Positions 1 to 62,842 of a stretch of DNA of 62,842 nt are shown here, piece after piece; the stretch's first letter is position 1; each line of letters starts with the position of its first letter. The position numbers were made by a program, and so were the translations under genes. The stretch is from Hydrogenimonas cancrithermarum (GTDB taxonomy: Bacteria; Campylobacterota; Campylobacteria; Campylobacterales; Hydrogenimonadaceae). The stretch lies in assembly GCF_030296055.1 (NCBI RefSeq), contig NZ_AP027371.1:1-62842 (forward strand), written 5' to 3'. The notes under the pieces are model-generated. The model searched no databases and was not told where the DNA came from. It worked only from the letters and a program-made list of their open reading frames with translations.

Positions 1-2910
1 TTTCCAAGGATTGATTTCATCTGAATCTTCAGTAGCCTCACGAATCAATATCGGCGCACTTTTATATAGTTTTTTGGTCAATTCGGCATCGGTTTTTGTC
101 CTGAATACGGGGCAGGTTCGTGTGTTTGGATTGATGAGTGCAAACTCTTCCGCTGTCAAGCCAAATCGTCTTTCACTGTTTTTCAGGTGAGATACATTGG
201 TCGCAAAAAAGAGCAGCTCCGCTTTTTCACTTTTACCCAGTGTCAATAATGCAAACTTATAGCTTCTATGTACTCCCGGGAAAATTCCTTCTCTATTTTC
301 AAAGTCATAGAAACTCACCAAAGATTTTGATTCAACCAAATATCTGAAAAATGCCTGTGTAAACGAATCAGTAGCAATTCCACTCGGCACAACCATTCCG
401 GTCTGGCCATCAGTTCCTTTAAGCTTGGCTCCAAGTTCTGCAAATAGAGGTGCAAGGTTTATTCGACCAAAACTTGTCAGAGGGAAACGCCCAGAATGGT
501 GAACGAAGGACTGAACTCTTAACACTGTATCTTTGGCGTCTTGATATTCAGCATATAGCGCTGGATGATCCTCCTTGAGCTTCTCTATCAATTTTTCTCT
601 CGCTGAAGAGTGCTTCGCATTGGAAATTTCCGGGTCTCTTGAAGCGAAAAACTCTACAGGGTTTAGTTGCAGCATATCCCACGGCGGATTGCCCAGCACG
701 CAGTCGAATCCTCCCCGCTCGGCGAAGACATCGGCGAAGGCGAGGTGCCAGTGGAAAAAGCGGTGCCTGTCGGCGGTCTTGCGCACCTGCGCGGCGAGGG
801 CGTCGTCGATGCGCTGGCCCTGAGCGAGGAGGCGCAGGTGGCGGTTGGTGGGGACGAGGTGGCGGGTGGTTTCGGTCTTGGGGATGAAAAAGGCGGCGGT
901 GTAGAGATCCTCTTTGAGGCTGACGGCACACATTTTTTTGCGCAGCTCCTGCCAGGCTTCGGCTTTGCTTTGGATCTGGTCCACCGTCTCTTCGGGGAGC
1001 GCGGCGAAGTCCCAGACCTCCTGGAGGTTGTAGCGCAGGTCGATGGCGAGATCTTTGGCGTGTTGCCTGTTTTCAGCTTTGAGCGCTTTGCACACCTCCT
1101 TGTCGTCACCGCTCAAGGCCTTGTAAGCTTCGTCGGGGATCCCTTTTTTGAGCAAAGAGCCGTCATAAAGCCCCACCAGGGCGTTTCCACACTGGATTTT
1201 GCTGTCCAAAAAGCCTAGGGGTTTGCCCGGCTCCAGCGCCTCGAGCCAGAGGGCGGTCTTGCAGAGCTCTACGGCAAGGGGGTTGAGATCGACCCCGTAG
1301 ATGCAGTGGGCGATCACTTGACGCAGGGCGCGGCGGTACTCTTTTTGCGTGGGCTGGCCACCGGCAAGATAGGGGGCGAGGTATTCGGCGATCTTTCTTG
1401 CTGCGGCGAGCAGGAAGTGCCCCGAACCGCTGGCGGGATCGATGACACGGAGGGAGAGCAGCGCTTCGATGGGATCGCCGGCATTTTGAAGCTTTCGTTC
1501 GATGACTGGTACCAGTGCCGAGGCGATGAGCTCCTGCACCAAGCTGTCGGGCGTGTAGTAGGAGCCCGAGAGCTTGCGCGCGGAGCCGGCGGTATGGCCC
1601 ATAAAACCAAACGGTGTTTTGGCCAAGAGGTCGAGTTCGGGGATGAGTTCGAGCAGCGATTCATAAACCGAGCCCAGCTCTTCGGTATCCATGTCGCGGT
1701 AGTTGATGCGCGAGAGCACACCGCCTTTGCGGAAAAAGGCGAGATGGCGCACGGCACCGAGCAGGTAGTAGTTGCCCATGCGGGCGGCGTCGAGGTCCGG
1801 GCATTGCCGCGGGTCAAAAAGCCCGCCCAGAGCGGGCAGACCCAGCAGCTTTTCGCCACGAGCAAGGGCACCGAAGACGATGGTCTGCCCCTCCCAGAGG
1901 TCATCGTAGCGGTCTTTGATCGTGTGATGAAGGGCGAGATCGCGGAGTCTTGCCATCGAATATCCCCCGTGGTAGAGCCTTTTTGCCTCCTCATCGGCGT
2001 CAGGTGCAAAGAGCAGGCTCCGCTCCTCGGCAGTAAAGAGGAAGAGAAAGCGGTAGATCAGACGCAAAAGCTGCTGATAGAAAGCCTCGGTACTCAACTC
2101 GCCCTCTCGTAGTTTGCGTTTGAGTTCACTGTTGGCTGGGTGGAGCAAAAAACCGTTACCCAACGAAAGCAACGCGTTCATCACCCCATTGCGCAGTTCG
2201 TCGAGGGCGCGTTCCCCCTCCTCTTCGCTTCTATTGTGCCACTGTTCCAGGATGCACGCATCCCCTTTTTCAAAGCGACTTCGATGGGAAAGCAGCCAGA
2301 AAATAACGAACTCGCTATAGAGCTCTTCGGTAAAGATCCGCTCCAGATCGATTTCGATATACGCCGGGCGGGTGAGGCTTGGGTTGTCGCGGAGAATGCG
2401 GAGTTTCAAACCGTTGGAGACGATCCCCCAGAGCGCTTCGTCGTTGGCGTTGAGGAACTCTTGCATCAAGGCGTGGGGAGAGCGGCGGCGGTGCTCGTCG
2501 CCAAAAGCTCTGTCGGATCTGTCCAGATTGTGAGAGGGGTCGGTAAGCACCATCGGCACCGAACCCTCCAACGCTTCGTGGGTGATAGGGAAGCAACGCT
2601 CCCCCAAAACCTTTTCGCCCACCGCCTCCAAACCAAAGCCCAAAACTTCCTGCAGCAGAGGGATAAGCCAGCGCTTTTGGGTCTGTTCGGTATTTGGACG
2701 GGAAGGGGGGGCAAAGTCACTCCAGTAGGCCTGCGCGATGCGCCAGTAACGCCCTATCTCGTCACGCAGTTTCACTCCTTTGGGGATGGCGTAGTCGGCG
2801 TCGCTCTGCTGCTCCGCCTCCAGTGAAGCGATCTTGGCCAGGTAGTCGTGGGCAAGCAAAGCGTTTTCGATGACAATGGACTGCATCGTCAGTTCGGTAT
2901 GGCGTGCCAT
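1..2910 (-). CDS. N6-adenine DNA methyltransferase, N-terminal 970 residues (continues at 62842)
   Basis: This is the first 970 codons of a class I N6-adenine methyltransferase of the Eco57I/PglX/DrmMI kind. It presumably marks self DNA or acts within the DISARM-like set. I see the SAM-binding motif DPASGSGHF near residue 490 and the catalytic motif NPPW near residue 741. The ATG at 2910 shares one base with the stop of the upstream helicase gene (TAATG), so translation is coupled. The frame stays open to base 1. It then continues without interruption at 62842 (…INPWK then IDFMLMF…), giving 1,369 residues, typical for this large family. That continuity is the main evidence that the molecule is circular. 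No target-recognition specificity can be read from the sequence. Confidence 0.9.
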   Translation of the reverse strand, partial: MARHTELTMQSIVIENALLAHDYLAKIASLEAEQQSDADYAIPKGVKLRDEIGRYWRIAQAYWSDFAPPSRPNTEQTQKRWLIPLLQEVLGFGLEAVGEKVLGERCFPITHEALEGSVPMVLTDPSHNLDRSDRAFGDEHRRRSPHALMQEFLNANDEALWGIVSNGLKLRILRDNPSLTRPAYIEIDLERIFTEELYSEFVIFWLLSHRSRFEKGDACILEQWHNRSEEEGERALDELRNGVMNALLSLGNGFLLHPANSELKRKLREGELSTEAFYQQLLRLIYRFLFLFTAEERSLLFAPDADEEAKRLYHGGYSMARLRDLALHHTIKDRYDDLWEGQTIVFGALARGEKLLGLPALGGLFDPRQCPDLDAARMGNYYLLGAVRHLAFFRKGGVLSRINYRDMDTEELGSVYESLLELIPELDLLAKTPFGFMGHTAGSARKLSGSYYTPDSLVQELIASALVPVIERKLQNAGDPIEALLSLRVIDPASGSGHFLLAAARKIAEYLAPYLAGGQPTQKEYRRALRQVIAHCIYGVDLNPLAVELCKTALWLEALEPGKPLGFLDSKIQCGNALVGLYDGSLLKKGIPDEAYKALSGDDKEVCKALKAENRQHAKDLAIDLRYNLQEVWDFAALPEETVDQIQSKAEAWQELRKKMCAVSLKEDLYTAAFFIPKTETTRHLVPTNRHLRLLAQGQRIDDALAAQVRKTADRHRFFHWHLAFADVFAERGGFDCVLGNPPWDMLQLNPVEFFASRDPEISNAKHSSAREKLIEKLKEDHPALYAEYQDAKDTVLRVQSFVHHSGRFPLTSFGRINLAPLFAELGAKLKGTDGQTGMVVPSGIATDSFTQAFFRYLVESKSLVSFYDFENREGIFPGVHRSYKFALLTLGKSEKAELLFFATNVSHLKNSERRFGLTAEEFALINPNTRTCPVFRTKTDAELTKKLYKSAPILIREATEDSDEINPWK

Positions 2911-5702
2911 TATCTCTCCTTACTTGCCGGGACCAGGACGATGACCCCCAGGATGTCTACCGGCAGAACCGGCGCGATACTGTAACTGCCCCGTGCTTTG
3001 GAGGCATCGCGGATGCGTCTATGATCTTCGAGCAGTATCCGGGCCCGCTCTTTCGCCAAGGCATCGAGGTCCCCATCTTTGGCTTTCACTCTTTTCAGGG
3101 CTGAAGAGAGGTGGCGCTTTTGTATGGGAGTGGGCATGTTTTTGACCGGTTCGGCGTCAAAATAGCGTTTCTGTTCTTCATGGTGGAGGATTCGCAGGCT
3201 TTCTCCTACTTCGAATGTAAGCATCTCTTCACAAAGCATCGTATGCTCTTTGTCTTGGCGCTGGAGGGTGAGCCGGGTACGCAGGCGCGCCAGCGCCAGG
3301 GTGGTTTTGACCTCCACCGCATCGGTGAAGTAAACGCTGGCTCTGGCAATCCATGGAGTCCACGCCTCCTGCAGGGCACTCTCCGCCGCATAGTCTGCAA
3401 GCACCGTGACCAGTGGTGATGTGCGGTGAATATATCCGGCACCAACTTTCGCGGGATAGTGAAAGTCGATGCGAAGTTCTCCTTCGATCTCCCGGGTTTT
3501 GAGCAGCTCACGCAGGGTTTCAGGCAAATGATGGGTGTAGAAACTGTAGTCTCCCTTCTCCCTCTTTTCCAGCGGCGCATCAAGCGCCATGGCGATACGG
3601 GAGACAAATCGCTCCACCTCCTCTTCACTTCCCAGCGCAGCGCGGGATTTTTCCCACTCGGGCAGGATATCGGCGGGCTTGAGACCACGCTGGGCAAAGA
3701 TGGTGCGGTTTTGCTTCGCCTTTTCGTAGGCCGATTCCCACCGTGTCGTCAAATCCGCCAGCTCATCGTCTTCGTCGAAAAGCTCGAGGGTGAGCTGTTT
3801 GTTATCTCTTTTTTTGAAAAGCACGGCACGCATCAGTGCCTGGGTGATGCGATTTTCATCGTCTGGCATCGGAACAAGGATGCCCAGCTCCTTCTTGATG
3901 GACTCGGCTTTGCGCAGGATCACATCAAGTACGGCTCCGTCGATGGGGTTGTTCTGGCCATAGAGCATGACGGTGCGCACTTCTTTGGCCTTTTGGCCGA
4001 AACGGTCGACACGCCCTTCTCTTTGCTCGTGGCGGGTCGGGTTCCAGGAGAGATCGTAGTGGACGACCGCGGTGAAATATTCCTGGAGGTTTATCCCCTC
4101 GGAGAGGCAGTCGGTCGCCACCAGAATCGGTTGCGGTTCCATACCCAGCGCTTCCACACGCTCCTGTCGCTCTTTAGGCGTCAGCTCCCCGGTGACTGTC
4201 TCGACAGCACAGGATTTGAATTTTTTCTTCAGTGCATCGGCTACATAGTGCGCCGTGGCGATGTAACGGCAGAAGATCACCGGTCGGAAGCCCTCGTCGA
4301 TCAGCTCACCAAGTTGTTTGATCAGCGTCTTGAGCTTTGGGTCTTTAGAAGGGGTGGTAAGGGCGAGGGCCTGCTGCATCAGGTCTTGCAGCTTTTCGCG
4401 ATTCTCGTCGGTCGCGGCGGCGGGTTCGATATCTTCGGTTGAAAGGTCGTCCTCCGTGCCGTCAAGTACGCGCTTTGCCATCTCATCTTCGAACTCGGCA
4501 TCTTCTTCAGGAGCCATTATTCGGGTCCGAAGCGCCGCCACCGCCGCCATCGGAGAAGAGGAAACGCATCGCAACAGCGCCAGTGCCGCCCACCAGGTAA
4601 GACGCTGGCGGTGTTGACTCTGGTCTTGGACCGATTCGACGATCTCTCTGGCATACTCCAGCACATCGTCAAAGAGTTTGCCCCATTCTCCGGAGAGTTT
4701 GTAGGTCACTTCGGCGCTCAGTTTCTCGGGGAAGAGATTCTGGTCGTGCCACTCTTCGATATCGGGACGGCGGCGCTGAACGAAATGGAGTGCAAGTTTT
4801 TGGCGCAACTCCTGCTTGGCAGCGCCATCCACCTCCCCCAAAGTGCGAAAAACGGGATCGAGCAGCCCTAGAAGATTGTGAAAGGCGGCATCGTCACCCG
4901 AGTGGGGGGTAGCGGTAAGCAGGATCATATGACGGTCGGGGGTTTTGCTGAGATCCTTGAGCAATTCATAGCGTTTCTGCCGGCCGCGGGTGCTGCCCTG
5001 GGTACAGGTGTGCGCTTCGTCGACAATGACGCATTTGGGGCAGGATCGGAGAAACTCGTCGCGCCTTCTGTCGGATTTGATATAGTCGAGGCTGACTACC
5101 GTAAAGGGGTATGCTTCGAAAATCGAGCGGCCAGGGGGCAAAGAGCGTTCGAGCCTGCCTACCGTACTCGTGCGCACTATCGTGGCATCGATATGAAAGT
5201 GGTTTTTGAGCTCTTCCTGCCACTGTTCGCACAAATGCGGTGGAGCGAGGACTGTAAAACGATCTATCTCCCCCCTGTCGAGGAGTTCCCTGACGATCAG
5301 CCCTGCTTCGATGGTTTTACCGATCCCTACATCATCGGCTATGAGGAGGCGTATGGTCTCCTGTTTCATCGCTATCATCAGGGGAACGAGCTGATAGGCA
5401 CGGGGCTCGATGGCGATATTGCCAAAAGATCGGAAAGGACCCGCTCCCGAGCGCATCTTGAGCATCATCGCATCTTTGAGAAGTAACGCAGCATAGCTTG
5501 GGCCGACCTCCTCTTCGGAGGGCCAGGGGAAGATCGCATGGCGTATAGGTGTTTTCTCCAGACCTATGTGGAGCCTGGTCGCTTCGAATTCACTTCCCCC
5601 CACAGGGCGCAAGTGAAGAACTTCCGGCGTAGAATTGGGCAGCACTATCCACTCTCTGCTGCGAGCGGTGACGATACTGCCGGGTTGAAACATGACACTC
5701 AT
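2910..5702 (-). CDS. SNF2-type helicase/ATPase (DrmD-like)
   Basis: 930 residues, a superfamily 2 ATPase that probably translocates on double-stranded DNA. Walker A is GIGKT (about 126-130), followed by DEAH (228-231) and the SAT-like motif TATPHSG. A C-terminal helicase domain (about 470-620) carries the motif VI region REGRVDRFGQ. The start ATG overlaps the stop of the DUF1998 helicase gene by ATGA, and its own stop overlaps the methyltransferase start, so the three are one translational unit. A SNF2 helicase beside an N6-methyltransferase and a DUF1998 helicase is the composition known for class 1 DISARM (drmD, drmMI, drmA/drmB). Assignment to DISARM is by this context, not by a profile search. 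No phospholipase-D gene (drmC) is present. Confidence 0.85.
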   Translation of the reverse strand: MSVMFQPGSIVTARSREWIVLPNSTPEVLHLRPVGGSEFEATRLHIGLEKTPIRHAIFPWPSEEEVGPSYAALLLKDAMMLKMRSGAGPFRSFGNIAIEPRAYQLVPLMIAMKQETIRLLIADDVGIGKTIEAGLIVRELLDRGEIDRFTVLAPPHLCEQWQEELKNHFHIDATIVRTSTVGRLERSLPPGRSIFEAYPFTVVSLDYIKSDRRRDEFLRSCPKCVIVDEAHTCTQGSTRGRQKRYELLKDLSKTPDRHMILLTATPHSGDDAAFHNLLGLLDPVFRTLGEVDGAAKQELRQKLALHFVQRRRPDIEEWHDQNLFPEKLSAEVTYKLSGEWGKLFDDVLEYAREIVESVQDQSQHRQRLTWWAALALLRCVSSSPMAAVAALRTRIMAPEEDAEFEDEMAKRVLDGTEDDLSTEDIEPAAATDENREKLQDLMQQALALTTPSKDPKLKTLIKQLGELIDEGFRPVIFCRYIATAHYVADALKKKFKSCAVETVTGELTPKERQERVEALGMEPQPILVATDCLSEGINLQEYFTAVVHYDLSWNPTRHEQREGRVDRFGQKAKEVRTVMLYGQNNPIDGAVLDVILRKAESIKKELGILVPMPDDENRITQALMRAVLFKKRDNKQLTLELFDEDDELADLTTRWESAYEKAKQNRTIFAQRGLKPADILPEWEKSRAALGSEEEVERFVSRIAMALDAPLEKREKGDYSFYTHHLPETLRELLKTREIEGELRIDFHYPAKVGAGYIHRTSPLVTVLADYAAESALQEAWTPWIARASVYFTDAVEVKTTLALARLRTRLTLQRQDKEHTMLCEEMLTFEVGESLRILHHEEQKRYFDAEPVKNMPTPIQKRHLSSALKRVKAKDGDLDALAKERARILLEDHRRIRDASKARGSYSIAPVLPVDILGVIVLVPASKER

Positions 5703-8700
5703 AAACTCACTCCTTCCAACAACTCTTTATTCCGGTTCAAACGTTCTTTCCAATGTTTCGGATCGTCACCCAGAAAAAGAGGAATATATCCGTGATCTTC
5801 CAGTGTTTCAAGCACCTTTTCATCTGCGGATGAGAGTAAAAGCGCTACTTGGGATTGGATATAGAGTGCGTCTACTTTGAAACCGGCTGCCTTTGTGTTC
5901 CAACGATCCGGCAACGGCAGTCCCATCTCGATCATCAACTCCTCCAGCGCCTTTTGAAGGCTGTTTAGACCGGCATGCTCCGCAACTTCCAACGGCGTCT
6001 CCTCCTGTACGACGGCAGCGGCGGTAAGCCTGCACAAAAGTGCAAGAACTTTTTCGTTTTTACGGTCTATCTTGCCGTGATCGGGCTGATTGTAGTAACT
6101 TAACAGACATTTGTAACAACCCGCCTCACAGATAGGTGTCCCATCGGGCTGTGTAATCTCTTTGAGGTTCTCTATAGTGCATCGCTCTTTGACCTCAAAG
6201 TGCATGATCTGCAAGGCGCGTCCCGCAACTCTAGAAAGCGCCTGCGCATCGTGAGCGAGCCTGGTCAATACTCCCGCACCGCCTTCGGAGGCTTCATAGA
6301 ACAAAATCGCATTGCGGGTCTCTTTGTTGGGTAACGGTTCGACCATCAGTTCACTCTCTTCAAGCTGAAACACCGACTCGATCCCCCGTTTGAGGGCATA
6401 TTGGAGCGTGATCATTTCAACTTCGTCCATCTGTTCCGCAGGATGGACAATGAGGATATTTCTCCTATCCTCCACAAATGGAACAATCCGCTCCGCCCTG
6501 ACGACATCGGGATCGGGCGCTCCGTCGCTGTCGGGTTCTTCACCTTTGGTCCAATAACCGGTGACCGGATCGATATTGAATCCCAGAATAGTGCGCTCTT
6601 TGCGCCTGCGCCACCCCAGGTTCATCCGCCAGACGGTGGCGGAGGGGGCATACTGAAGTTTCAAAATCGCCTGTTCTTCCTCCATGGCCTCGGCGTCGGT
6701 GTGTTGCAGAATTCCGTGTTCTACGGCGAATTGAAAGGTCGTCTGCATTTCGTACCCCTGGCGCATTCGCTCCTCTTCGTCGGCGGTAATGCGCAGGGCG
6801 CGTTTCGTGGAGACGTTGTCGATACGGTAGAGATTGGGGATTTCGAAGGCATCGGAGAGTTTTGTCCCACAAGCGATACATAGCTCGGCGTCGCGCTGGG
6901 ATTGGAAGTGACCATAGCCACAGTTGGGACAGATCTTGGCATACGTTTTGGGCAGGGTATTGTCCGCCGCCACTTCGGAATCGCTGGAAAGGGTGAGCAT
7001 TGCACGCACGACTCTGTATTGGCTTCCCTCGTGATAGATGAGACTGAAGGGACCGAACTCGGAAAGCGCCAGAAAACGCGGGCGTGTAAGATAGGTCTCT
7101 CCGCCGGCTTTTTTGCTACGACCCGGAATGTAGGCCATGAGCGGCAGGCGGGGAAAGTTGTATCCCGGCAGAAACCCCTGGGATGCCAGGTAGCGATAGG
7201 TATAAAAGTCGGAATTGAGGGTCGCTCTTTCCTGAAGAAGAAGTTCTTTCTGCCGATAGGCTTCGTCTAATCGGCTCTTCGCCTCCTTGCGCTCTTTGTG
7301 ACTTACACTGGAGTCATTCAGGATCTGACTGCTGATCTCGATCTGCGCCGTGGTCGCCTTGTACATGTCACGCCAGCGATCGAGCGCACGATCGAATGCC
7401 TCCATCGTGCCGCCGACGACTTTATCCACCCACTCCCCATCGTACCAAGGGGCTTTTTCATGTGTGAGCTCTTCTGAAAGCATGGCGACAATTTTATTGG
7501 CTCTTTTGTGGGTACGCATGGTAAGGTCTCGCTCTGACAGAGACACTTCAAGATCGTTTTTGAGAGACATTTCGGACTTTTCCAAATCGAGCAGGCCCCG
7601 GATGCTGTTGTCGAGCTTAACTCCGGTTTCAGAAAGCCAGAGGGAGTGGATGTGACTGCGAACAAGATCCTGGTTGGAGAGATCAAGAGTGGGGGCTTTG
7701 ACCTCTCCATGCACCATGCGCACAGGATCGGAGAAAAAGTACTGATCGTGGGGGCTTTGTGCCGCGCAATAGGTCAGAATCAGCGCCGGTTGGCCGGAAC
7801 GACCCGCCCGGCCGCTTCGTTGAGCGTAGTTTGCCGGCGTGGGAGGCACATTGCGCAGATAGACGGCATTGAGCGTCGCGATATCGACACCAAGCTCCAT
7901 CGTCGGAGAGCAGAAGAGCACGGGTAGTTTCGCTTTTCTGAAGCTTTCTTCACGTTTCTCTCGTGTCTCGGCATCGACCTGCGCCGTATGTTCGTGGCTT
8001 TCAAAATTGAAGAGCTGGTGTACATCGGAGCCGAGTGCGGCGGCGATGTTGCGATAGAGATCACGGAAGAATGGGTTGTTCGCCGCCTTGGATTTGAGAT
8101 GTTTTTCCTCTTCACCCTCTTCTACGAGTTTCCATATCAGAGCGTCGCTACTGAGTTGATAGGTATCTATATCGTAGTCGGAATCGGACTTTTCTATGAT
8201 CCCGTAATTCAGCAATGGCTGCAAAAGTGAAAAGATGATCGCAGGATAGGTATCGTCAGTGATGCGTTCAAAATTTTTCGGATCGGCATTCCATGTCCTG
8301 GCCTGCTTGAGAATGCGTCCCAGCCTGGAGCGGCTACTGCCGCTTATCAATATCTCTTTTTCGGCTTTGGATATACCGCGAGGGAGTTTACCGAAATAGA
8401 AATAGCGGGAAGAGACCGGCTCCTCGTCTTCGCTAAAAGACCAAGGCTCCTTGAGGTTGGCAAAACTGTCGTTTTTCAATCGCTCCAGGAAGTGAGGATC
8501 GAGGTAACGCGATTTGATCGCAAGTCCCTGGCGCATCGTATCTAGCATCTGCTTTAGAACCTCCTTTCGCACTTCAGGAGAAGCCTGTTTGACAAAGTCA
8601 GGAGCTTCCTGCCATTCACTCTCATCAGCAGCCACTTCGTCGAGATCTATATAGTCGATATGCAGCAGCCCCAGCTGTTCAAGGTTGGGATTGTTTATGC

Positions 8701-10846
8701 GCCATCCACGCCTGAGATCGAAATAGAGGCGATATCCCAGCATATTGCGCATCGTCTCTTCGATCTTGCGGCGTAACTGTCCTTTTGCCCCTGCCTTTTC
8801 GGGATGGGTAAACTCTGTACGATTGGCTTCTTTGTCGAATCCGAGGGCTTTAAAGACCTCCATGGCAATTGTTTGTTCATTCAAGGTTCGCGCATTGTTG
8901 GCAAGCGCTTTGACGAGTGAAGCGCGCAAAAGAAGGATATGGATGAAATCGTTGAAGTGTCCAGCCTGCAAGGATGCGTCCTGGCGATTGTCCGTAAAAG
9001 CGAGAATCTTTTTCGCCTCCGGCGGCAATTCTTGATCCCTTTCGTAGAAATAGCGAAGTACCGACATGGTTAGAATCGTCGTAGCAGTGCTTCTTCCTTC
9101 TCCACTCAAAGAGGCCAGGCGCGAAGCATCGCGTCCCTGAGCTCCATGGGAAACACCGCAGCTAAGACAGAAACGGAATTTACCAGGGATATACCATCCG
9201 TGAATACCTTTCTCATCGATAGCTCCATCAGGTAATACTTTTACCGGTACGGGCTTTTTTTTGACATAATCTTTTTTGAGTCGCGGTTCGGCTCGGGTAA
9301 AGTCGATCCAATTTTCCGGATAGTTTTCGATGTTGTCTTCCCAAACCCCATCGGTGTCTGGCATGAAAAATCCAAATTCATTTTCGTTTTCGCCAAGAGT
9401 TTCATCAAGCGATCTGGAATCCAAATGGGTACCCTGATTCCATACGGGGAAATATTCCTGTCCGCACTCTCGGCAAAAATGGGTGTGAAAGAGGCGGCGG
9501 CGACGGTCACCTGGAACAAACTGTTGTCCCTCGAGCGTTAGATAGCGACTTCCCTCCTCTTCCAAAGTGGCATAGAGATTGCCAGCGCCGGAAATGAACT
9601 GATGGAGCCTGAATGCAAAAAAGGAGTGACCATCTTTTTGAGTTTTATAGGCAGCAAGAAGAAATTTGGAGAGCTGTTTCCTGCAAAAGTCTATGTCATC
9701 GCATTGTAGATCGGAAGCAAGTTTTTTCGCCGCTGCCTCTATTGTGATTGGTTTGGCACGCACCCATTTATTCTCTTTCAGTTCAAGCCCCATTGTCAGC
9801 TCAACCCATATCGCCAAGGGGTTATGAATCAATTCACCGTAGGCATACTCCTCTTTGACTTGGGAGACCGCTTCTTCGAGCTGGGGCAATATATCTTCTT
9901 TCATCAGAAACGGATCGGTGGCACGTTCGAGCGTTTCGGTAATGATGTTTTCAACCCTTACTTCAGCCCCGAAAAGTCGGCCGGCTACATCCGCAACTAC
10001 TTTGTTTCGTTCCTCCTCCGTCCCTTCACTCGCCATCGTCGCGGAGGTGCCGATGCAAAGCAAATCGGGATTTAGCCGTTCGCGCACACGGCGAATAAGC
10101 ATCGCCACATCCGCCCCTTGGCGTCCTCTGTAAGTATGCAACTCATCGAGCACCAGAAACTCCAACCCTTCCGCATTGCGAATAACCGATTTGTCGACAT
10201 CATCCTGCCGGATTAGCAAAAGTTCCAGCATCATGAAGTTCGTCAGCAGTATATCCGGCGGATTGCTTGCGATACGTTGACGCTCTTCGCTATTCTCCTG
10301 CCCCGTATAACGGGCATAGGTTACCGGCCTATCTTCACCAAAGTCCTGAAAAAATTTTTCGAGTTCCTCGATCTGGCTGTTTGCGAGAGCATTCATCGGG
10401 TAGATGATGATTGCACTGGTTTTTGGCGTCGGATCTTTTTCTTTTTCATGCAAAATGCGATCGACGATGGGGATAAAGTAACTCAATGACTTACCAGACC
10501 CGGTGCCTGTGGTAAGAACATAGCTTTCTTCTCTTTTCGCGATAGCGATGGCTTGTTCCTGATGCGTATGTAGGCGAAGACTCGCTCCAGCAAATTGTTT
10601 ATTCTTTCCAAGCCGAAAAATTTGCCCACACTGTCTGTGCAACGCTCCTCTATCCACCAACTCATCTACGGTGGAAGCCGGTTTGAAATGGGGATTGATC
10701 TGAACAAGAGGAGCAGGCCAGTAACGCTGTTGTTCATGCTCATGCTCAATAAATTTTTTTATATCTTCAGCTTTGATTTTTGAGTAACCGGTTGAAAAAC
10801 GGCGATACTCATCTATTACGAATTCACGTAAAGCAAATGCATTCAT
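5699..10846 (-). CDS. DEAD/DEAH helicase with DUF1998 (MrfA-like zinc) domain, possible fused DrmA-DrmB
   Basis: 1,715 residues. Walker A TGTGSGKS lies at 113-120, the Walker B variant DELH near 230, and the helicase C-terminal motifs ELGVD and QRSGRAGRSG near 980-1010. A zinc cluster (CRECGQ) sits in the middle and another (PNCGYG…CIACG) near 1310. The DUF1998 cysteine signature CEAGCYKC is near 1575. The last 90 residues look like a degenerate PD-(D/E)XK/Vsr-like fold, which is a weak call. It is the first gene of the operon. The length and order suggest that DISARM DrmA (helicase) and DrmB (DUF1998) functions are combined in one chain. MrfA-type repair helicases share the architecture but are much shorter, so a repair role is the alternative. 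Confidence 0.85.
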   Translation of the reverse strand: MNAFALREFVIDEYRRFSTGYSKIKAEDIKKFIEHEHEQQRYWPAPLVQINPHFKPASTVDELVDRGALHRQCGQIFRLGKNKQFAGASLRLHTHQEQAIAIAKREESYVLTTGTGSGKSLSYFIPIVDRILHEKEKDPTPKTSAIIIYPMNALANSQIEELEKFFQDFGEDRPVTYARYTGQENSEERQRIASNPPDILLTNFMMLELLLIRQDDVDKSVIRNAEGLEFLVLDELHTYRGRQGADVAMLIRRVRERLNPDLLCIGTSATMASEGTEEERNKVVADVAGRLFGAEVRVENIITETLERATDPFLMKEDILPQLEEAVSQVKEEYAYGELIHNPLAIWVELTMGLELKENKWVRAKPITIEAAAKKLASDLQCDDIDFCRKQLSKFLLAAYKTQKDGHSFFAFRLHQFISGAGNLYATLEEEGSRYLTLEGQQFVPGDRRRRLFHTHFCRECGQEYFPVWNQGTHLDSRSLDETLGENENEFGFFMPDTDGVWEDNIENYPENWIDFTRAEPRLKKDYVKKKPVPVKVLPDGAIDEKGIHGWYIPGKFRFCLSCGVSHGAQGRDASRLASLSGEGRSTATTILTMSVLRYFYERDQELPPEAKKILAFTDNRQDASLQAGHFNDFIHILLLRASLVKALANNARTLNEQTIAMEVFKALGFDKEANRTEFTHPEKAGAKGQLRRKIEETMRNMLGYRLYFDLRRGWRINNPNLEQLGLLHIDYIDLDEVAADESEWQEAPDFVKQASPEVRKEVLKQMLDTMRQGLAIKSRYLDPHFLERLKNDSFANLKEPWSFSEDEEPVSSRYFYFGKLPRGISKAEKEILISGSSRSRLGRILKQARTWNADPKNFERITDDTYPAIIFSLLQPLLNYGIIEKSDSDYDIDTYQLSSDALIWKLVEEGEEEKHLKSKAANNPFFRDLYRNIAAALGSDVHQLFNFESHEHTAQVDAETREKREESFRKAKLPVLFCSPTMELGVDIATLNAVYLRNVPPTPANYAQRSGRAGRSGQPALILTYCAAQSPHDQYFFSDPVRMVHGEVKAPTLDLSNQDLVRSHIHSLWLSETGVKLDNSIRGLLDLEKSEMSLKNDLEVSLSERDLTMRTHKRANKIVAMLSEELTHEKAPWYDGEWVDKVVGGTMEAFDRALDRWRDMYKATTAQIEISSQILNDSSVSHKERKEAKSRLDEAYRQKELLLQERATLNSDFYTYRYLASQGFLPGYNFPRLPLMAYIPGRSKKAGGETYLTRPRFLALSEFGPFSLIYHEGSQYRVVRAMLTLSSDSEVAADNTLPKTYAKICPNCGYGHFQSQRDAELCIACGTKLSDAFEIPNLYRIDNVSTKRALRITADEEERMRQGYEMQTTFQFAVEHGILQHTDAEAMEEEQAILKLQYAPSATVWRMNLGWRRRKERTILGFNIDPVTGYWTKGEEPDSDGAPDPDVVRAERIVPFVEDRRNILIVHPAEQMDEVEMITLQYALKRGIESVFQLEESELMVEPLPNKETRNAILFYEASEGGAGVLTRLAHDAQALSRVAGRALQIMHFEVKERCTIENLKEITQPDGTPICEAGCYKCLLSYYNQPDHGKIDRKNEKVLALLCRLTAAAVVQEETPLEVAEHAGLNSLQKALEELMIEMGLPLPDRWNTKAAGFKVDALYIQSQVALLLSSADEKVLETLEDHGYIPLFLGDDPKHWKERLNRNKELLEGVSL

Positions 10847-10894
10847 TTTTTTCCTCTATGCCTACTGGCTCTAATAGATTCGTCACTATAAAAA

Positions 10895-10925
10895 AGATTA
10901 TACAAATTCTTTGCTTTCAAAAAAT
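10895..10925 (-). promoter_or_regulatory. Probable promoter of the defence operon
   Basis: Reading the minus strand, a perfect TATAAT (10902-10897) lies about 50 bases before the first operon start at 10846. It is preceded by a T-rich run instead of a good -35, which is the usual form of Campylobacterota housekeeping promoters. AAGAGG-like purines precede the ATG. The assignment is by motif only. Confidence 0.4.
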
Positions 10926-11290
10926 ATTTTCTATTGTGTTTCGTCAAATTATAGTGCCACCAGAGCACCTGCACAATGTACAACACATGAAATATGATCT
11001 GACACCAGCAGTGATCGAGGAGTAGATGAAAGAGGTAATCGGCGAGTTGACGTTAGAGAATATGGCCCTCTTGTGAAAACGAATCGGTGGCAAAGCAATC
11101 TCTCTATTCGGGATAACGCCCGTGGCAGCGTTTCATTTAGCTGCTTAGGTGTGCAGAAAAATGGGGGAATCAGGGACTGCATCCGCAAACTCAAGGCGGC
11201 GGAAGCGAATATGGAGGAATAGAATCCGGGCAATCCGATTTTGAAGGCAAACAGGATACAATTTCGAAATATTGATTCTTTGGAGAGACG
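10926..11290. other. Intergenic debris, no intact gene
   Basis: No intact gene is visible. On the plus strand, around 11026-11075, a short open stretch reading MKEVIGELTLENMALL then a stop resembles the coiled region of an IS3-type OrfA, but it is too short to assign. Confidence 0.35.
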
Positions 11291-11449
11291 ATGAAATCTT
11301 TTTTGATGAACGGATACAGGATCGATCATGCCGACCAGCTGAGTGCGGACGACGTAAATTTGATTAAGGAGCACATCGCGTTCAGCAAAGGCGAAAAGGC
11401 GGCAGGGGAAGAGAATGGAGAGTTCGAGGTGACACGGACAGGCAGTTGA
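11291..11449 (+). CDS. Small hypothetical protein (52 aa)
   Basis: A 52-codon frame that starts with ATG after a GGAGAG ribosome site. The peptide is hydrophilic and acidic, with the pattern NGYRIDHADQLSADDVNLI near the start, which could fold as a short helical regulator. It ends with TGA at 11447, overlapping the TTG that opens the next small frame. I do not recognise the family. It lies between the defence operon and the replication region, and short acidic proteins of this type are common beside plasmid rep genes, but no function can be inferred. Confidence 0.4.
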   Translation: MKSFLMNGYRIDHADQLSADDVNLIKEHIAFSKGEKAAGEENGEFEVTRTGS

Positions 11450-11648
11450 GCCTCATTCTTTCGATCGCCGTGACCCGTATGGCCGAAAAGGCAATCAGCC
11501 TCGACGAGGCAGCTCCACTGGTCGAGAGCCCCGAATTCAACATGCTTCTTTTTTCGCGGACAACCTCTACCATACCGCAGAGAAAGAGGAGATCGCCGAG
11601 GTGATGGAAATCTACAAGAGCCTCGATGAGGTTCCGTCGGAGAGCTGA
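11446..11648 (+). pseudogene. Small acidic protein, frameshifted in a T run
   Basis: The plus-strand frame MAEKAISLDEAAPLVESPEF (ATG at 11479) changes phase at a run of six T near 11530. The reading FADNLYHTAEKEEIAEV… to the TGA at 11646 lies in the next frame. The join is smooth in character (acidic, helical), so I read it as one gene with a single-base deletion. Programmed slippage on the T run or a base-calling indel are the alternatives. No family is recognised. Confidence 0.4.
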
Positions 11649-11766
11649 CCGCCCTCCTCTTCTTTTTTCTTTCCCTCTTTTTCTTCTTTAGTTATATATT
11701 ATATATTATATATATGGAGCACCCCTCGCGAAGCCCTTGATTTGGGGCTCCAGAGCCATTTTGCCC

Positions 11767-12125
11767 GTCACCAATATGTTTACAACTCGCCCTGAAGTGT
11801 CACCTTTTATTAGGATTAACCCCTCAAAACGTCACCCTTTGTTTGGAAGAACGCGATCATTTGTGAGATTTTCAAACTCCCATTTTTCGGGCTTTCTGAA
11901 AGAGATCTTTTTCTGCGTCACCTTTTATTGTGAACAATTCCTTCAAGCGTCACCAATTTGTTTACAACTCTCTTCAAAACGTCACCTTTTATTAGGATTA
12001 ACCCCCCAAACGTCACCAATTTGTTTACAACTCATTCGAAGCGTCACCTTTTATTAGGAACAACTCATTCGAAGCGTCACCAATTTGTTTACAACTTTCC
12101 CTGAAGTGTCACCTTTTATTAGGAA
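11767..12125. repeat. Array of ten 32-bp spaced GTCACC repeats (copy 1)
   Basis: GTCACC occurs at 11767, 11799, 11831, 11917, 11949, 11981, 12012, 12043, 12076 and 12108, with spacings of 31-33 (three helical turns) except for one gap. Two downstream tails mostly alternate: TTTTATTAGGA and AATTTGTTTACAA. The array lies upstream of the replication genes and has a shorter homologous copy at 39571. It looks like an iteron or operator array for a protein not clearly encoded here. Confidence 0.75.
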
Positions 12126-12499
12126 TATAGAACTGGAACGGTTCAACAATGTGTGCAGCCGCCAAAAATAACAGCAACGGAAGTCTTTTAGCCTTAATTT
12201 TGCAAAAATTGCATATAATCATATTGTTGTTTTCAATGAAAAGTAGCGCTTGACTGTATGTTCCCAATAAATATCAAGTTCAATCTAAAAATGGATCATC
12301 CAAACAAACATTAAGTCGCACCTCACTCGCTATATGATTCCCACTTTTCTTTTATGATTCAGCCGATTGAGAATGGATGCGGTCAAAGTTTCGTCATAAT
12401 TATTGTGTTTTAAAAATTGTGATGGTCTCTTTCTTTTTTTAATATTTTAATCTTTAGAGTTTTACGGAAGTGCAGCCTTCGTTTGTTAGGGGGCTGGAG

Positions 12500-12935
12500 A
12501 GAACCGTAATGGACTTCTGTAATGATTTAGTGGTCTTTAGTAATGGAGTTGTGGACCTTTGTAGTTTCATAATGGACCTTTGTGTTGAAGAATGGACTTT
12601 TGTAATCATGCAATGGAAAAGAAGTTTGAAAAATTGGACATCTGTAATCATTTTACCCTTTGTGGCATGCGGAATATGTAGCTATCCGTGTGATTCTGAT
12701 GTCCGATCATTAAAAAAGTCCGCAATGCAATTACAAGAGTCCATTACAGTGACGAATTTTTCATAAATTCCGGTGATCCGGTAAGGTTTAGCATTATAAA
12801 AGTCCACTAACGGCCAATGAATGCAATTACAAAAGTCCATTTAAAACGACTATTCCATTACAAAAGTCCACTAAAATCGCATTAATGGACTTCTGTAATT
12901 ACAAAATGGACTGATATAATGAAAATATGGACCGA
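12500..12935. repeat. Origin iterons (consensus TAATGGACTTTTGTAAT)
   Basis: About a dozen copies of a 17-bp motif close to TAATGGACTTTTGTAAT stand immediately upstream of rep. The first group is in plus orientation (12508-12650) and a second, mostly inverted, group is at 12725-12880. More plus-oriented copies at 12893-12935 run into the 5' end of the rep reading frame. The position, repetition and both orientations are those of Rep_3 plasmid origins, where direct copies bind Rep monomers and inverted copies serve autorepression. Confidence 0.8.
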
Positions 12936-12996
12936 TATAATGGCGTCTATGATACAATATTTCCATATTTACAAAGTTCCGGGAAAGGATATAGTT

Positions 12997-14082
12997 GTGG
13001 ACGATAAACGGGTACCCGCCTCTCATCACTCCAGAAAGAAAAAGATCCACATCATACAAAAAGAATCCGCACTGACGGCCATCTATGCATCTGGCAACCT
13101 GACTGCGTCGCAAAAGAAGGTGTTCAACGCGTTTCTTTACATCGGAAAAAATTTCATCAACAGCAATATACAGGGTGTTGAAGACGGCATCACCGTGCCG
13201 GTGGCGATGCTCAAAAACATCATCGGGGATAAAAGCAACAACTACACCTTTTTGAAAAAGACCGTGGAATCACTCCAGGATTTTACGGTCGAGACCAACG
13301 TGCTGGGGAAGGACAAGCAGGTGTGGGACCGTTTCAGTCTCGTCGCCGGGGCGACCATCAAGGACGGGATGCTCACCTACTCTTTCCCGCATCAGATCGT
13401 GGAGGCATTGAAAAATCCTAAAATGTACGTGACGCTCGACCTGGACGAGATCAATCGCATCGAGCGCAAACATGCCATATCTCTTTACGAGATCATCGAG
13501 GATTTCAAAAAACTTCCCAATCTCCCCAAATGGAGCATCGACGATTTCAGGCGGGCATTGGACATTCCGGAGGATCGCTACAAATCCTTTAGGGACCTTC
13601 ACCGCCGTGTCATCGCGCCCGCGGTCAAAGAGATCAACGAAAAGTTCGGCATGGGGCTGGAATACATTCTTTACAGCAATTTGCTGGCCATCCATTCGAG
13701 GGAAATAGATCCGGAAACGGGCGGACTGGCTGAGAATGGGCAGGAGATGATGTCGAAACGGAAACGGCTGCCGCGCATCACCCATATCCAATTCGTCTTG
13801 ACGAAAGAGAAGGCGCAACAGAGAATGGAGTACAAGCAGTTCATCCAGGATATGCGGCAACAGTACAAACCATTGCCCGAAGAGGGGCATTTTCCCGTCA
13901 TCGAAACCCTCGACGGCAAAGAGCTTCGCCTCGACGCGACGGGACGACTCTACTTTTCGATCGTGGGAGAGCACGGGATGGAGATCGAAGAGCTGACACC
14001 GGAGAAGTCGGACAGACTCTGGAAAGAGCTTTGGAAAAAATATCTCAACGGTTCGAAAAAAGAGCTGGGGGCACGTAAATGA
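12997..14082 (+). CDS. Rep_3-family plasmid replication initiator
   Basis: A replication initiator with two winged-helix domains. The N-terminal part contains LTASQKKVFNAFLYIGK, and the second contains RKHAISLYEIIEDFKKLP and SIDDFRRALDI, as in Rep_3 initiators. It should bind the iterons upstream and load the helicase encoded by the next gene. I start at GTG 12997 because GGGAAAGGA sits seven bases before it. The frame is open back to ATG 12919, but that segment is made of iteron sequence and has no ribosome site. The stop overlaps dnaB by ATGA. 361 residues with this start. Confidence 0.88.
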   Translation: MDDKRVPASHHSRKKKIHIIQKESALTAIYASGNLTASQKKVFNAFLYIGKNFINSNIQGVEDGITVPVAMLKNIIGDKSNNYTFLKKTVESLQDFTVETNVLGKDKQVWDRFSLVAGATIKDGMLTYSFPHQIVEALKNPKMYVTLDLDEINRIERKHAISLYEIIEDFKKLPNLPKWSIDDFRRALDIPEDRYKSFRDLHRRVIAPAVKEINEKFGMGLEYILYSNLLAIHSREIDPETGGLAENGQEMMSKRKRLPRITHIQFVLTKEKAQQRMEYKQFIQDMRQQYKPLPEEGHFPVIETLDGKELRLDATGRLYFSIVGEHGMEIEELTPEKSDRLWKELWKKYLNGSKKELGARK

Positions 14083-15461
14083 ATCTCTACAATTTCGATA
14101 TAGAACGCGCCGTTTTGAGCACGCTGGTGTTCGAACCGGCCCGCTTGAAGGATCTCGAGCCCCTCCCCTCCCCTTCTCTGTTCTATCACCCTTTTCACCG
14201 AGCCATGATGACGACCATATTTTCACTGTACGACGAGGACAAGCCAATCGACGAACGTTTCGTTCAGGCAAATCTGATGCAGACGGGAGAGTTCGACGAA
14301 GTGGCGTTTCTGGATGTGCTCGGCACCACGCCGGTCGCCACCTTGTCCGCCTATATCGAAATATTGAGGGATCTGACGGTGAAACGGGGCATCTACGAAT
14401 TTTCGATCGAAGCCAGAAAGCATCTGGAAGAGAACACCCTCCCCTCTTCCCAGATTCTCGAATGGGTCGAACAGCGTGTGTACGAAATCTCTTCCGATGA
14501 GACGGGAAGCGGTTTCGTCGCACTGGAAGAAGCGCTGGCCGCCTCCATCCGGCAGATTGAAATCACCAGCTCCCGCCAGGACGGGCTGATCGGTATCGAT
14601 ACGGGTCTGATGCACCTCAATGCTTTGAGCAGCGGTTTCGGCGAAGGTGAGCTCATCATTTTGGCGGCCAGGCCCTCGATGGGCAAGAGTTCGCTGGCGA
14701 TCGAGTTCATGCTGGGATCGAGCAGGCTTGGCCACGGGGTGGCATTTTTCTCGCTCGAGATGCCCAAAGAGCAGATAGCGTTGCGGATGATGAGCATCGA
14801 AAGTGGATTGCCGCTGCAGCGCATACGCCATTCTCGGCTCGATTCCCGGGAACGGAAACTACTTGAGTCGGCCAGACGAAAACTCGCCGCGAGGCCGATC
14901 ATGATCGACGATACGGGAACGATGACACTGCGCCAGATCCGTACTAAACTCAGAAGGATCGTGGCGAAAAATCCGACCGTCAAACTGGCCATTATCGACT
15001 ATCTGCAGCTCATCACCAGCGACGATCGCAAAGACAGACACATTCAGGTCGGAGAGATCACGAGAGGGTTGAAACTTCTTGCCAGAGAATTGAATATCGC
15101 CATCATCGCACTCTCCCAGCTCAACAGGGCGCTGGAAACACGCGTAGACAAACGGCCCATACTGAGCGACCTGCGGGAATCCGGCTCCATCGAACAGGAT
15201 GCCGATTTGATCCTGTTCATCTACCGCGAAGACGTTTACAAAAAACAGGAGGAGAAACGCAAAGAGGAGGAGTACAGAAAGAAGGGCATTCCCTATCATG
15301 CCAGCATGAAAGAGGATAAAATTTCAAAAGCGGAGCTGATCATCGGTAAACAGCGCAACGGCCCTTTGGGTGTCGTGCCGCTCGAATTCCACAAAGAGAC
15401 CACCTCGTTCAAGGAACCGTCGAGGGAACCGGTCACGATAATCGAATACCAAGATGAATAA
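14079..15461 (+). CDS. dnaB: Replicative DNA helicase DnaB
   Basis: 460 residues, a hexameric 5'-3' replicative helicase. An N-terminal DnaB domain is followed by the RecA-like core. Walker A is ARPSMGKSS at about 197-205. Walker B reads LAIIDYLQL, and the H4/arginine-finger region SQLNRALETR and DLRESGSIEQDAD are intact. The start overlaps the rep stop (ATGA), so initiator and helicase are made together, presumably freeing the plasmid from dependence on the host helicase. There is no sign of decay. Confidence 0.95.
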   Translation: MNLYNFDIERAVLSTLVFEPARLKDLEPLPSPSLFYHPFHRAMMTTIFSLYDEDKPIDERFVQANLMQTGEFDEVAFLDVLGTTPVATLSAYIEILRDLTVKRGIYEFSIEARKHLEENTLPSSQILEWVEQRVYEISSDETGSGFVALEEALAASIRQIEITSSRQDGLIGIDTGLMHLNALSSGFGEGELIILAARPSMGKSSLAIEFMLGSSRLGHGVAFFSLEMPKEQIALRMMSIESGLPLQRIRHSRLDSRERKLLESARRKLAARPIMIDDTGTMTLRQIRTKLRRIVAKNPTVKLAIIDYLQLITSDDRKDRHIQVGEITRGLKLLARELNIAIIALSQLNRALETRVDKRPILSDLRESGSIEQDADLILFIYREDVYKKQEEKRKEEEYRKKGIPYHASMKEDKISKAELIIGKQRNGPLGVVPLEFHKETTSFKEPSREPVTIIEYQDE

Positions 15462-15497
15462 GTTTATAATGTTTGAAATAAAACGAAGGTGTAAATA
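15460..15497 (+). promoter_or_regulatory. -10 element and ribosome site before parA
   Basis: TATAAT at 15465-15470 overlaps the end of dnaB by only a few bases, and GAAGGTG lies before the TTG start of parA. No convincing -35 is present. This would allow parAB to be expressed apart from rep-dnaB. Confidence 0.4.
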
Positions 15498-16139
15498 TTG
15501 ATCATTACGGTCGCCCATACGAAAGGTGGAGTCGGAAAATCGTTGATAGCGTGGAACCTGGCCATTGCGCTCGGTGCCAAAGTGATCGATCTCGATTTTC
15601 AGCAGACGCTTCTGTTCGCCAATGCCATTAGGGAACAGAATGGCTTGAAGCCAATCGACGTGCAGCAGATAGAGACGCTCGAGGATTTTTTCAGATTTTA
15701 CGAAAACCAGAACGAAAAGAGCAGGGTGGTCATCGACGTAGGGGGGTTCGATTCGGATCTTACGAGAATGGCGCTCTATGTTGCGGATATCGTCTTGACG
15801 CCGGCATCCGAACGCCTCACGGAGCTTGCCGGGTTGATGAAATTCGACGAGATCGTAACGCAGGTTTCACAGAATGTCGATGTGGAAATAACCAGCCATG
15901 TGGTCGTCAACAACGTCAGCCCCAACGCGAAAGATTTTTCGATAATCGAGGCGTTCGTCGAGGAAAAAAACAATTTCAGGCTTTTGAACTCGATACTCCA
16001 TCAGAGGGCGGACTACTATAAGTCGCTTGCGGAAGGCAAGTCGGTTATGGAGTTGAAAAACTCTAAAGCGAAAAAAGAGTTCAAGGCATTTGTGAAAGAG
16101 ATCAAAAAGGTTATCAAGCATGGCGAAAAAAAAGATTAG
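15498..16139 (+). CDS. parA: ParA-type partition ATPase
   Basis: 213 residues, a small Walker-type partition ATPase. The deviant Walker A HTKGGVGKS lies at residues 7-15, with both lysines of the ParA/MinD class. The second conserved block VVIDVGGFDSD follows near 75-85. It has no N-terminal HTH, like type Ib ParA. The start codon is TTG after GAAGGTG. The gene overlaps parB by 20 bases. It should form gradients on the nucleoid and move ParB-parS complexes. Confidence 0.92.
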   Translation: MIITVAHTKGGVGKSLIAWNLAIALGAKVIDLDFQQTLLFANAIREQNGLKPIDVQQIETLEDFFRFYENQNEKSRVVIDVGGFDSDLTRMALYVADIVLTPASERLTELAGLMKFDEIVTQVSQNVDVEITSHVVVNNVSPNAKDFSIIEAFVEEKNNFRLLNSILHQRADYYKSLAEGKSVMELKNSKAKKEFKAFVKEIKKVIKHGEKKD

Positions 16140-16983
16140 TCTCGAAGCGTTGAAAAAGGCCAGTAAAATGGCTCATCTGCAGACGAAGGAGCAAGAGAAA
16201 GAAGTTTCGCATGCGAAACTTCCGGAAATCGAGATCGGTAAAATCGTCGAGAACCCTTATCAGCCCAGACTCTCCATCGATGAATCGGAACTGAAAGAAC
16301 TGATGGAATCGATTCGAAGACACGGCCTGCTTCAGCCACTCGTGGTTTCGCGAATGGAAGATGGCGGCTATCAGCTGATAGCCGGACACAGACGTTTTGA
16401 AGCCTGTAAACGACTGGGCAAAAAAAGCGTTGTGTGCGTGGAGGTCGAGAAGAACGTGGAGAGTGACGAAGTTAGGCATCTTCTTTCCCTCGCGCTACAG
16501 GAGAACATCCAAAGAGTCGATCTCGCGCCGCTGGAAATCGCCGTCTCGTTAAAGTCAGCTCTGGACAGCGAGGCATTCGCCACGATGGAAGAACTGGCCA
16601 TGGGAATAGGCAAGTCCAAATCGTTCGTAAGCAAGGTGCTGTCGTTGCTGAAACTTGATGATTATATCGTGGAAGATCTGGCACGGAGTAGGGCGGTAGG
16701 CGATATCGAAGCACTCTATATGCTCCAAAAAATCGACGACAAAAAGACCCAGAGGAAACTTTACGACGCTCTGAAAAATGGCGAAATAGGACGCAAGGAA
16801 ATAAAGTCCATCCTGCAAAAAGGTGAAAAAGTTTCGCATGCGAAACCGGTCTACAGAATTCGCAAAACCGGGAAAAAACTGAATATGCAGTTCAATGGCG
16901 GATCGATGGACGAAACGACTCTTGAGGCTATTCGGGAAGAGATCGAAAAGATTCTACAGAAATATGCAGTGGAGGAGAAATAG
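16120..16983 (+). CDS. parB: ParB-type centromere-binding protein
   Basis: 287 residues. The ParB/Srx fold has NPYQPR (45-50) and AGHRR (88-92), the CTPase motif of ParB clamps, then the motif ENIQR (129-133), followed by the helix-turn-helix (about 155-190, MGIGKSKSFVSKVLSLL). The tail is a basic dimerisation segment. It overlaps parA and follows the rep-dnaB pair. The DNA encoding residues 29-33 and 238-242, VSHAK both times, is in each case a perfect palindrome, so the gene appears to carry its own binding sites. Confidence 0.93.
   Translation: MAKKKISLEALKKASKMAHLQTKEQEKEVSHAKLPEIEIGKIVENPYQPRLSIDESELKELMESIRRHGLLQPLVVSRMEDGGYQLIAGHRRFEACKRLGKKSVVCVEVEKNVESDEVRHLLSLALQENIQRVDLAPLEIAVSLKSALDSEAFATMEELAMGIGKSKSFVSKVLSLLKLDDYIVEDLARSRAVGDIEALYMLQKIDDKKTQRKLYDALKNGEIGRKEIKSILQKGEKVSHAKPVYRIRKTGKKLNMQFNGGSMDETTLEAIREEIEKILQKYAVEEK
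16201..16222. promoter_or_regulatory. Probable parS site 1 (22-bp perfect palindrome)
   Basis: The core GTTTCGCATGCGAAAC (16204-16219) extends to a 22-bp perfect palindrome inside parB. Its outer arms match the chromosomal parS pattern GTTTC…GAAAC, but the centre differs. The same 16-bp core recurs at 16831, and I found no copy elsewhere. Confidence 0.7.
16831..16846. promoter_or_regulatory. Probable parS site 2 (16-bp palindrome)
   Basis: An identical 16-bp core, GTTTCGCATGCGAAAC, in the same codon phase near the 3' end of parB, 627 bp from site 1. Confidence 0.7.
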
Positions 16984-17229
16984 GGCAGGGTAGGGGTGCT
17001 TGGCCGTTATCGAGGATGAATATAGATCATTTGAGTTCGCGATCACGACCGGCGATGCTTTCCTATGCGCCAAACGGTTTGAATTGGAGTTTTGGCTGGA
17101 TGGAAACCGGATTGTTGTAAAGTAGTCAAACGACTCCTCGATAATGCCGGTGTCGATATGGCGAAGAGGAGGAGGCAACGGCCCTTTTCATCCTGTCATC
17201 TCTTGGCTCAACAACTATTTCCACATCGG

Positions 17230-17905
17230 TTACACTTTGATGACACACCCCTCTTTTTCGATGACTTCCTCTTTGTCGGCCGTAATCAGCAGTGAATGTT
17301 TGAGACAGAACCAGACCATCCCCTCTATTAGCGCATCCACTTCACGCCGCAGGGTCACCGGCCTATCGATTTGGTAGCCGACATTCACCAGCACCTCTTT
17401 GCCCACGGACGCATAGAGATTGACTTCCTGTTTTCCTTTGAAGTAGTAAACCTCCGGGGTCTGCCGACGCAGATGCAAAAATGCCAGATTCTCGTAGAGT
17501 TTTTAATAATTGTCTACCGCATAGACCTTTTTGGGATTGTGCAGCTCCTCTTTGACGCAGAAGATAAAGATAACGTAAGTAATGGTCCGCTCCCGCAGAG
17601 TCGTGGTGTTCTCTCCGGCAAGCAGTATCGAAGAGGATCCAGTGACGAATAGTTAGATATTCAGCGTATCATAGAGTCGATGTACGAACTTTTCCCACCC
17701 TTCGATCGTCTGAACCTCGTCGAGAAAAAAGTAAACCTTTTCATCTTTTTTGCGGGTAGAGTTCATAATAGGCCTGCACCAACTCATCCATACCGCTAAG
17801 CGTTATGGGGGGAGAGCTTTCGTCCACGAAGTTGATGTAGACGATATTTTCGGCTTGTACGCTCTTCGTTGCGAATCGACAATTAGTTGCTTGAAAACAT
17901 CTTTC
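17230..17905 (-). pseudogene. AAA_14/DUF4143-type ATPase, decayed
   Basis: Minus-strand fragments in several frames add up to the middle and end of a DUF4143-family ATPase. They read ENIVYINFVDESS (about 17850), then YFFLDEVQTIEGWEKF (about 17700, the Walker B region), then the C-terminal DUF4143 part with EVYYFKGKQEVNLY and LLITADKEEVIEKEG (17478-17230). Frameshifts separate the pieces, and the P-loop portion is missing. The gene is therefore non-functional. Members of this family act as AAA-type NTPases of unknown role, common in anaerobes. Confidence 0.7.
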
Positions 17906-18042
17906 AAACGGTCAACTTTATAAGACCGATTATTTCAGAATGCAGTCTTTTTTAAAAGACCATAATATTTTATGACGGTTGATTATTAATAATTCGTTTA
18001 ATGATATAACGCTTATATTGTTAAATGCATTTAATAGGTGAA

Positions 18043-18180
18043 ATGAAAAAGATAATACCGATACTTGGCAAGCTTTCCAAACGCTTTTTATACGAACGCA
18101 TCGATTTTTCGGCCAGACTCAACGGCATCGTCGGCGGCAAGAGGTGGGGAAACAATCCTGATGCACCAGTACGCAAAATC
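18043..18180 (+). pseudogene. P-loop fragment of an AAA_14-type ATPase
   Basis: The plus strand reads LSKRFLYERIDFSARLNGIVG, then a frameshift into ARGGE-TILMHQYAKSS. This corresponds to the N-terminal IVGARGVGKTT P-loop segment of the same family whose middle and end lie at 17230-17905 on the other strand. An inversion or two independent remnants would explain it. Confidence 0.5.
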
Positions 18181-18215
18181 TTCCAGGCTCACTGTGGCGG
18201 AAGATTATCTTCGGC

Positions 18216-18440
18216 TTGGAGTGCTATGTCGGAAAGTGGCTTCAGGACAAGAACTCCGGAGCCATATCGAGCATAGAGAAAATAGAGAAAATAGAGAAAA
18301 TAGAGATAAGCGATACGGAAGCGAAGGTGATCTGCAAGGATTGGAGTCTTGTATTCAAAAACGAAAATCACTATACGATTAACACTTTCGCTGATGAAGT
18401 TGCAAAAACGCTCGACGGCATGGTTGCGGAAATTGGATAA
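18216..18440 (+). CDS. Hypothetical 74-aa protein with IEK repeat
   Basis: An open frame from TTG 18216 to TAA. It contains IEKIEKIEKIEI, encoded by a 9-10 bp microsatellite (ATAGAGAAA repeated), then SDTEAKVICKDWSLVFKNENHYTINTF. It ends just before a strong terminator, which suggests the 3' end is genuine. The 5' end runs into the ATPase fragment, so this may be the tail of a longer lost gene. No family is recognised and no function is proposed. Confidence 0.4.
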   Translation: MECYVGKWLQDKNSGAISSIEKIEKIEKIEISDTEAKVICKDWSLVFKNENHYTINTFADEVAKTLDGMVAEIG

Positions 18441-18445
18441 GGGAA

Positions 18446-18480
18446 AAAGGGCTAAAGACTCTTGAAGGACTTAGCCCTTT
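18446..18480 (+). terminator. Rho-independent terminator
   Basis: Ten-base arms AAAGGGCTAA and TTAGCCCTTT enclose a 15-base loop and are followed by T residues. It lies just after the TAA of the 74-aa frame and is usable in both directions. Confidence 0.75.
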
Positions 18481-18496
18481 TCAAAGGTCTTAGCGC

Positions 18497-18914
18497 ACCC
18501 TTGTTTCAACGCCAAATCCCCTTGTTTCAACGCAGGATACCCTTAATTTACCGTCGACGCCAGGAGAATCGACGGCGACAGCACCCTTATTTCACCGTCG
18601 AAAAACGCCTCTTCTTCATGTCTTTCGGCGTTCAAAGAAGATTGAAAGAGTGGGGCGGAAGATGCGGTATGTCGTCAAAATGCCCCAGAATACCGATAAC
18701 AAGGGGATCGCTGCCGAAAACGGGCTTTCTCGCCTCCACCCTTAAATCACCGTCACAAGTACCCTTATTTTACCGTCGATCGCCAGAAAGTCGGAGGCGG
18801 AAAGTACCCTTAAATCACCGTGAGAAGATCCTTGAGCGCCCCGTTGGGGTCGTTTTTGGGCACCCTTATATTACCGACGCCTATGTCTTTGCAGAACACC
18901 CTTATATTACCGAC
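18497..18914. repeat. Third iteron-like family (ACCCTTATTTCACCG)
   Basis: Nine copies close to ACCCTTAWWTYACCG, with two variants reading CCCTTGTTTCAACG, begin right after the terminator. They occur in three clusters (18497-18610, 18737-18825, 18860-18914). The unit is unrelated to the rep iterons at 12.5 kb and to the 32-bp array. It resembles the origin iterons of a second, now rep-less replicon. Confidence 0.65.
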
Positions 18915-19213
18915 AATGCCCATGCTTGCGCACAATCATCCTTTTCCCAAAAAGAAACCGATGTGTTCCGTCCGCCTCTCTTCCCTGACCCAAGCATGAG
19001 AGCAAAGTCGGAATACGGTCGAATAAATATAGCGTTTTTTCAAAAATGCCGCAAAAAATCACAAAATTGCCATAGGTATTCCGACGAAATCGCAGAGTTC
19101 AAAATGGCAAGAAACCCCTAAATTTAGGGTACGAAACGTATTTTTAGAGGTCTTCTCATTATTATTAATTTGATACTCCACCCCATAAATGAGATGGATT
19201 CTTCCTCCATAGC

Positions 19214-20371
19214 CTAAACAGCTATTTGCAGGGAAGCATTATTGCCGTGTATCCCACGGACAAGTATGTTTTTGGCTCCGACCACATCGGCATTTTCGGA
19301 GAAGCCGCAAGATTCACATACAAACTTGCTTTGGCTTTTTCTGTTGTTTTTTGAAATATGACCGCACTTTGGACAGGTTTGAGAGGTAAACTTGGGATCA
19401 ACTTTAATAAGTTGTCCACCTCTCTCTTTGAGTTTATATTCTAAAAACTCAAAGAACATTCCCCAACTCTGTTGTGTAATGACACGATTAAGCCCTGCTT
19501 TGGCTTTAACGCTCTTTCCGGGCTTCTCTTTTGTGCCTTTCGCACTTTTGGTCATATTCTTTATTTTTAAATCCTCAACCACTACAATGCCTTGGTTTTC
19601 AGCGTATTGCAGTGAGAGCTTATGCAGGAAATCTTTTCTCTTGTTAGCTATTTTGAGATTGATCTTTGTCAATTTTGCTTTTGCCTTGGCTCTATTGTTC
19701 GATCCTTTTTTCTTTCGGCTTACGGACTGGGCGGCGCGGCGTAGTTTTTCAAGCTCTTTTGTCAAGTCCAAAGGCTTATGTTTTTTACCGCTACTATCAG
19801 CCACCATCAAAGCCACACCTACATCAAGTCCGATAGCCTTGTTGATATTATTGCATGGCTTTAATATTTTATCCTCTTCAGTATCTATTAAAATACTTGC
19901 ATGATACTGATAGGCTTCATAGCTTACGGTCACAGTCTTTATCTTGCCAGCAAACTCTTCTCGCCATCCTTTCATCTTTACCCACCCGACTTTAGGTAAA
20001 AATACTTTATTGCCTTCAATTTTAACCCTTTGTGGGTATTGATAGCTTTGTCTCGAATGGTGTCTTGATTTGAATTTAGGGTAGCCACCACCTTTAAAAA
20101 AGTGCTGATAGGCTTTGTCCATATTGGCGATAGACTGTTGAATGGCTTGTGAGTCGATCTCTTTGAGCCAAGCGGTCTTTTTCCGCTTTTTGAGTTTGGT
20201 GATATGTTTAATGAGTGCAAACTTTCCTACTTTGATGCCAAGCTTTTGGTAAGCATATTTTCGCAAAGCCAATGTGCGGTTATAAACATATCTTGCACCA
20301 CCGATCTGAGAAGAGATGATCCGTTTTTGTTCATTGCTTGGATACAGACGAACTTTGACGGCTTTGAGCAT
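19214..20371 (-). CDS. tnpB: TnpB, RNA-guided RuvC nuclease of IS605
   Basis: 385 residues. TnpB is an RNA-guided DNA nuclease that helps the transposon persist at its donor site. The RuvC triad is present: D183 in GLDVGVAL, E266 in VVVEDLKI and D362 in NADVVGA. The zinc ribbon CPKC…CESC lies at 333-355. The strong ribosome site AGAGGAG precedes the ATG. The 3' end of the gene and the adjoining element end (about 19300-19140, minus strand) are where the omega RNA would be made. Full length for the family. Confidence 0.93.
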   Translation of the reverse strand: MLKAVKVRLYPSNEQKRIISSQIGGARYVYNRTLALRKYAYQKLGIKVGKFALIKHITKLKKRKKTAWLKEIDSQAIQQSIANMDKAYQHFFKGGGYPKFKSRHHSRQSYQYPQRVKIEGNKVFLPKVGWVKMKGWREEFAGKIKTVTVSYEAYQYHASILIDTEEDKILKPCNNINKAIGLDVGVALMVADSSGKKHKPLDLTKELEKLRRAAQSVSRKKKGSNNRAKAKAKLTKINLKIANKRKDFLHKLSLQYAENQGIVVVEDLKIKNMTKSAKGTKEKPGKSVKAKAGLNRVITQQSWGMFFEFLEYKLKERGGQLIKVDPKFTSQTCPKCGHISKNNRKSQSKFVCESCGFSENADVVGAKNILVRGIHGNNASLQIAV

Positions 20372-20459
20372 GTCTCTTCTCCTCTTTGTGATATGGTGTG
20401 CTATTGATATTTTGCCTAAAAATAGCTATTATGTCAACATATTTTTAAAAGGTGTGTAT

Positions 20460-20864
20460 ATGAAAATTCAAAAAGAGAGACACGCCACACATCTGCTTCA
20501 TGCCCATTTGGTCTTTGTGACAAAATGTAGATACAAAGTATTAAAAGGCAAACATATTGAATATTTAAGGATGGTATTCAAGGAAACAATAGAAGAGATG
20601 GGCGGCACATTAGAGGAATTTGATGGAGAAGCCGATCATGTGCATCTGCTTATTCAATATCCCCCCAAATGGTCTATCTCAAAGATCGTGAACAACCTCA
20701 AGGGGAGGTCAAGCAGACTTTTAAGAAGAGATATGCCTGATATTAAAGAAAGATATTGGGGGAAAGCAGGGCTATGGCATAGAAGTTATTTTGCAGGGAG
20801 CGTCGGTGGAGCTCCACTTGAAATAGTGAAGCAATATATTGAACAACAACAAACGCCTGACTAA
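20460..20864 (+). CDS. tnpA: TnpA, Y1 HUH transposase of IS605
   Basis: 134 residues, a single-strand transposase of the IS200/IS605 family. The HUH motif is HVH within EADHVHLLIQYP, and the catalytic tyrosine is in IVKQYIEQQ near the C terminus. I start at ATG 20460 after AAAAGGTG. The longer frame upstream would overlap the tnpB start and lacks a ribosome site. Length is normal, so the element may still be mobile. Confidence 0.93.
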   Translation: MKIQKERHATHLLHAHLVFVTKCRYKVLKGKHIEYLRMVFKETIEEMGGTLEEFDGEADHVHLLIQYPPKWSISKIVNNLKGRSSRLLRRDMPDIKERYWGKAGLWHRSYFAGSVGGAPLEIVKQYIEQQQTPD

Positions 20865-21214
20865 TATTCGCTTTGCGAATGTAGCTTATATCCACCACTT
20901 GAAAGAGGTGGTTTTACGCTACGGTTTGATAATATATATTTATCCATACTTTATCTGTTGTGTTTTCGCCTCTCGAAAAAAATAGCTCAGCTCGCAATGC
21001 ACTTTTTCGGATGATGAACCTTTTCGGTATCGGCGCACGGAAAAGATTTCCCAAACTTATCGACAGCCACATACCCGCTGCTGCGCTTCGCCATCTACAC
21101 TGCAGACTCGGCATGCTCCATCATCTTGTTCATCATTGCGTGAATGCCGTACATGGTGCAGGCGCCATAAACGACTTTTATTGAACACTTTTTCGCCCCC
21201 TAACCGACCGTGGC

Positions 21215-21775
21215 AGATGAAAAGATGGTGTCGATTTTGTCCTTGCGGGCTCGCTACTTGTCCCGGATCAGCTCGGTAATAATGGGTTTTCTTCCTGCGG
21301 GCTTGGCGTTGATCCTTAATGCTTCGAAGTTGCTGAAAACCGTACTGGCGAGAGTTCTGGGAATAGGGGTGGCGCTCATCAGGATCTGGTGTGGCAGCAG
21401 CTGGCTCTTTTTCAAAAGCGCATCTTTGCTTCCAACCCCCTCTTTTTGCTCTTCGTCCACAATCAAAAGTCCGAGTTTTGAATAAACAAGGTTGTTGAGC
21501 GACCGCGTGCCGACAAAAATGGCGTTCTCTTTTGACAGCGCCGCTTTCTTGACACGGTTCTTTTCCCGTTTCCCCATGTCGCCAGTGAAAAAGAATATCG
21601 GAATACCGAGCGCTTTGGCGTACTTCTTGAATTCGTTATAGTGTTGCCGCGCAAGAATGCTGGATGGGCAGGTGATGATACTTTGGTGCCCGCTTCCGCT
21701 CGCTCCGACCATCGCATAGAATGCGACAATCGTTTTTCCGGACCCTACGTCGCCCTGGATAAGGTAGCGGTGCTA
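21215..21775 (-). pseudogene. recG: RecG helicase fragment
   Basis: The minus strand encodes the first helicase domain of RecG only. It starts with QGDVGSGKT (Walker A, about 21765), then continues as ITCPSSILARQHYNEFKKYA, LLIVDEEQK (Walker B) and MSATPIPRTLAST. It stops at ITELIRDK. The wedge domain and second helicase domain are absent, and a frameshift lies near 21712. It is a transferred or captured chromosomal gene fragment without function. Confidence 0.8.
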
Positions 21776-21799
21776 CCGTCTCTCCTCCCTTCGCCTCGA

Positions 21800-22090
21800 A
21801 ATGCGTTCCATTTCGACAGGTTCTTCCCCAGTTCTAAGACCTGCTGCAAATGCGGATTTCTCAACGAAAAACTCGGAAACAGGGAGATCTTCGAATATCC
21901 TGCGTGCGGATCGAGGATGGCCCACGACCTGAAGCGGCAGTCAACCTCGACCCGATAGAAAACCCCATACCGGAAGTTCTCCGGGAATTGACGCCTGTGA
22001 AGATAGCGGCTCTGTAACGGAAGGCTGGACTTTCCGTAGCAACCAGTATCGTCGAAGCAGGAATCGAACGGCAGCCTATCTATGGAGAGG
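21800..22090 (+). pseudogene. C-terminal remnant of a TnpB-type gene
   Basis: The plus strand carries the zinc-ribbon tail of an IS200/IS605-group TnpB in several frames: SKTCCKCGFLNEKL, CPACGSRMAHDL-like, RELTPVKIAAL and TSIVEAG. The first cysteine pair is CxxC, and in the second one cysteine is replaced (YPACG). The RuvC part is gone. It abuts the recG fragment tail to tail, so this is a junction of debris. Confidence 0.6.
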
Positions 22091-22124
22091 TTTGTGTAGG
22101 TTTCGAAAAACGGCGGGGATATAA

Positions 22125-22165
22125 GACACTATTGCTAAATTGTCGAAAGCGGTATTTTGACAAAT
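22125..22165 (+). repeat. Short dispersed repeat, copy 1
   Basis: The sequence around TGCTAAATTGTCGAAAG and GGTATTTTGA is matched with a few mismatches at 38799-38830. Both copies sit in non-coding debris. Confidence 0.4.
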
Positions 22166-22216
22166 TTGCCTTTTGCCGAGCCTGCCACTAAGCGTCAATC
22201 CTAAAGGCATCGCGAA

Positions 22217-22830
22217 TCAGTAGGTATAAAATATGCCAAAAACCAATTCGTTTTCCGACACATTAAACGACGAATCGGAATAGTTTCCATCCAAGATCGA
22301 GCCCGCCACATTGGTTTCGACCGTGTCGAACTCGTAGTGCCGCATCGTAAACATAATAGAGGAAGATGCCGATGTGATCGGAGAGCATGCTTTGTCCGCC
22401 AGCCTCCAGATTGAAGACACCGACGCTTGATCCTTTTTCGATTTTTGTCGGGGGAGAGGTGCGACTCCAGAGATCCGTATCGAGCTTGTCATCCTTTCCC
22501 ATACCTATCCTCAGTCCGAGAAAGGGGCGAATGTTCATCGTCTCTTCGAATACAAACCGCGTCGCAAACCCCACGTCGAAGGCTTGTTTTTCTGAAGTCC
22601 GCATACAGTCCTGCCTGAAATCCATTGTATTCATCTCTAAAGTCATAGTAGTAGGTTGCGCCAAGCGAATTTTCGGTATTGACCAGTTCGTTCACATCGT
22701 ATTCATACGGTTTTTCGGTCGATGGACCAGTCGGTAGGTCATGGCGCTGCACTACATCAGGATCGCTTTTGAGGAATGTGTAGTCGAATACGATCGTGTG
22801 TATTCCGCCTGCAAAAAAGTGCATGCGGCA
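22217..22830 (-). pseudogene. Outer-membrane beta-barrel protein, frameshifted
   Basis: Three minus-strand pieces in different frames read as one barrel protein with alternating strands. They are NSLGATYYYDFRDEYNGFQAG, then FDVGFATRFVFEETMNIRPFLG and GVFNLEAGGQSMLSDHIGIF, then FNVSENELVFGIFYTY at the end. The last residue is aromatic, as required for barrel insertion. At least two frameshifts make it non-functional. The protein class is inferred from strand pattern and terminus only. Confidence 0.55.
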
Positions 22831-23334
22831 AGAAAAATGCTGATCTTTGCAAGGCCCTTTTTGCAGACGTAATCACGGTCGTTTGCGTTGACTGTTTCGA
22901 GTGCCGACTTGAGCAGTAATGGAAGTATCTTATCGTAGCTCTATTCGTTGCACCTCAATGAGTCTTTGATGATAACTTTTTTGGTCCGATGTTTTACCAT
23001 TTGCAGGCAGCTTCTCAAAGAGCTGTTTCGGTATCCTTTTGGAGCCGTTGTTTGTCTTGTTTATGCCCTCCTCGCGGATGCCTTTTTTGAAGAAGGCTCC
23101 GGGGAAAAAGCCCCTCGTTTTTTCGATTTATCTATCCAGAATTGATTTACTTAGCCATTGCTTAATTTTAGCTTATCTGTTAATTTGTTTGATTGATATA
23201 CTAATACTCGTTTTTTTTAAACTTTTTCGGCGTACATTTTTTCGGAGGCGAAGCGGTATTGCTACTGCTTGCAGTTGAAGAAATTTCGATGGCTTGTTTT
23301 TCACTCAATTTAATTTCTTGTAAAGGGGTTTGTA
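22831..23334. other. Gap without recognisable gene
   Basis: About 500 bp with only short overlapping frames on both strands. AT-rich from 23140, probably containing the promoter for the gene at 23335. No RNA or repeat was recognised. Confidence 0.4.
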
Positions 23335-23571
23335 ATGGGCATAAGCGATCTCGCCAAAGAGAGCAAAAAGGTGCAGCAAAAGAAGCTATCAGCCTCTGTA
23401 TCGATTACGGCTTTCGAGATGTTCGAAGAGATGTGCAATGGATTCAAAAAACATTCCCGGGGAGAAGTGCTGGAAGCGGCGATCGAATATGCGTACAAAA
23501 TCTACAAAAGAATATCAAGAGTTGGAGAAGGGCAGAGGCGACATTCTCGGCGCCTCGGACAGCGCGCGTGA
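23335..23571 (+). CDS. Ribbon-helix-helix-like small protein
   Basis: 78 residues after a good AAGGGG ribosome site. The segment LSASVSITAFEMFEEMCNGFKKHSR followed by GEVLEAAIEYAYKIYK has the strand-helix-helix pattern of RHH regulators. The last 28 residues overlap the next frame by 83 bases and become arginine-rich, unlike the rest. Either the two genes overlap or a frameshift joins this N terminus to the following 334-residue frame. A DNA-binding or plasmid-maintenance role is plausible but unproven. Confidence 0.55.
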   Translation: MGISDLAKESKKVQQKKLSASVSITAFEMFEEMCNGFKKHSRGEVLEAAIEYAYKIYKRISRVGEGQRRHSRRLGQRA

Positions 23572-24493
23572 CGCGATCCGAGAAAAGATTGCCCTGAATG
23601 AGCAGGCCCAAAAGAGTGTCGATGAATACAACAAAGGGATAGACCGCACTTACAGCGCGGATGCGCACGGATCGGCGGCGTATGCCAGAACTCGCCAAAA
23701 TGCTGAATTCGGAAGTGTTGTAAGCAGTCGCGGGGTCGGTAATTTCGCCACCATGGCGCGAATGGGCGCGTTGTCGCAAGATAACCAGGGGCATATCATC
23801 AACCAGGCGATGTCTCGTAACGGGCTTTCTCTTAACGATATGGCGATGCAAAACGCTATCGGGGCGGTATCCCCCACCGTAGATGGCGCCGTGGCTTCGC
23901 ACAAAATGGAGAGAATGCTCGACAGCCACTTCCAGGGATTGAACGATGAGGATAAGGCAATCGCCATGGCGCACGGCTATTCTCCGGACGCCAACGCCGC
24001 CGTGAAGATGCAGGCCCTTACCAAAGCGACGATGAACTACCAGATGCAGTCGGTCGAGAGCGGCTTCTTGCACAGTATGAGCTTCGATGCGAGTACCGGC
24101 GGACTGGGAACCGACGTCTTCAGAAGGGAGCGCGGCCTCAACGCGCGCGCAGGCTACAACGTCGACTACGGCGGAGAGGCGGAGTATATGATGGCCCAGG
24201 GAGGCACGGCCAAGGAGTTGATGGTCGCCTCCGGCTTCTCTTCGGCGGCCAAGGATATCGTCGGCGGGTTGACGGGACTGTTCGGAGGTAAAAAGCTCCT
24301 TCGGAACCTCGCCACCAGCTACGACCACCAGAACGTCAACCCGGCCGGTTCGTTCGTGAAGATGCATTCGCCGGCCGCCAGAGGCGGGTTGAAGGGAGGG
24401 TCGAGATTCCTTCGTTCGGGCGACGTCGGCGGGTGGAAAGCGCCGGAGCAGAAAGTGCGGATTGTGGATGTGGAGGAGGGAGCGGGACTATAA
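23489..24493 (+). CDS. Hypothetical glycine/alanine-rich protein (334 aa)
   Basis: I take ATG 23489 as start; the frame is also open upstream to 23438. The N-terminal half is helical and charged (DSARDAIREKIALNEQAQKS). The middle contains MARMGALSQDNQGHIINQAM, and the C-terminal part is Gly-rich (GGLTGLFGGKK). There is no membrane segment and no motif that I recognise. The GC content looks clearly higher than in the region to its left, which marks the start of an accessory block reaching to about 31.8 kb. The gene faces the following minus-strand gene tail to tail with 3 bp between them. It might be one gene with the preceding RHH-like frame. Confidence 0.6.
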   Translation: MRTKSTKEYQELEKGRGDILGASDSARDAIREKIALNEQAQKSVDEYNKGIDRTYSADAHGSAAYARTRQNAEFGSVVSSRGVGNFATMARMGALSQDNQGHIINQAMSRNGLSLNDMAMQNAIGAVSPTVDGAVASHKMERMLDSHFQGLNDEDKAIAMAHGYSPDANAAVKMQALTKATMNYQMQSVESGFLHSMSFDASTGGLGTDVFRRERGLNARAGYNVDYGGEAEYMMAQGGTAKELMVASGFSSAAKDIVGGLTGLFGGKKLLRNLATSYDHQNVNPAGSFVKMHSPAARGGLKGGSRFLRSGDVGGWKAPEQKVRIVDVEEGAGL

Positions 24494-24496
24494 GAG

Positions 24497-25327
24497 TCAG
24501 GTGGGAACGGCTTCCCGCATTTTTTGGAGCTTATTGGAAATGTCGTACGCGCGCTTGATCTCCCTCAGCGACGGCATGCGCTCCTTCAGGCGCAGCGCCT
24601 TGTACTCTTCGAGCAGCGGCCGCCACTCCTCTTCCGGGACGTCCCTCTTCGGAAGCTCACGCTCCCAATCCCTGATGGCCAGCTCGGCGTTGAGGCGGTA
24701 GTTCTCGTAGCTGGTCTTGACGGGGACGAAGCGCTTCGCCGTCTCCTCGTCACCGGCGTCGAGGTAGCGCGTGCCGAAGCGTTTGCGCTGCATCTCGAAG
24801 AGCTGGTAGCGGTCCTGCAGGACTCCCTTGACGATTAAGGGGTGCTGGGAGACGAATTTGCGCACCCGCACCAGGAAGTAGTCGGAGAAGTGCTGGGTCA
24901 GCGCGGCGTAGACGCGTCCTTCGAGCAGGATGGCCACTTCCGAGAGCCCGATGGCGAAGTATTCGAGCAGATCGTTCCACTCCGCTTCCGCCTCGCTCGT
25001 CACCTCATCGAACGTCGCCCCCATCTTTACCATCGGGAAGCCCCCTTTGAGCTCCATCGTCGCCGCCGCTTCGAATGGCTTGAGGATGTAGCCCAGCTGG
25101 TCGAGGTTCGGCGCGCTGTAAAGGCTTGCGTAATAGGGCAGCTTCTCCACGGCGAGCTTCGCGTACTCTCTGGTTTTGTAATTGATCTCGGACTGCACGC
25201 GGCGGTCGTTGGGCCCCAGAAAGGTGCCTTCCGGCCCGCTCCACTTGACCTTTGCGTCCTCTTCCGGGCCGTCCCCGGCGAGAAACGCCCCGCCGATCAG
25301 TCCTGCTACAAATGATCCCCAGCTCAT
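24497..25327 (-). CDS. Hypothetical protein with glycine-zipper N terminus (276 aa)
   Basis: Start ATG 25327 is chosen over ATG 25333 because GGAG then has normal spacing. Residues 1-18 (SWGSFVAGLIGGAFLAG) form a short glycine-rich hydrophobic stretch. The rest is helical and charged, with YYASLYSAPNLDQLGYILKPFEA and a basic C terminus. No family is recognised. Its promoter region (25330-25440) is shared with the divergent helicase gene, so joint control is possible. The GC-rich sequence matches the flanking genes of the block. Confidence 0.6.
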   Translation of the reverse strand: MSWGSFVAGLIGGAFLAGDGPEEDAKVKWSGPEGTFLGPNDRRVQSEINYKTREYAKLAVEKLPYYASLYSAPNLDQLGYILKPFEAAATMELKGGFPMVKMGATFDEVTSEAEAEWNDLLEYFAIGLSEVAILLEGRVYAALTQHFSDYFLVRVRKFVSQHPLIVKGVLQDRYQLFEMQRKRFGTRYLDAGDEETAKRFVPVKTSYENYRLNAELAIRDWERELPKRDVPEEEWRPLLEEYKALRLKERMPSLREIKRAYDISNKLQKMREAVPT

Positions 25328-25545
25328 ATTCATCTCCTTTCCCCCGTCCGCATGGGGCTGCGGATGAGGCCTCGATAAGATAATTATAGCAAATAATCGG
25401 CAAAACGGCTACCGGATAAAGTCGCCCAATATGCCTTCCAACGGCGGTGTGCCGGGACCGGTGCTGCAGTGCCGGCAGGCAAAAACGATTGCGGTTTTTT
25501 TTGCGTATTGATAAAATATGCGAATCATTCAAGCGAGAGGACGGC

Positions 25546-28500
25546 GTGAAAACAAGATATACCGAAAAAGAGATCGAGCTGGCGAAAAGGGTGCTGGACT
25601 ACTATAGGGAATCGTTGAGGTACGACACGATTTCCGGGGTGCGCTTCGGCCCGGGGGATTTTGTCGACCAGGCCTACAGAGAAATCTCTCCCTCGTCTCC
25701 CTTTTTCTACTTCGACCTCAAGAACCATGACGCGCTGCGCGCCGTCGTGCGCCACTGCGCCAGAAAGAACCGTGAGACGTGGGAGCGGCTCGGAAAACCC
25801 CGGGAGGGCGTCGAAAGCAGATTCAGGTTTTTCTATGCGCCCATGCTCGTCCCGTTCCCGTCCGAGCCCGGCAGCGAGATGAGGTATTTCGCCCCCTTTT
25901 ACGTTGAATTCCTGCAGCCTTCGTGGGCAAAGAAGTCCGGGAAAAAGCGACGGTTCGCAAAAGGGCTCGACGGCGTCGTCGCGCTGCGCTTCAAAGTGGC
26001 TTCCCGCACGGACATATATGACGCGGAAAACGACAAGGATTTCTTCGGCCACTCTTCCATGGAGGTCAACCTGGCGCTGTTCGGGCGCCCTTTCTATCTT
26101 CTCGACGAGGAGTTCATGCAAAGGCTCTCCCGGGCAAGGGAGCGCCGGGGGCGTACCGGAAAGATCGAAACCTACTCCCATCTCATCGAATCGATGGCGC
26201 TGATCTTCGAGGCGATAGACGGCGGCTATGCCGGGCTTGACTCCACGCAAAAAAGAATCGAGCGTTTTTTGGGCCAGCTCGAAGAGGCGAGAAACAAAAC
26301 GGCGTCGAACACCTATTCTCACCGGATCTCTTTTGAATCCGCAAAGCTCGGCACCTTTGTCTTTGTCGTGGACACCGCCGAGCTCGACAGTTCGGACAAA
26401 TATAACGGGGGAATGCTCAATCTTTATGCCCAGATGCTGGATGACGGGCGGCTGGATACCTCGGGCAATCTTTTTCTCGATTATCTTATCGGATCGCCAA
26501 TCGCAAAGGCCCCCGTTCCCGACGAAAGCATGGCCAGAAGCGAAGAGGGCAAAGGATGGCGCTTCAAGCGCTTCGGCATCGAGGATCGTGTCGCATTGGC
26601 CCGGAAACAGTATGGAGCGTTCGATGCCAACTACGCGCTAACGAAAAGCCAGCGGTACGCGCTGCAGGTCGCCAAAAGCGGACTGAGCATCGTTCCCGTC
26701 AGCGGTCCTCCCGGTACGGGAAAAACTTCATTGCTCCGCGCCTTTGTCGCGGACTACGTCGTCGAAAGCGCCCTTCGCGTAATCAGGCAGAAGGATGAGG
26801 GAAGAGAGTTCGACGAGATCGAGTTTCCCCCGCCGATCGCTGCGTTTTCCACAAACAACCAGGCGCAGAGAAACATCATCGAAGGGATGACGGAAGGGTA
26901 CTTGAGCGCCAAAAAGGCCGGCCCCTTCTACCAAAGATGGCTGGACGCGAGCATCGACTTCAAGGAGTTCGAGACGGTCGACGGTATCGGGCTGTACGTT
27001 CCGATGCTGAAGAGTTCGTTCAGTGACGACGGCGATTTGAGCCTGACCATCAACAATCTCCTGGCGATCCGCCTGGATATACGCCGAAAGGCCGAAGAAA
27101 GGGCGAAAGAGTTTTTGGAAAAGGCCCAGTCGTGCCTTCAGGATTTCGCGACGGTCGAGGTGACGCACGCCAATGCCAAAAGGCTGCTCCACAAGCTCTA
27201 CAGGCGGCTTGCCGCCGATATCCGCGACAAGATCGAAAAAATAGAGAAAGAGATCCACATCGCCGTCGATGAAAAGCTCGAACGGTTCGAGAAGAACCTC
27301 TCCTTGCTCGAAACCGCCGCGCGGCTGGCCCACAGGGACGACCTGGCGGAAGATATCGCCGAGGACACGAAGAGCGAAGGGGAGATGGCGCTGGCTATCA
27401 GCGACGTTGAAAATTTCATCGGCAAAGCCGAATCGCTGCTGAGGCAAAGGTCCGAAGAGCACCGGGAGGTCGTCGCGGAACAAGAGCGTGCCCAAAAGAG
27501 CGCGGCGGCCGAGGCCAAAGCCGAATTCGAGTCGCATTCGGCGGAGATAGGCGCGGAATATGGCAAGCAGATCGAAGAGGCGGGCGAAAAATCGAAAGAA
27601 GAAAAAACGAATTTCAGCCGGCTGCAGTCCGACCTTCGGCGCATCGAGGAGCAGCTTGCCGCAATCGAGAGCGAGAGAAAGCGTTTCTTTGCCAAAATAT
27701 GGCCGTGGACAAGGCAGAGGCTGCGTCGGGAGGCGGAGCTTATGGCGGACGAGGCCGAGCAGGCAAGAGCGGAGATCCGGGAAGCCGAAAGGAGAATCCG
27801 CGGCTTCGAGAAAGAAGCCAGGGATCTGTCGGACAAGCGCGACGTCGCGATAAGTAGAGCCAAACAGGAGGCGGACAGGCGTCTTCGCAGCCGTGTGGAC
27901 GGCATCATTGACGAAATCAACAAGAGGTGGCAAAAGCGGGAGGCATGGTATGCCGAGGCGTTTGCGGATATGGGCTTTGACGATGCCGAAGCGGCGGAGC
28001 GGGCCGTGGAGACCTTTTCAAAGGTTGAAAAAAGCGGATACTTCGGGCCGGAAGACGCCCTAAGAAAACTCGAGGAGACGAGTGCCGGGCTCGATACGTC
28101 GCTCCGCCTCCACCTCTTTTTCGCTTCGATGCACCTGCTCGAGACGGTGCTGCTACTCAAGATGATCGAGGGCACGGACAGGGAGGTCTGCCCGGCGTGC
28201 GGGAAGCCCGGCGTCGCAGTGGGGGAAAAGCTGATCAAACACGACGCCTGCGGTTTCAAGATGCGGCGCGTCGTCCCCGACGGCCGGAACGGGGAGCGGC
28301 GGCTTTCGGACGGAGAGATCGAACGGGTGCTCACCGGCGGCATGATCCTCTCCGACCATACCTACTACGCGCCGGTCGAAAACAGGGAGGGATGGTACAA
28401 CATGCAGGCGGTTTATGGCGCGTCGGCGCGCGAGACGCTTTCGCAGCTCAGAGACCTTCTTCCTCTCTTTCCGCTTCTCAATACGACGGCCCAGTCTTTT

Positions 28501-29487
28501 TTCAGCGTGTTTTCCTACAAGGACAAGGCGGTCGGAAAAAAAGTGCTGCCCGAGGGCTTTTTCGAATACCTTTTCGTCGACGAAGCGGGGATGGTTCTGC
28601 CATCACTCATGGCGAACCTTTACGCGGGCAGAAAGGTCCTCCTGTTCGGGGACGAGAAACAGATCGAGCCGGTTTACCCGTTCGGCGGCGACGAGATCGT
28701 CGACGAGGTGGTGGCGGACAGGGCGGCGGAAGGCGACGGTACGCTGCGCGAAATGATCAGGGACGGGTATTCTCTTTTGAAGATGAGCGCCATGTCGCTG
28801 GCGAACCGGGCCCTGTATATCGAAGACAAAAATGCCGTCAGGGCCGACAAGGGAGCGCCCATCTGGCTCCTTCAGCATTTCCGGTGCAAAGACCCGATCG
28901 TGACCTACTGCAACAAGCTGGTATACGACGGCAAGATCGAGCCGCTGGCGGGAGAGGACGAGGAGATGTGCCATCTCGTCTTTGTGGAGCATGCAGAAAA
29001 TATGTCGACGGAGCACAACATCTGCACGGCGGAAGCGGAAATTGTCGCCGAGCTTGTCAATGAGCACCTTTTCGAGGGGTACGGGCTCGACGAAATCGGG
29101 GTCATCACCCCGTACCGGAATCAGGCCGAGGCAATCAAGCGAACCTTGGCCAAACAGGGCTACGACACAAATACAATCCAAATCGGCACCGTGCATAAAT
29201 TTCAGGGCTCCGAGCGCAGGGTGATTCTGTTTTCAACTTCGAGCGGCGCCAATTCGCCCCGGCGTGGAGCGGCACTCTTTATGAACCGCGACAGGGGCAA
29301 TATGCTCAATGTGGCCGTCAGCCGCGCGAAAGAGCGCTTCGTGCTGATCGGCTGCAGAGAGATCATCGCACCGGACAACATCTGCTATTCGGGCATGCTC
29401 GTCGAGCACATCGAGTCGTGGTATCCCGGCGGGAGCTGCTTGAAAAGTCATGCATCCGATGCATCGCTGTCGACGCTGAGTGGCTAA
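25546..29487 (+). CDS. Large SF1 (AAA_11/AAA_12) helicase with coiled-coil insert and zinc site
   Basis: 1,313 residues from GTG 25546, which follows GAGAGGA. Walker A is GPPGTGKTS near 386, Walker B FVDEAG near 1010, then GDEKQIEP. The C-terminal helicase half has GVITPYRNQ, IGTVHKFQGSE and NVAVSRAKERF. Between them lies a long charged coiled coil (about 510-850) and a zinc-like site CPACGKPG…HDAC near 882. The N-terminal 380 residues match nothing I know. This is the Upf1/Dna2-like SF1 group. Several defence systems use such helicases (for example Mokosh and Hhe), but no partner nuclease is adjacent. The nearest genes are a 41-aa frame and a membrane protein. Confidence 0.85.
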   Translation: MKTRYTEKEIELAKRVLDYYRESLRYDTISGVRFGPGDFVDQAYREISPSSPFFYFDLKNHDALRAVVRHCARKNRETWERLGKPREGVESRFRFFYAPMLVPFPSEPGSEMRYFAPFYVEFLQPSWAKKSGKKRRFAKGLDGVVALRFKVASRTDIYDAENDKDFFGHSSMEVNLALFGRPFYLLDEEFMQRLSRARERRGRTGKIETYSHLIESMALIFEAIDGGYAGLDSTQKRIERFLGQLEEARNKTASNTYSHRISFESAKLGTFVFVVDTAELDSSDKYNGGMLNLYAQMLDDGRLDTSGNLFLDYLIGSPIAKAPVPDESMARSEEGKGWRFKRFGIEDRVALARKQYGAFDANYALTKSQRYALQVAKSGLSIVPVSGPPGTGKTSLLRAFVADYVVESALRVIRQKDEGREFDEIEFPPPIAAFSTNNQAQRNIIEGMTEGYLSAKKAGPFYQRWLDASIDFKEFETVDGIGLYVPMLKSSFSDDGDLSLTINNLLAIRLDIRRKAEERAKEFLEKAQSCLQDFATVEVTHANAKRLLHKLYRRLAADIRDKIEKIEKEIHIAVDEKLERFEKNLSLLETAARLAHRDDLAEDIAEDTKSEGEMALAISDVENFIGKAESLLRQRSEEHREVVAEQERAQKSAAAEAKAEFESHSAEIGAEYGKQIEEAGEKSKEEKTNFSRLQSDLRRIEEQLAAIESERKRFFAKIWPWTRQRLRREAELMADEAEQARAEIREAERRIRGFEKEARDLSDKRDVAISRAKQEADRRLRSRVDGIIDEINKRWQKREAWYAEAFADMGFDDAEAAERAVETFSKVEKSGYFGPEDALRKLEETSAGLDTSLRLHLFFASMHLLETVLLLKMIEGTDREVCPACGKPGVAVGEKLIKHDACGFKMRRVVPDGRNGERRLSDGEIERVLTGGMILSDHTYYAPVENREGWYNMQAVYGASARETLSQLRDLLPLFPLLNTTAQSFFSVFSYKDKAVGKKVLPEGFFEYLFVDEAGMVLPSLMANLYAGRKVLLFGDEKQIEPVYPFGGDEIVDEVVADRAAEGDGTLREMIRDGYSLLKMSAMSLANRALYIEDKNAVRADKGAPIWLLQHFRCKDPIVTYCNKLVYDGKIEPLAGEDEEMCHLVFVEHAENMSTEHNICTAEAEIVAELVNEHLFEGYGLDEIGVITPYRNQAEAIKRTLAKQGYDTNTIQIGTVHKFQGSERRVILFSTSSGANSPRRGAALFMNRDRGNMLNVAVSRAKERFVLIGCREIIAPDNICYSGMLVEHIESWYPGGSCLKSHASDASLSTLSG

Positions 29488-29546
29488 TGGTTTGCCGAAA
29501 CAGAGGCTTTTCGTTATTATTATGAAAGAGAGAAAGGGGTCAAGAC

Positions 29547-29672
29547 GTGGGAGAGAAATTGGCAGAAATACTGGAGAAGCTGTCTATGTGCGCCGAAGAG
29601 GATGCCGGAAAAATTGTGGCGGAGAATCTTGTCGGAATTGACGGAATGCTCATTCACGGGGACGAGGAGTAG
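29547..29672 (+). CDS. Small acidic protein (41 aa)
   Basis: GTG start after AAAGGGG. The peptide is VGEKLAEILEKLSMCAEED and onward, ending HGDEE. It is helical and acidic, with one Cys. Only 2 bp separate its TAG from the GTG of the next gene, so the two are probably co-translated. The tight spacing and good ribosome site make it a likely real gene. Function unknown. Confidence 0.55.
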   Translation: MGEKLAEILEKLSMCAEEDAGKIVAENLVGIDGMLIHGDEE

Positions 29673-29674
29673 CG

Positions 29675-30736
29675 GTGTCATATTACGAAAAGAAGATAGA
29701 GCATCTCAAAAAAAGAAGAGAAGGCAACAATAAAAAGAATAAAAAGAGATACAGGAAGTGCTACCCCACGGACGAAGAGATCGCGGAGTGGTACAGAAAG
29801 ATCGACGAATGGGAGAAGGAGCAGCGCGACGAGAAGAAAAAGTCGGGTTGGGGCTGGTGGAGCGATTCGCCTAACGATCCAGTGGAATGGGACGAAGAGC
29901 TGTTTCAGTGGGCCAAAGAGAGGGAAAAGGAGATGCTGTACCATGAGCTGAAAAACAAGCCAACCCCCTCTCAAGTAGACAGGGAAAGAAGAGAGAAGAG
30001 AAATCTCATACTTCGATGGCTTGGCGCTGCGGTGGTACTTTTCGTCATCTTCTTCCCCGGATGGCTCCCGAGCTTTGCGAAACTCGACGATTTCGACAAG
30101 ATGAGAATGTTCTATCGCGTCTACAATGCGGCAGGCATCGCGGAGTCGTTTAAAGAGGGAGAAAAGATCGGCGACTCGTCGCTAAAGCGCAACCTCTCCT
30201 CTTCCCTATACGAAGACTATGCGCAGGGAAACCCCGCAGGCAAATATTTCGTATTCCAACTCAAGGCGTGGACCGTCAGGACCTGGCCCACTTACGAGAT
30301 CGTGGACATACGGCACGGAAAGGACATTTTCGGCAAGGAGTACGGAAAAGTCACGATCTATTCTCGCAGGGACAACAGGGTGATGCGTGCGCTGGCGTGG
30401 TTTCTGGGCGCCTATCCGCAGGCGGTATGGAAAAACCATCTCAACAAATACACTTTTTACCTCGTCAAGGAAAAGCACGGATGGAAAATAGACAACGGCG
30501 AGGTGACGAATATCGCCGAAGGGATATGCCTGGTTCCCCGTGCCGCCGAGCTTGCCGCTTCCGGGGAATTCATAAGGGCGGCGGAGACCTACATAAAGTT
30601 CTTCACCCATGGAGAAGGGTGGGAGGACGAGAAGCGAGACGGCGTGTTCGTATTCGATTTCGATCCGAAGGCGAAACATATGTCCGTCGCGCCCTGTCTT
30701 CTCGGCAAGGATGTCAAAAGCGCGGGAATGATATAG
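29675..30736 (+). CDS. Single-pass membrane protein, unknown (353 aa)
   Basis: GTG start directly after the 41-aa gene. The N-terminal 108 residues are extremely charged, probably cytoplasmic (YYEKKIEHLKKRREGNNKK). One strong transmembrane segment, WLGAAVVLFVIFFPGWLP, is at about 115-132. About 220 residues follow that should lie on the other side, with alternating strands such as KVTIYSRRDNRVMRAL and KYTFYLVKEKHGWKIDNGEV, reminiscent of an NTF2/cystatin-like fold. No family is recognised. It could be the membrane partner of the upstream helicase, which is inference from adjacency alone. Confidence 0.65.
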   Translation: MSYYEKKIEHLKKRREGNNKKNKKRYRKCYPTDEEIAEWYRKIDEWEKEQRDEKKKSGWGWWSDSPNDPVEWDEELFQWAKEREKEMLYHELKNKPTPSQVDRERREKRNLILRWLGAAVVLFVIFFPGWLPSFAKLDDFDKMRMFYRVYNAAGIAESFKEGEKIGDSSLKRNLSSSLYEDYAQGNPAGKYFVFQLKAWTVRTWPTYEIVDIRHGKDIFGKEYGKVTIYSRRDNRVMRALAWFLGAYPQAVWKNHLNKYTFYLVKEKHGWKIDNGEVTNIAEGICLVPRAAELAASGEFIRAAETYIKFFTHGEGWEDEKRDGVFVFDFDPKAKHMSVAPCLLGKDVKSAGMI

Positions 30737-30780
30737 AGTTCGGGATAGCGCGAGTTTTTTATTCTATCCGTGCTCCAACG

Positions 30781-31143
30781 TTATTGCGAGGAGATCGCGA
30801 CCGTGTTGCGGATGAGGTCGAAGTGTTCACGGAAGGAGTGCCCGAGCTCGCTTTCGACCTTCCTGAATTCGAGGTTTATAGGGTCCTTCTTTGCTTTGTG
30901 TATTTCGCCCGCATCGGCGCCCGTCATAACCAGCTCCTCGTGTGCCCTGGCATCCAGTTCCGCCTTCGCGGCCTTCTCTTCCGCCTCTTTCGCGGCCCGC
31001 TCGGCCAGCGCCCGCTCCCTCTTCGCCTTCCCCTCTTCCTGCGCGGCGGCGACCACCGCCCCGTCGATGCCGAAGAGGCTTCCGATCATGTCGGCATTGA
31101 GGCTTTCGTCTTTGGACAGTTTCTCGAAAAGCGGATCGCTCAT
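30781..31143 (-). CDS. Hypothetical coiled-coil protein (120 aa)
   Basis: Start ATG 31143 follows AAGGAGATATTG and overlaps the stop of the upstream gene (TGATG). The centre is an alanine/glutamate/lysine coiled coil (ERALAERAAKEAEEKAAKAE), and the tail reads SFREHFDLIRNTV. It looks like a structural or tethering partner of the 207-aa protein encoded just before it. No homologous family is recognised. Confidence 0.6.
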   Translation of the reverse strand: MSDPLFEKLSKDESLNADMIGSLFGIDGAVVAAAQEEGKAKRERALAERAAKEAEEKAAKAELDARAHEELVMTGADAGEIHKAKKDPINLEFRKVESELGHSFREHFDLIRNTVAISSQ

Positions 31144-31766
31144 CAATATCTCCTTCTCTTCGTGTTCTCGACGATCGCGTCGATCTTCTCCTCCATCCTC
31201 GCGAGGCGTTTTTCGAGCGTGTCGATTCTTTCGTTCAGCTGCTTGAACCTGAGCATCATGCCGTCCCATAACGCCCTGATCTCCTTTCCCAGATATAGCT
31301 TCGCTTTTTGGGTGTTGTCGTTGGTCTGGAGGATGAGCCGGCCGATATTCTCAAGACCGCCCCCGATCCAGGCGCGGTTCTTCAGGTGAAAATCCCTCAT
31401 CGCCTCCTCCCTGTCGAGCATCCACTCTTTGACCTCTACCCCGGTCCTGATGATCCTCTTCTCGAAGTTCGTTCCGGCAACCGAGGCGATCTTCTCGATC
31501 AGCCTGCCGTTGATCTCCGGGACGGTCTCTTTTTCGAACGACTCCTTGATCTCGTAGAACCTCTTGGCCAGCTCCGCTTTCCGCTCATCACTCATATTTT
31601 CGTCGGCCTCTTCGATCTCCATCAGCGTCTGCACGTCTTGCAGCTTCCGTTCGAGTTCGTCCGAAATTTTCCTCAAGTCCATAACCAGTCCTCCGCTTGC
31701 TTGATTGAGCGCCATCGTTTTGGCGATCTCCGATCCGTTAATTGCAGCATCTGTATTTTTACTCAT
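31143..31766 (-). CDS. Hypothetical coiled-coil protein (207 aa)
   Basis: First gene of a two-gene minus-strand operon; it shares one base with the next start. It is mostly helical. An acidic N-terminal helix pair (LRKISDELERKLQDVQTLM) precedes a central WIGGGLENIGRLI segment. The C-terminal coil LNERIDTLEKRLARMEEKID has near-perfect heptads, probably driving oligomerisation. It ends with a basic patch, KRRRY. No catalytic motif. Same GC-rich composition as the neighbouring block. Confidence 0.6.
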   Translation of the reverse strand: MSKNTDAAINGSEIAKTMALNQASGGLVMDLRKISDELERKLQDVQTLMEIEEADENMSDERKAELAKRFYEIKESFEKETVPEINGRLIEKIASVAGTNFEKRIIRTGVEVKEWMLDREEAMRDFHLKNRAWIGGGLENIGRLILQTNDNTQKAKLYLGKEIRALWDGMMLRFKQLNERIDTLEKRLARMEEKIDAIVENTKRRRY

Positions 31767-32073
31767 GTCCGCCCTTTTTTGTGATTTCCGTTTATTCTAT
31801 CAGGCGGATCGGCATTTTGATACAAATCTTCAATCTGGATTCTCTCTTTTTTAATCATACGCGAAAAAAATTAATTTAGGATGAAAATTAACATAGCATT
31901 GTGGTAAAAGCCCGGAATATCGACCATAGCAAAAATTGGTTTTGTTTGGTTATTTCGAGCTATTGTATCTTCTCGAAATCGAACGAATTTCAAAAAGTGA
32001 CAAACTTGCGCCAAAACCGGAATGATGGTTGGATTGGATATGTTTTTCTTAACAGAAAAGGAGTGAAAATACA
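31767..32073. other. Intergenic, no gene seen
   Basis: About 300 bp, AT-rich from 31850. It presumably holds divergent promoters. AAAGGAG at about 32060 is the ribosome site of the next gene. Confidence 0.4.
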
Positions 32074-32367
32074 ATGCAACCTATAGCGAGATTTTTACTT
32101 TTTACAAACGATACGGTTCTGGAACTGCTATATGACTGGAGAAGAGGTCTGCTGAAGGCGAATACCCGCCAGTTGGGTATTATGCTCTATCTGCTGTACC
32201 CTTTTCATGTCGAGTGGACATGTATTTCTGATATTCTCGGCAGGTATACGCTTTGCATAGATTCGGTTGGGCGAAAAAAGCGGGAGAACCGAAGCCCGCC
32301 CGCTTTGTCACACTATCCGGTAACCAGCCGGAAAGAGTATTCATGTCGCTCGCGGTCCATAGTATAG
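32074..32367 (+). CDS. Small hypothetical protein, paralogue of the 38139-38360 protein
   Basis: 97 residues with a strong ribosome site (AAAGGAG). The first 60 residues closely match the 73-aa protein encoded at 38360-38139. Shared blocks are FLLFTND.VL.LL..WRRGLL.AN and IMLYLL.PFHV, then a D.L.RY.L pattern. In this copy the region after residue 65 is Arg-rich and has no counterpart, so the tail may be a frameshifted end. The family is unknown to me. Duplication on one plasmid, once beside metallophosphoesterases, suggests a conserved accessory role. Confidence 0.6.
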   Translation: MQPIARFLLFTNDTVLELLYDWRRGLLKANTRQLGIMLYLLYPFHVEWTCISDILGRYTLCIDSVGRKKRENRSPPALSHYPVTSRKEYSCRSRSIV

Positions 32368-32434
32368 CGAAATTTCTATTTTTCAGGCTTTTTTTGATAC
32401 GTTGTACAGGTGTTCCGGAGAGTGTTACCGATCG

Positions 32435-32530
32435 TCATTGTCTCTCGTTCAATTGGTGCCTCCCGTATAGAAGTATCGCACCAAACACGACGCAGACCGC
32501 AAGAATACCGTTAAGTGCCCAAATTTCCAT
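32435..32530 (-). CDS. 31-aa membrane peptide
   Basis: ATG at 32530 after AGAGGAG. The peptide is MEIWALNGILAVCVVFGAIL with a polar tail ending in ERQ. A single hydrophobic helix in a stand-alone 31-codon frame with a good ribosome site is the profile of a small membrane protein or type I-like toxin. No antisense RNA was identified. Confidence 0.45.
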   Translation of the reverse strand: MEIWALNGILAVCVVFGAILLYGRHQLNERQ

Positions 32531-32789
32531 ACTGAACTCCTCTGTACTGAATTATGGCGTATATTTCCTGTCGTGTATTCTATATGAAATATCGCACTAG
32601 CATATGCCGCTTTTTCCAATCATACCACAATCGCTTTGAATCGTCATGCGTTCGGGATATCGAAAATTTCAAATCCGCTTCTCTCCATCCACTCTTCAAT
32701 CCCATCCCAAAGATTAGGTGTGGTTGACGAGAGTCTTGTCGCATTCTATTGTAGTGTTTGATATGTAGATACTTCGAGTTTTATCGTTT

Positions 32790-32957
32790 TCAAAATAAAT
32801 TAGAAACGATTAAAGAATGGTTTTGTTTGTTATGAGCAACCATGCTCTCTCCGCTGCTGGGATCAACGCATCCGCCGCACGCAAAAGCATCGCTTCCGCT
32901 CACAATAAAAAGAGCGCACAAAATCATCGGTACAGTCTTTTTTCTTAAACTAATCAT
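32790..32957 (-). CDS. Small secreted protein with CGGC motif (55 aa), possibly truncated
   Basis: The ATG at 32957 overlaps the stop region of the upstream frame (32950) and is preceded by AAGGA. Residues 1-26 form a signal peptide (basic start, then MILCALFIVSGSDAFA). The mature part starts CGGCVDPSSGESM. After about 28 mature residues a TGA ends the frame. The abrupt end suggests loss of a longer C-terminal part. Function unknown. The signal and Cys pair point to the periplasm. Confidence 0.45.
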   Translation of the reverse strand: MISLRKKTVPMILCALFIVSGSDAFACGGCVDPSSGESMVAHNKQNHSLIVSNLF

Positions 32958-33258
32958 TTAGTTTTTTCCTTAATAAAAGGGTATTGATTTCACACCCTTC
33001 CAAAATATTGCCCGTCTTTATATTCAAATACTGCACGATACCGTTTTTAAGCAAAACCGTCTTATTCAACGTAAACGCAGTGTTGTAGAGGGTTAGAATG
33101 TCCAGCTTGTTTAAGTTTACGAGAATGGCAAAATCGGCACTTTCCTGGGCAAATATCTCGCCTCCTTTGCTCTCGATTTTGGCAAGTCCATCAACCGACC
33201 CCTCGAGGTATAGCATTGAAATCGGATAGACGCTTTTCTCCCCGATCCCTTCGCGCAA
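32950..33258 (-). CDS. Hypothetical protein fragment (102 aa), probably lost its N terminus
   Basis: The frame reads YPISMLYLEGSVDGLAKIES then LNKLDILTLYNTAFTLNKTV, a beta-rich pattern. Before the ATG at 33258 the sequence in another frame (GEGLYLQGRSGEKRLVYGV) continues the same character. That suggests a frameshift and a longer ancestral gene, up to about 33380. Its 5' side is now occupied by the 11-bp repeat array. It overlaps the small secreted protein gene. No family recognised. Confidence 0.4.
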   Translation of the reverse strand: MREGIGEKSVYPISMLYLEGSVDGLAKIESKGGEIFAQESADFAILVNLNKLDILTLYNTAFTLNKTVLLKNGIVQYLNIKTGNILEGCEINTLLLRKKLND

Positions 33259-33377
33259 ACACCGTAAACAAGGCGTTTCTCTCCACTCCTACCTTGCAAA
33301 TACAGCCCCTCTCCGCCGCCGCCGGACGGGCAAAACCGCACAAAATCGGCAAACCCGAGCCCGGATCGGAGCGGAAA

Positions 33378-33600
33378 CATGGCCTTTGCATGGAAACATC
33401 ATGGAGCTGGCGCGGGAATGGCGTGAGCTTATCATGGATACGTCATGGTTTTGGCATGAATTTGTCATAGTATTGGCATAGTATTGGCATAGTGCTGTCA
33501 TGGGAATGTCATGGGAATGTCATAGTAATTTCATGCCGATTTCATGGGCTCGTCATGGCTTTTACATAGGAATTTCACGAACCAGACACGAAAATGACGC
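33378..33600. repeat. Array of about 21 tandem 11-bp helically phased repeats
   Basis: CAT (or its variant CAC/CGC) recurs every 11 bp with no slip at 33378, 33389, 33400, (33411), (33422), 33433, 33444, 33455, 33466, 33477, 33488, 33499, 33510, 33521, 33532, 33543, 33554, 33565, (33576), (33587) and (33598). Parentheses mark degenerate units. The consensus unit is close to CATGGNNNNGT or CATAGTATTGG. Exactly one helical turn per unit places every CAT on the same face of DNA. It is non-coding in both directions and ends 90 bp before the HTH gene at 33690. Confidence 0.85.
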
Positions 33601-33615
33601 GAATTTACACGCCCC

Positions 33616-33626
33616 TATGCTACAAT
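33616..33626 (+). promoter_or_regulatory. Extended -10 promoter after the 11-bp array
   Basis: TATGCTACAAT contains TGN-TACAAT, an extended -10 element. It lies 18 bp past the last repeat unit and 64 bp before the ATG of the downstream gene, so protein bound to the array would cover the -35 region. Confidence 0.45.
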
Positions 33627-33689
33627 CTCGGAAAAATGAAGATTTCTCACTCTCCCACAAGGGGCGGGTCCAGTAAAGGAGACACCACA

Positions 33690-34808
33690 ATGACGGCACC
33701 GATGGCCAAACAATACGACAAAGCGGAAATCATGGCGTTCATGCCCGACAAAGGGCGGCTCTACCGCTACCTCTTCAAACGCCACATCCGGCTGATAAAG
33801 GCACTCGCAAGGGAAGGCGCCTACATCGGAACGATTGCAAGGGCGCTCATCAAGGTAGAACCCATGCTCTCCGGCGTTTCCCTTCGCACGATGTACCGGC
33901 ACCTCGTCCCGTACCTCAACGAGAACAACATCAAGTACGCCCATTTTCCCTCCCCGAATCCGAGATGCGCCAGGCCGCCGAGTCAAAACACCGCCCCCGA
34001 GCCCGAACCGGAACTGATCACGGCAAGAGAACTCCCCGAAACCCCGCCCGAAACGGATGAGAAAAAGAAGAACCAACCCCGATCCGCGAACGAAGGCAAA
34101 GAGGACGAGAGCAGAGTGCAGGCGGAACGCGAGAGAAGTGCGGAGAAAGCAGGAGATAGGACGACGGACAGGGCAGAAGATGAGGTAACGGATGAGGTAA
34201 CAGCCGATACAGCGGCCAAGACAGCAGATAGGACACAAAGCCCCGACACGACGGAACCGGAGCCGAAACGGAAGGCCAAGCCATCCAAGCCCCGCCCCGA
34301 AGCGAAAACGAAGCCGGACAAGACAAAACCCGCCCCGAAACCCGCGCGCTCAAGGCGAAAAAAAGAGCCCGAGCCCCAGCGCACGAAAGAGGAATACTGG
34401 AAAGAGGGCAAAGCCGCGCCGTCGTACCTGTTCGACCTGCCGAAAGAGGATGAAAAGCTCACCGCCTTGCCCCCGCCGGAAACGATGCCGCTGTTCAGCG
34501 ACTGGACCATCAGGGAAGCCGAAACCGAAGAATTGCGCGAATACTATAAGACCCTGAAGCACGAATACGACTATCTGCAACGCCTCGCCGACTACCGGCA
34601 CGAAGCCGCGAAGACACCGGAGATGAAAAAGCTCGAACGCGATGCGGATTTTCTGGAATATACGAAAAAATTCGACGAGTTGTGGCAAAACGAATTCTAT
34701 TACCGCTTCCAGTGGCAAAAGGTGAGGACGAGAAGAATCAGGGCGCACCTGGAAAAAGTCGAAAAAGAGATCAGGAACAGGGATATGTGGTCGCCGTTAT
34801 CCATTTAG
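33690..34808 (+). CDS. HTH protein with charged low-complexity linker and coiled-coil C terminus
   Basis: 372 residues from ATG 33690, preceded by AAAGGAG. Residues 20-75 contain a helix-turn-helix (IRLIKALAREGAYIGTIARAL then SGVSLRTMYRHL), like those of plasmid DNA-binding proteins. Residues 90-245 are low complexity: Pro/Glu/Thr, then Lys/Pro-rich (KRKAKPSKPRPE), probably disordered. Residues 260-372 are helical, with YLFDLPKEDEKLT and a coiled coil rich in aromatic residues. The gene directly follows the 11-bp array and its promoter, so it is the obvious candidate to bind it. The role could be partition, autoregulation or relaxosome. No ParM- or ParA-like partner follows. Confidence 0.75.
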   Translation: MTAPMAKQYDKAEIMAFMPDKGRLYRYLFKRHIRLIKALAREGAYIGTIARALIKVEPMLSGVSLRTMYRHLVPYLNENNIKYAHFPSPNPRCARPPSQNTAPEPEPELITARELPETPPETDEKKKNQPRSANEGKEDESRVQAERERSAEKAGDRTTDRAEDEVTDEVTADTAAKTADRTQSPDTTEPEPKRKAKPSKPRPEAKTKPDKTKPAPKPARSRRKKEPEPQRTKEEYWKEGKAAPSYLFDLPKEDEKLTALPPPETMPLFSDWTIREAETEELREYYKTLKHEYDYLQRLADYRHEAAKTPEMKKLERDADFLEYTKKFDELWQNEFYYRFQWQKVRTRRIRAHLEKVEKEIRNRDMWSPLSI

Positions 34809-34880
34809 CGAAGCTGCTTGGATAACGGCTTGAGGTAGGCGTAGCTTCTTGCGAAGCTCCTTGCTGAAATAGATTCGGCT

Positions 34881-34953
34881 GGAAAGCGTGCCCGCGCGGT
34901 CAGGGGAGAGGGGTTGCCGCCCCTCGATGGAATACCCGCGCGACGGGCTTTCC
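34881..34953. other. Long imperfect palindrome, possible structured RNA or oriT-like site
   Basis: Outer arms GGAAAGC/GCTTTCC, then CGCGCGG/CCGCGCG after a small internal loop, then an apical hairpin GAGGGG-TTGCCG-CCCCTC, spanning 73 bp. No T run follows, so a simple terminator is unlikely. It lies 70 bp after the HTH gene. Confidence 0.5.
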
Positions 34954-35260
34954 TATCAAATTATATCACGACAAAACTTAATGTTGTGAAACCGGCCATA
35001 TCTCTTACGTTTGTCACCACTTTTCCGACCTTTGGGGTTTTCTCGACTCTTGATCGCAGGGGCTGGGCCGTACCGACGTAGTATCCGTTTCGATGCGAGT
35101 TTTCAAAGATGATTTGACCATTTTTTCTCTAATACAATAATAATCAGGTATTTTATTAGGGTTTGTTTTTCAAGTATATTCTGACTGATTTCCAAAATAA
35201 TCTCACCAAATGAATATTTGCTACAATTTTCCTATTGGTGAAATAAAAAAAAGGCAAAAG
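34954..35260. other. Intergenic with coding remnant on the minus strand
   Basis: On the minus strand, about 35105-34970, an open stretch without a start codon reads HRNGYYVGTAQPLRSRVEK then VVTNVRDMAGFTTLSF to a stop. It has a protein-like composition and is probably the 3' end of a deleted gene. I do not recognise it. Confidence 0.35.
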
Positions 35261-35509
35261 ATGACGGACAACATCTACGATGTGATTTTGATTCTAGGCA
35301 TCATTGGCGGAATCGCCTACGCCGTTTGGAGTGAGAAGAACGGCATCGACCACAAATATTTCTGACTATCGGGGCTCTATGCCCTTTTCGGCTACACGAG
35401 GCTGATGGAGGAGGCCCTGAAGCTCTACAAAAGCCGGAACGACCCGGACTACCGGAAGATCCGGGAAATCCTCACGCGCTTCGAGAGAGCCAGAACGGGT
35501 CTGGCGTGA
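35261..35509 (+). pseudogene. Small membrane protein interrupted by an in-frame TGA
   Basis: ATG 35261 opens a frame for DNIYDVILILGIIGGIAYAVW and so on to HKYF. A TGA then occurs at 35363-35365, and the same frame continues for 47 more sensible codons (LSGLYALFGYTRLMEEALKL, then RKIREILTRFERAR) to TGA at 35507. Composition is uniform across the stop. The first half is one transmembrane helix and the second half is an amphipathic helical tail. Most simply it is a nonsense mutation of an 82-residue membrane protein. UGA readthrough is the alternative. No family recognised. Confidence 0.5.
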
Positions 35510-35613
35510 CCCGGGAGGTTGAAGCGCTGCTGGAGAGGATCAGCGACCACTCCCTCTTTGAAAAATGTCGCCGCGAACCACACCAAGACAGCCATGTCCC
35601 AACAACCAAATCA

Positions 35614-35652
35614 GTTTGTCAAATTGACAAACTTTAACAAACTGGTTAAAAT
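35614..35652 (+). promoter_or_regulatory. Promoter and overlapping operator palindrome
   Basis: TTGACA (35624-35629), 17 bp, TAAAAT (35647-35652). The palindrome GTTTGTCAAATTGACAAAC (35614-35632, nine-base arms around one base) covers the -35. Expected transcription start is at about 35659, next to the ATG at 35660, so the transcript may be leaderless. The arrangement fits autoregulation by the HTH protein encoded downstream. Confidence 0.65.
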
Positions 35653-35659
35653 AACAATT

Positions 35660-36097
35660 ATGAAAACAGCACACAAAGATTTTGAAGCATTGCTCAAAGC
35701 CAAAGGCATCAGCAAAAAAGCCTTTTCTTCCTATAGCGGCATTCCCTACTACACCGTTGCCGGCTGGAAAAAGTCGGGCCAGGTTCCTACCTATGCGATG
35801 AAATTGCTTGAGCATATGCCCTCAGCCAAGGAGCAAGTGAGTGCCGGTGAGCTTCTTGAAGCGGGTATGCCCAAGGCGATTCTTTGGAACAACGACCCAA
35901 AAAAGAAGGTGCCTACCGATATTTTCATTGTCGCCACACTTGAGAGAGCCTATAACGACTTCATTGTAGAGAAGTTGGCAGCGTATTTTGGTAGTGAGCG
36001 TATTTTGTCCGCACTGCTCAAATATAAAGATCGTGTTAGCGACAGACTCATAGAGAAAGTGACCGCCTATCTGCAAGCGTACAAGAGTGTGGCATGA
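35660..36097 (+). CDS. HTH antitoxin-like protein, partner of AbiEii-type gene
   Basis: 145 residues. Residues 5-45 form a helix-turn-helix (LLKAKGISKKAFSSYSGIPYYTVAGW). The C-terminal part (VEKLAAYFGSERILSALLKY) is helical, as in the antitoxin-like regulators placed before nucleotidyltransferase toxins. I start at ATG 35660 because the promoter lies immediately upstream; the longer frame from 35519 would contain the promoter. The stop overlaps the next start (ATGA at 36094). The partner toxin gene is truncated, so this antitoxin may now be an orphan regulator. Confidence 0.65.
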   Translation: MKTAHKDFEALLKAKGISKKAFSSYSGIPYYTVAGWKKSGQVPTYAMKLLEHMPSAKEQVSAGELLEAGMPKAILWNNDPKKKVPTDIFIVATLERAYNDFIVEKLAAYFGSERILSALLKYKDRVSDRLIEKVTAYLQAYKSVA

Positions 36098-36363
36098 TCA
36101 ACCCTCAAACTAAAGCCCTGCTTGAGTCGTTTTCCTGCATTGATCTTTTTGCCAAGCATCAAGCCATCCTCATCGGAGGCACGGCTTTGGCATATCACCT
36201 GGGACACCGAGAAAGTTTTGACCTGGATATATGCTTTCCCTCTTCCGATACACTGCCGACACTCGATTTTTTAGACGATTTTGAAGAAGTCATACCTCTG
36301 GAGCATGATAGAGCTATCCGACAGCGGATGGATATGACAGAGGTCAGATCACGACCCGCATGA
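36094..36363 (+). pseudogene. AbiEii-type nucleotidyltransferase, truncated after 80 residues
   Basis: The N-terminal nucleotidyltransferase core is present: LIGGTALAYHLGHRESFDLDICF, the GG…DxD signature of AbiEii/COG2253 toxins. The gene breaks off after IRQRMDMTEV and runs into the 3' end of a metallophosphoesterase gene on the opposite strand. Full-length members exceed 200 residues, as in the copy at 41757. A recombination junction lies near 36345. Confidence 0.65.
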
Positions 36364-37165
36364 CCCCCGTCGCCCCCTCGCCCGGATAACCCAGGGGATT
36401 ACACAGACACTTCACCCCATGCTTCTCGTATGCCATCACATCATGGGTGTGGCCGAAGATCCAGTACCGCATGGAGCCTCTCTCCATGATCCCTTCGCCG
36501 TCGAAAGTGAAAAAGGCCGTGATCTCGTCGTCTCGCCAGCGTTTCGGCACGACGGATCTGTCGATGGAGGGGTTGACATGGGTGACCATCACGTCCACTT
36601 CGCCCGCGATCTTTTCGATACGCTCCTTCTGGGCCTCCGCGAACTCCATCCAGTCGTCCATTCCATGAATGTACCGGGCGTCGTTCATGCTGTGCTTCCA
36701 GAGGCCAAGCACCCGCGAGCGTTCCATGCCAAAGTGCCGCATCGCGTATTCACCGTCGTACCACCCGTCGCATCCCCCGAACTTCACACCGTCGATCTCG
36801 ACGACATTCCCGTCCAGGCAGTGGATGTCTTCCATCTCGCCCAGCAGCCTCCTCATCTCCGCGACCCGCGTGAAGGAGTCGTTCTGGTAGATTGTTCTAT
36901 CCTGGCCGAGAAGGTAATAGTCGTGGTTGCCCAGTACGCAGAGGATGGCCCGGTAGCCAAAAAGTTTCCGAAGGTTTTCAAGCAGCTGGACGCTCTGTTT
37001 GTTGTAGTGGCCGAGGTCCCCGGCTACGACCAGGATATCTCCGGGATCGCCGCCGTCGCGGGTGGCGAGAGGGAGAAACAGCCTTTCTGTCTCGTCCATT
37101 TTCGGCGGCCGGGAGGGGCTGAACCAGAAATCGATGTGGAGATCGCTCAATATGTCAATTTTCAT
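36344..37165 (-). CDS. Calcineurin-like metallophosphoesterase, second of tandem pair
   Basis: 273 residues with all metal-site motifs: DLH near residue 7, VVAGDLGH, LGNHDYY, VTHVNPS and IFGHTHD. The ATG at 37165 overlaps the stop of the first copy (ATGA). It is a close paralogue of the gene at 37162-37995: nearly every block, such as CLDGNVVEIDGVKFGGCDGW, is shared. This family hydrolyses phosphodiesters or nucleotides, but the substrate here cannot be read. The 3' end overlaps the broken AbiEii gene by 20 bases. Confidence 0.85.
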   Translation of the reverse strand: MKIDILSDLHIDFWFSPSRPPKMDETERLFLPLATRDGGDPGDILVVAGDLGHYNKQSVQLLENLRKLFGYRAILCVLGNHDYYLLGQDRTIYQNDSFTRVAEMRRLLGEMEDIHCLDGNVVEIDGVKFGGCDGWYDGEYAMRHFGMERSRVLGLWKHSMNDARYIHGMDDWMEFAEAQKERIEKIAGEVDVMVTHVNPSIDRSVVPKRWRDDEITAFFTFDGEGIMERGSMRYWIFGHTHDVMAYEKHGVKCLCNPLGYPGEGATGVMRVVI

Positions 37166-38142
37166 TCTTCAACCACGACCTGCATGATCTTGGGAAAGCT
37201 CATATCCTCTGGATAACCCAGGGGATTGCACAGGCACTTCACCCCGTGTTTTTCGTACTTGATTCGATGGTGCGTATGACCGAAGATCCAGTACCGCATG
37301 GAGCCTCTTTTCAGAATCTCTTCGCCGTCGAAGGAGTAGAAGGCCATGATCTCCTCGTTTCGCCAAGGCTTCGATACGTCGGATCGACCGATGGAGGGGT
37401 TGACGTGGGTGATCATCACGTCCACTTCCCCGGCAATTTTCCCGATACACTCCTTCTGGGTTTCCGCGAACGTCATCCAGTCCCCCATCCCGTGAATGTA
37501 CCGGGCGTCGTTCATGCTGCGCCTCCAGAGGTCGAGCACCTGCGAGCGATTCATGCCAAGGTGCCGCATTGCGTATTCGCCGTCGTACCATCCGTCGCAC
37601 CCTCCGAACCTCACGCCGTCGATCTCGACGACATTCCCGTCCAGGCAGTGGATGTCTTCCATCTCGCCCAGCAGCCTCCTCATCTCCGCGACCCGCGCGA
37701 AAGAGTCGTTCTGATAGACCGCCTTCTCTTTGCTTAAGAGATAGTAGTCGTGGTTGCCCAGCACGCAGAGGATGGCGCGATAGCCGAAGAGATCCCGGAG
37801 GTTCGCGAGAAGCCGGGCGTTCTGTTCGTTGTAGTGGCCGAGATCCCCGGCCACGACCAGGACATCGCCCGGGGTGTCGCCTTCGTGTTTGAAAAAAGAG
37901 GCAAGGAAAAGCTTTTTAACGTCCTCCATCTCCAGTGGCCGGGAGGGTCTGAACCAGAAATCGGCGTGAAGGTCGCTCAGTATGTCTATTTTCATCTTCT
38001 CTCCTTTTCCTTTCTTCGCGGCCTTGTCGGGGCGCGTCCGTCGCGAAAACGCGAGATCCTCAACATCCCTGTGTACCGGGGGAACAGCAGGCTCCTCCTC
38101 TTCCAGCGTCTCGGCTGGATCGAACCACAGATCGGCCGTCAT
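37162..38142 (-). CDS. Calcineurin-like metallophosphoesterase, first of tandem pair
   Basis: The metallophosphoesterase domain carries DLHADFWF, VVAGDLGH, LGNHDYY, ITHVNPS and IFGHTHH. Two starts are possible. ATG 38142 overlaps the previous gene (ATGA, AGGAGG nearby) and gives 326 residues. ATG 37995 is preceded by AAAGGAGAG and gives 277 residues, matching the downstream paralogue. The 49-residue extension contains DLWFDPAETLEEEE, oddly similar to DFWFRPSRPLEMED just after the second start, as if the N terminus had been partly duplicated. Two internal starts may both be used. Substrate unknown. Confidence 0.8.
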   Translation of the reverse strand: MTADLWFDPAETLEEEEPAVPPVHRDVEDLAFSRRTRPDKAAKKGKGEKMKIDILSDLHADFWFRPSRPLEMEDVKKLFLASFFKHEGDTPGDVLVVAGDLGHYNEQNARLLANLRDLFGYRAILCVLGNHDYYLLSKEKAVYQNDSFARVAEMRRLLGEMEDIHCLDGNVVEIDGVRFGGCDGWYDGEYAMRHLGMNRSQVLDLWRRSMNDARYIHGMGDWMTFAETQKECIGKIAGEVDVMITHVNPSIGRSDVSKPWRNEEIMAFYSFDGEEILKRGSMRYWIFGHTHHRIKYEKHGVKCLCNPLGYPEDMSFPKIMQVVVEE

Positions 38143-38360
38143 TTTCTTGCCCTCCTTTCTCTTGGTAACTCCAGGGCGTATCTGTCGAGAAACCCGGATG
38201 TCCGCATCAGCCCCACATGGAAAGGATGCAGCAGATAGAGCATGATGCGTGACTCGAAGGTGTTCGCGGCCAGCAGCCCCCTTCTCCACTCGCACAGAAG
38301 ATCCAGAACCGCGTCGTTGGTAAAGAGCAGAAATCCGGCTATGGTTTTGACTGGGTTCAT
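38139..38360 (-). CDS. Small hypothetical protein heading the phosphoesterase operon
   Basis: 73 residues, ATG after AAAGGAATACGAATCGA. Contains GFLLFTNDAVLDLLCEWRRG and IMLYLLHPFHVG, both shared with the protein at 32074. Its stop overlaps the start of the phosphoesterase gene by ATGA, so the two are coupled. The conserved WRRGLL and PFHV blocks are not from a family I know. The arrangement suggests a partner or regulator of the phosphoesterases. Confidence 0.65.
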   Translation of the reverse strand: MNPVKTIAGFLLFTNDAVLDLLCEWRRGLLAANTFESRIMLYLLHPFHVGLMRTSGFLDRYALELPRERRARK

Positions 38361-38549
38361 TCGATTCGTATTCCTTTCTCCATTTTACCGCTGACGGGGT
38401 CGGTAAAGATTTGACAGCGCTTTTTCCCGCCGCGTTTTTCATAATCTTATCACATTCGGCGACCATCAACGGTTCGCATATCAAATTTGAAACCGAGGCA
38501 TGTTTACCGGCGGAAGAGAACGGATAATCGCTTCACAAACGGAACGACT

Positions 38550-38810
38550 AATGATCACAAGGAGACAGATCCTTTTACGTATCGACCAACTTGGAAAGGA
38601 GTACCTGCGGCGGCGCTTCGAAGACGAAGTGCAGGTGATCGGCCTTGCTCGCGATCTCGCATCTCATCCGCTCTCGAAAAGGTCACGGACGATCTGCTCA
38701 AGTCGCTTGGCGATAATCTCATCGAGGACTTCACGGCGATCTTTCGTGACAACAACCAAGTGACACAAAAGCCCGTATACGGTTTTCAAAGGGAGCTATC
38801 GCTAAATTGA
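38550..38810 (+). pseudogene. Frameshifted small gene, unknown
   Basis: The frame RRQILLRIDQLGKEYLRRRF continues to about 38650. The adjacent frame then carries SALEKVTDDLLKSLGDNLIE to a stop at 38810. The two halves have matching helical character, so this is one gene broken by a frameshift. No family recognised. Confidence 0.4.
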
Positions 38811-38830
38811 CGAAAGTGGTATTTTGATAT
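38799..38830 (+). repeat. Short dispersed repeat, copy 2
   Basis: GCTAAATTGACGAAAG and GGTATTTTGA match the stretch at 22125-22165 with about four differences. Confidence 0.4.
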
Positions 38831-39202
38831 CCATCAGACCTTTCCTGATCCGGTAGAGTATCTGGGGGAGCTTTTGTCCGATCCGGTCGGCAATTTCCAG
38901 AGAGAAGATCAGTCTCTCATACTCTGACATCTCCTTTTTGTGTAAGGCCGCTTCTATCGAAAAATGGAAAGTCTCGGTACACGGCGAAAATCCAAATAGA
39001 TATGCTCCTGTCCTCGCAGAACCTCCAGTACGATCGATGTCGTCCCGCAGTGCCGTGGGGCCTTGACCATGAAGCCGACGCCATCATTGACCAATGAGAG
39101 AAAGAGTTTTTTTCTGCACTTTCCTCCCGAAAAACTTTTCAGCGGTGACAGGTTTACCGTAGTCAAACAACGATCATCCTTTGGTATACATATATTAAAC
39201 AT
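38820..39202 (-). pseudogene. P-loop ATPase remnant
   Basis: The minus strand reads GFMVKAPRHCGTTSIVLEVL then YLDFRRV, a decayed P-loop (a GPRxCGKTS-type motif with G-K-T lost) followed by the next strand of an AAA_14-like ATPase. Downstream, in other frames, are EYERLIFSLEIADRI and GQKLPQILYRIRKGL. Several frameshifts. It is the third fragment of this ATPase type on the plasmid. Confidence 0.45.
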
Positions 39203-39570
39203 AAATAAAATTTTTGTAAACTTATTTTGTTACTGATTTATATGCAAATATTGTTTATTTGATGAAGGCCGATCCAATTCTTTCTACTATATAACGAGAC
39301 TGCCGTTTTTGTTGCATCAATCGCTTCGTTGGCAGCATTTTTCACCAATAACTTCAGTATGGTATTCTTTTGTGTATCTATCTCGTTTGTCCATTACAAG
39401 AAACTGATTTTTTAAAACAATCCATATCGACGGTCTGCTTTTTCCTTGCAGTTCCATACCGGATAGACAAAACTGTGAGTTGTGGTGAAGATAATCTGGT
39501 ACTTTTTTGTTACATCGTATATGGGGAGTGCCCCCGATATGCTTTTTTTGGCTCCCGAGCCATTTTGAGC
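39203..39570. other. AT-rich intergenic stretch
   Basis: No supported gene. The last 40 bp (GGCTCCCGAGCCATTTTGAGC) match the left flank of the first 32-bp array near 11750, so the duplication starts about here. Confidence 0.45.
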
Positions 39571-39850
39571 GTCACCAATATGTTTACAAAATCGCCTTGA
39601 AGTGTCACCTTTTATTAGGATTACACCCAAACGTCACCAATTTGTTTATATTTTTTGCTCTAACGTTACCCTTTATTGGGAATATTGAATATGAGTGGTT
39701 TGACAATGTGCAATGCAGTTAGAAAAAGCGGTAGCGAAAGTTTTTTACCCTTAATATTGCAATTTTTGCAAAAATTTGATGCAATAATTCCTAATGAAAG
39801 GTGACGTTTGGTTGCAGTTTGGTTGCATGTTCCCAATAGAAGGTGTCACG
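39571..39850. repeat. 32-bp GTCACC repeat array, copy 2 (shorter)
   Basis: GTCACC at 39571, 39604 and 39633 and GTTACC at 39665, with the same two tails as at 11767-12125 (TTTTATTAGGA, AATTTGTTTACAA). It is followed by a diverged match to the sequence after the first array: a caatgtg block, gcaa/ttgc-rich stretch, TGAAAGGTGACG and GTTCCCAATA. Copy 1 has ten units. This is a large-scale duplication that has decayed, with IS3 debris directly after it. Confidence 0.7.
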
Positions 39851-39860
39851 AGGGAGGCAG

Positions 39861-40135
39861 AATGGATGCCTTGATGATGGCCAGACTCAAAGAGCTTGAA
39901 GAAGATGTATGCCGAAGAGCGTCTCAAAGCCGAAATCTTCCAGAAGGCTTTGGATGAAGCAAGCGGAATCCCGACGTGTAGTGAGGACAAACAAAGTGGT
40001 GAAGCCATCTTCGGCTAAGAGGATGGCGAAACGTGCCGTCGTCGAGAAAAAAGGAATTACGATACGTCTGGCCTGTAAAGCGTTCGGCCTCAGCGAATCG
40101 TGTTATCACTATGAAGCAAAGTTGAACGAAGAGTA
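39861..40135 (+). pseudogene. IS3-family transposase remnant (end of OrfA, start of OrfB)
   Basis: The plus strand reads DALMMARLKELEE, then in the next frame MYAEERLKAEIFQKAL (the coiled coil of IS3 OrfA). It then continues as KPSSAKRMAKRAVVE-KGITIRLACKAFGLSESCYHYEAKL, the N terminus of OrfB, ending at TAG. The DDE core is missing. A separate OrfB piece at 51765 could be from the same kind of element. Confidence 0.65.
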
Positions 40136-40390
40136 GGCCAATCTTTTAGGCGATGGATGAGCCCTCGTAATAGACCCTTATTTTTACTCTCAAACCCCAT
40201 AAATATGGTATCTTAGAGGCTTTCATCATTGAGTGTGCCCATTTTTTCTATTTTCTTAAAGCGGTTGGAAAGAAAGGGTAAAGTATTGGCATACGCTATG
40301 GTGGTCGCCAAAGATATGGCATATCGTAAACGTCTGGATGAGCAAACACGTCAACAGCCTTAAAGACGCCACAAAAGAGACCGTATCGAA

Positions 40391-40582
40391 GTGATTGGTT
40401 TGCAGCCGGCAGAGCAGAAGCGTATCGAAGCAGCTTTTTGGGGCACCAACTATACCGCCGGTGAGATTATTGAAAAAATACAGCGGGGTGATAGGGGCTT
40501 TGAAAAAAGACTCGAAGAGAATGTACCCGAAACGTTGCACCGTAAGGCGATGCAAGCGCAAGTGAAGCATCACATCAAATAG
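40391..40582 (+). CDS. Small hypothetical protein (63 aa)
   Basis: GTG start; the frame is open further upstream without a better start. The peptide contains EQKRIEAAFWGTNYTAGEIIEKIQRGDRGFEK, helical and charged. In another frame just upstream (40285-40360), AMVVAKDMAYRKRLDEQTRQQ has similar character, so this may be the rear half of a frameshifted gene. It converges with the toxin gene at 40613. No family recognised. Confidence 0.35.
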   Translation: MIGLQPAEQKRIEAAFWGTNYTAGEIIEKIQRGDRGFEKRLEENVPETLHRKAMQAQVKHHIK

Positions 40583-40612
40583 TTAACAATCAATAGAAGG
40601 GAGACTGAAAAG

Positions 40613-41203
40613 TTAAACTTTTTGGCGAGGAATAAATACACCTTTGATACAGTTAGGGTTGAGAATAGCAAGCTGAATATGATTACCGGTTCTAAAGCCT
40701 GCTCCGGGATAAAGCTTTTCCCCTTCCCAAAAAGCGGCACGTACCGAATCAAATTTTTCTCCGGCTTCTTCTGCCAATTGATGCGCATATCGAATGACCG
40801 CACAATCAAGCTCCCTTTTTTTAAAGTCAAAGTCGTGCGGTCCAAAAGCAGAGTTTGTCGGTAAAGATTTTCCTTCCGATTCAAGTTCCTTTTTGAGGCT
40901 ATCATACGCAATTTTCAAAAAATCAAGATACTTCTGATCTAGCAGATCCAAACAGTTTCCCAAATCGATAATGGCACCCAAAACGAAAGGTTCTTTTATT
41001 TTGGAGTCTTTCCTTTTTGAAGCAACTTGAGCGTACTCTTTGGCTCTCTTGTAATTGTCTTCCCAGAAATAGACACCTTCGCCAAGCCAATCATAGCTAT
41101 TTTTACTTGGTTTAAAATCGGTTTTTTGATTGAGAATATCGACGGCAACAGATTTATCCAGTCCGTGAAAGCCGTATACAAATGTTGGTTTTGTGGAGTA
41201 CAA
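40613..41203 (-). CDS. Putative ADP-ribosyltransferase-fold toxin (DUF3990-like)
   Basis: 196 residues. The N terminus VYGFHGLDKSVAVDIL followed by YDWLGEGVYFWEDNYKRAKEYA resembles the ART/PARP-like fold, with a G-x-H strand and a GxYF block. Later blocks are GAIIDLGNCLDLL, CAVIRYAHQL, FDSVRAAFWEGEKLYPGA and HIQLAILNPNCIKG. Families of this type act as toxins that modify cellular targets with ADP-ribose; the target is unknown here. Translation starts at TTG 41203, 1 base past the stop of the small upstream gene, without its own ribosome site. Expression therefore depends on coupling, as in many toxin-antitoxin pairs. Confidence 0.65.
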   Translation of the reverse strand: MYSTKPTFVYGFHGLDKSVAVDILNQKTDFKPSKNSYDWLGEGVYFWEDNYKRAKEYAQVASKRKDSKIKEPFVLGAIIDLGNCLDLLDQKYLDFLKIAYDSLKKELESEGKSLPTNSAFGPHDFDFKKRELDCAVIRYAHQLAEEAGEKFDSVRAAFWEGEKLYPGAGFRTGNHIQLAILNPNCIKGVFIPRQKV

Positions 41204-41204
41204 T

Positions 41205-41381
41205 TTAGGAGGCTACCGCTTGCTTTTTACTTTTTTCTACGGTTTCTTTTCTAAAATAGCGGGCATCATAATAGCCGTTTTTATCCAGAATCCGTGCTTT
41301 TATGAGAAGTTCACGACTTTGTTTCGGTGTACGCTTCTTTTCGGCTTCCTTTACTTTTGCGATAAGTTCATCTACTAACAT
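41205..41381 (-). CDS. Putative antitoxin (58 aa)
   Basis: ATG 41381. The peptide is DELIAKVKEAEKKRTPKQSRELLIKARILDKNGYYDARYF and onward, charged and helical, with a basic tail. The motif ARILDKNGYYD followed by the transferase-like gene suggests a small antitoxin that neutralises by direct binding. It is the first gene of the pair, and its TAA precedes the TTG start of the toxin by one base. Antitoxin role is inferred from size and order. Confidence 0.6.
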   Translation of the reverse strand: MLVDELIAKVKEAEKKRTPKQSRELLIKARILDKNGYYDARYFRKETVEKSKKQAVAS

Positions 41382-41517
41382 TTATTATCCTTTAACCGAT
41401 TTCCTCTTTATTATATCTAAAATTCTTAAACACTTGGAAACAGATATATCGGGTATGAAAATTGACTGTGCCCATTTTTACGCTTAAAGTAGCTTTTTAG
41501 AGGAAAGGCAAAAACGC

Positions 41518-41541
41518 AAAGCCCGTAAAACAGGGGCTTTT
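41518..41541. terminator. Bidirectional rho-independent terminator
   Basis: AAAGCCC-gtaaaacag-GGGCTTTT. It has T residues on the plus side and GCGTTTTT on the minus side. It lies between the abiEii-like gene (ends 41757, minus) and the antitoxin start (41381, minus), so it probably separates the two modules. Confidence 0.65.
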
Positions 41542-41756
41542 CCGCCTTATGGGCGTTAGCTTGCGTCTATCGTAATAGACCCGTATTTTCATCATCGTAT
41601 CCCTTACACCGAGTTGGGGAGGATTAGCTTCCGCTCACCGATCGCCCTTCCTGGCGGATCTTCTTCTTTGAAGGCTTTTTGTAAAATTTAAAAATTCAAA
41701 ATGTCAGTAGATAACGGGCGATTTTTGACTCCTAATTCCACTGACAGTTAATCGTA

Positions 41757-42437
41757 TTACATTTTTGATGAAAGAAGCGAAAGTACTTCTTTATGAATCT
41801 CATCCCAGTTTAATGGTTTGGGGTCTTTTTCATCAAGATAGACGATCTCATCATCTTCAGCTACCTGCATCTTTTCAATAAAATCATAGAAAGTTGAAAA
41901 AGAGTCTATTTCCTTGATTGCTTTTGATGCTATTTCCAAAATCTGCTCTTTTGTGAGTCTATTTTCTTCAAGTATTATTTTAAAGTCAAACAGGTCTCTC
42001 GATTTTTTTCGATTGAGGAGGGCTATGAGTTTGAGTTTTGCGATGGATGGCAGATCGATGATCTGTAGTTTGCCTTTTTTGTAGGGTTGACTCGATGCTG
42101 TTTTGATTATCTCTTTCTGTAGTGGTGTAGATGCTGCAAAAAACTCCAGCTTGATTCCATGAAGATTGAATTTTAGCATGTATTCATCGGGAAAGAGTCC
42201 GGCAAGCCGTAATGCCATTGCGTTAGCATCTTTGAGTTTGGTACCGCCAAGTGCCATGATCGTGTTTGTGATCTGGCGATGCGGCAAGGGTGCGGTACCG
42301 ATGATATCGATATCTTCAGAGATCCTGTGTTCAAGATAGTATGCCAAAGCCGTACCACCGACAAAGTAAAGTGGATGTGTCTCAAAGATCTCAAGCTCTT
42401 TGATCTGCTCAAGAAGTGTGATGACATTAGCAGTCAT
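41757..42437 (-). CDS. abiEii: AbiEii-family nucleotidyltransferase toxin
   Basis: 226 residues, full length. The nucleotidyltransferase signature is FVGGTALAYYLEHRISEDIDII (GG…S-x-D-x-D), followed by the fourth conserved motif in IIDLPSIAKLKLIALLNRKKSRDLFDF. AbiEii toxins transfer nucleotides to targets such as tRNA and halt growth. The start overlaps the stop of the upstream antitoxin-like gene by 11 bases. Expected effect is plasmid stabilisation and/or abortive infection. No inactivating change seen. Confidence 0.85.
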   Translation of the reverse strand: MTANVITLLEQIKELEIFETHPLYFVGGTALAYYLEHRISEDIDIIGTAPLPHRQITNTIMALGGTKLKDANAMALRLAGLFPDEYMLKFNLHGIKLEFFAASTPLQKEIIKTASSQPYKKGKLQIIDLPSIAKLKLIALLNRKKSRDLFDFKIILEENRLTKEQILEIASKAIKEIDSFSTFYDFIEKMQVAEDDEIVYLDEKDPKPLNWDEIHKEVLSLLSSKM

Positions 42438-42948
42438 GGATCATCTTCAGAATTTCTTTAAAGATAGGGTTGCGGTCATACCTTCCTTCAAGTGGCACTC
42501 TATGACCTTTTACATCTATGAACCCTTGTTTGTAAAATGCTTTGTAGGTAGCAATGAGTTCTGCCTTGACCCTGTTTTTGCCAAATTTTCGGCAGAGTAG
42601 ACAAATATCATTTTGATCCATAGCCATCAGGTAATTTCGGATGACAGAAGAGATCTTTTGCATGGTCGATTTACCGCTTTGCCAAAAAGCGTTGAAGCTA
42701 AATTCAGAAGGGTCAAACAGCACCTCTTCCTCGTCATCATAGGCTTCATAAGGTGCCTTTTTTTTGCTTTGGGGAGTATATTTGAGATAGAAATATTTGG
42801 TGGTTGTTTTACCGACTCTATCACGGCTACGCTGCAAGGTCTTTTTAATGGTTTCTTTAGAGGCAATACCGTCAAAGACAGAAGCATCGTACTCACGATT
42901 GAAATCGAGGTGATCCAGTCGTGATCTGATCTGTTGTGCAATACTCAC
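42427..42948 (-). CDS. AbiEi-like antitoxin (winged-helix)
   Basis: 173 residues from GTG 42948 after AAAGGA. The first 60 residues form a winged helix (DASVFDGIASKETIKKTLQRSRDRVG) followed by strand TTKYFYL. The rest is helical (SFNAFWQSGKSTMQKISSVIRNYL), resembling proteins paired with AbiEii in place of AbiEi proper. It should repress its promoter and counter the toxin. Operon with the abiEii-like gene, 11-bp overlap. Confidence 0.75.
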   Translation of the reverse strand: MSIAQQIRSRLDHLDFNREYDASVFDGIASKETIKKTLQRSRDRVGKTTTKYFYLKYTPQSKKKAPYEAYDDEEEVLFDPSEFSFNAFWQSGKSTMQKISSVIRNYLMAMDQNDICLLCRKFGKNRVKAELIATYKAFYKQGFIDVKGHRVPLEGRYDRNPIFKEILKMIHDC

Positions 42949-42968
42949 GGTAATCCTTTTTTGTTATT

Positions 42969-42997
42969 ATATTACCCTAGAGTGTCCCGTTTGTCAA
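42969..42997 (-). promoter_or_regulatory. Promoter of the AbiE-like operon
   Basis: Reading the minus strand, TTGACA (42997-42992), 17 bp, TAATAT (42974-42969), about 20 bp before the GTG start. It is one of the few strong -35/-10 pairs on the plasmid. Confidence 0.65.
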
Positions 42998-43059
42998 CCA
43001 TGACCAAAACGATACCTTTATTCTAAATATATTACAATGTAACACTTGTAAGGAGTACA

Positions 43060-43590
43060 CCATCGCCCTGGTATATCTCCGCCGCAGTTTCGACAAAAGC
43101 CTTTTTTTGGCGTAACTCCAAACACAGAGATCGAGCCCGTGAAGTGTTGCAGCACTTTGATGACACTCTGCTGGCATATGTTGAGCTGTTTGACCGGCTC
43201 GATACCTGGATCTCGGACTATCTCGATGATGCTCAACTCAAAAAGCTTCGTGTGACGAGAGGGCTGAACCTATCGCAAACGGTGAGTTTGCTTTTGGACC
43301 AATTTCTGTTAAAGGACGCGCTAAAATGTACCACCGACGACGACCGACCTATCCCGATGGGATGGGCGAAATCGACCCTCTGTCTCAGTATGGACATCAT
43401 CGGTTCGAAATACTCGGATAAGACCACAAACTCGAAGAGGTCAAAGGGGTGATCCGTACCTACGAGATCATCGAAGAGTACGACACGACGCGACTCGAAG
43501 AACTACTGAAGGCACATCGGTCGATGATGGGCTCACCGCTGGATAATGAGGGGGCGTTTCGTACTGGCAATGTAGGTGTCTACGGCGAGG
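43060..43590 (+). pseudogene. Fic-family protein, broken and truncated before the Fic motif
   Basis: The plus strand holds LQHFDDTLLAYVELFDRLDTW and LNLSQTVSLLLDQFL. After frame changes near 43420 it continues LEEVKGVIRTYEIIEEYD, LEELLKAHRSMMGS and GAFRTGNVGVYG. The last blocks are the region just before the active site of Fic AMP-transferases (HRSMM…GxFRTGNVGV). The HPFxxGNGR loop itself is gone, because the WYL gene's 3' end starts here. Non-functional. Confidence 0.6.
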
Positions 43591-44503
43591 AGGGGGGATC
43601 GCATAGCGCACCGCTACCGACAAGCTTGTCGAAATTCGCTTTGATCGCAGCATAGACCTCTGTTCTCTCGGGAGCACTCTCATCAACAATCATATGGGGC
43701 ATCCACTGTTGTACCAGCTTGATTACCTCTTGCAGATTGTTGTAGTACATCTTCATAAGCACCGTACCGTCAGTTTCTTCGGCGATAAAATCGAACTGTT
43801 CTTTGCTGAACTGTCTTTCCCGTTTAAAATAGTTGGCACTGTTGCCCGTGAGTTTGAGCATCACAAACCTCTCTTTGGTGATGACCCCGTAAGCGTTCCC
43901 GGTGCCTTCCATAAAAAAACTTTCGCCTTTGACCCATTCAACCGGGGCGATATCGTGCATACTGTTGACGGCAAACGACCTGTACTCGCCTATGTTCTTC
44001 TTGTTTCTTGCATCGTAGCTTCCGTACAGGTAGTAGGAGTTTTCGGAAGTGTTGATCCTATGCGGTCTGATGTATTTCTCTTCCATAGGCTTTTCGTTGC
44101 CTACATAATTGACTTTTATTACGCAGTTTGAGCGAATAGCGACTTCCAGCATGATGAGCTTTCGGGTGAGGGAGGACACGAGAGAGGTGGGGATCATGGG
44201 AAGATGAACACCCTCTCGCTCTTTGAGTAGACGTGAGAGTGTAAGAAAGTCGTGTTTGGCGGTCTCGTTGCCGATGCTGTTTTGCAGTAGTTCGACCAAC
44301 AGATCGTGAGGGATGTACTTGGGAAGCAAAAAAGCGAAACGGTAGCCGCCGAGCTTACGATCGTAAATTACGTCCCCCTCAGTTTTTGCCACCGTGTTTT
44401 CGATGGTTTTTGTGGTGACGTTATAGCGTTGTGCAAAGTATTGTTTGTTTTTCACACCCTCATAAAGTGCTTCGTAGATACCCTTGATGCGATTTTCCAT
44501 CAT
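43580..44503 (-). CDS. WYL-domain transcriptional regulator
   Basis: 307 residues. N-terminal winged helix (IYEALYEGVKNKQYFAQRYN, then TVAKTEGDVIYDRKLGGYRF). A central WYL-like domain carries IKVNYVGNEKPMEEKYIRPHRI and NSYYLYGSYDARN, followed by a C-terminal domain (VLMKMYYNNLQEVIKLVQQW). WYL proteins such as BrxR and CapW repress defence genes until a ligand appears. It is divergent from sbcDC, with a palindrome in the shared region. The last residues (DPPSSP) derive from the Fic remnant, so the C terminus may be slightly altered. Note that 12 bp overlap that remnant. Confidence 0.8.
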   Translation of the reverse strand: MMENRIKGIYEALYEGVKNKQYFAQRYNVTTKTIENTVAKTEGDVIYDRKLGGYRFAFLLPKYIPHDLLVELLQNSIGNETAKHDFLTLSRLLKEREGVHLPMIPTSLVSSLTRKLIMLEVAIRSNCVIKVNYVGNEKPMEEKYIRPHRINTSENSYYLYGSYDARNKKNIGEYRSFAVNSMHDIAPVEWVKGESFFMEGTGNAYGVITKERFVMLKLTGNSANYFKRERQFSKEQFDFIAEETDGTVLMKMYYNNLQEVIKLVQQWMPHMIVDESAPERTEVYAAIKANFDKLVGSGALCDPPSSP

Positions 44504-44623
44504 TGTTTCCTTTTCGACTGCTTCATAATTACCTCAACCTCTCCATTCGGTGAAACGGAACGGCGTCATATCCAATATTAGAATAATATTAACATATAAT
44601 TTCCATATTTTCAACTTTATTTA

Positions 44624-44661
44624 GAAAATATTTGACATATATTTTCTATTTGGCTATGATT
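44624..44661 (+). promoter_or_regulatory. sbcDC promoter with overlapping operator palindrome
   Basis: TTGACA (44633-44638), exactly 17 bp, TATGAT (44656-44661). The inverted repeat AGAAAATAT-ttgacat-ATATTTTCT (44624-44648) places the -35 in its centre, so a dimeric repressor bound there would block RNA polymerase. The divergent WYL gene is the natural candidate. A second dyad, TGAAAC-N7-GTTTCA, follows at about 44668. Confidence 0.7.
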
Positions 44662-44742
44662 TTAGATGAAACATCTCTTGTTTCACCCTATGAAAAAGAG
44701 GTAGATGCAAATTTTACGCACCGTCACAACAGGAGCAGCACA

Positions 44743-44805
44743 ATGGCAGAGAGACCACACAAAGGGCAGTTTGGCAACGAGGAAGAGAAGAGACGAGACC
44801 TCTAA
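44743..44805 (+). CDS. 20-aa leader peptide before sbcD
   Basis: ATG after CAGGAGCAGCACA, encoding MAERPHKGQFGNEEEKRRDL. Its TAA shares a base with the ACG at which the conserved SbcD sequence begins (TAACG). It has a good ribosome site, and the stop/start overlap would let ribosomes re-initiate on sbcD. It might instead be the remnant of a longer gene. Confidence 0.45.
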   Translation: MAERPHKGQFGNEEEKRRDL

Positions 44806-46004
44806 CGATACTTCATACCTCCGATTGGCATCTGGGGCAAAAGTTCATGGGAAAAAGCCGGGAAGAGGAGCACCGTGCCTTCCTTGACTGGCTGATCGAG
44901 ACGATAGACGAACACAAGGTCGACGCACTGATCGTCGCCGGGGATATCTTCGATACGGGCACACCGCCAAACTACGCTCTTGAACTCTATTACACCTTCC
45001 TCAAGCGTCTGTGTACCACTACCTGCAGGACGACCATTATCACGGCGGGAAACCACGACTCTATTGCGACACTCAACGCACCTAAAGAGATATTGGGGCT
45101 GCTCGATGTGCATGTGGTCTCAAGTGGGGAAGAGGACAATAGCGAACGCATTATTAAACTCTACGACAATCTGGGTGCTCTTGCCGGTGTTGTCTGTGCC
45201 GTGCCTTTCTTGCGTGACGGTGTGGTGAGAAAAGGGGTGTCTGGCGAATCTCACCAGGAGAAAGAGGCAGCGCTGATCGAAGGGATGGAAGACTACTATA
45301 ACGAAATAGCCGATGCCGCTCAAGAGATCATAGGGAAAGAACCGCATATCCCCGTTATCGCCACAGGGCACTTCACTACCGTAGGCGGACAGACGAGCGA
45401 CTCCGAAAGGGAGATATACATCGGCAGCACCATGAACATCCCAAGCAATTTTCTTGCCGAACGCTTCGACTATGTGGCGCTGGGGCATCTGCACCGAAGC
45501 CAAAAGGTTGGCAGCGGATGTGACCATGTGCGATACAGCGGTTCCCCCATTCCTTTGAGTTTCAGTGAAGCGGGCAATCGAAAAAAGGTGACGATCGTTG
45601 GATTCGACGGGGCTATCCCTCTTGTCGAAGAGGTCGAGATACCTACGTTCCGTAACCTCTACCGTATCAAGGGAAGCAAAGAGGAAATACTCGATGCGTT
45701 GAAAGAGATAGAAGATGAAGAGGGCTGGACAGAGGTGGAGATCATCGATGACAACACCTATGCCGCGTTGCAGGAGATTCAGGAGTATGCCGACGCGCAC
45801 AACCTCACCCTGCTGGCAAAGAAGGTCACACGCTCCGCCGCCTCTGTGGGCATCACCGAATTGGAGATCGTCGATCTCGATGAGATCACGCCGCTCGAGA
45901 TGTTTATGAAGCGGTTGGAGCTTGACGATATGGAAGATGAAGTGCTGCGCGAAAAGCTGATCACCGAATTTAAAACCATTGAGAACGAGGTGGCTACAGC
46001 ATGA
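44805..46004 (+). CDS. sbcD: SbcD/Mre11-type nuclease subunit with ACG at the start position
   Basis: 399 residues if counted from ACG 44805. Metal-binding motifs are ILHTSDWHLG (residues 2-11), VAGDIFDTGTP, ITAGNHDS, ATGHFT and LGHLHRSQ. The first of these lies before the first ATG (44847), and no ATG, GTG or TTG exists upstream in this frame before a stop. Family alignment expects the start codon exactly where ACG stands, overlapping the leader stop. So either translation initiates at ACG or the gene has lost its start by a single T-to-C change. With SbcC it would form a nuclease that opens hairpins and DNA ends. The stop overlaps sbcC by ATGA. Confidence 0.85.
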   Translation, partial: TILHTSDWHLGQKFMGKSREEEHRAFLDWLIETIDEHKVDALIVAGDIFDTGTPPNYALELYYTFLKRLCTTTCRTTIITAGNHDSIATLNAPKEILGLLDVHVVSSGEEDNSERIIKLYDNLGALAGVVCAVPFLRDGVVRKGVSGESHQEKEAALIEGMEDYYNEIADAAQEIIGKEPHIPVIATGHFTTVGGQTSDSEREIYIGSTMNIPSNFLAERFDYVALGHLHRSQKVGSGCDHVRYSGSPIPLSFSEAGNRKKVTIVGFDGAIPLVEEVEIPTFRNLYRIKGSKEEILDALKEIEDEEGWTEVEIIDDNTYAALQEIQEYADAHNLTLLAKKVTRSAASVGITELEIVDLDEITPLEMFMKRLELDDMEDEVLREKLITEFKTIENEVATA

Positions 46005-49000
46005 AGATTTTGCGATTGAGATCAAGAAACATCAATTCACTCAAGGGAGAGAACGAGATAGACTTCGTATCGTTTCTCAACGGAAGCTCCCTCTTTGCCA
46101 TTACGGGTGAGACAGGCTCGGGCAAGACGACCCTGCTCGATGTAATCACCTGTGCACTCTATGGACGTACCGCAAGACTCTCCAAGGGTTCGGAAGTGCA
46201 AGAGCTCATGTCAAGAGGTACGGGTGAGGCGATGTGCGAAGTGGAATTCGAGGTCAAGGGAAAACACTACCGATCCTCTTGGACACTGCGTAGAGCGAGA
46301 GGAAAGCCGGACGGGAACTTTCAATCTGCCAAAATGGAGCTTGTCTCCCTTCCCAATGAAGAGATCATCGAAGCCAAAGCGAGCAAAGTGCCTAAAAAGA
46401 TCGAAGCGCTTACCGGGCTTGACTTCGACCGCTTTACCCAGTCTATGATGCTGGCACAGGGTGGGTTCGACGCTTTCTTGAAAGCGGAAGAGAAAGAGCG
46501 CTCCAAACTGTTGGAGAAGATCACTGGAACGAAGATATACAGCGAGATATCCAAAATCGTCTTTGAACGCGCCAGAGAGGGTCGCGAAGTGATCAAGCTG
46601 ATAGAGACCGAGCTTGGCGCAATCGGGTGTCTGCCCGAAGAGGAGAGTCGAGAGCTTGAAAAGATGCTTACGGAAAAAAACGAAGAGGAAAAGAGACAGA
46701 AAGTGCTTGTGGAACGCGCCCAAAAAGTCTATGAGATAAAACACACGTTCGTTTCTTTGCAAAAAGACATGGAGACCTATACCAAAGACGAAGCGACAGC
46801 GCAACAAGAGATAGAACGCAGCAAAACTCTCTTTGAAAAGTTGACACTTTCGGACAAAGCACTATCTGTCAGTGCCGTCTATGAGCGTAAAAAAGAGATG
46901 GAGCGTTCCCTCGAGGAGAGCACTGACAAATTGAAGTCGCTCAAGGAAGAGGTCGCGACACTTACGCAAAAGAAGCGGACGCTTGAAGCGGAGAGAGCGA
47001 AGATGGAAGCGCTCCGTACCCAAGGCAAAGCGGACTACGAAACCCTAAGCGCAAAGATACAAAAAGCCAGAGAGTTGCAAAGCAGGTTGGATGAGACCCG
47101 TAAGCAGATCGTGGAGAAAGAGCGCGATATCACCAAAAAAGAGGGAGAACTCGCAGCCACCAGAGCCAAACTCGACGCACTCACAGAGAAGGAGGCAAAA
47201 CTCAAAGATGATATAGGGAGTTGCGAGGCATATAGAAACGGTCATCGAGCAGACCGCACACTGGTGTCGGATATCGAGATCATAGCGACACTGCTTGAAA
47301 GCCACCGGAACGATCTAAGACAGATAGAGGAAATCACGAAGCGCATAGACGAGACCAAAACGAAACAGACTGACACCCTAACGGCGCTTTCCGCTGCGGA
47401 TGAACAGTTGAAACAACGCAAAACGGAAGCAGATGAGGCGGCACGACTCTATGAAGAAGCCGATAGGCACGTCAAAAGTCTCGAAGCGCAGGAAGAGCGA
47501 CTACAACAGTCGAAAAGAACGCAGGAAGCGATCTTGGCTCGGCTTGAATCGTTCGGAAGCGATACCAAACTGCTTGAGCAGGAGCGTGAGAACTATAAGC
47601 ATCATATGGCATCCATGCAGTCTCTTACGGTACAAAAAGATGCCTTGAACGGCAAGATCGAGACCATGCGAGAGCATCTTCAAACCCTCCAAACCACGAA
47701 AGAAAAAGAGCTGCTGATCCAAAAGTACGAAAAGGATCGCAAAAGACTTCAAGAGGGGGAGGCGTGTTTCCTCTGTGGTTCGACCGAACAGCCTTATATC
47801 GAACACAGCGATGCGCTTACCGCCTCCGAAACGGACGATAGAATCTTCTCGTTGCAGCGACAACTTACCGAAGAAGAATCGCGTCTGACCGAACTTGAAA
47901 GAAAACTCGGCATAGAGGAGACACAAGCGAATAGCGCACAGCTTGAATATCAAAAGATCGAGGCGAGAATTGCCGAGCACGAAAGCTTCTTTAAAGCACA
48001 CGACGTAGTGGTATCGGAAGAGAGCGAAGCGAACGTGCGGGAGAGCATGGAGGCGGCAGCCTCTAAATTATCCCGACTAACCGGCTTACGCACTAAACGG
48101 GATGCCCTGCTTGCAGAAAAAGAGAAGAAGCGCGAAGCCTATCTCGATGCAGAAAGGGTAACAGGCACGCTCAGGAACGACCTTTCCCGTCTTGAGCGCG
48201 ACCTCGAACACGACAAAGAGAACTTGAAAAAGCACCAGCAAAGCCTCGGTAAGCACGAGGAAAAACTTAACGGATATTGGAACATTTACGGGCTGTCGTT
48301 CGAGATCTCCACACTTATGACACACTATACGCAGCTCAAGCAGAGGAAAGCCGCCTACGAGCGCAACGAAAAAGCGCTTCAAGAGAGTACAGAGCAATAC
48401 AACAAGATAAAACTTGAGATCGGTACGCATACAAGTACCATAAAGAGCGAAGAGCGAACACTCGACACTATGCGAAAGGAATTCAAAACACTCCGGGAAC
48501 GAGCGATGTTGATCGAACAGGCGAAAAAAGAGGTATTGGACGTAGAAGATATAGAAGCCTACACCGCATCGGTCGAAAAGAAGTGGCAGGAAATTCAACA
48601 GGCTTTCAATGCCTTATCGAACGATTTCCATGTGACGACGGCTGCGCTGCTTGATAGAGAACTAATCTTCAAGACAACGAGCGAAGCGCATCTCAAGAAG
48701 CAGGAAGAGAGTGAAAAGCTTACCGAAGGATTTAATTCCGAGATGAAAAAAAAGGGTTTCGAGAGCGAACAGATGTTGGAAGATGCCCTGCTTCCCGAAG
48801 CGGAAAGGGAGGCGCTGCGGTCAACCTGTGAGGCGTTAAACTCCAAGCTTACAGAGGCGATGACCAGAAAACGCGATACCGAGGCAAAACTCACCGCACT
48901 CCAAGATAAGGATATTTCCGACAAAACGCTCGAGGTGCTACTGGAAGAGAAGCGTAAGCAGGAAGAGCTTTACGGCGCACTCCGGGAAGCGCTCGGGAAG

Positions 49001-49630
49001 ATAAAGAGCCGACTCGACACAGATGCGCAAAATAGACAGAGACATAAAGCGAAGTTGGAAGAGCTTGCCGATCACCGTGAGTCTCAACAGGTGTGGGAGA
49101 AACTCAACGAGCTTATCGGCGCTTCTGACGGAGCGAAGTTTGCCAAATTCGCCCAAGGTATCACCCTTGATCAGTTGATTTATCTTGCGAACAAGCATTT
49201 GGCGTTCCTCTCGGATAGATACGCCATCGTCAGACTCCGAGAGGAAGGGCAGCAGCTCGAGATCGCAGTGATCGACAAATATCAGGGGGATGAGATACGT
49301 CCGTCCAACACCCTTTCCGGTGGAGAAAGCTTCCTTGTGAGCCTCTCGCTCGCTCTTGGGCTCTCCGAACTGGCGAGCCAAAAGATATCCATCGACTCCC
49401 TCTTCCTCGATGAAGGCTTCGGAACGCTCGACACCGATACGCTCGATATCGCACTGAATGCACTCAATATGCTTGAGAGCAGAGGGAAGATGGTAGGGGT
49501 AATCTCTCACGTCGAGACGATGAAAGAGCGTATTCCACTACAGATCAAGATACACAAAAGTGGTGGCGGGGAGAGTCGAGTAGAATTGGTGGGGCAGACT
49601 TCACCTTCATTGATAAGGCAAGAATTTTAA
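46001..49630 (+). CDS. sbcC: SbcC/Rad50-type SMC ATPase
   Basis: 1,209 residues, full length. Walker A is GETGSGKTT (36-44). Two long antiparallel coiled coils meet at a zinc hook, CFLC near 588-591. The ABC signature LSGGES is near 1105 and Walker B SLFLDEGFGTLD near 1135, with the D-loop intact. With SbcD it makes a DNA-end and hairpin nuclease acting on palindromes, blocked ends and incoming phage DNA. Plasmid carriage under a WYL regulator suggests a defence or plasmid-processing role. No frame damage seen. Confidence 0.95.
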   Translation: MKILRLRSRNINSLKGENEIDFVSFLNGSSLFAITGETGSGKTTLLDVITCALYGRTARLSKGSEVQELMSRGTGEAMCEVEFEVKGKHYRSSWTLRRARGKPDGNFQSAKMELVSLPNEEIIEAKASKVPKKIEALTGLDFDRFTQSMMLAQGGFDAFLKAEEKERSKLLEKITGTKIYSEISKIVFERAREGREVIKLIETELGAIGCLPEEESRELEKMLTEKNEEEKRQKVLVERAQKVYEIKHTFVSLQKDMETYTKDEATAQQEIERSKTLFEKLTLSDKALSVSAVYERKKEMERSLEESTDKLKSLKEEVATLTQKKRTLEAERAKMEALRTQGKADYETLSAKIQKARELQSRLDETRKQIVEKERDITKKEGELAATRAKLDALTEKEAKLKDDIGSCEAYRNGHRADRTLVSDIEIIATLLESHRNDLRQIEEITKRIDETKTKQTDTLTALSAADEQLKQRKTEADEAARLYEEADRHVKSLEAQEERLQQSKRTQEAILARLESFGSDTKLLEQERENYKHHMASMQSLTVQKDALNGKIETMREHLQTLQTTKEKELLIQKYEKDRKRLQEGEACFLCGSTEQPYIEHSDALTASETDDRIFSLQRQLTEEESRLTELERKLGIEETQANSAQLEYQKIEARIAEHESFFKAHDVVVSEESEANVRESMEAAASKLSRLTGLRTKRDALLAEKEKKREAYLDAERVTGTLRNDLSRLERDLEHDKENLKKHQQSLGKHEEKLNGYWNIYGLSFEISTLMTHYTQLKQRKAAYERNEKALQESTEQYNKIKLEIGTHTSTIKSEERTLDTMRKEFKTLRERAMLIEQAKKEVLDVEDIEAYTASVEKKWQEIQQAFNALSNDFHVTTAALLDRELIFKTTSEAHLKKQEESEKLTEGFNSEMKKKGFESEQMLEDALLPEAEREALRSTCEALNSKLTEAMTRKRDTEAKLTALQDKDISDKTLEVLLEEKRKQEELYGALREALGKIKSRLDTDAQNRQRHKAKLEELADHRESQQVWEKLNELIGASDGAKFAKFAQGITLDQLIYLANKHLAFLSDRYAIVRLREEGQQLEIAVIDKYQGDEIRPSNTLSGGESFLVSLSLALGLSELASQKISIDSLFLDEGFGTLDTDTLDIALNALNMLESRGKMVGVISHVETMKERIPLQIKIHKSGGGESRVELVGQTSPSLIRQEF

Positions 49631-49641
49631 GTGATTGATTG

Positions 49642-49902
49642 CTAAACATACCCTTTTCGTCGCTTTTGAGAAAGTAGAGATATAACCGTTTCAAACGCTT
49701 TTTCCGCCGATTGAAAATATTGCGTTATCTGGCCTGTCGCTTTCCGATTATGGACAGACCCATATTCCCGAACGACAACATATTCGCCAAAAAGAGTAGG
49801 CTGACAAATAATCTTGTAGTACCTCGTCCTGCCATTCACAACCCGTGTCAATACGAACGAGGAGCGGAATTTTCTACGAGCTTCGCTTCTCTTCGAGTCC
49901 AT
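49642..49902 (-). CDS. WGR-domain protein (86 aa)
   Basis: Start at ATG 49902, inside the end of the upstream gene (29-bp overlap). It is a compact domain: SSFVLTRVVNGRTRYYKIICQPTLFGEYVVVREYGSV, then ATGQITQYFQSAEKAFETVISLL. This is the WGR fold, with WGR replaced by REYGSV, found in PARPs and stand-alone in bacteria. It likely binds nucleic acid ends or nicks. It is co-transcribed with the 116-aa gene and close to the end of sbcC on the other strand. Confidence 0.7.
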   Translation of the reverse strand: MDSKRSEARRKFRSSFVLTRVVNGRTRYYKIICQPTLFGEYVVVREYGSVHNRKATGQITQYFQSAEKAFETVISLLSQKRRKGYV

Positions 49903-50224
49903 ACATTCTTTTCTTTCGTGAAATCTCTTCTTCGATGCGGCGTTCAAGTTCCGGGAGAAGTTCGTTGGCGCACTCCTTTACGCATTTTTGTATAAACGCC
50001 TCCCTGCTTTCTATAATCCCGTATGCAGCCAGGCCTTCAATGCGATTTTCCGTTTCATCGTCAAGATCGACACTTTTATTGTGATTTCTGTCATATTCTT
50101 TTACAATATGTGACAATGCATCTTCGAATACACTAACGGATCTTGGACGTTCATTTAGTGGTTCAAAGTGCTTTTTCAGCAACTCGAAAGTCTCTTTATC
50201 AATATCAATGCGTTTAATTGCCAT
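49874..50224 (-). CDS. Hypothetical RHH-like regulator (116 aa)
   Basis: ATG 50224 after AGGATATAAA. The start AIKRIDIDKETFELLKKHFE has the strand-helix pattern of ribbon-helix-helix proteins, and VSVFEDALSHIVKEYDRN is a second helix. The C-terminal half is acidic and helical (ELLPELERRIEEEISRK). Overlaps the WGR gene downstream. It may be the regulator of this two-gene operon and possibly of the divergent recombinase. No clear family. Confidence 0.55.
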   Translation of the reverse strand: MAIKRIDIDKETFELLKKHFEPLNERPRSVSVFEDALSHIVKEYDRNHNKSVDLDDETENRIEGLAAYGIIESREAFIQKCVKECANELLPELERRIEEEISRKKRMYGLEEKRSS

Positions 50225-50399
50225 TTTATATCCTATGATTCTTAATAATGTATTATTGCATAAATTATACACTTTTAAAAACAATTGTGCCATTCGATGC
50301 CAATTAGATTACCCATAATCGCTATTTTATTGAATATTTATTGTGAAAACCGGAAATATAGGCTTCTCCATAGGTATTCCTCGATTATTGAGTACTTTT

Positions 50400-50435
50400 T
50401 ATATTATTATGATAATATAACATTACCATAATATA
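50400..50435. repeat. AT-rich inverted and direct repeats before the recombinase
   Basis: TATATTAT-tatg-ATAATATA (50400-50419) is a perfect inverted repeat, and ATAATATA recurs at 50428-50435. It lies about 60 bp before the recombinase gene. It could be an operator, a promoter region or part of a recombination site. Confidence 0.45.
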
Positions 50436-50494
50436 AACGTTCATATCGAGCAAATCAGACTTCATATGGTCACTTACAAAATGAATGGTGGGCA

Positions 50495-51676
50495 ATGGAA
50501 ATGCATAAAAGAGAGATATTTGATGACTTCAGGGATGATATTGCAGATTATGCATTATCTGAATACAAAAGTTTGAGTGATGACATAGACATATGGATTG
50601 AGCGCTTTAAAATAGAAAAGAGCGGCAAGTCTTCAACAATGCGTTCCTATTCCGAAGCGCTGCACACTTTTGTCACTTTCTGTGCACTGTATGACGGGAA
50701 ACTGCAGATTCATGAAATAGGGGCCAAATTTATCAACAGATACATTATGTATTATGTCGAAAAGCTGGCCGCTCGAGATTTGGAGACTGGACGCATTCCG
50801 CAAAACGAATATGATGCCATAATGGAAAAATACAATCAAAATTTTGGCCCAAACGGCAGAGATACGCCCATTCCCGCCAGATACCAGAAGACCCTGCAAC
50901 ATCGATTGACCGTATTGAAGAGTTTTTTACGATTTATCAGCATGCAGAACAAAGATGGCCACGATTTCACACGCATTTTCCCCCAGGTCGCCAAAGCCAG
51001 CAGCACCAAAAACGACCTTGGCCAGCGATACTTGAGCGAAAACCAGCTTGCTGCGCTCGTCTCCACCGCATACGAGTGGCCGGCCTACTACAAAACCCTG
51101 GTGGGATCGAGCGGATCGGGCAAGGGAAGAGAGTTCGTGGCATGGCGCAATTCGCTACTGATGCTCATTTACGCATTGACGGCCATGCGTGCCAGCGAAG
51201 CGCTGCATCTGAAACTGGAAGATTTCGAACCGTTTACAAAACGTTTCGAAAACGGTCATGTGCTCGATCTTTACGCCATATCCGTCAAGGAGGCCAAAGG
51301 AGGTCGCGCCAGAAAGGTGGTGGCCCCAACAAAGTTTTTAAAAAAACATCTGGACCGTATGCATCATTACTTCCATGGAGACAAAACCAGATATATCGCG
51401 TCAAGAACGCCTGTTCACAATGAACCGATCAGCTATACGGCGCTTTACAACTACTCCAAATGGATCTATCAGGCGGCCGGCATGGATGACATGAGCGGGT
51501 TTCACTGTATTCGCAGAGGCTGGGCAACCAGGGAAATAGGTGCGGGAAAACCACCAGCGCTCGTATCGAAACAGCTCGGCCACAAATCGTTCACGACAAC
51601 ACATACCCATTATGTAATCACAAACGACGAACTTCTCGCGAAACTATTTATGGCGGATCAAGACACTCCTTCATGA
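50495..51676 (+). CDS. Tyrosine recombinase (XerC/D-like integrase)
   Basis: 393 residues. An N-terminal SAM-like core-binding domain (about 30-160) is followed by the catalytic domain with R232 (TAMRASEAL), H337 and R340 (FHCIRRGW), H363 (LGHKSF) and the nucleophile Y373 (THYV). The Lys of the beta-hairpin is in VKEAKGGRARK. All catalytic residues are present. On a circular plasmid without prophage genes it most likely resolves multimers or drives co-integration; att sites were not identified. The nearby repeats at 50400-50435 are candidates for its binding. Confidence 0.88.
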   Translation: MEMHKREIFDDFRDDIADYALSEYKSLSDDIDIWIERFKIEKSGKSSTMRSYSEALHTFVTFCALYDGKLQIHEIGAKFINRYIMYYVEKLAARDLETGRIPQNEYDAIMEKYNQNFGPNGRDTPIPARYQKTLQHRLTVLKSFLRFISMQNKDGHDFTRIFPQVAKASSTKNDLGQRYLSENQLAALVSTAYEWPAYYKTLVGSSGSGKGREFVAWRNSLLMLIYALTAMRASEALHLKLEDFEPFTKRFENGHVLDLYAISVKEAKGGRARKVVAPTKFLKKHLDRMHHYFHGDKTRYIASRTPVHNEPISYTALYNYSKWIYQAAGMDDMSGFHCIRRGWATREIGAGKPPALVSKQLGHKSFTTTHTHYVITNDELLAKLFMADQDTPS

Positions 51677-51764
51677 GTTACTGCTTTGCGATACCGTAAG
51701 AATCGAAACAGGCGGCCTTTAACGGCTCTATACGTCAATTGACAATTCGGGCTCTGCTTCCTTT

Positions 51765-52057
51765 ACCTTCGCAATGTCAAAGGTTTCAAATGGAACCATA
51801 AGCGCATTTATTGGATCTACCGGGAATTCGAACTGAACCTGCGCATCAAACGAGAGAAGCCGGAACCGCTCAAAGTTCCAACATCTTCCGATAATGTCAG
51901 ATCAATGAATTTCATGTACGATCAGCTTGGAAACGGCAAGAGCTTGCATCTGTTCAACGTCATTGACCATTACAAACGTGAAGTACTTGAACTTGAAATA
52001 GAAGTAGTCTTCTCACTCCCTAGTGAGCAGTTGATCCACACATTGGAACTATTATAA
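51765..52057 (+). pseudogene. IS3-family OrfB fragment
   Basis: The plus strand reads FKWNHKRIYWIYREFELNL, KREKPEPLKVPTSS, RSMNFMYDQLGNGKSLHLFNV and IDHYKREVLELEIEV, ending SLPSEQLIHTLEL. This is the HTH-to-DDE portion of IS3 OrfB with the first Asp region altered (SMNFMYDQ). Both ends are missing. It lies right after the recombinase gene. Confidence 0.7.
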
Positions 52058-52069
52058 TGTTTAGGATTT

Positions 52070-52498
52070 TTACATCATATTACGTTGGAATAATTTTTGT
52101 TGTATATATTGTATGAGAGCAGCTTTTTGTGCATTATTGGGTACGTTTACGCTAATAGTATTCCCATTTTCACCAATGAATAAAATATTTAATGAACCTA
52201 ATGCTTGGGTAAATCCATCCACAAGGTTATTTGCCAAACCACTAGAACTCATAGACATACTACCAGCCGCACTTGCATTGAAATTTATATTACTAATAGG
52301 CATAGCATTCATTGTATTAAATTTATCCAAAGACAGATAAATTTTATGGCCGTCGTCTAATACATGATAATTCCCCAAGGTTCCTAACAACTTTACACCA
52401 CTCTCTGCTGATTTTATAAAATTGGAAATCATAACACCACCAAAAATGAATACAAAAGTAACCAATGAAGCAACCGCAATATCTCCGCCAGACATCAA
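52070..52498 (-). CDS. Membrane-anchored hypothetical protein (142 aa)
   Basis: Begins MMSGGDIAVASLVTFVFIFGGVMIS, one N-terminal transmembrane helix. Then come about 115 soluble residues with NYHVLDDGHKIYLSLDKFNT and a low-complexity stretch (NASAAGSMSMSSS). The end is helical (AALIQYIQQKLFQ). No family recognised. The DNA is strongly AT-rich compared with the DUF2779 gene next to it, a sign of separate origin. Confidence 0.55.
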   Translation of the reverse strand: MMSGGDIAVASLVTFVFIFGGVMISNFIKSAESGVKLLGTLGNYHVLDDGHKIYLSLDKFNTMNAMPISNINFNASAAGSMSMSSSGLANNLVDGFTQALGSLNILFIGENGNTISVNVPNNAQKAALIQYIQQKLFQRNMM

Positions 52499-52683
52499 TT
52501 CTCCTTTTTATTTGAAAAATTATTATAATAAATAATTACTTTAAAAAATATTATTTTATATTTTTATTAATTTAAATCGGGTCTGATCGTAATTGGAAAG
52601 ACGTAGACAATTGTGAAGACACTACTTCAGCATGGAAATATTATTTTTTGCCAATTCAAAAAATAGACCAATGAAATGATTTT

Positions 52684-54177
52684 TCATTTTCTCAGTTTTT
52701 TTAAAATCTCCACCATCGCCAGCGTGTCGAGCCCGCAGTACTCCAGCAGCGCCCGACGGGTGCGATCCCTCTCGTCGGGGGTCATGTTCGGCAGGCGCAG
52801 GTAGGCGTCCATCGCCTCTTCACCGTGGTGGACGCCGTTTAGCCGCGCGTAGGCGTCCTGCATGTCGGGCACCAGCAGGGGCAGGACGCGCTTGATGGAC
52901 CACTGTCCCAGGAAGCCCCAGTGGTAGTACCACCGCTTCTTGAAAGGTTCGCCCAGGTCCACGAGCCTCGCCTTCAGAACCTGCAGCGCGTCCGCATGTT
53001 CGGGAAAGTCGCGCGCCAGCTCTTCGAGTCGGGCGGCTTCGAAGCCTTTGTTGTAGACGAGTATCGTCCCCTCGCTTGGAATATCCTGCAAAAGAGTCTT
53101 TACAAACCGCGGCCTGGGGTCCTCCCCCTCCTGCGCAAGGAATTCCCTCTGTTCCAGCCCGCCCTCTTCTGTTTCGATATGGAGCGAATACTGAAACGGC
53201 ATCTGACGATACGGCCTCTGCCCCGCAAAGGAGGGGACCGCCTCCTGAAAGGTTTCGAAATCCATATGGCATAGCGGATGGGTGAGCGAAGCGACAAACC
53301 GGGCTATCTCTTCCTTTTGGACATAGATCCTTTTCTTTTTCCACGCTTCCACGGCGAACCGCTGGTTTTCCGAAAGTTTTTCATCTTCGGGGATATCGTC
53401 GATGCGCACGACCCCTTTTTCATAGAGTCCGACCGCCCGATTCATGGGCAGCAGGTCGAAAACGCTCTCGTTCTCGGGAATGGCATGGCGCTCGCGCCAA
53501 CAGTACGCCTTGGCCGGGCATTCGTAGGGCTTGTTGCAGTGGGCGCCTATGTCGGCGTCGGGTTCGGATTCTTCGCCCAGCAGGGCTATAAACCCACCGA
53601 TGCGTCCGCCGATGGGCTCGAGCCGTTTTTCTATCCACCCGGTTACGTCGAGTTTGACGAAAAGTTTATCGGTCTCAAGCCTTTCGCCGCGCTCGTAGGA
53701 GCTGTCTATCAGCACGAGGTAGGCGGCGGAGACGGTGTATCCCAGCCCGATGAGGGTATGGTACTGCACCGCCACATCCTCCAGATAGACCTCCAGGTCC
53801 TTCTCTTTCTTCTTATCGCTCCAGGTGGAACTTTTGACTTCGTAGATCTCCAGGGCGCCGTCCTCTTTTTGGCGAAGAATGTCCACCATCACCAGCATAT
53901 CCTCCGTGGCGAAGGTCGCTTCGTAGATCACCTCTTCACCGCTTTCGAGCAAATTTCGCGTCATTTCGCATTTTTGCGAAAACGTCGTATTATCAAAGGG
54001 GATCTCACTGCCGCCCGGGAAAAGGCCCCGCGCCAGCTCACCCACGCGGTTACCGGTATCGAAAATCCGCTGCTTCACGGCATCCGTAGGGGCCAGAACT
54101 TCGGGCCTGTGTCGACTCAGCCAAAGCAGTTTGGGACACTGCAGACCTTTGAGATAGGAAGATTTGGAAAGCCCCAT
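52684..54177 (-). CDS. DUF2779 protein, Cas4-like plus DEDD-type nuclease domains
   Basis: 497 residues. The N-terminal half is Cas4-like, starting SKSSYLKGLQCPKLLWLSRH. It has the PD-(D/E)XK strand LEIYEVKSST (E-x-K) and cysteines CPAKAYC that could hold an iron-sulfur cluster. The C-terminal DUF2779 half has HMDFETF and the closing EYCGLDTLAMVEIL, a DEDD exonuclease pattern. Stand-alone members of this family are presumed nucleases of unknown pathway. It has a GC-rich sequence and no partner gene. It could be a repair or defence nuclease. Confidence 0.8.
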   Translation of the reverse strand: MGLSKSSYLKGLQCPKLLWLSRHRPEVLAPTDAVKQRIFDTGNRVGELARGLFPGGSEIPFDNTTFSQKCEMTRNLLESGEEVIYEATFATEDMLVMVDILRQKEDGALEIYEVKSSTWSDKKKEKDLEVYLEDVAVQYHTLIGLGYTVSAAYLVLIDSSYERGERLETDKLFVKLDVTGWIEKRLEPIGGRIGGFIALLGEESEPDADIGAHCNKPYECPAKAYCWRERHAIPENESVFDLLPMNRAVGLYEKGVVRIDDIPEDEKLSENQRFAVEAWKKKRIYVQKEEIARFVASLTHPLCHMDFETFQEAVPSFAGQRPYRQMPFQYSLHIETEEGGLEQREFLAQEGEDPRPRFVKTLLQDIPSEGTILVYNKGFEAARLEELARDFPEHADALQVLKARLVDLGEPFKKRWYYHWGFLGQWSIKRVLPLLVPDMQDAYARLNGVHHGEEAMDAYLRLPNMTPDERDRTRRALLEYCGLDTLAMVEILKKLRK

Positions 54178-54467
54178 CGTTTCTCCATTGAAGTTTTATG
54201 CGTCACTGCTAAATCGTTTTTTTTCATCAAATGTTAACTAAAATAGAAACGGTAAACCGCTATTGGCTTGAAATGACCCGCATGAAGGTCGTAAAAACGC
54301 TCATAAGAATAGTATAGGGAATGTGTAGACCTTCATGTTTTCTGTTTTCGATCCGATATTTCTTTCTCCCATGGTGTCTCCGCCGAGGTGGCATGTATAT
54401 ACTTTATACTTTGCGCATGGTACGGAAAAAGCGTCACATACGATGTGACGAAAAAAGAAGGGTGTCG

Positions 54468-55142
54468 ATGAGATGTTACGACCAAACTGAAGACGTTTCC
54501 GGGCTTTTGGCACGCCTTTTTCCGGCGATCGATCCGGAGAGCCTGCCGAGTTTCGACGACGAAGATTTCATGACCTTCGCGAACTCTTACGAAGCGCGGG
54601 AAGCCTACCTGAAACGTTTCGGCTACACCCTGGTGTGCCGGGAGTTCATTGCGGAGCTGTCGAAAGAGCTGCATAAAAGAGGCGTGCGCGATTTCGTGGA
54701 GCTGGAAGCCGGCATGGGGATGCTCTCTCTGCTGCTGCGCAGGTCGGGATTTGAAGGCGTGGGCTATACGCTACCCCCCGAGGACGAAAAGTGGCCCATC
54801 GACACGGCCAACACCTGCTACCGCGAGGCGCTGACGGAAGGGTGCCTGGTACACGCCGACATCCGCCAGCTCACCCTGCAACACTCCCCCGGCGCCATCG
54901 TGGCCTCCTGGATCCCCCTTGGCGGAGGATCCGAAGTGGCGGCCTTTTTCGAGAACCAGTGGCGAAATGACCTGCAGACGCCGCTTTTCGTGCTCATCGG
55001 CGAGGATCGGGGCGGTTGCACCACCTCAGATGATTTTTTCGACTGGCTCGAACACCATTTCGAACCCGACGGGTACAACGAGTCGTATGTGCCATTTCAG
55101 GGATTCAGGGACTATTGCGGCTATTTTCGGCGCAGGAAGTGA
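54468..55142 (+). CDS. SAM-methyltransferase-like protein (224 aa)
   Basis: ATG 54468 after AGAAGGG; the frame is open upstream but without a ribosome site. The block VELEAGMGMLSLLLRRSGFE resembles motif I of class I SAM-dependent methyltransferases (E/DxGxG). It is followed by acidic GVGYTLPPEDEKWP and IVASWIPLGGGSEVAAFF in the motif IV position. Substrate unknown. No partner genes; it stands alone between the DUF2779 gene and vsr debris. Confidence 0.6.
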   Translation: MRCYDQTEDVSGLLARLFPAIDPESLPSFDDEDFMTFANSYEAREAYLKRFGYTLVCREFIAELSKELHKRGVRDFVELEAGMGMLSLLLRRSGFEGVGYTLPPEDEKWPIDTANTCYREALTEGCLVHADIRQLTLQHSPGAIVASWIPLGGGSEVAAFFENQWRNDLQTPLFVLIGEDRGGCTTSDDFFDWLEHHFEPDGYNESYVPFQGFRDYCGYFRRRK

Positions 55143-55451
55143 GGCCACCGATAGGCTTCTTATTCTCGCCCTGCTTTGACAAGTTTACCGTAGCGAAGAA
55201 AGTGATCGACCGTGCTGCGCTTAAATCCTTGGTCGTCGAGCCATTTCCTCTACCACTACGTCTTTTCTGCGGGCAATTGTTCCAATTTTGGCTCTATAGG
55301 TTTAACCTCTTTGTTGTTTTGCATAGCCATCGTATGCAATATCTGACCTTGATAAACCTTTGTCGGGAGTGGCCATGAATTCCACCGCACTGTTTCAAAA
55401 GATTCCACTCGCAGCGCTCGTGACCACGAAAGTCGTTCGGAAAGTCGAGTG
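55143..55451. other. Gap without intact gene
   Basis: The minus strand at about 55335-55170 reads MQNNKEVKPIEPKLEQLPAE, then a stop and WLDDQGFKRSTVDHFLRYGK in another frame, a short decayed gene with an HTH-like end. No RNA or repeat recognised. Confidence 0.35.
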
Positions 55452-55836
55452 ATGGATACCTTCGACGCGCTCGAAGATCATGTCGAAGGCCAGGCAGAAG
55501 GCTACCGGTCCCGAGACGAAGCTATAAAAGGCACTCTTCGCCAGAGGCTTTCGATACCGTCTCAACGTCAAGAAGCTTCCCGGATCGCCCGACATCGTTC
55601 TGCCGAAATATAAAGCGGCGATGCCCAAGTCTCGCGTGGAGTTCTGGAAGGAGAAGTTCGAAGCCAACGTCGCCAGGGATCGTCGCAACGTGGAGAAATT
55701 GTTAGAGAGGGGATGGCGGGTGGCGATCGTCTGGGAGTGTGCGTCGAAGACAAAGAACGAAGAAACCTTATCCGCGAGATTGGACGATCTCGTGAATTGG
55801 CTGAAAAGCGGTAGCGGATACTTCGAACTACCGTGA
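55452..55836 (+). pseudogene. vsr: Vsr mismatch endonuclease with catalytic segment deleted
   Basis: Readable pieces are MDTFDALE (55452), a frameshift, then IMSKARQKATGPETKL, a TAA stop, then KALFARGFRYRLNVKKLPG, SPDIVLPKYKAA joined directly to MPKSRVEFWKEKFEANVARD and the normal C terminus. Intact Vsr proteins have about 20 residues (FVHGCFWHGHDC…) between those last two blocks, containing the catalytic histidines. So the gene has a frameshift, a stop and an in-frame internal deletion. A cytosine methyltransferase partner is absent. Confidence 0.8.
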
Positions 55837-55840
55837 CGAT

Positions 55841-56278
55841 TCATTGGCGATCGCGAACTTTTCTTAATTCTCCGTTTATGGTCATGTACTTTTTATCGTT
55901 TATCCACAACGTACAACCATTTTTTTCTATATGCCAGTTCTTCAGAATGCGATCTACCGGTAACATGGTTTCGACATACATTTCATCGGCACAGGAGATC
56001 CACCTACAACACTCTTTTTCCCAAAAGATTCGCCAGAACTCCGAAATACGGTAGGGACCGTCTCCACCGAAATCGTCCGATAAAAAAATAATATAGTCAC
56101 CCAACCTATAAAAACAACAGCAACCATTACTTGCAGGAGTACCATTGTAAAACTCCCAACTAAATCGGTAAACGATCTTTCCTTTTTCCATAAATAAATC
56201 ATATAAATCCCAAAGATCGTTGATTTCCAATTTGTATTTTTCTTTAATTTCGACTATCAACGAATTTTTATCCGTCAT
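55841..56278 (-). CDS. Hypothetical cytosolic protein (145 aa)
   Basis: MTDKNSLIVEIKEKYKLEIN start, then YRFSWEFYNGTPASNGCCCFYRLGDYIIFLSDD. It is rich in aromatic residues and cysteine, and resembles SMI1/KNR4-type or immunity proteins in character only. Start at ATG 56278 after AAGGAGAATAAC, a strong ribosome site. It lies downstream of the Sel1-repeat gene on the same strand (75 bp apart) and may be in its operon. Confidence 0.55.
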   Translation of the reverse strand: MTDKNSLIVEIKEKYKLEINDLWDLYDLFMEKGKIVYRFSWEFYNGTPASNGCCCFYRLGDYIIFLSDDFGGDGPYRISEFWRIFWEKECCRWISCADEMYVETMLPVDRILKNWHIEKNGCTLWINDKKYMTINGELRKVRDRQ

Positions 56279-56353
56279 GTTATTCTCCTTCTCGAATCGA
56301 GATTCGATTCGTCACGAGTGGCGAACATATAAAGGACCTCGAATTCGAAAAAT

Positions 56354-57085
56354 TCATTTTTCGAGCATGCGTTCATACGCTTCGCAACTTCCGGCATCAC
56401 CAAACTCACACGCTTTTTCGAAGAGGAATTTGGCCGCTTCGAGATCCTTTCGAACATATGTACCATGATAGAACATGGAGGCCAGATTGTGGCAGGACCG
56501 TGCGTTCCCCATGATGCAACCTCTGTAATAGTAAGAGTACGACTTCCTCGGATCTTTTTCCACCACTTCATCGGAGCCGTAAAGCACACCGAGATTGAAA
56601 CACGAAAGTGGGTATTCTCCTTGGCAGGCTCTTTCATAGTATTCCAAAGCTCTACGAACGTTTTTTCGCACTCCCTTTCCCGTCAAATACAAATGAGCGA
56701 GATTGTGACATCCTCCAGCGTATCCAAGCTCGCACGCTTTCGAATAATATTCGAAGGCGGATTTGTCATTTTCTGTGACATAAATGCCCTTGGAATACAT
56801 CAACCCCAAATTGGCACACGCTCTTCCCGAACCCATTTCGCATGCCTTCAAGTAAAAATCGTACGCTTTGCCCATATCGTTTGGAACCCCTCGACCATGT
56901 GCATATATATACCCGACGGCGAAACAACTTTCGGCATCACCCTTCTCGCAAAGGATTTTCGACGATTCGATATCGTTCATTTCTTTTCGATCGGTTTCAC
57001 TGTCTACATTTGGTGCGACCGTCTCCGCCGACGCAAAGGAAACGCAAGCGACAACGACGCATAAAGACGATTTCATTCGGTTCAC
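56354..57085 (-). CDS. Secreted cysteine-rich Sel1-repeat protein (Hcp-like)
   Basis: 243 residues from GTG 57085, preceded by GAGGAGGAA. Signal peptide about 1-20 (SSLCVVVACVSFASA). The rest is five to six 36-residue Sel1-like repeats, each with a paired Cys (CEKGDAESC, CEMGSGRAC, CELGYAGGC, CQGEYPLSC, CIMGNARSC, CEFGDAGSC). This is the pattern of Helicobacter cysteine-rich proteins, in which each repeat carries a disulfide. Periplasmic; role in peptidoglycan or protein binding is debated. Supports a Campylobacterota host. Confidence 0.88.
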   Translation of the reverse strand: MNRMKSSLCVVVACVSFASAETVAPNVDSETDRKEMNDIESSKILCEKGDAESCFAVGYIYAHGRGVPNDMGKAYDFYLKACEMGSGRACANLGLMYSKGIYVTENDKSAFEYYSKACELGYAGGCHNLAHLYLTGKGVRKNVRRALEYYERACQGEYPLSCFNLGVLYGSDEVVEKDPRKSYSYYYRGCIMGNARSCHNLASMFYHGTYVRKDLEAAKFLFEKACEFGDAGSCEAYERMLEK

Positions 57086-57256
57086 ACCTTCCTCCTCGTA
57101 AAGATTTTAGACAACATATTGTAACGCGTCATCGGAACATCATCATATACCGGAGCTTTTGTACCATTTTTTCATCGACTATCCGAGAGGCGTTCTCAGC
57201 CGAATTGAAACGAAATCTCGTTAAAATCATCAAAAAAGGTTTCGGAGGTCGTTTTC

Positions 57257-57619
57257 ATGAATTCTTTCGCTAAAACCATAATGGCTTCAACGATCGTTTC
57301 GACACTTTTCTTCATGAGTGGCTGCGCCTCACACGAGCAAATCATCAAAGAAGAATTGGTGAAAAAAAACACTTCATATATAGGCAAAACCAAAGACGAG
57401 CTTTTGCTCCACAAAGGCCCTCCGTATAAGGTCGCGAAAACCTCCGAAGGAAAAGAGATATGGTTCTACAAAACGGTCAGGGCCGGCATCAAAAAAGGAA
57501 CCACCATTTCTATCGGGAAAGGAAACCCAGTACCCAATATCGGTACCTGGGTCGAACTGATCGCGTTCATCATAGACAAAAACGGAATCGTCGAAAATCT
57601 CGTGATAGAAGTGGAATGA
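57257..57619 (+). CDS. Lipoprotein, SmpA/OmlA-like
   Basis: 120 residues. Lipoprotein signal with lipobox FFMSGC (Cys near 23). The mature domain has SYIGKTKDELLLHKGPPYKVAKTSEGKEIWFY, the pattern of the SmpA/BamE fold (Gx(S/T)…L…GxP). It ends with a strand, NGIVENLVIEVE. Located in the outer or inner membrane periplasmic face. Single gene, divergent from the Sel1-repeat gene. Confidence 0.75.
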   Translation: MNSFAKTIMASTIVSTLFFMSGCASHEQIIKEELVKKNTSYIGKTKDELLLHKGPPYKVAKTSEGKEIWFYKTVRAGIKKGTTISIGKGNPVPNIGTWVELIAFIIDKNGIVENLVIEVE

Positions 57620-57900
57620 GAATTACAAAGATGATCGCTTCCATTCAGTATAGTGTCCAGAATAGCTGCACAATTAATATATAATACATGAACATGAAAC
57701 AGAAACATATGAGAGTCACATCCAGATACCAAACGTATGACCGGCAATAAAAAGGGGGATTATCGGGAGTTCTTTCGGGTCCTGTTTGGAAAGAAAATTA
57801 TCCATTGATAACCCTTTTTGCAATTCCAAATTCACTAAAAATCTGTCTCTACTATTTAACGATACAAAAAAGCACAAAAATTTCAGCTATTACATTACTT
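57620..57900. other. End of the defence operon, no gene
   Basis: About 280 bp between the lipoprotein and the 3' end of the HNH gene. No convincing terminator or RNA. Confidence 0.4.
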
Positions 57901-58608
57901 TTATTTCCAGATGTTTTGACGATGATACTGCAAATATCGACGATGATTGTCGTCGATCCGGCGTAGCTTTGCGTCTTCTAAAATACCCATCGCACCCGCT
58001 TCAGATGTATCCCACTGCGGACTAATGAGGATTTTTCCTTCGTCATCAAAGCTGATCAATCCCTTGTCGAAAGCCTTGTCAAGCGCCGCGTTGAGCAAAA
58101 GCGCGTTGAATGGGTCGAGTTTCTCTTCAGACGTGTCGCACTCCGCCCAGGGTTTGATGTGGCTGGCGATGAGAAGGTCGGGAGTTTTGACATTTGTCAC
58201 GGCACACCGGCCGCCCCAATAGCGCATCAACTCGTCACGAAGGCGGTCTTGTCCTCTGCGCTGCATCACCAGTGCCTGCACGTCGGTCTTTAGAGTTTCC
58301 GGTTTTTCCAGCGGGATTTTGATGCTCTTTTTAAGCCAAGTAAGAAGCTCCGATTCGTGCAGCGCCATCCCCATCGGAAAACCATCAGGCGCATGGTCGA
58401 TGGGCACGAACGCGGCATTTTCATAGAGATTGAGCTGCATCGCCGCCATTTCCGGCAAAGCCAAAACCATCACGTCGCCTCCATAGATCGCCGCTTCGTG
58501 GCGATAGTAGGAAGAGTAGCCGACGATCCAGTCCCCCGATTCTTTATGTAGATCATAACCTGCGTCGGTGAGGAGTTTGCGAAGGTAAATCGCTTGGGTC
58601 GCAGTCAT
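57901..58608 (-). CDS. HNH endonuclease (HNH_2, McrA/PtuB-like)
   Basis: 235 residues. The C-terminal HNH_2 domain has YWGGRCAVT, then LLIASHIKPW (H150), NALLLN (N168) and LDKAFDKGLISF. Residues 1-110 are a distinct recognition or sensor domain with YDLHKESGDWIVGYSS and LPEMAAMQLNLYEN. It should cut double-stranded DNA. It is the last gene of the defence operon, 9 bp after the TOPRIM-like gene. An HNH nuclease next to a RecF-like ATPase recalls Septu (PtuA-PtuB), but the extra TOPRIM-like gene is unusual. Confidence 0.82.
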   Translation of the reverse strand: MTATQAIYLRKLLTDAGYDLHKESGDWIVGYSSYYRHEAAIYGGDVMVLALPEMAAMQLNLYENAAFVPIDHAPDGFPMGMALHESELLTWLKKSIKIPLEKPETLKTDVQALVMQRRGQDRLRDELMRYWGGRCAVTNVKTPDLLIASHIKPWAECDTSEEKLDPFNALLLNAALDKAFDKGLISFDDEGKILISPQWDTSEAGAMGILEDAKLRRIDDNHRRYLQYHRQNIWK

Positions 58609-58617
58609 GACTCTTTT

Positions 58618-59298
58618 TTACTCACATATCATCCAGTTGCAGTATGCATTGACGGCATCAGTAAAATCATCTCTAAAGCGATTAAAACTAGGCATATCGA
58701 TCAGATTGGGATCGCACTCGGAAGCTATTTGATAGGGATCTTTCCCCATATCTTTAATCATTCTCTTGGGATTTTTTGGATGAGACTCGTCTCCCGTAGG
58801 CAGCGACTCCAACTTGACACAGTTTTGAGCCGGATTGTCACAACACAAAAGCCAGGCTTCAGAAATTTTATTTGGGACCATAGGCACGCCAGTTTTCTCA
58901 AAACCTCCCAATTTCAACCCCTCTTTGATAGAGCGATACCTCTCTTCCCAGCTTTCCTTATCCGCGTCGGTGAAAAAAATCGCCATGTCAGCTTCCATCA
59001 TTTTGGCAATCGAAGCAAAGGCTTCAGCATGTCTGAAAAATTTTTTTGTAAGCATTCCGCGTTCTTTCGCGCCTCTTACGACCATTTTTTTACGCTCTTC
59101 TTTAGAATTTTCGATCTCTCCTTTTTCTATTAGCTTAAACGTAACGACACCCTCTTTCACACCACCAAAACACCATTCAATCAAATTGTGATAACAAGCC
59201 AGATTTCGAATAATCGTAACCATCGGCCCTTCTTGAAAGACACCTCCGTTATTGCGTCCCATATCTGTCGGCCCTTCACCGCGCACAGCGATTTGCAT
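58618..59298 (-). CDS. TOPRIM-like DUF4276-type protein
   Basis: 226 residues. VRGEGPTD at the N terminus gives the catalytic Glu (E8), and FFTDADKESW gives the DxD pair (D111, D113), the TOPRIM/DUF4276 signature. VPNKISEAWLLC follows, typical of DUF4276. In OLD-family and PARIS-type systems a TOPRIM nuclease works with an ABC-like ATPase; here the ATPase gene ends 3 bp upstream. It likely acts as the nuclease or effector arm in trans. Metal dependence inferred from the motif. Confidence 0.75.
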   Translation of the reverse strand: MQIAVRGEGPTDMGRNNGGVFQEGPMVTIIRNLACYHNLIEWCFGGVKEGVVTFKLIEKGEIENSKEERKKMVVRGAKERGMLTKKFFRHAEAFASIAKMMEADMAIFFTDADKESWEERYRSIKEGLKLGGFEKTGVPMVPNKISEAWLLCCDNPAQNCVKLESLPTGDESHPKNPKRMIKDMGKDPYQIASECDPNLIDMPSFNRFRDDFTDAVNAYCNWMICE

Positions 59299-59301
59299 GC
59301 G

Positions 59302-60450
59302 CTACTCCTGGGTCGCCAACAGCTTAGAGAGCTCGACTAAATCGACGCTTTGCATCCACTCTCCCGGACCGAAAAGTTCCATCTCTTGCTTGGATAATTT
59401 TTGAAATTTCATCACTGCATCGAAAAAATTGATCACCCGAACCGACCCGTCCAAACACCGATACACAAAAAGAATCGACCGTTTCGCCATCTCGTCTTCG
59501 AGATAGTTTAGAATTAGTGGGCTGTGGGTCGCGATGATGGTCTGATGGGGAGAGTTGACGATAAACTGCATCAAAAGTTTAACCAGCTCCTGATTCACAC
59601 CGTCTTCGATTTCGTCAAAAAGCAAAACCGACTCAGTGGTGAGCAATTGGGACAAAATGGCAAGAATGCGTAAAAAGCCGTCACTAAGATGCCGGCTCTC
59701 TATTTTGAGTTTGTTTGCATCGAAGTTTTCATACATAGCGAGCTCTTTCCATCCACCTTTGATGGAGCGGGTTTCAATGGAAAAGACTTTTGGAAAAAAC
59801 TTCTTTATCTCATTCAAGAGTTCATTGCGTTTTTCTAAAGGAAGCTCGCTAATGAATGCAGAAAGCTTCTCGCCACCCAAACCCACATCTCCCATGGCTT
59901 GTCGTGCTCGTTTTTTCATGAGTATGGGACTCAACAGTTCCGCCGATTTGATATTGGAAAAAAATTTTTTGGAATCTACAATCTCTTGGGGAAGAATCTC
60001 CTGTTTTAGCACTGATACAATTGAGCCTACATATTGAAAATTTATTTTCTCTTTGGTTTCATTTAGACTGGAAAAGTGACCTTCCTTTACCGTTAATAAC
60101 ACTCTCCCATTTGATACAAATCTTTCATATGTACATTTAAGCAAATCCCTGTTGAAAGAAAAAGACCACCGGAAAGACTCTCCATCTAACTGATAGTCGA
60201 TGTCGAACTCTATAAGCTTTCTGGGACTTCCATAGAACGTAAGTTCTTTTTTCTTCCATCCTCTTTGATCGAGCCACTCTTCCACTTTTCCGGTAACCAC
60301 GGCAGAAATAAAATCTACAGCTTGCAAAATAGTTGTTTTGCCGGATCCATTGATACCTATAAGAAATGTATTTTTCTCAAAAGGTATTATCGTTTGGTGC
60401 AACGCTTTGAAATTTGTAACCACAAGAGACGTTATCATATTGCTTGCCAT
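59302..60450 (-). CDS. RecF/OLD-like AAA ATPase (AAA_15/AAA_21)
   Basis: 382 residues from ATG 60450 (AGGA eight bases before). Walker A is LIGINGSGKTT (30-40). The signature-like SRHLSDGFLRILAIL, Walker B VLLFDEIEDG and switch IATHSPLIL are all intact, with no coiled-coil arm of SMC length. The family senses DNA or phage structures and activates a partner nuclease. The upstream frame to 60504 overlaps the small winged-helix gene's 3' part. That gene's true stop (60457-60455) lies 4 bp before this ATG, supporting this start. Confidence 0.85.
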   Translation of the reverse strand: MASNMITSLVVTNFKALHQTIIPFEKNTFLIGINGSGKTTILQAVDFISAVVTGKVEEWLDQRGWKKKELTFYGSPRKLIEFDIDYQLDGESFRWSFSFNRDLLKCTYERFVSNGRVLLTVKEGHFSSLNETKEKINFQYVGSIVSVLKQEILPQEIVDSKKFFSNIKSAELLSPILMKKRARQAMGDVGLGGEKLSAFISELPLEKRNELLNEIKKFFPKVFSIETRSIKGGWKELAMYENFDANKLKIESRHLSDGFLRILAILSQLLTTESVLLFDEIEDGVNQELVKLLMQFIVNSPHQTIIATHSPLILNYLEDEMAKRSILFVYRCLDGSVRVINFFDAVMKFQKLSKQEMELFGPGEWMQSVDLVELSKLLATQE

Positions 60451-60454
60451 TGTA

Positions 60455-60715
60455 TTATCCTGTCTCATCAGTTTTCGATTTAAAATAAAGCTTTTTTGAG
60501 CCAACTTTTTTATATTTTATCTTTTTTTCATTGACAAGTAATCCAATTATAGATCATGTCAAATAATTTGATTGATTTCCTTCAAAGTCCGACTCTAAAT
60601 GGAGTATTTTTGCTATTTGTGAATTACCAATACCTTCTGGGTGTTGTGCGATGATCTCTAAAATACTCTCTTTTAGCAGCTTCAATCCTTCTTGCGCTTT
60701 CTCTAAAGAAGTCAT
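60455..60715 (-). pseudogene. Winged-helix protein with in-frame TGA
   Basis: ATG 60715 after AGGAG. Codons read to NQSNYLT (60557), then TGA (60556-60554), then the same frame goes on: SIIGLLVNEKKIKYKKVGS and so on to TAA at 60455, 86 codons in all. The block IIAQHPEGIGNSQIAKIL followed by the wing fits a winged helix. The position of the TGA is that of a conserved Trp (YLTW-SI.GLL). The readthrough frame ends neatly before the ATPase start, so the ancestral gene spanned the TGA. It either makes a 53-aa truncated protein or uses readthrough. Confidence 0.65.
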
Positions 60716-60725
60716 CTTGATTCTC

Positions 60726-61643
60726 CTATATAACAACTTTAATTCTATGGATAAGGTTTTCTTTCAAATCATTCCCATCTTCCCACAATATATGCGGATA
60801 CTGCCTGGTGTCGAATGATAGATTCTCCACATCCTCTTTTTTGCATGTCCAAATAATAGGAAGCCCCATTCCCATCGCATATCCTGCCTCAAAATAGACG
60901 CTGTTTCGCTGCCCTGTAAAGTCTGCAATGACTAAACGGGAAGATTTGATTTTAGCAATAATCTCGTCGTTGATAGTGGTGTCATGCTTGGTGGTGGAAG
61001 AGCTTACACGAACATACCGCAATCCACACTCCTCGATCGCCTCTTTTACATGATTGTCAAAAACCTCTTTGATAGCATTGGAAAAGTAAAATGCTGCAAA
61101 GACTTGTTTTGATCCGACATTGGGCTCATCGAGGCTTTCGATATATTCCAGACCTTCAAAAGTGAGGCCATTAAAAATCAAGCCAAAGCTGCCTCCTATG
61201 AATCTTTCCACTTTTCCATCAATAAAATTTTCATCTAAAGCTTTTTGAAATATTTTTGCCAATTCTTCTTCATCTTTAATCCAGCATTTAATACGAATAT
61301 TTACCGGTAAATCCTGATGCGGTTTTATTTGAGATAAACTTTTCATAAAACACTCGAACTTCTCCTTGATTTTCTTATCCGGCTTTTGCAAAATCTCTTT
61401 GAGTTTCTCTTCATTTATTTCTGGAACTATATCAAAACTGTTGTTTTGCTCATAAATCCAGCTTGAGAGCTTATAAAATTTATCTTTTTCTTTTTCGTAA
61501 ATATCCATATCGTCCCATAACATATCAAGCAAATAGTATTTTCCACAGTTTTTGCACTCTATCGCTCGCCTGTTATGCAGTGTATCGTAATCAAATATTT
61601 TCGCATCCGCTTGACAAATAGGACACTTCCCATCGTTTGGCAT
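60726..61643 (-). CDS. Zinc-ribbon protein with nucleoside-2-deoxyribosyltransferase-like domain
   Basis: 305 residues from ATG 61643, which overlaps the methyltransferase stop (TGATG) and follows AGAAGGAG. N-terminal zinc ribbon: C7, C10, C30, C33 (CPIC…CKNC). A helical middle region precedes the C-terminal domain from about 178, which has the nucleoside deoxyribosyltransferase fold: VFAAFYFS, then IIAKIKSSRLVIADFTG (D240), SVYFEAGYAMGMGLPIIW (E251). Proteins with this fold, like TIR and SIR2 domains, may cleave NAD or nucleotides as immune effectors. Effector role here is inference from context. Confidence 0.7.
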   Translation of the reverse strand: MPNDGKCPICQADAKIFDYDTLHNRRAIECKNCGKYYLLDMLWDDMDIYEKEKDKFYKLSSWIYEQNNSFDIVPEINEEKLKEILQKPDKKIKEKFECFMKSLSQIKPHQDLPVNIRIKCWIKDEEELAKIFQKALDENFIDGKVERFIGGSFGLIFNGLTFEGLEYIESLDEPNVGSKQVFAAFYFSNAIKEVFDNHVKEAIEECGLRYVRVSSSTTKHDTTINDEIIAKIKSSRLVIADFTGQRNSVYFEAGYAMGMGLPIIWTCKKEDVENLSFDTRQYPHILWEDGNDLKENLIHRIKVVI

Positions 61644-62842
61644 CACGACTCCTTCTCTTTGCATAGCTTGTCGTACGCCTCTAGCACCAGCCGTTGTGTC
61701 CTGTACTCACCGTATTTCTCCATCTCTTTGCGTTTGAGGCCGGGGAAGGTGACGGAGGGGAAGGCTTCGCCTTTGATGTCGGAGGGGTCGAGGATGTAGC
61801 GGAGTTCGTCGCGCTCCAGGCCGTAGAGGTGGGCGTAGTAGGCGTCGAGTTCGCATTTGAGCCGGAGTCTGCGATCTTCGTCCCAGCCGAAGGGTTCGCC
61901 GCTATACCCCAGCGCCTCGGCCCAGGGTTTCAGATCGTAGGCGGTGTAGCCCAGCTCCAGTACGCGGGGAAGGATGTAGTCGATGTCGGCCTGGGTGTAT
62001 TGGTCGGGGGAGAGGACGGGCAGTTGTTTGACATAAAAGAAGCTTGTATTCATTCCTCCTAATTTTTGCCTAAATACCCAATCAAAAAGTATGTTGTCAA
62101 AATTTCCATATAGCAAAGCTAGTTTTTCTGTCTGAGAATCTGAATGATACAGGAAAATGCTATCACCAACAGCAGAAAATGGCAATAAGCCTGAAATCAT
62201 AGTTCGTTCATCTGTTGATCGAGCGTTTCTTCTCCACCCCATCAAAAACTTAGGCGCCCGTTCCCGCAACATTTCCCAAACGATGCTTTCGATCGCACCC
62301 TCACCGTTTAGCACCTGCCAAATGGCCTCTCTTTCGGTCTCGCTCAGTGTATATGCCTGCGCGATGGCGTCGGCCTCTTCGATGCGCTCGTCGATGATAC
62401 CACTGGCGGCGCCCAGCATCGTCAGGAGCGCCTCCGCGCGCCCGTCACGTTCTGCCCGCAATACGCCCAGCAGCCAGAGGCGCAGAGATTCGTCGAGCAG
62501 CTCGGCATCCTGTTCTTTGAGGGCTTTGAGCAGATTTCTGGGCACGTGGGCGGTGCGCAGGAGCACTTCGTGTTCGTGGACCCAGTAGCGCGGCAGGGGA
62601 AGTTTGGCGGGGTCTCGTTTCTCCTCGGCGGTCATATCGCGGGTGTCGGTGCCGTTTGGCATGTAGGTCGCCCAGCGGTGGTCGTAGTGGTGGATCATCT
62701 TGGCTTCGTAGAGGGGCAGATAGAGCTCGCCACCTACGCGGAAGCGGTTGCCTTCGAGAATGCCGTCCAGAGCGAGGAGATCGTCGTATGTTCTGAAGAG
62801 ATGGCTGGCAGTATTCATCATAAACATCAACATAAAATCAAT
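61643..62842 (-). CDS. N6-adenine DNA methyltransferase, C-terminal part (joins to 1-2910)
   Basis: This is the C-terminal 399 residues of the 1,369-residue methyltransferase that begins at 2910 and crosses the coordinate origin. The local frame opens with IDFMLMFMMNTASHLFRTYDD, directly continuing EINPWK at base 1. Blocks such as GELYLPLYEAKMIHHYDHRWATY and SFFYVKQLPVLSPDQY are the typical C-terminal region of Eco57I/PglX-like enzymes. Its stop TGA overlaps the next gene's ATG. Annotated in two pieces only because the sequence is linearised here. Confidence 0.9.
   Translation of the reverse strand: MDFMLMFMMNTASHLFRTYDDLLALDGILEGNRFRVGGELYLPLYEAKMIHHYDHRWATYMPNGTDTRDMTAEEKRDPAKLPLPRYWVHEHEVLLRTAHVPRNLLKALKEQDAELLDESLRLWLLGVLRAERDGRAEALLTMLGAASGIIDERIEEADAIAQAYTLSETEREAIWQVLNGEGAIESIVWEMLRERAPKFLMGWRRNARSTDERTMISGLLPFSAVGDSIFLYHSDSQTEKLALLYGNFDNILFDWVFRQKLGGMNTSFFYVKQLPVLSPDQYTQADIDYILPRVLELGYTAYDLKPWAEALGYSGEPFGWDEDRRLRLKCELDAYYAHLYGLERDELRYILDPSDIKGEAFPSVTFPGLKRKEMEKYGEYRTQRLVLEAYDKLCKEKES

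Follow-up and report, generated by a model that had tools for sequence, protein, structure and literature searches.

A 62,842-bp plasmid of Hydrogenimonas cancrithermarum carries 22 units of 11 bp (33373–33614, plus strand) that keep their phase without a single slip and lead directly into the promoter of P0001, a gene for a 372-aa orphan protein; as an 11-bp platform, the array is unusually long. Judging from the comparison of layouts, this locus most likely works in the manner of StbA of R388 and KfrA of RA3, with P0001 not assignable to either family by sequence. The window, i.e., the whole stretch of DNA analysed, is the entire contig of a three-contig genome, and it was recognised as a plasmid because it encodes a Rep3 initiator, a DnaB-like helicase and a ParA–ParB pair. 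The features needed for the argument are the following (supporting evidence in brackets).

33373–33614, plus strand: array of 22 units (printed region, chain simulations, information content, column identity)
33571–33614, plus strand: four promoter-proximal units of the array, with the core weakened from CAT to CAC/CGC, lying over the place of a −35 element (sequence)
33616–33626, plus strand: extended −10 element TATGC-TACAAT (sequence, array register)
33676–33681, plus strand: Shine-Dalgarno-like AAGGAG (sequence)
33690–34808, plus strand: gene P0001, encoding the 372-aa orphan protein (coding potential, composition, models)
34881–34955, plus strand: G+C-rich hairpin 3′ of the P0001 gene (sequence folding)
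15498–16139, plus strand: ParA, part of an ordinary partition pair outside the array unit (Pfam scan)
16120–16983, plus strand: ParB, the other member of this pair, likewise outside the array unit (Pfam scan)

The initial annotation had described CAT or a close variant recurring every 11 bp without slip, in about 21 units over 33378–33600. This observation was confirmed, with the limits redrawn once the region was printed at 11 bp: the array is real, in phase and uncommon, and its 242 bp are built on the unit consensus nnTGTCATRGn with the core TnnCATRG. The core C is kept in 21 of the 22 units (binomial chance 2e-12) and an exact CAT in 16, while CATR occurs in 13 consecutive units (33433–33565) within the best conserved block, 33428–33570. 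Six units deviate from CAT, namely CGC and CGT at 33406 and 33417 and then CAC, CAC, CGC and CAC from 33571 to 33604; the last four adjoin the promoter, and units 33571–33614 may accordingly be regarded as weaker candidate sites.

The longest CATR chain was four in 2000 local Markov simulations and three in 30 simulations of the whole window, against 13 observed. When periods 6 to 24 were examined on the plus strand throughout the window, a chain longer than four was found only at 11 and 22, the latter being the same array, and the period-11 information content over eight units reached 15.5 bits in the array, no other place in the window exceeding 9.1 bits. This is the only strong 11-bp array of the plasmid; an StbA-like regulon was considered and rejected, since the remaining two- and three-unit sites score far lower. 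Identity between units amounts to 65% in the core columns and 31% in the non-core ones, with 26% expected at random, and the resemblance of neighbouring units exceeds that of distant ones by little (a value as high as that observed arose in 359 of 5000 permutations). Preservation of the core amid nearly random spacers thus argues for a row of binding sites maintained by selection rather than for a fresh duplication, and points to an old array in which selection has held many putative protein-binding units. The tract had also been called non-coding, and codon statistics agree: the overlapping ORFs 33120–33380 (minus strand) and 33216–33467 (plus strand) score −0.11 and −0.06, whereas known genes score 0.14 to 0.39.

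The extended −10 element and the gene reported after the array were both found in place. The element occupies the next 11-bp register of the array and has no good −35 element at 17 bp, a scan having found none either, and AAGGAG precedes the ATG at 33690. Since the P0001 frame, with a coding score of 0.19, is the sole positive one among the six, the gene is probably real despite its having no relatives. The hairpin behind it is possibly the end of a one-gene transcript; the whole stretch around it folds no better than its shuffles (z −0.9) and gave zero matches in Rfam.

As an anatomy, an array of many units that overlaps the promoter of a protein with a probable N-terminal HTH and a helical tail is well supported. 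Residues 1–90 are 39% hydrophobic, carry a net charge of +9 and are helical in the model; the linker (91–234) is 46% charged, 15% proline and 4% hydrophobic; and the C-terminal part (235–372) is 40% charged and predicted to be helical. Single-sequence AlphaFold2 modelling of residues 1–95 gave five helices at a pLDDT of 82, rising to about 90 over residues 21–80, with no N-terminal strand; the other four of the five models stayed below 56, so this fold is tentative. In Pfam, with E up to 1, only HTH_20 (E 0.03) and HTH_40 were matched, both under their cut-offs. Thus, an N-terminal HTH is probable on the strength of one model, and the basic charge, the five-helix model and the weak HTH_20 match together support DNA binding by P0001. 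The C-terminal model consists of long helices at a pLDDT of 54, and the coiled coil is accordingly a low-confidence prediction.

No family for P0001 was found in Pfam, PHROGs or NCBIfam, and no relative among PDB sequences, plasmids, phages or viral contigs. Searches with the whole protein, its N part and its C part against several hundred Campylobacterota genomes gave no relative either; records very near the host genome may lie outside these collections, so close relatives are possible. Weak matches in related and phylum genomes contain stops or fall in long coiled coils and were taken as chance. When the N-domain model was used for fold searches, nothing credible emerged; the top-ranking structure was an Slx4 domain at Z 5.4, within the chance range for helical models; that the StbA structure 7pc1 is not among the matches listed carries no weight either way.

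A scan of 377 genomes of the phylum for seven in-phase CATs gave matches in six. For the other five, the arrays listed each repeat a single unit in near-perfect tandem, and the H. cancrithermarum plasmid is the only one with a degenerate CAT array among the matches listed. No comparable array occurs in the first 50 kb of each of three Sulfuricurvum kujiense plasmid sequences. The best-listed plasmid match of ParB comes from S. kujiense pSULKU03 (34% identity), which fits an origin in the Campylobacterota. Scanning genome contigs and viral contigs for the 11-bp CATR pattern yielded many arrays among the matches listed, most of which either are near-perfect tandem repeats or lie in intergenic Bacteroidota DNA beside unrelated genes. 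At the same time, periods 10 and 12 yield as many CATR arrays as period 11 in the viral contigs, so such matches mean nothing on their own. Among the Bacteroidota genomes (within loci L045–L164), intergenic degenerate 11-bp arrays with a CATR core are frequent, e.g., CCATACTT, some of them beside housekeeping genes. At two loci, L140 (387–508) and L067 (327–448, minus strand), a degenerate TCATR array with 11 units of 11 bp precedes a gene of about 107 codons. The two genes are homologous, and their products contain cysteine pairs and are unrelated to P0001.

One of the two closest parallels is StbA of R388, which binds 9-bp repeats spaced by two, i.e., at an 11-bp pitch, around the stbABC promoter and is needed for plasmid stability, acting through these repeats (PMC3098194); for maintenance of R388, the array and this single DNA-binding protein suffice. 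Up to 400 bp upstream of the R388 StbA gene and of twelve related genes, carried by plasmids of Xanthomonas, Pseudomonas, Moraxella, Pandoraea and Comamonas, were scored at periods 8–16. Period 11 ranked top in 11 of these 13 regions, with z from 3.6 to 11.7, and the region upstream of P0001 gave a z of 10.3 at the same period. R388 and the present plasmid also supplied 47 upstream regions as controls, of which four reached z 3.5 at period 11; two of these four were the R388 stb array and the P0001 array viewed from the divergent gene, leaving 2 of 45. The contrast between family members and controls therefore indicates that upstream 11-bp arrays are common in the StbA family, and the P0001 locus behaves likewise. 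The StbA/TraD-family genes scored (L014 and L256–L267) are divergent, and the core sequences of the arrays upstream of 11 of these 13 differ from one another.

P0001 thus resembles StbA in having direct repeats at an exact 11-bp pitch upstream of or around its own promoter and, by prediction, an N-terminal DNA-binding domain followed by a tail. The differences are also considerable. P0001 has 372 aa against 141 in StbA, its 22 units form a single block where R388 has two sets of five, and nothing in StbA corresponds to the predicted helical C-terminal part of P0001. No StbB-like ATPase gene follows P0001, and neither an stbB/stbC operon nor a relaxase was found among the 48 ORFs scanned with Pfam, so that the operon, relaxase and oriT neighbourhood of StbA are absent. 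BLASTP gave no alignment of P0001 with StbA, and hhalign assigned its N domain a probability of 0.1 to 0.8%, under several shuffled controls, a relation beyond the reach of sequence methods being possible.

KfrA of RA3 is the second parallel. It is a monocistronic product with an N-terminal HTH and a helical tail that strongly represses its own promoter via five 9-nt repeats, contacts ParA- and ParB-type proteins and assists ParAB segregation, and its DNA binding is required for plasmid stability (PMC7783346). P0001 shares with it the single gene, the predicted N-terminal HTH, a tail predicted to be helical, repeats iterated across its own promoter at a single locus and the presence of ParAB on the same plasmid. 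The KfrA repeats are 9 nt long, five in number and partly inverted, in contrast to 22 units at a pitch of 11, and the tail of P0001 has a long, charged, Pro-rich linker ahead of its helices; no match of P0001 to the KfrA family was found in Pfam with E up to 1. The precedent offered by the initial annotation, parC of plasmid R1, holds for the 11-bp direct repeats at the gene's own promoter, and, putatively, for an adaptor assembled on repeated DNA, as ParR is; StbA and KfrA are closer. The P0001 plasmid has no ParM-like motor among its 48 scanned ORFs, the N domain of P0001 is predicted to be helical rather than ribbon-helix-helix as in ParR, and the array is one upstream block, whereas the parC repeats flank the promoter. 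As R388 StbA (11-bp pitch, own promoter) and RA3 KfrA (repeats, ParAB accessory) share this logic, the suggestion that the system is of a new type loses force.

From these comparisons, the following mechanism may be proposed. P0001 would bind all 22 units upstream of its gene by means of the N-terminal HTH, each helical turn taking up one subunit or half-dimer, and the bound proteins would thereby be aligned along a single face of some 240 bp of DNA. Once the weakened units next to the promoter were occupied, the extended −10 promoter of P0001 itself would be shut off, while the flexible, charged linker and the helical C terminus would project from the platform and link plasmid copies with one another, with the nucleoid or with the ParAB segrosome. 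Through this tethering, P0001 would help plasmid maintenance as an accessory adaptor. The position of the array upstream of, and in register with, the P0001 promoter supports P0001 as the binder, and we consider it quite probable that the protein binds the array and autoregulates. The whole account, in which a maintenance role is added to binding and autorepression, is given about an even chance. What counts against it is that the N domain of P0001 has neither a detectable sequence relation to StbA nor a convincing fold match, and that a plasmid already equipped with ParAB does not require a second maintenance function.

The simplest competing reading would have P0001 repress its own gene via the array and do its real job elsewhere, e.g., in DNA packing or silencing, the array having no role in inheritance. 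The array does end on the promoter, the plasmid has no second array or regulon, and in KfrA 3 to 5 repeats suffice for strong repression (PMC7783346). That last figure also tells the other way, for 22 selected units over 242 bp, about four times the five of KfrA, far exceed such a need and suggest a structural role beyond autoregulation, which is the main argument for the tethering account; moreover, the copies nearest the promoter are the weakest of the array. Autoregulation as the sole function is rather unlikely. Alternatively, the binder of the array might be ParB or Rep of the plasmid, or a regulator of the host, with the P0001 gene being only its target. The link between P0001 and the array is indirect, and the own site of ParB was not found, there being neither a chromosomal-type parS with up to 3 mismatches nor an inverted repeat near parAB. 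ParB_N/HTH_ParB proteins as a rule bind palindromes near parAB, whereas the array consists of 11-bp direct repeats 17 kb away from it. In addition, Rep3 has its own repeats (11915–12125), and StbA, KfrA and ParR all bind beside their own genes as a rule, which makes a different binder improbable.

Two further readings assign the array to larger machineries. As R1 ParR binds 11-bp repeats (PMC9426499) and the array resembles such centromeres, it could belong to a full new partition system of the ParMRC or TubZRC type, with P0001 as the adaptor and the product of an unrecognised plasmid gene as the motor. Among the 48 ORFs scanned with Pfam, there is no actin- or tubulin-like protein, which bears out the earlier statement that no ParM partner is visible; about 700 bp after the P0001 gene are without a recognised partner gene, ParAB is already present, and the N-domain model is all-helical. 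This reading is thus very improbable. The relatives of StbA include RP4 TraK, which binds the oriT region (PMC3098194), and a TraK-like relaxosome module or an iteron-like replication origin can be imagined on this ground. The relaxosome, also raised initially, is unlikely with no relaxase in any of the 48 ORFs; the origin is unlikely as well, because the Rep3 gene with its own repeats lies at 11.9–14.1 kb, no second Rep is nearby and no DnaA box occurs within 6 kb of the array. Together, these two variants have only a slight chance of being correct.

In the tethering account, P0001 could represent an undescribed family of plasmid DNA-organising proteins that has independently reached the solution of StbA, KfrA and ParR. 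It would be a maintenance element that consists of a single protein and works without a motor, its in-phase 11-bp platform being the longest in this comparison, and its flexible linker and helical tail would connect plasmids with the nucleoid or ParAB. We put this forward tentatively, as a possible rather than an expected outcome. If P0001 binds the array, several unrelated plasmid proteins (StbA, ParR and P0001, with KfrA at 9 nt) would have converged on repeats of 11-bp pitch at their own promoters. Being longer than the motor-free StbA type and bearing a tail, P0001 would be a convenient system for testing tethering. Furthermore, the 11-bp periodicity upstream of StbA-family genes offers a way to find such systems without protein homology.

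Several other loci of the plasmid deserve mention. The repeats of about 31/64 bp at 11915–12125 (GCGTCACC..., period 64, 3.3 copies) precede the Rep3 gene and are likely the plasmid origin region. At a distance of 1.6 kb from the array, a 207-aa helical, coiled-coil-like orphan protein with good coding potential is encoded at 31143–31766 (minus strand), possibly a KfrC-like partner. Large helicase-like proteins, one of 1346 aa with an IGHMBP2-like C-terminal part (25447–29487) and two of 930 and 1715 aa with SNF2/DEAD and MrfA Zn-binding domains (2910–10846), are probably defence systems. AbiEii-type nucleotidyltransferases are encoded twice, by a short gene at 36094–36363, which looks truncated, and by a full-length one at 41757–42437.
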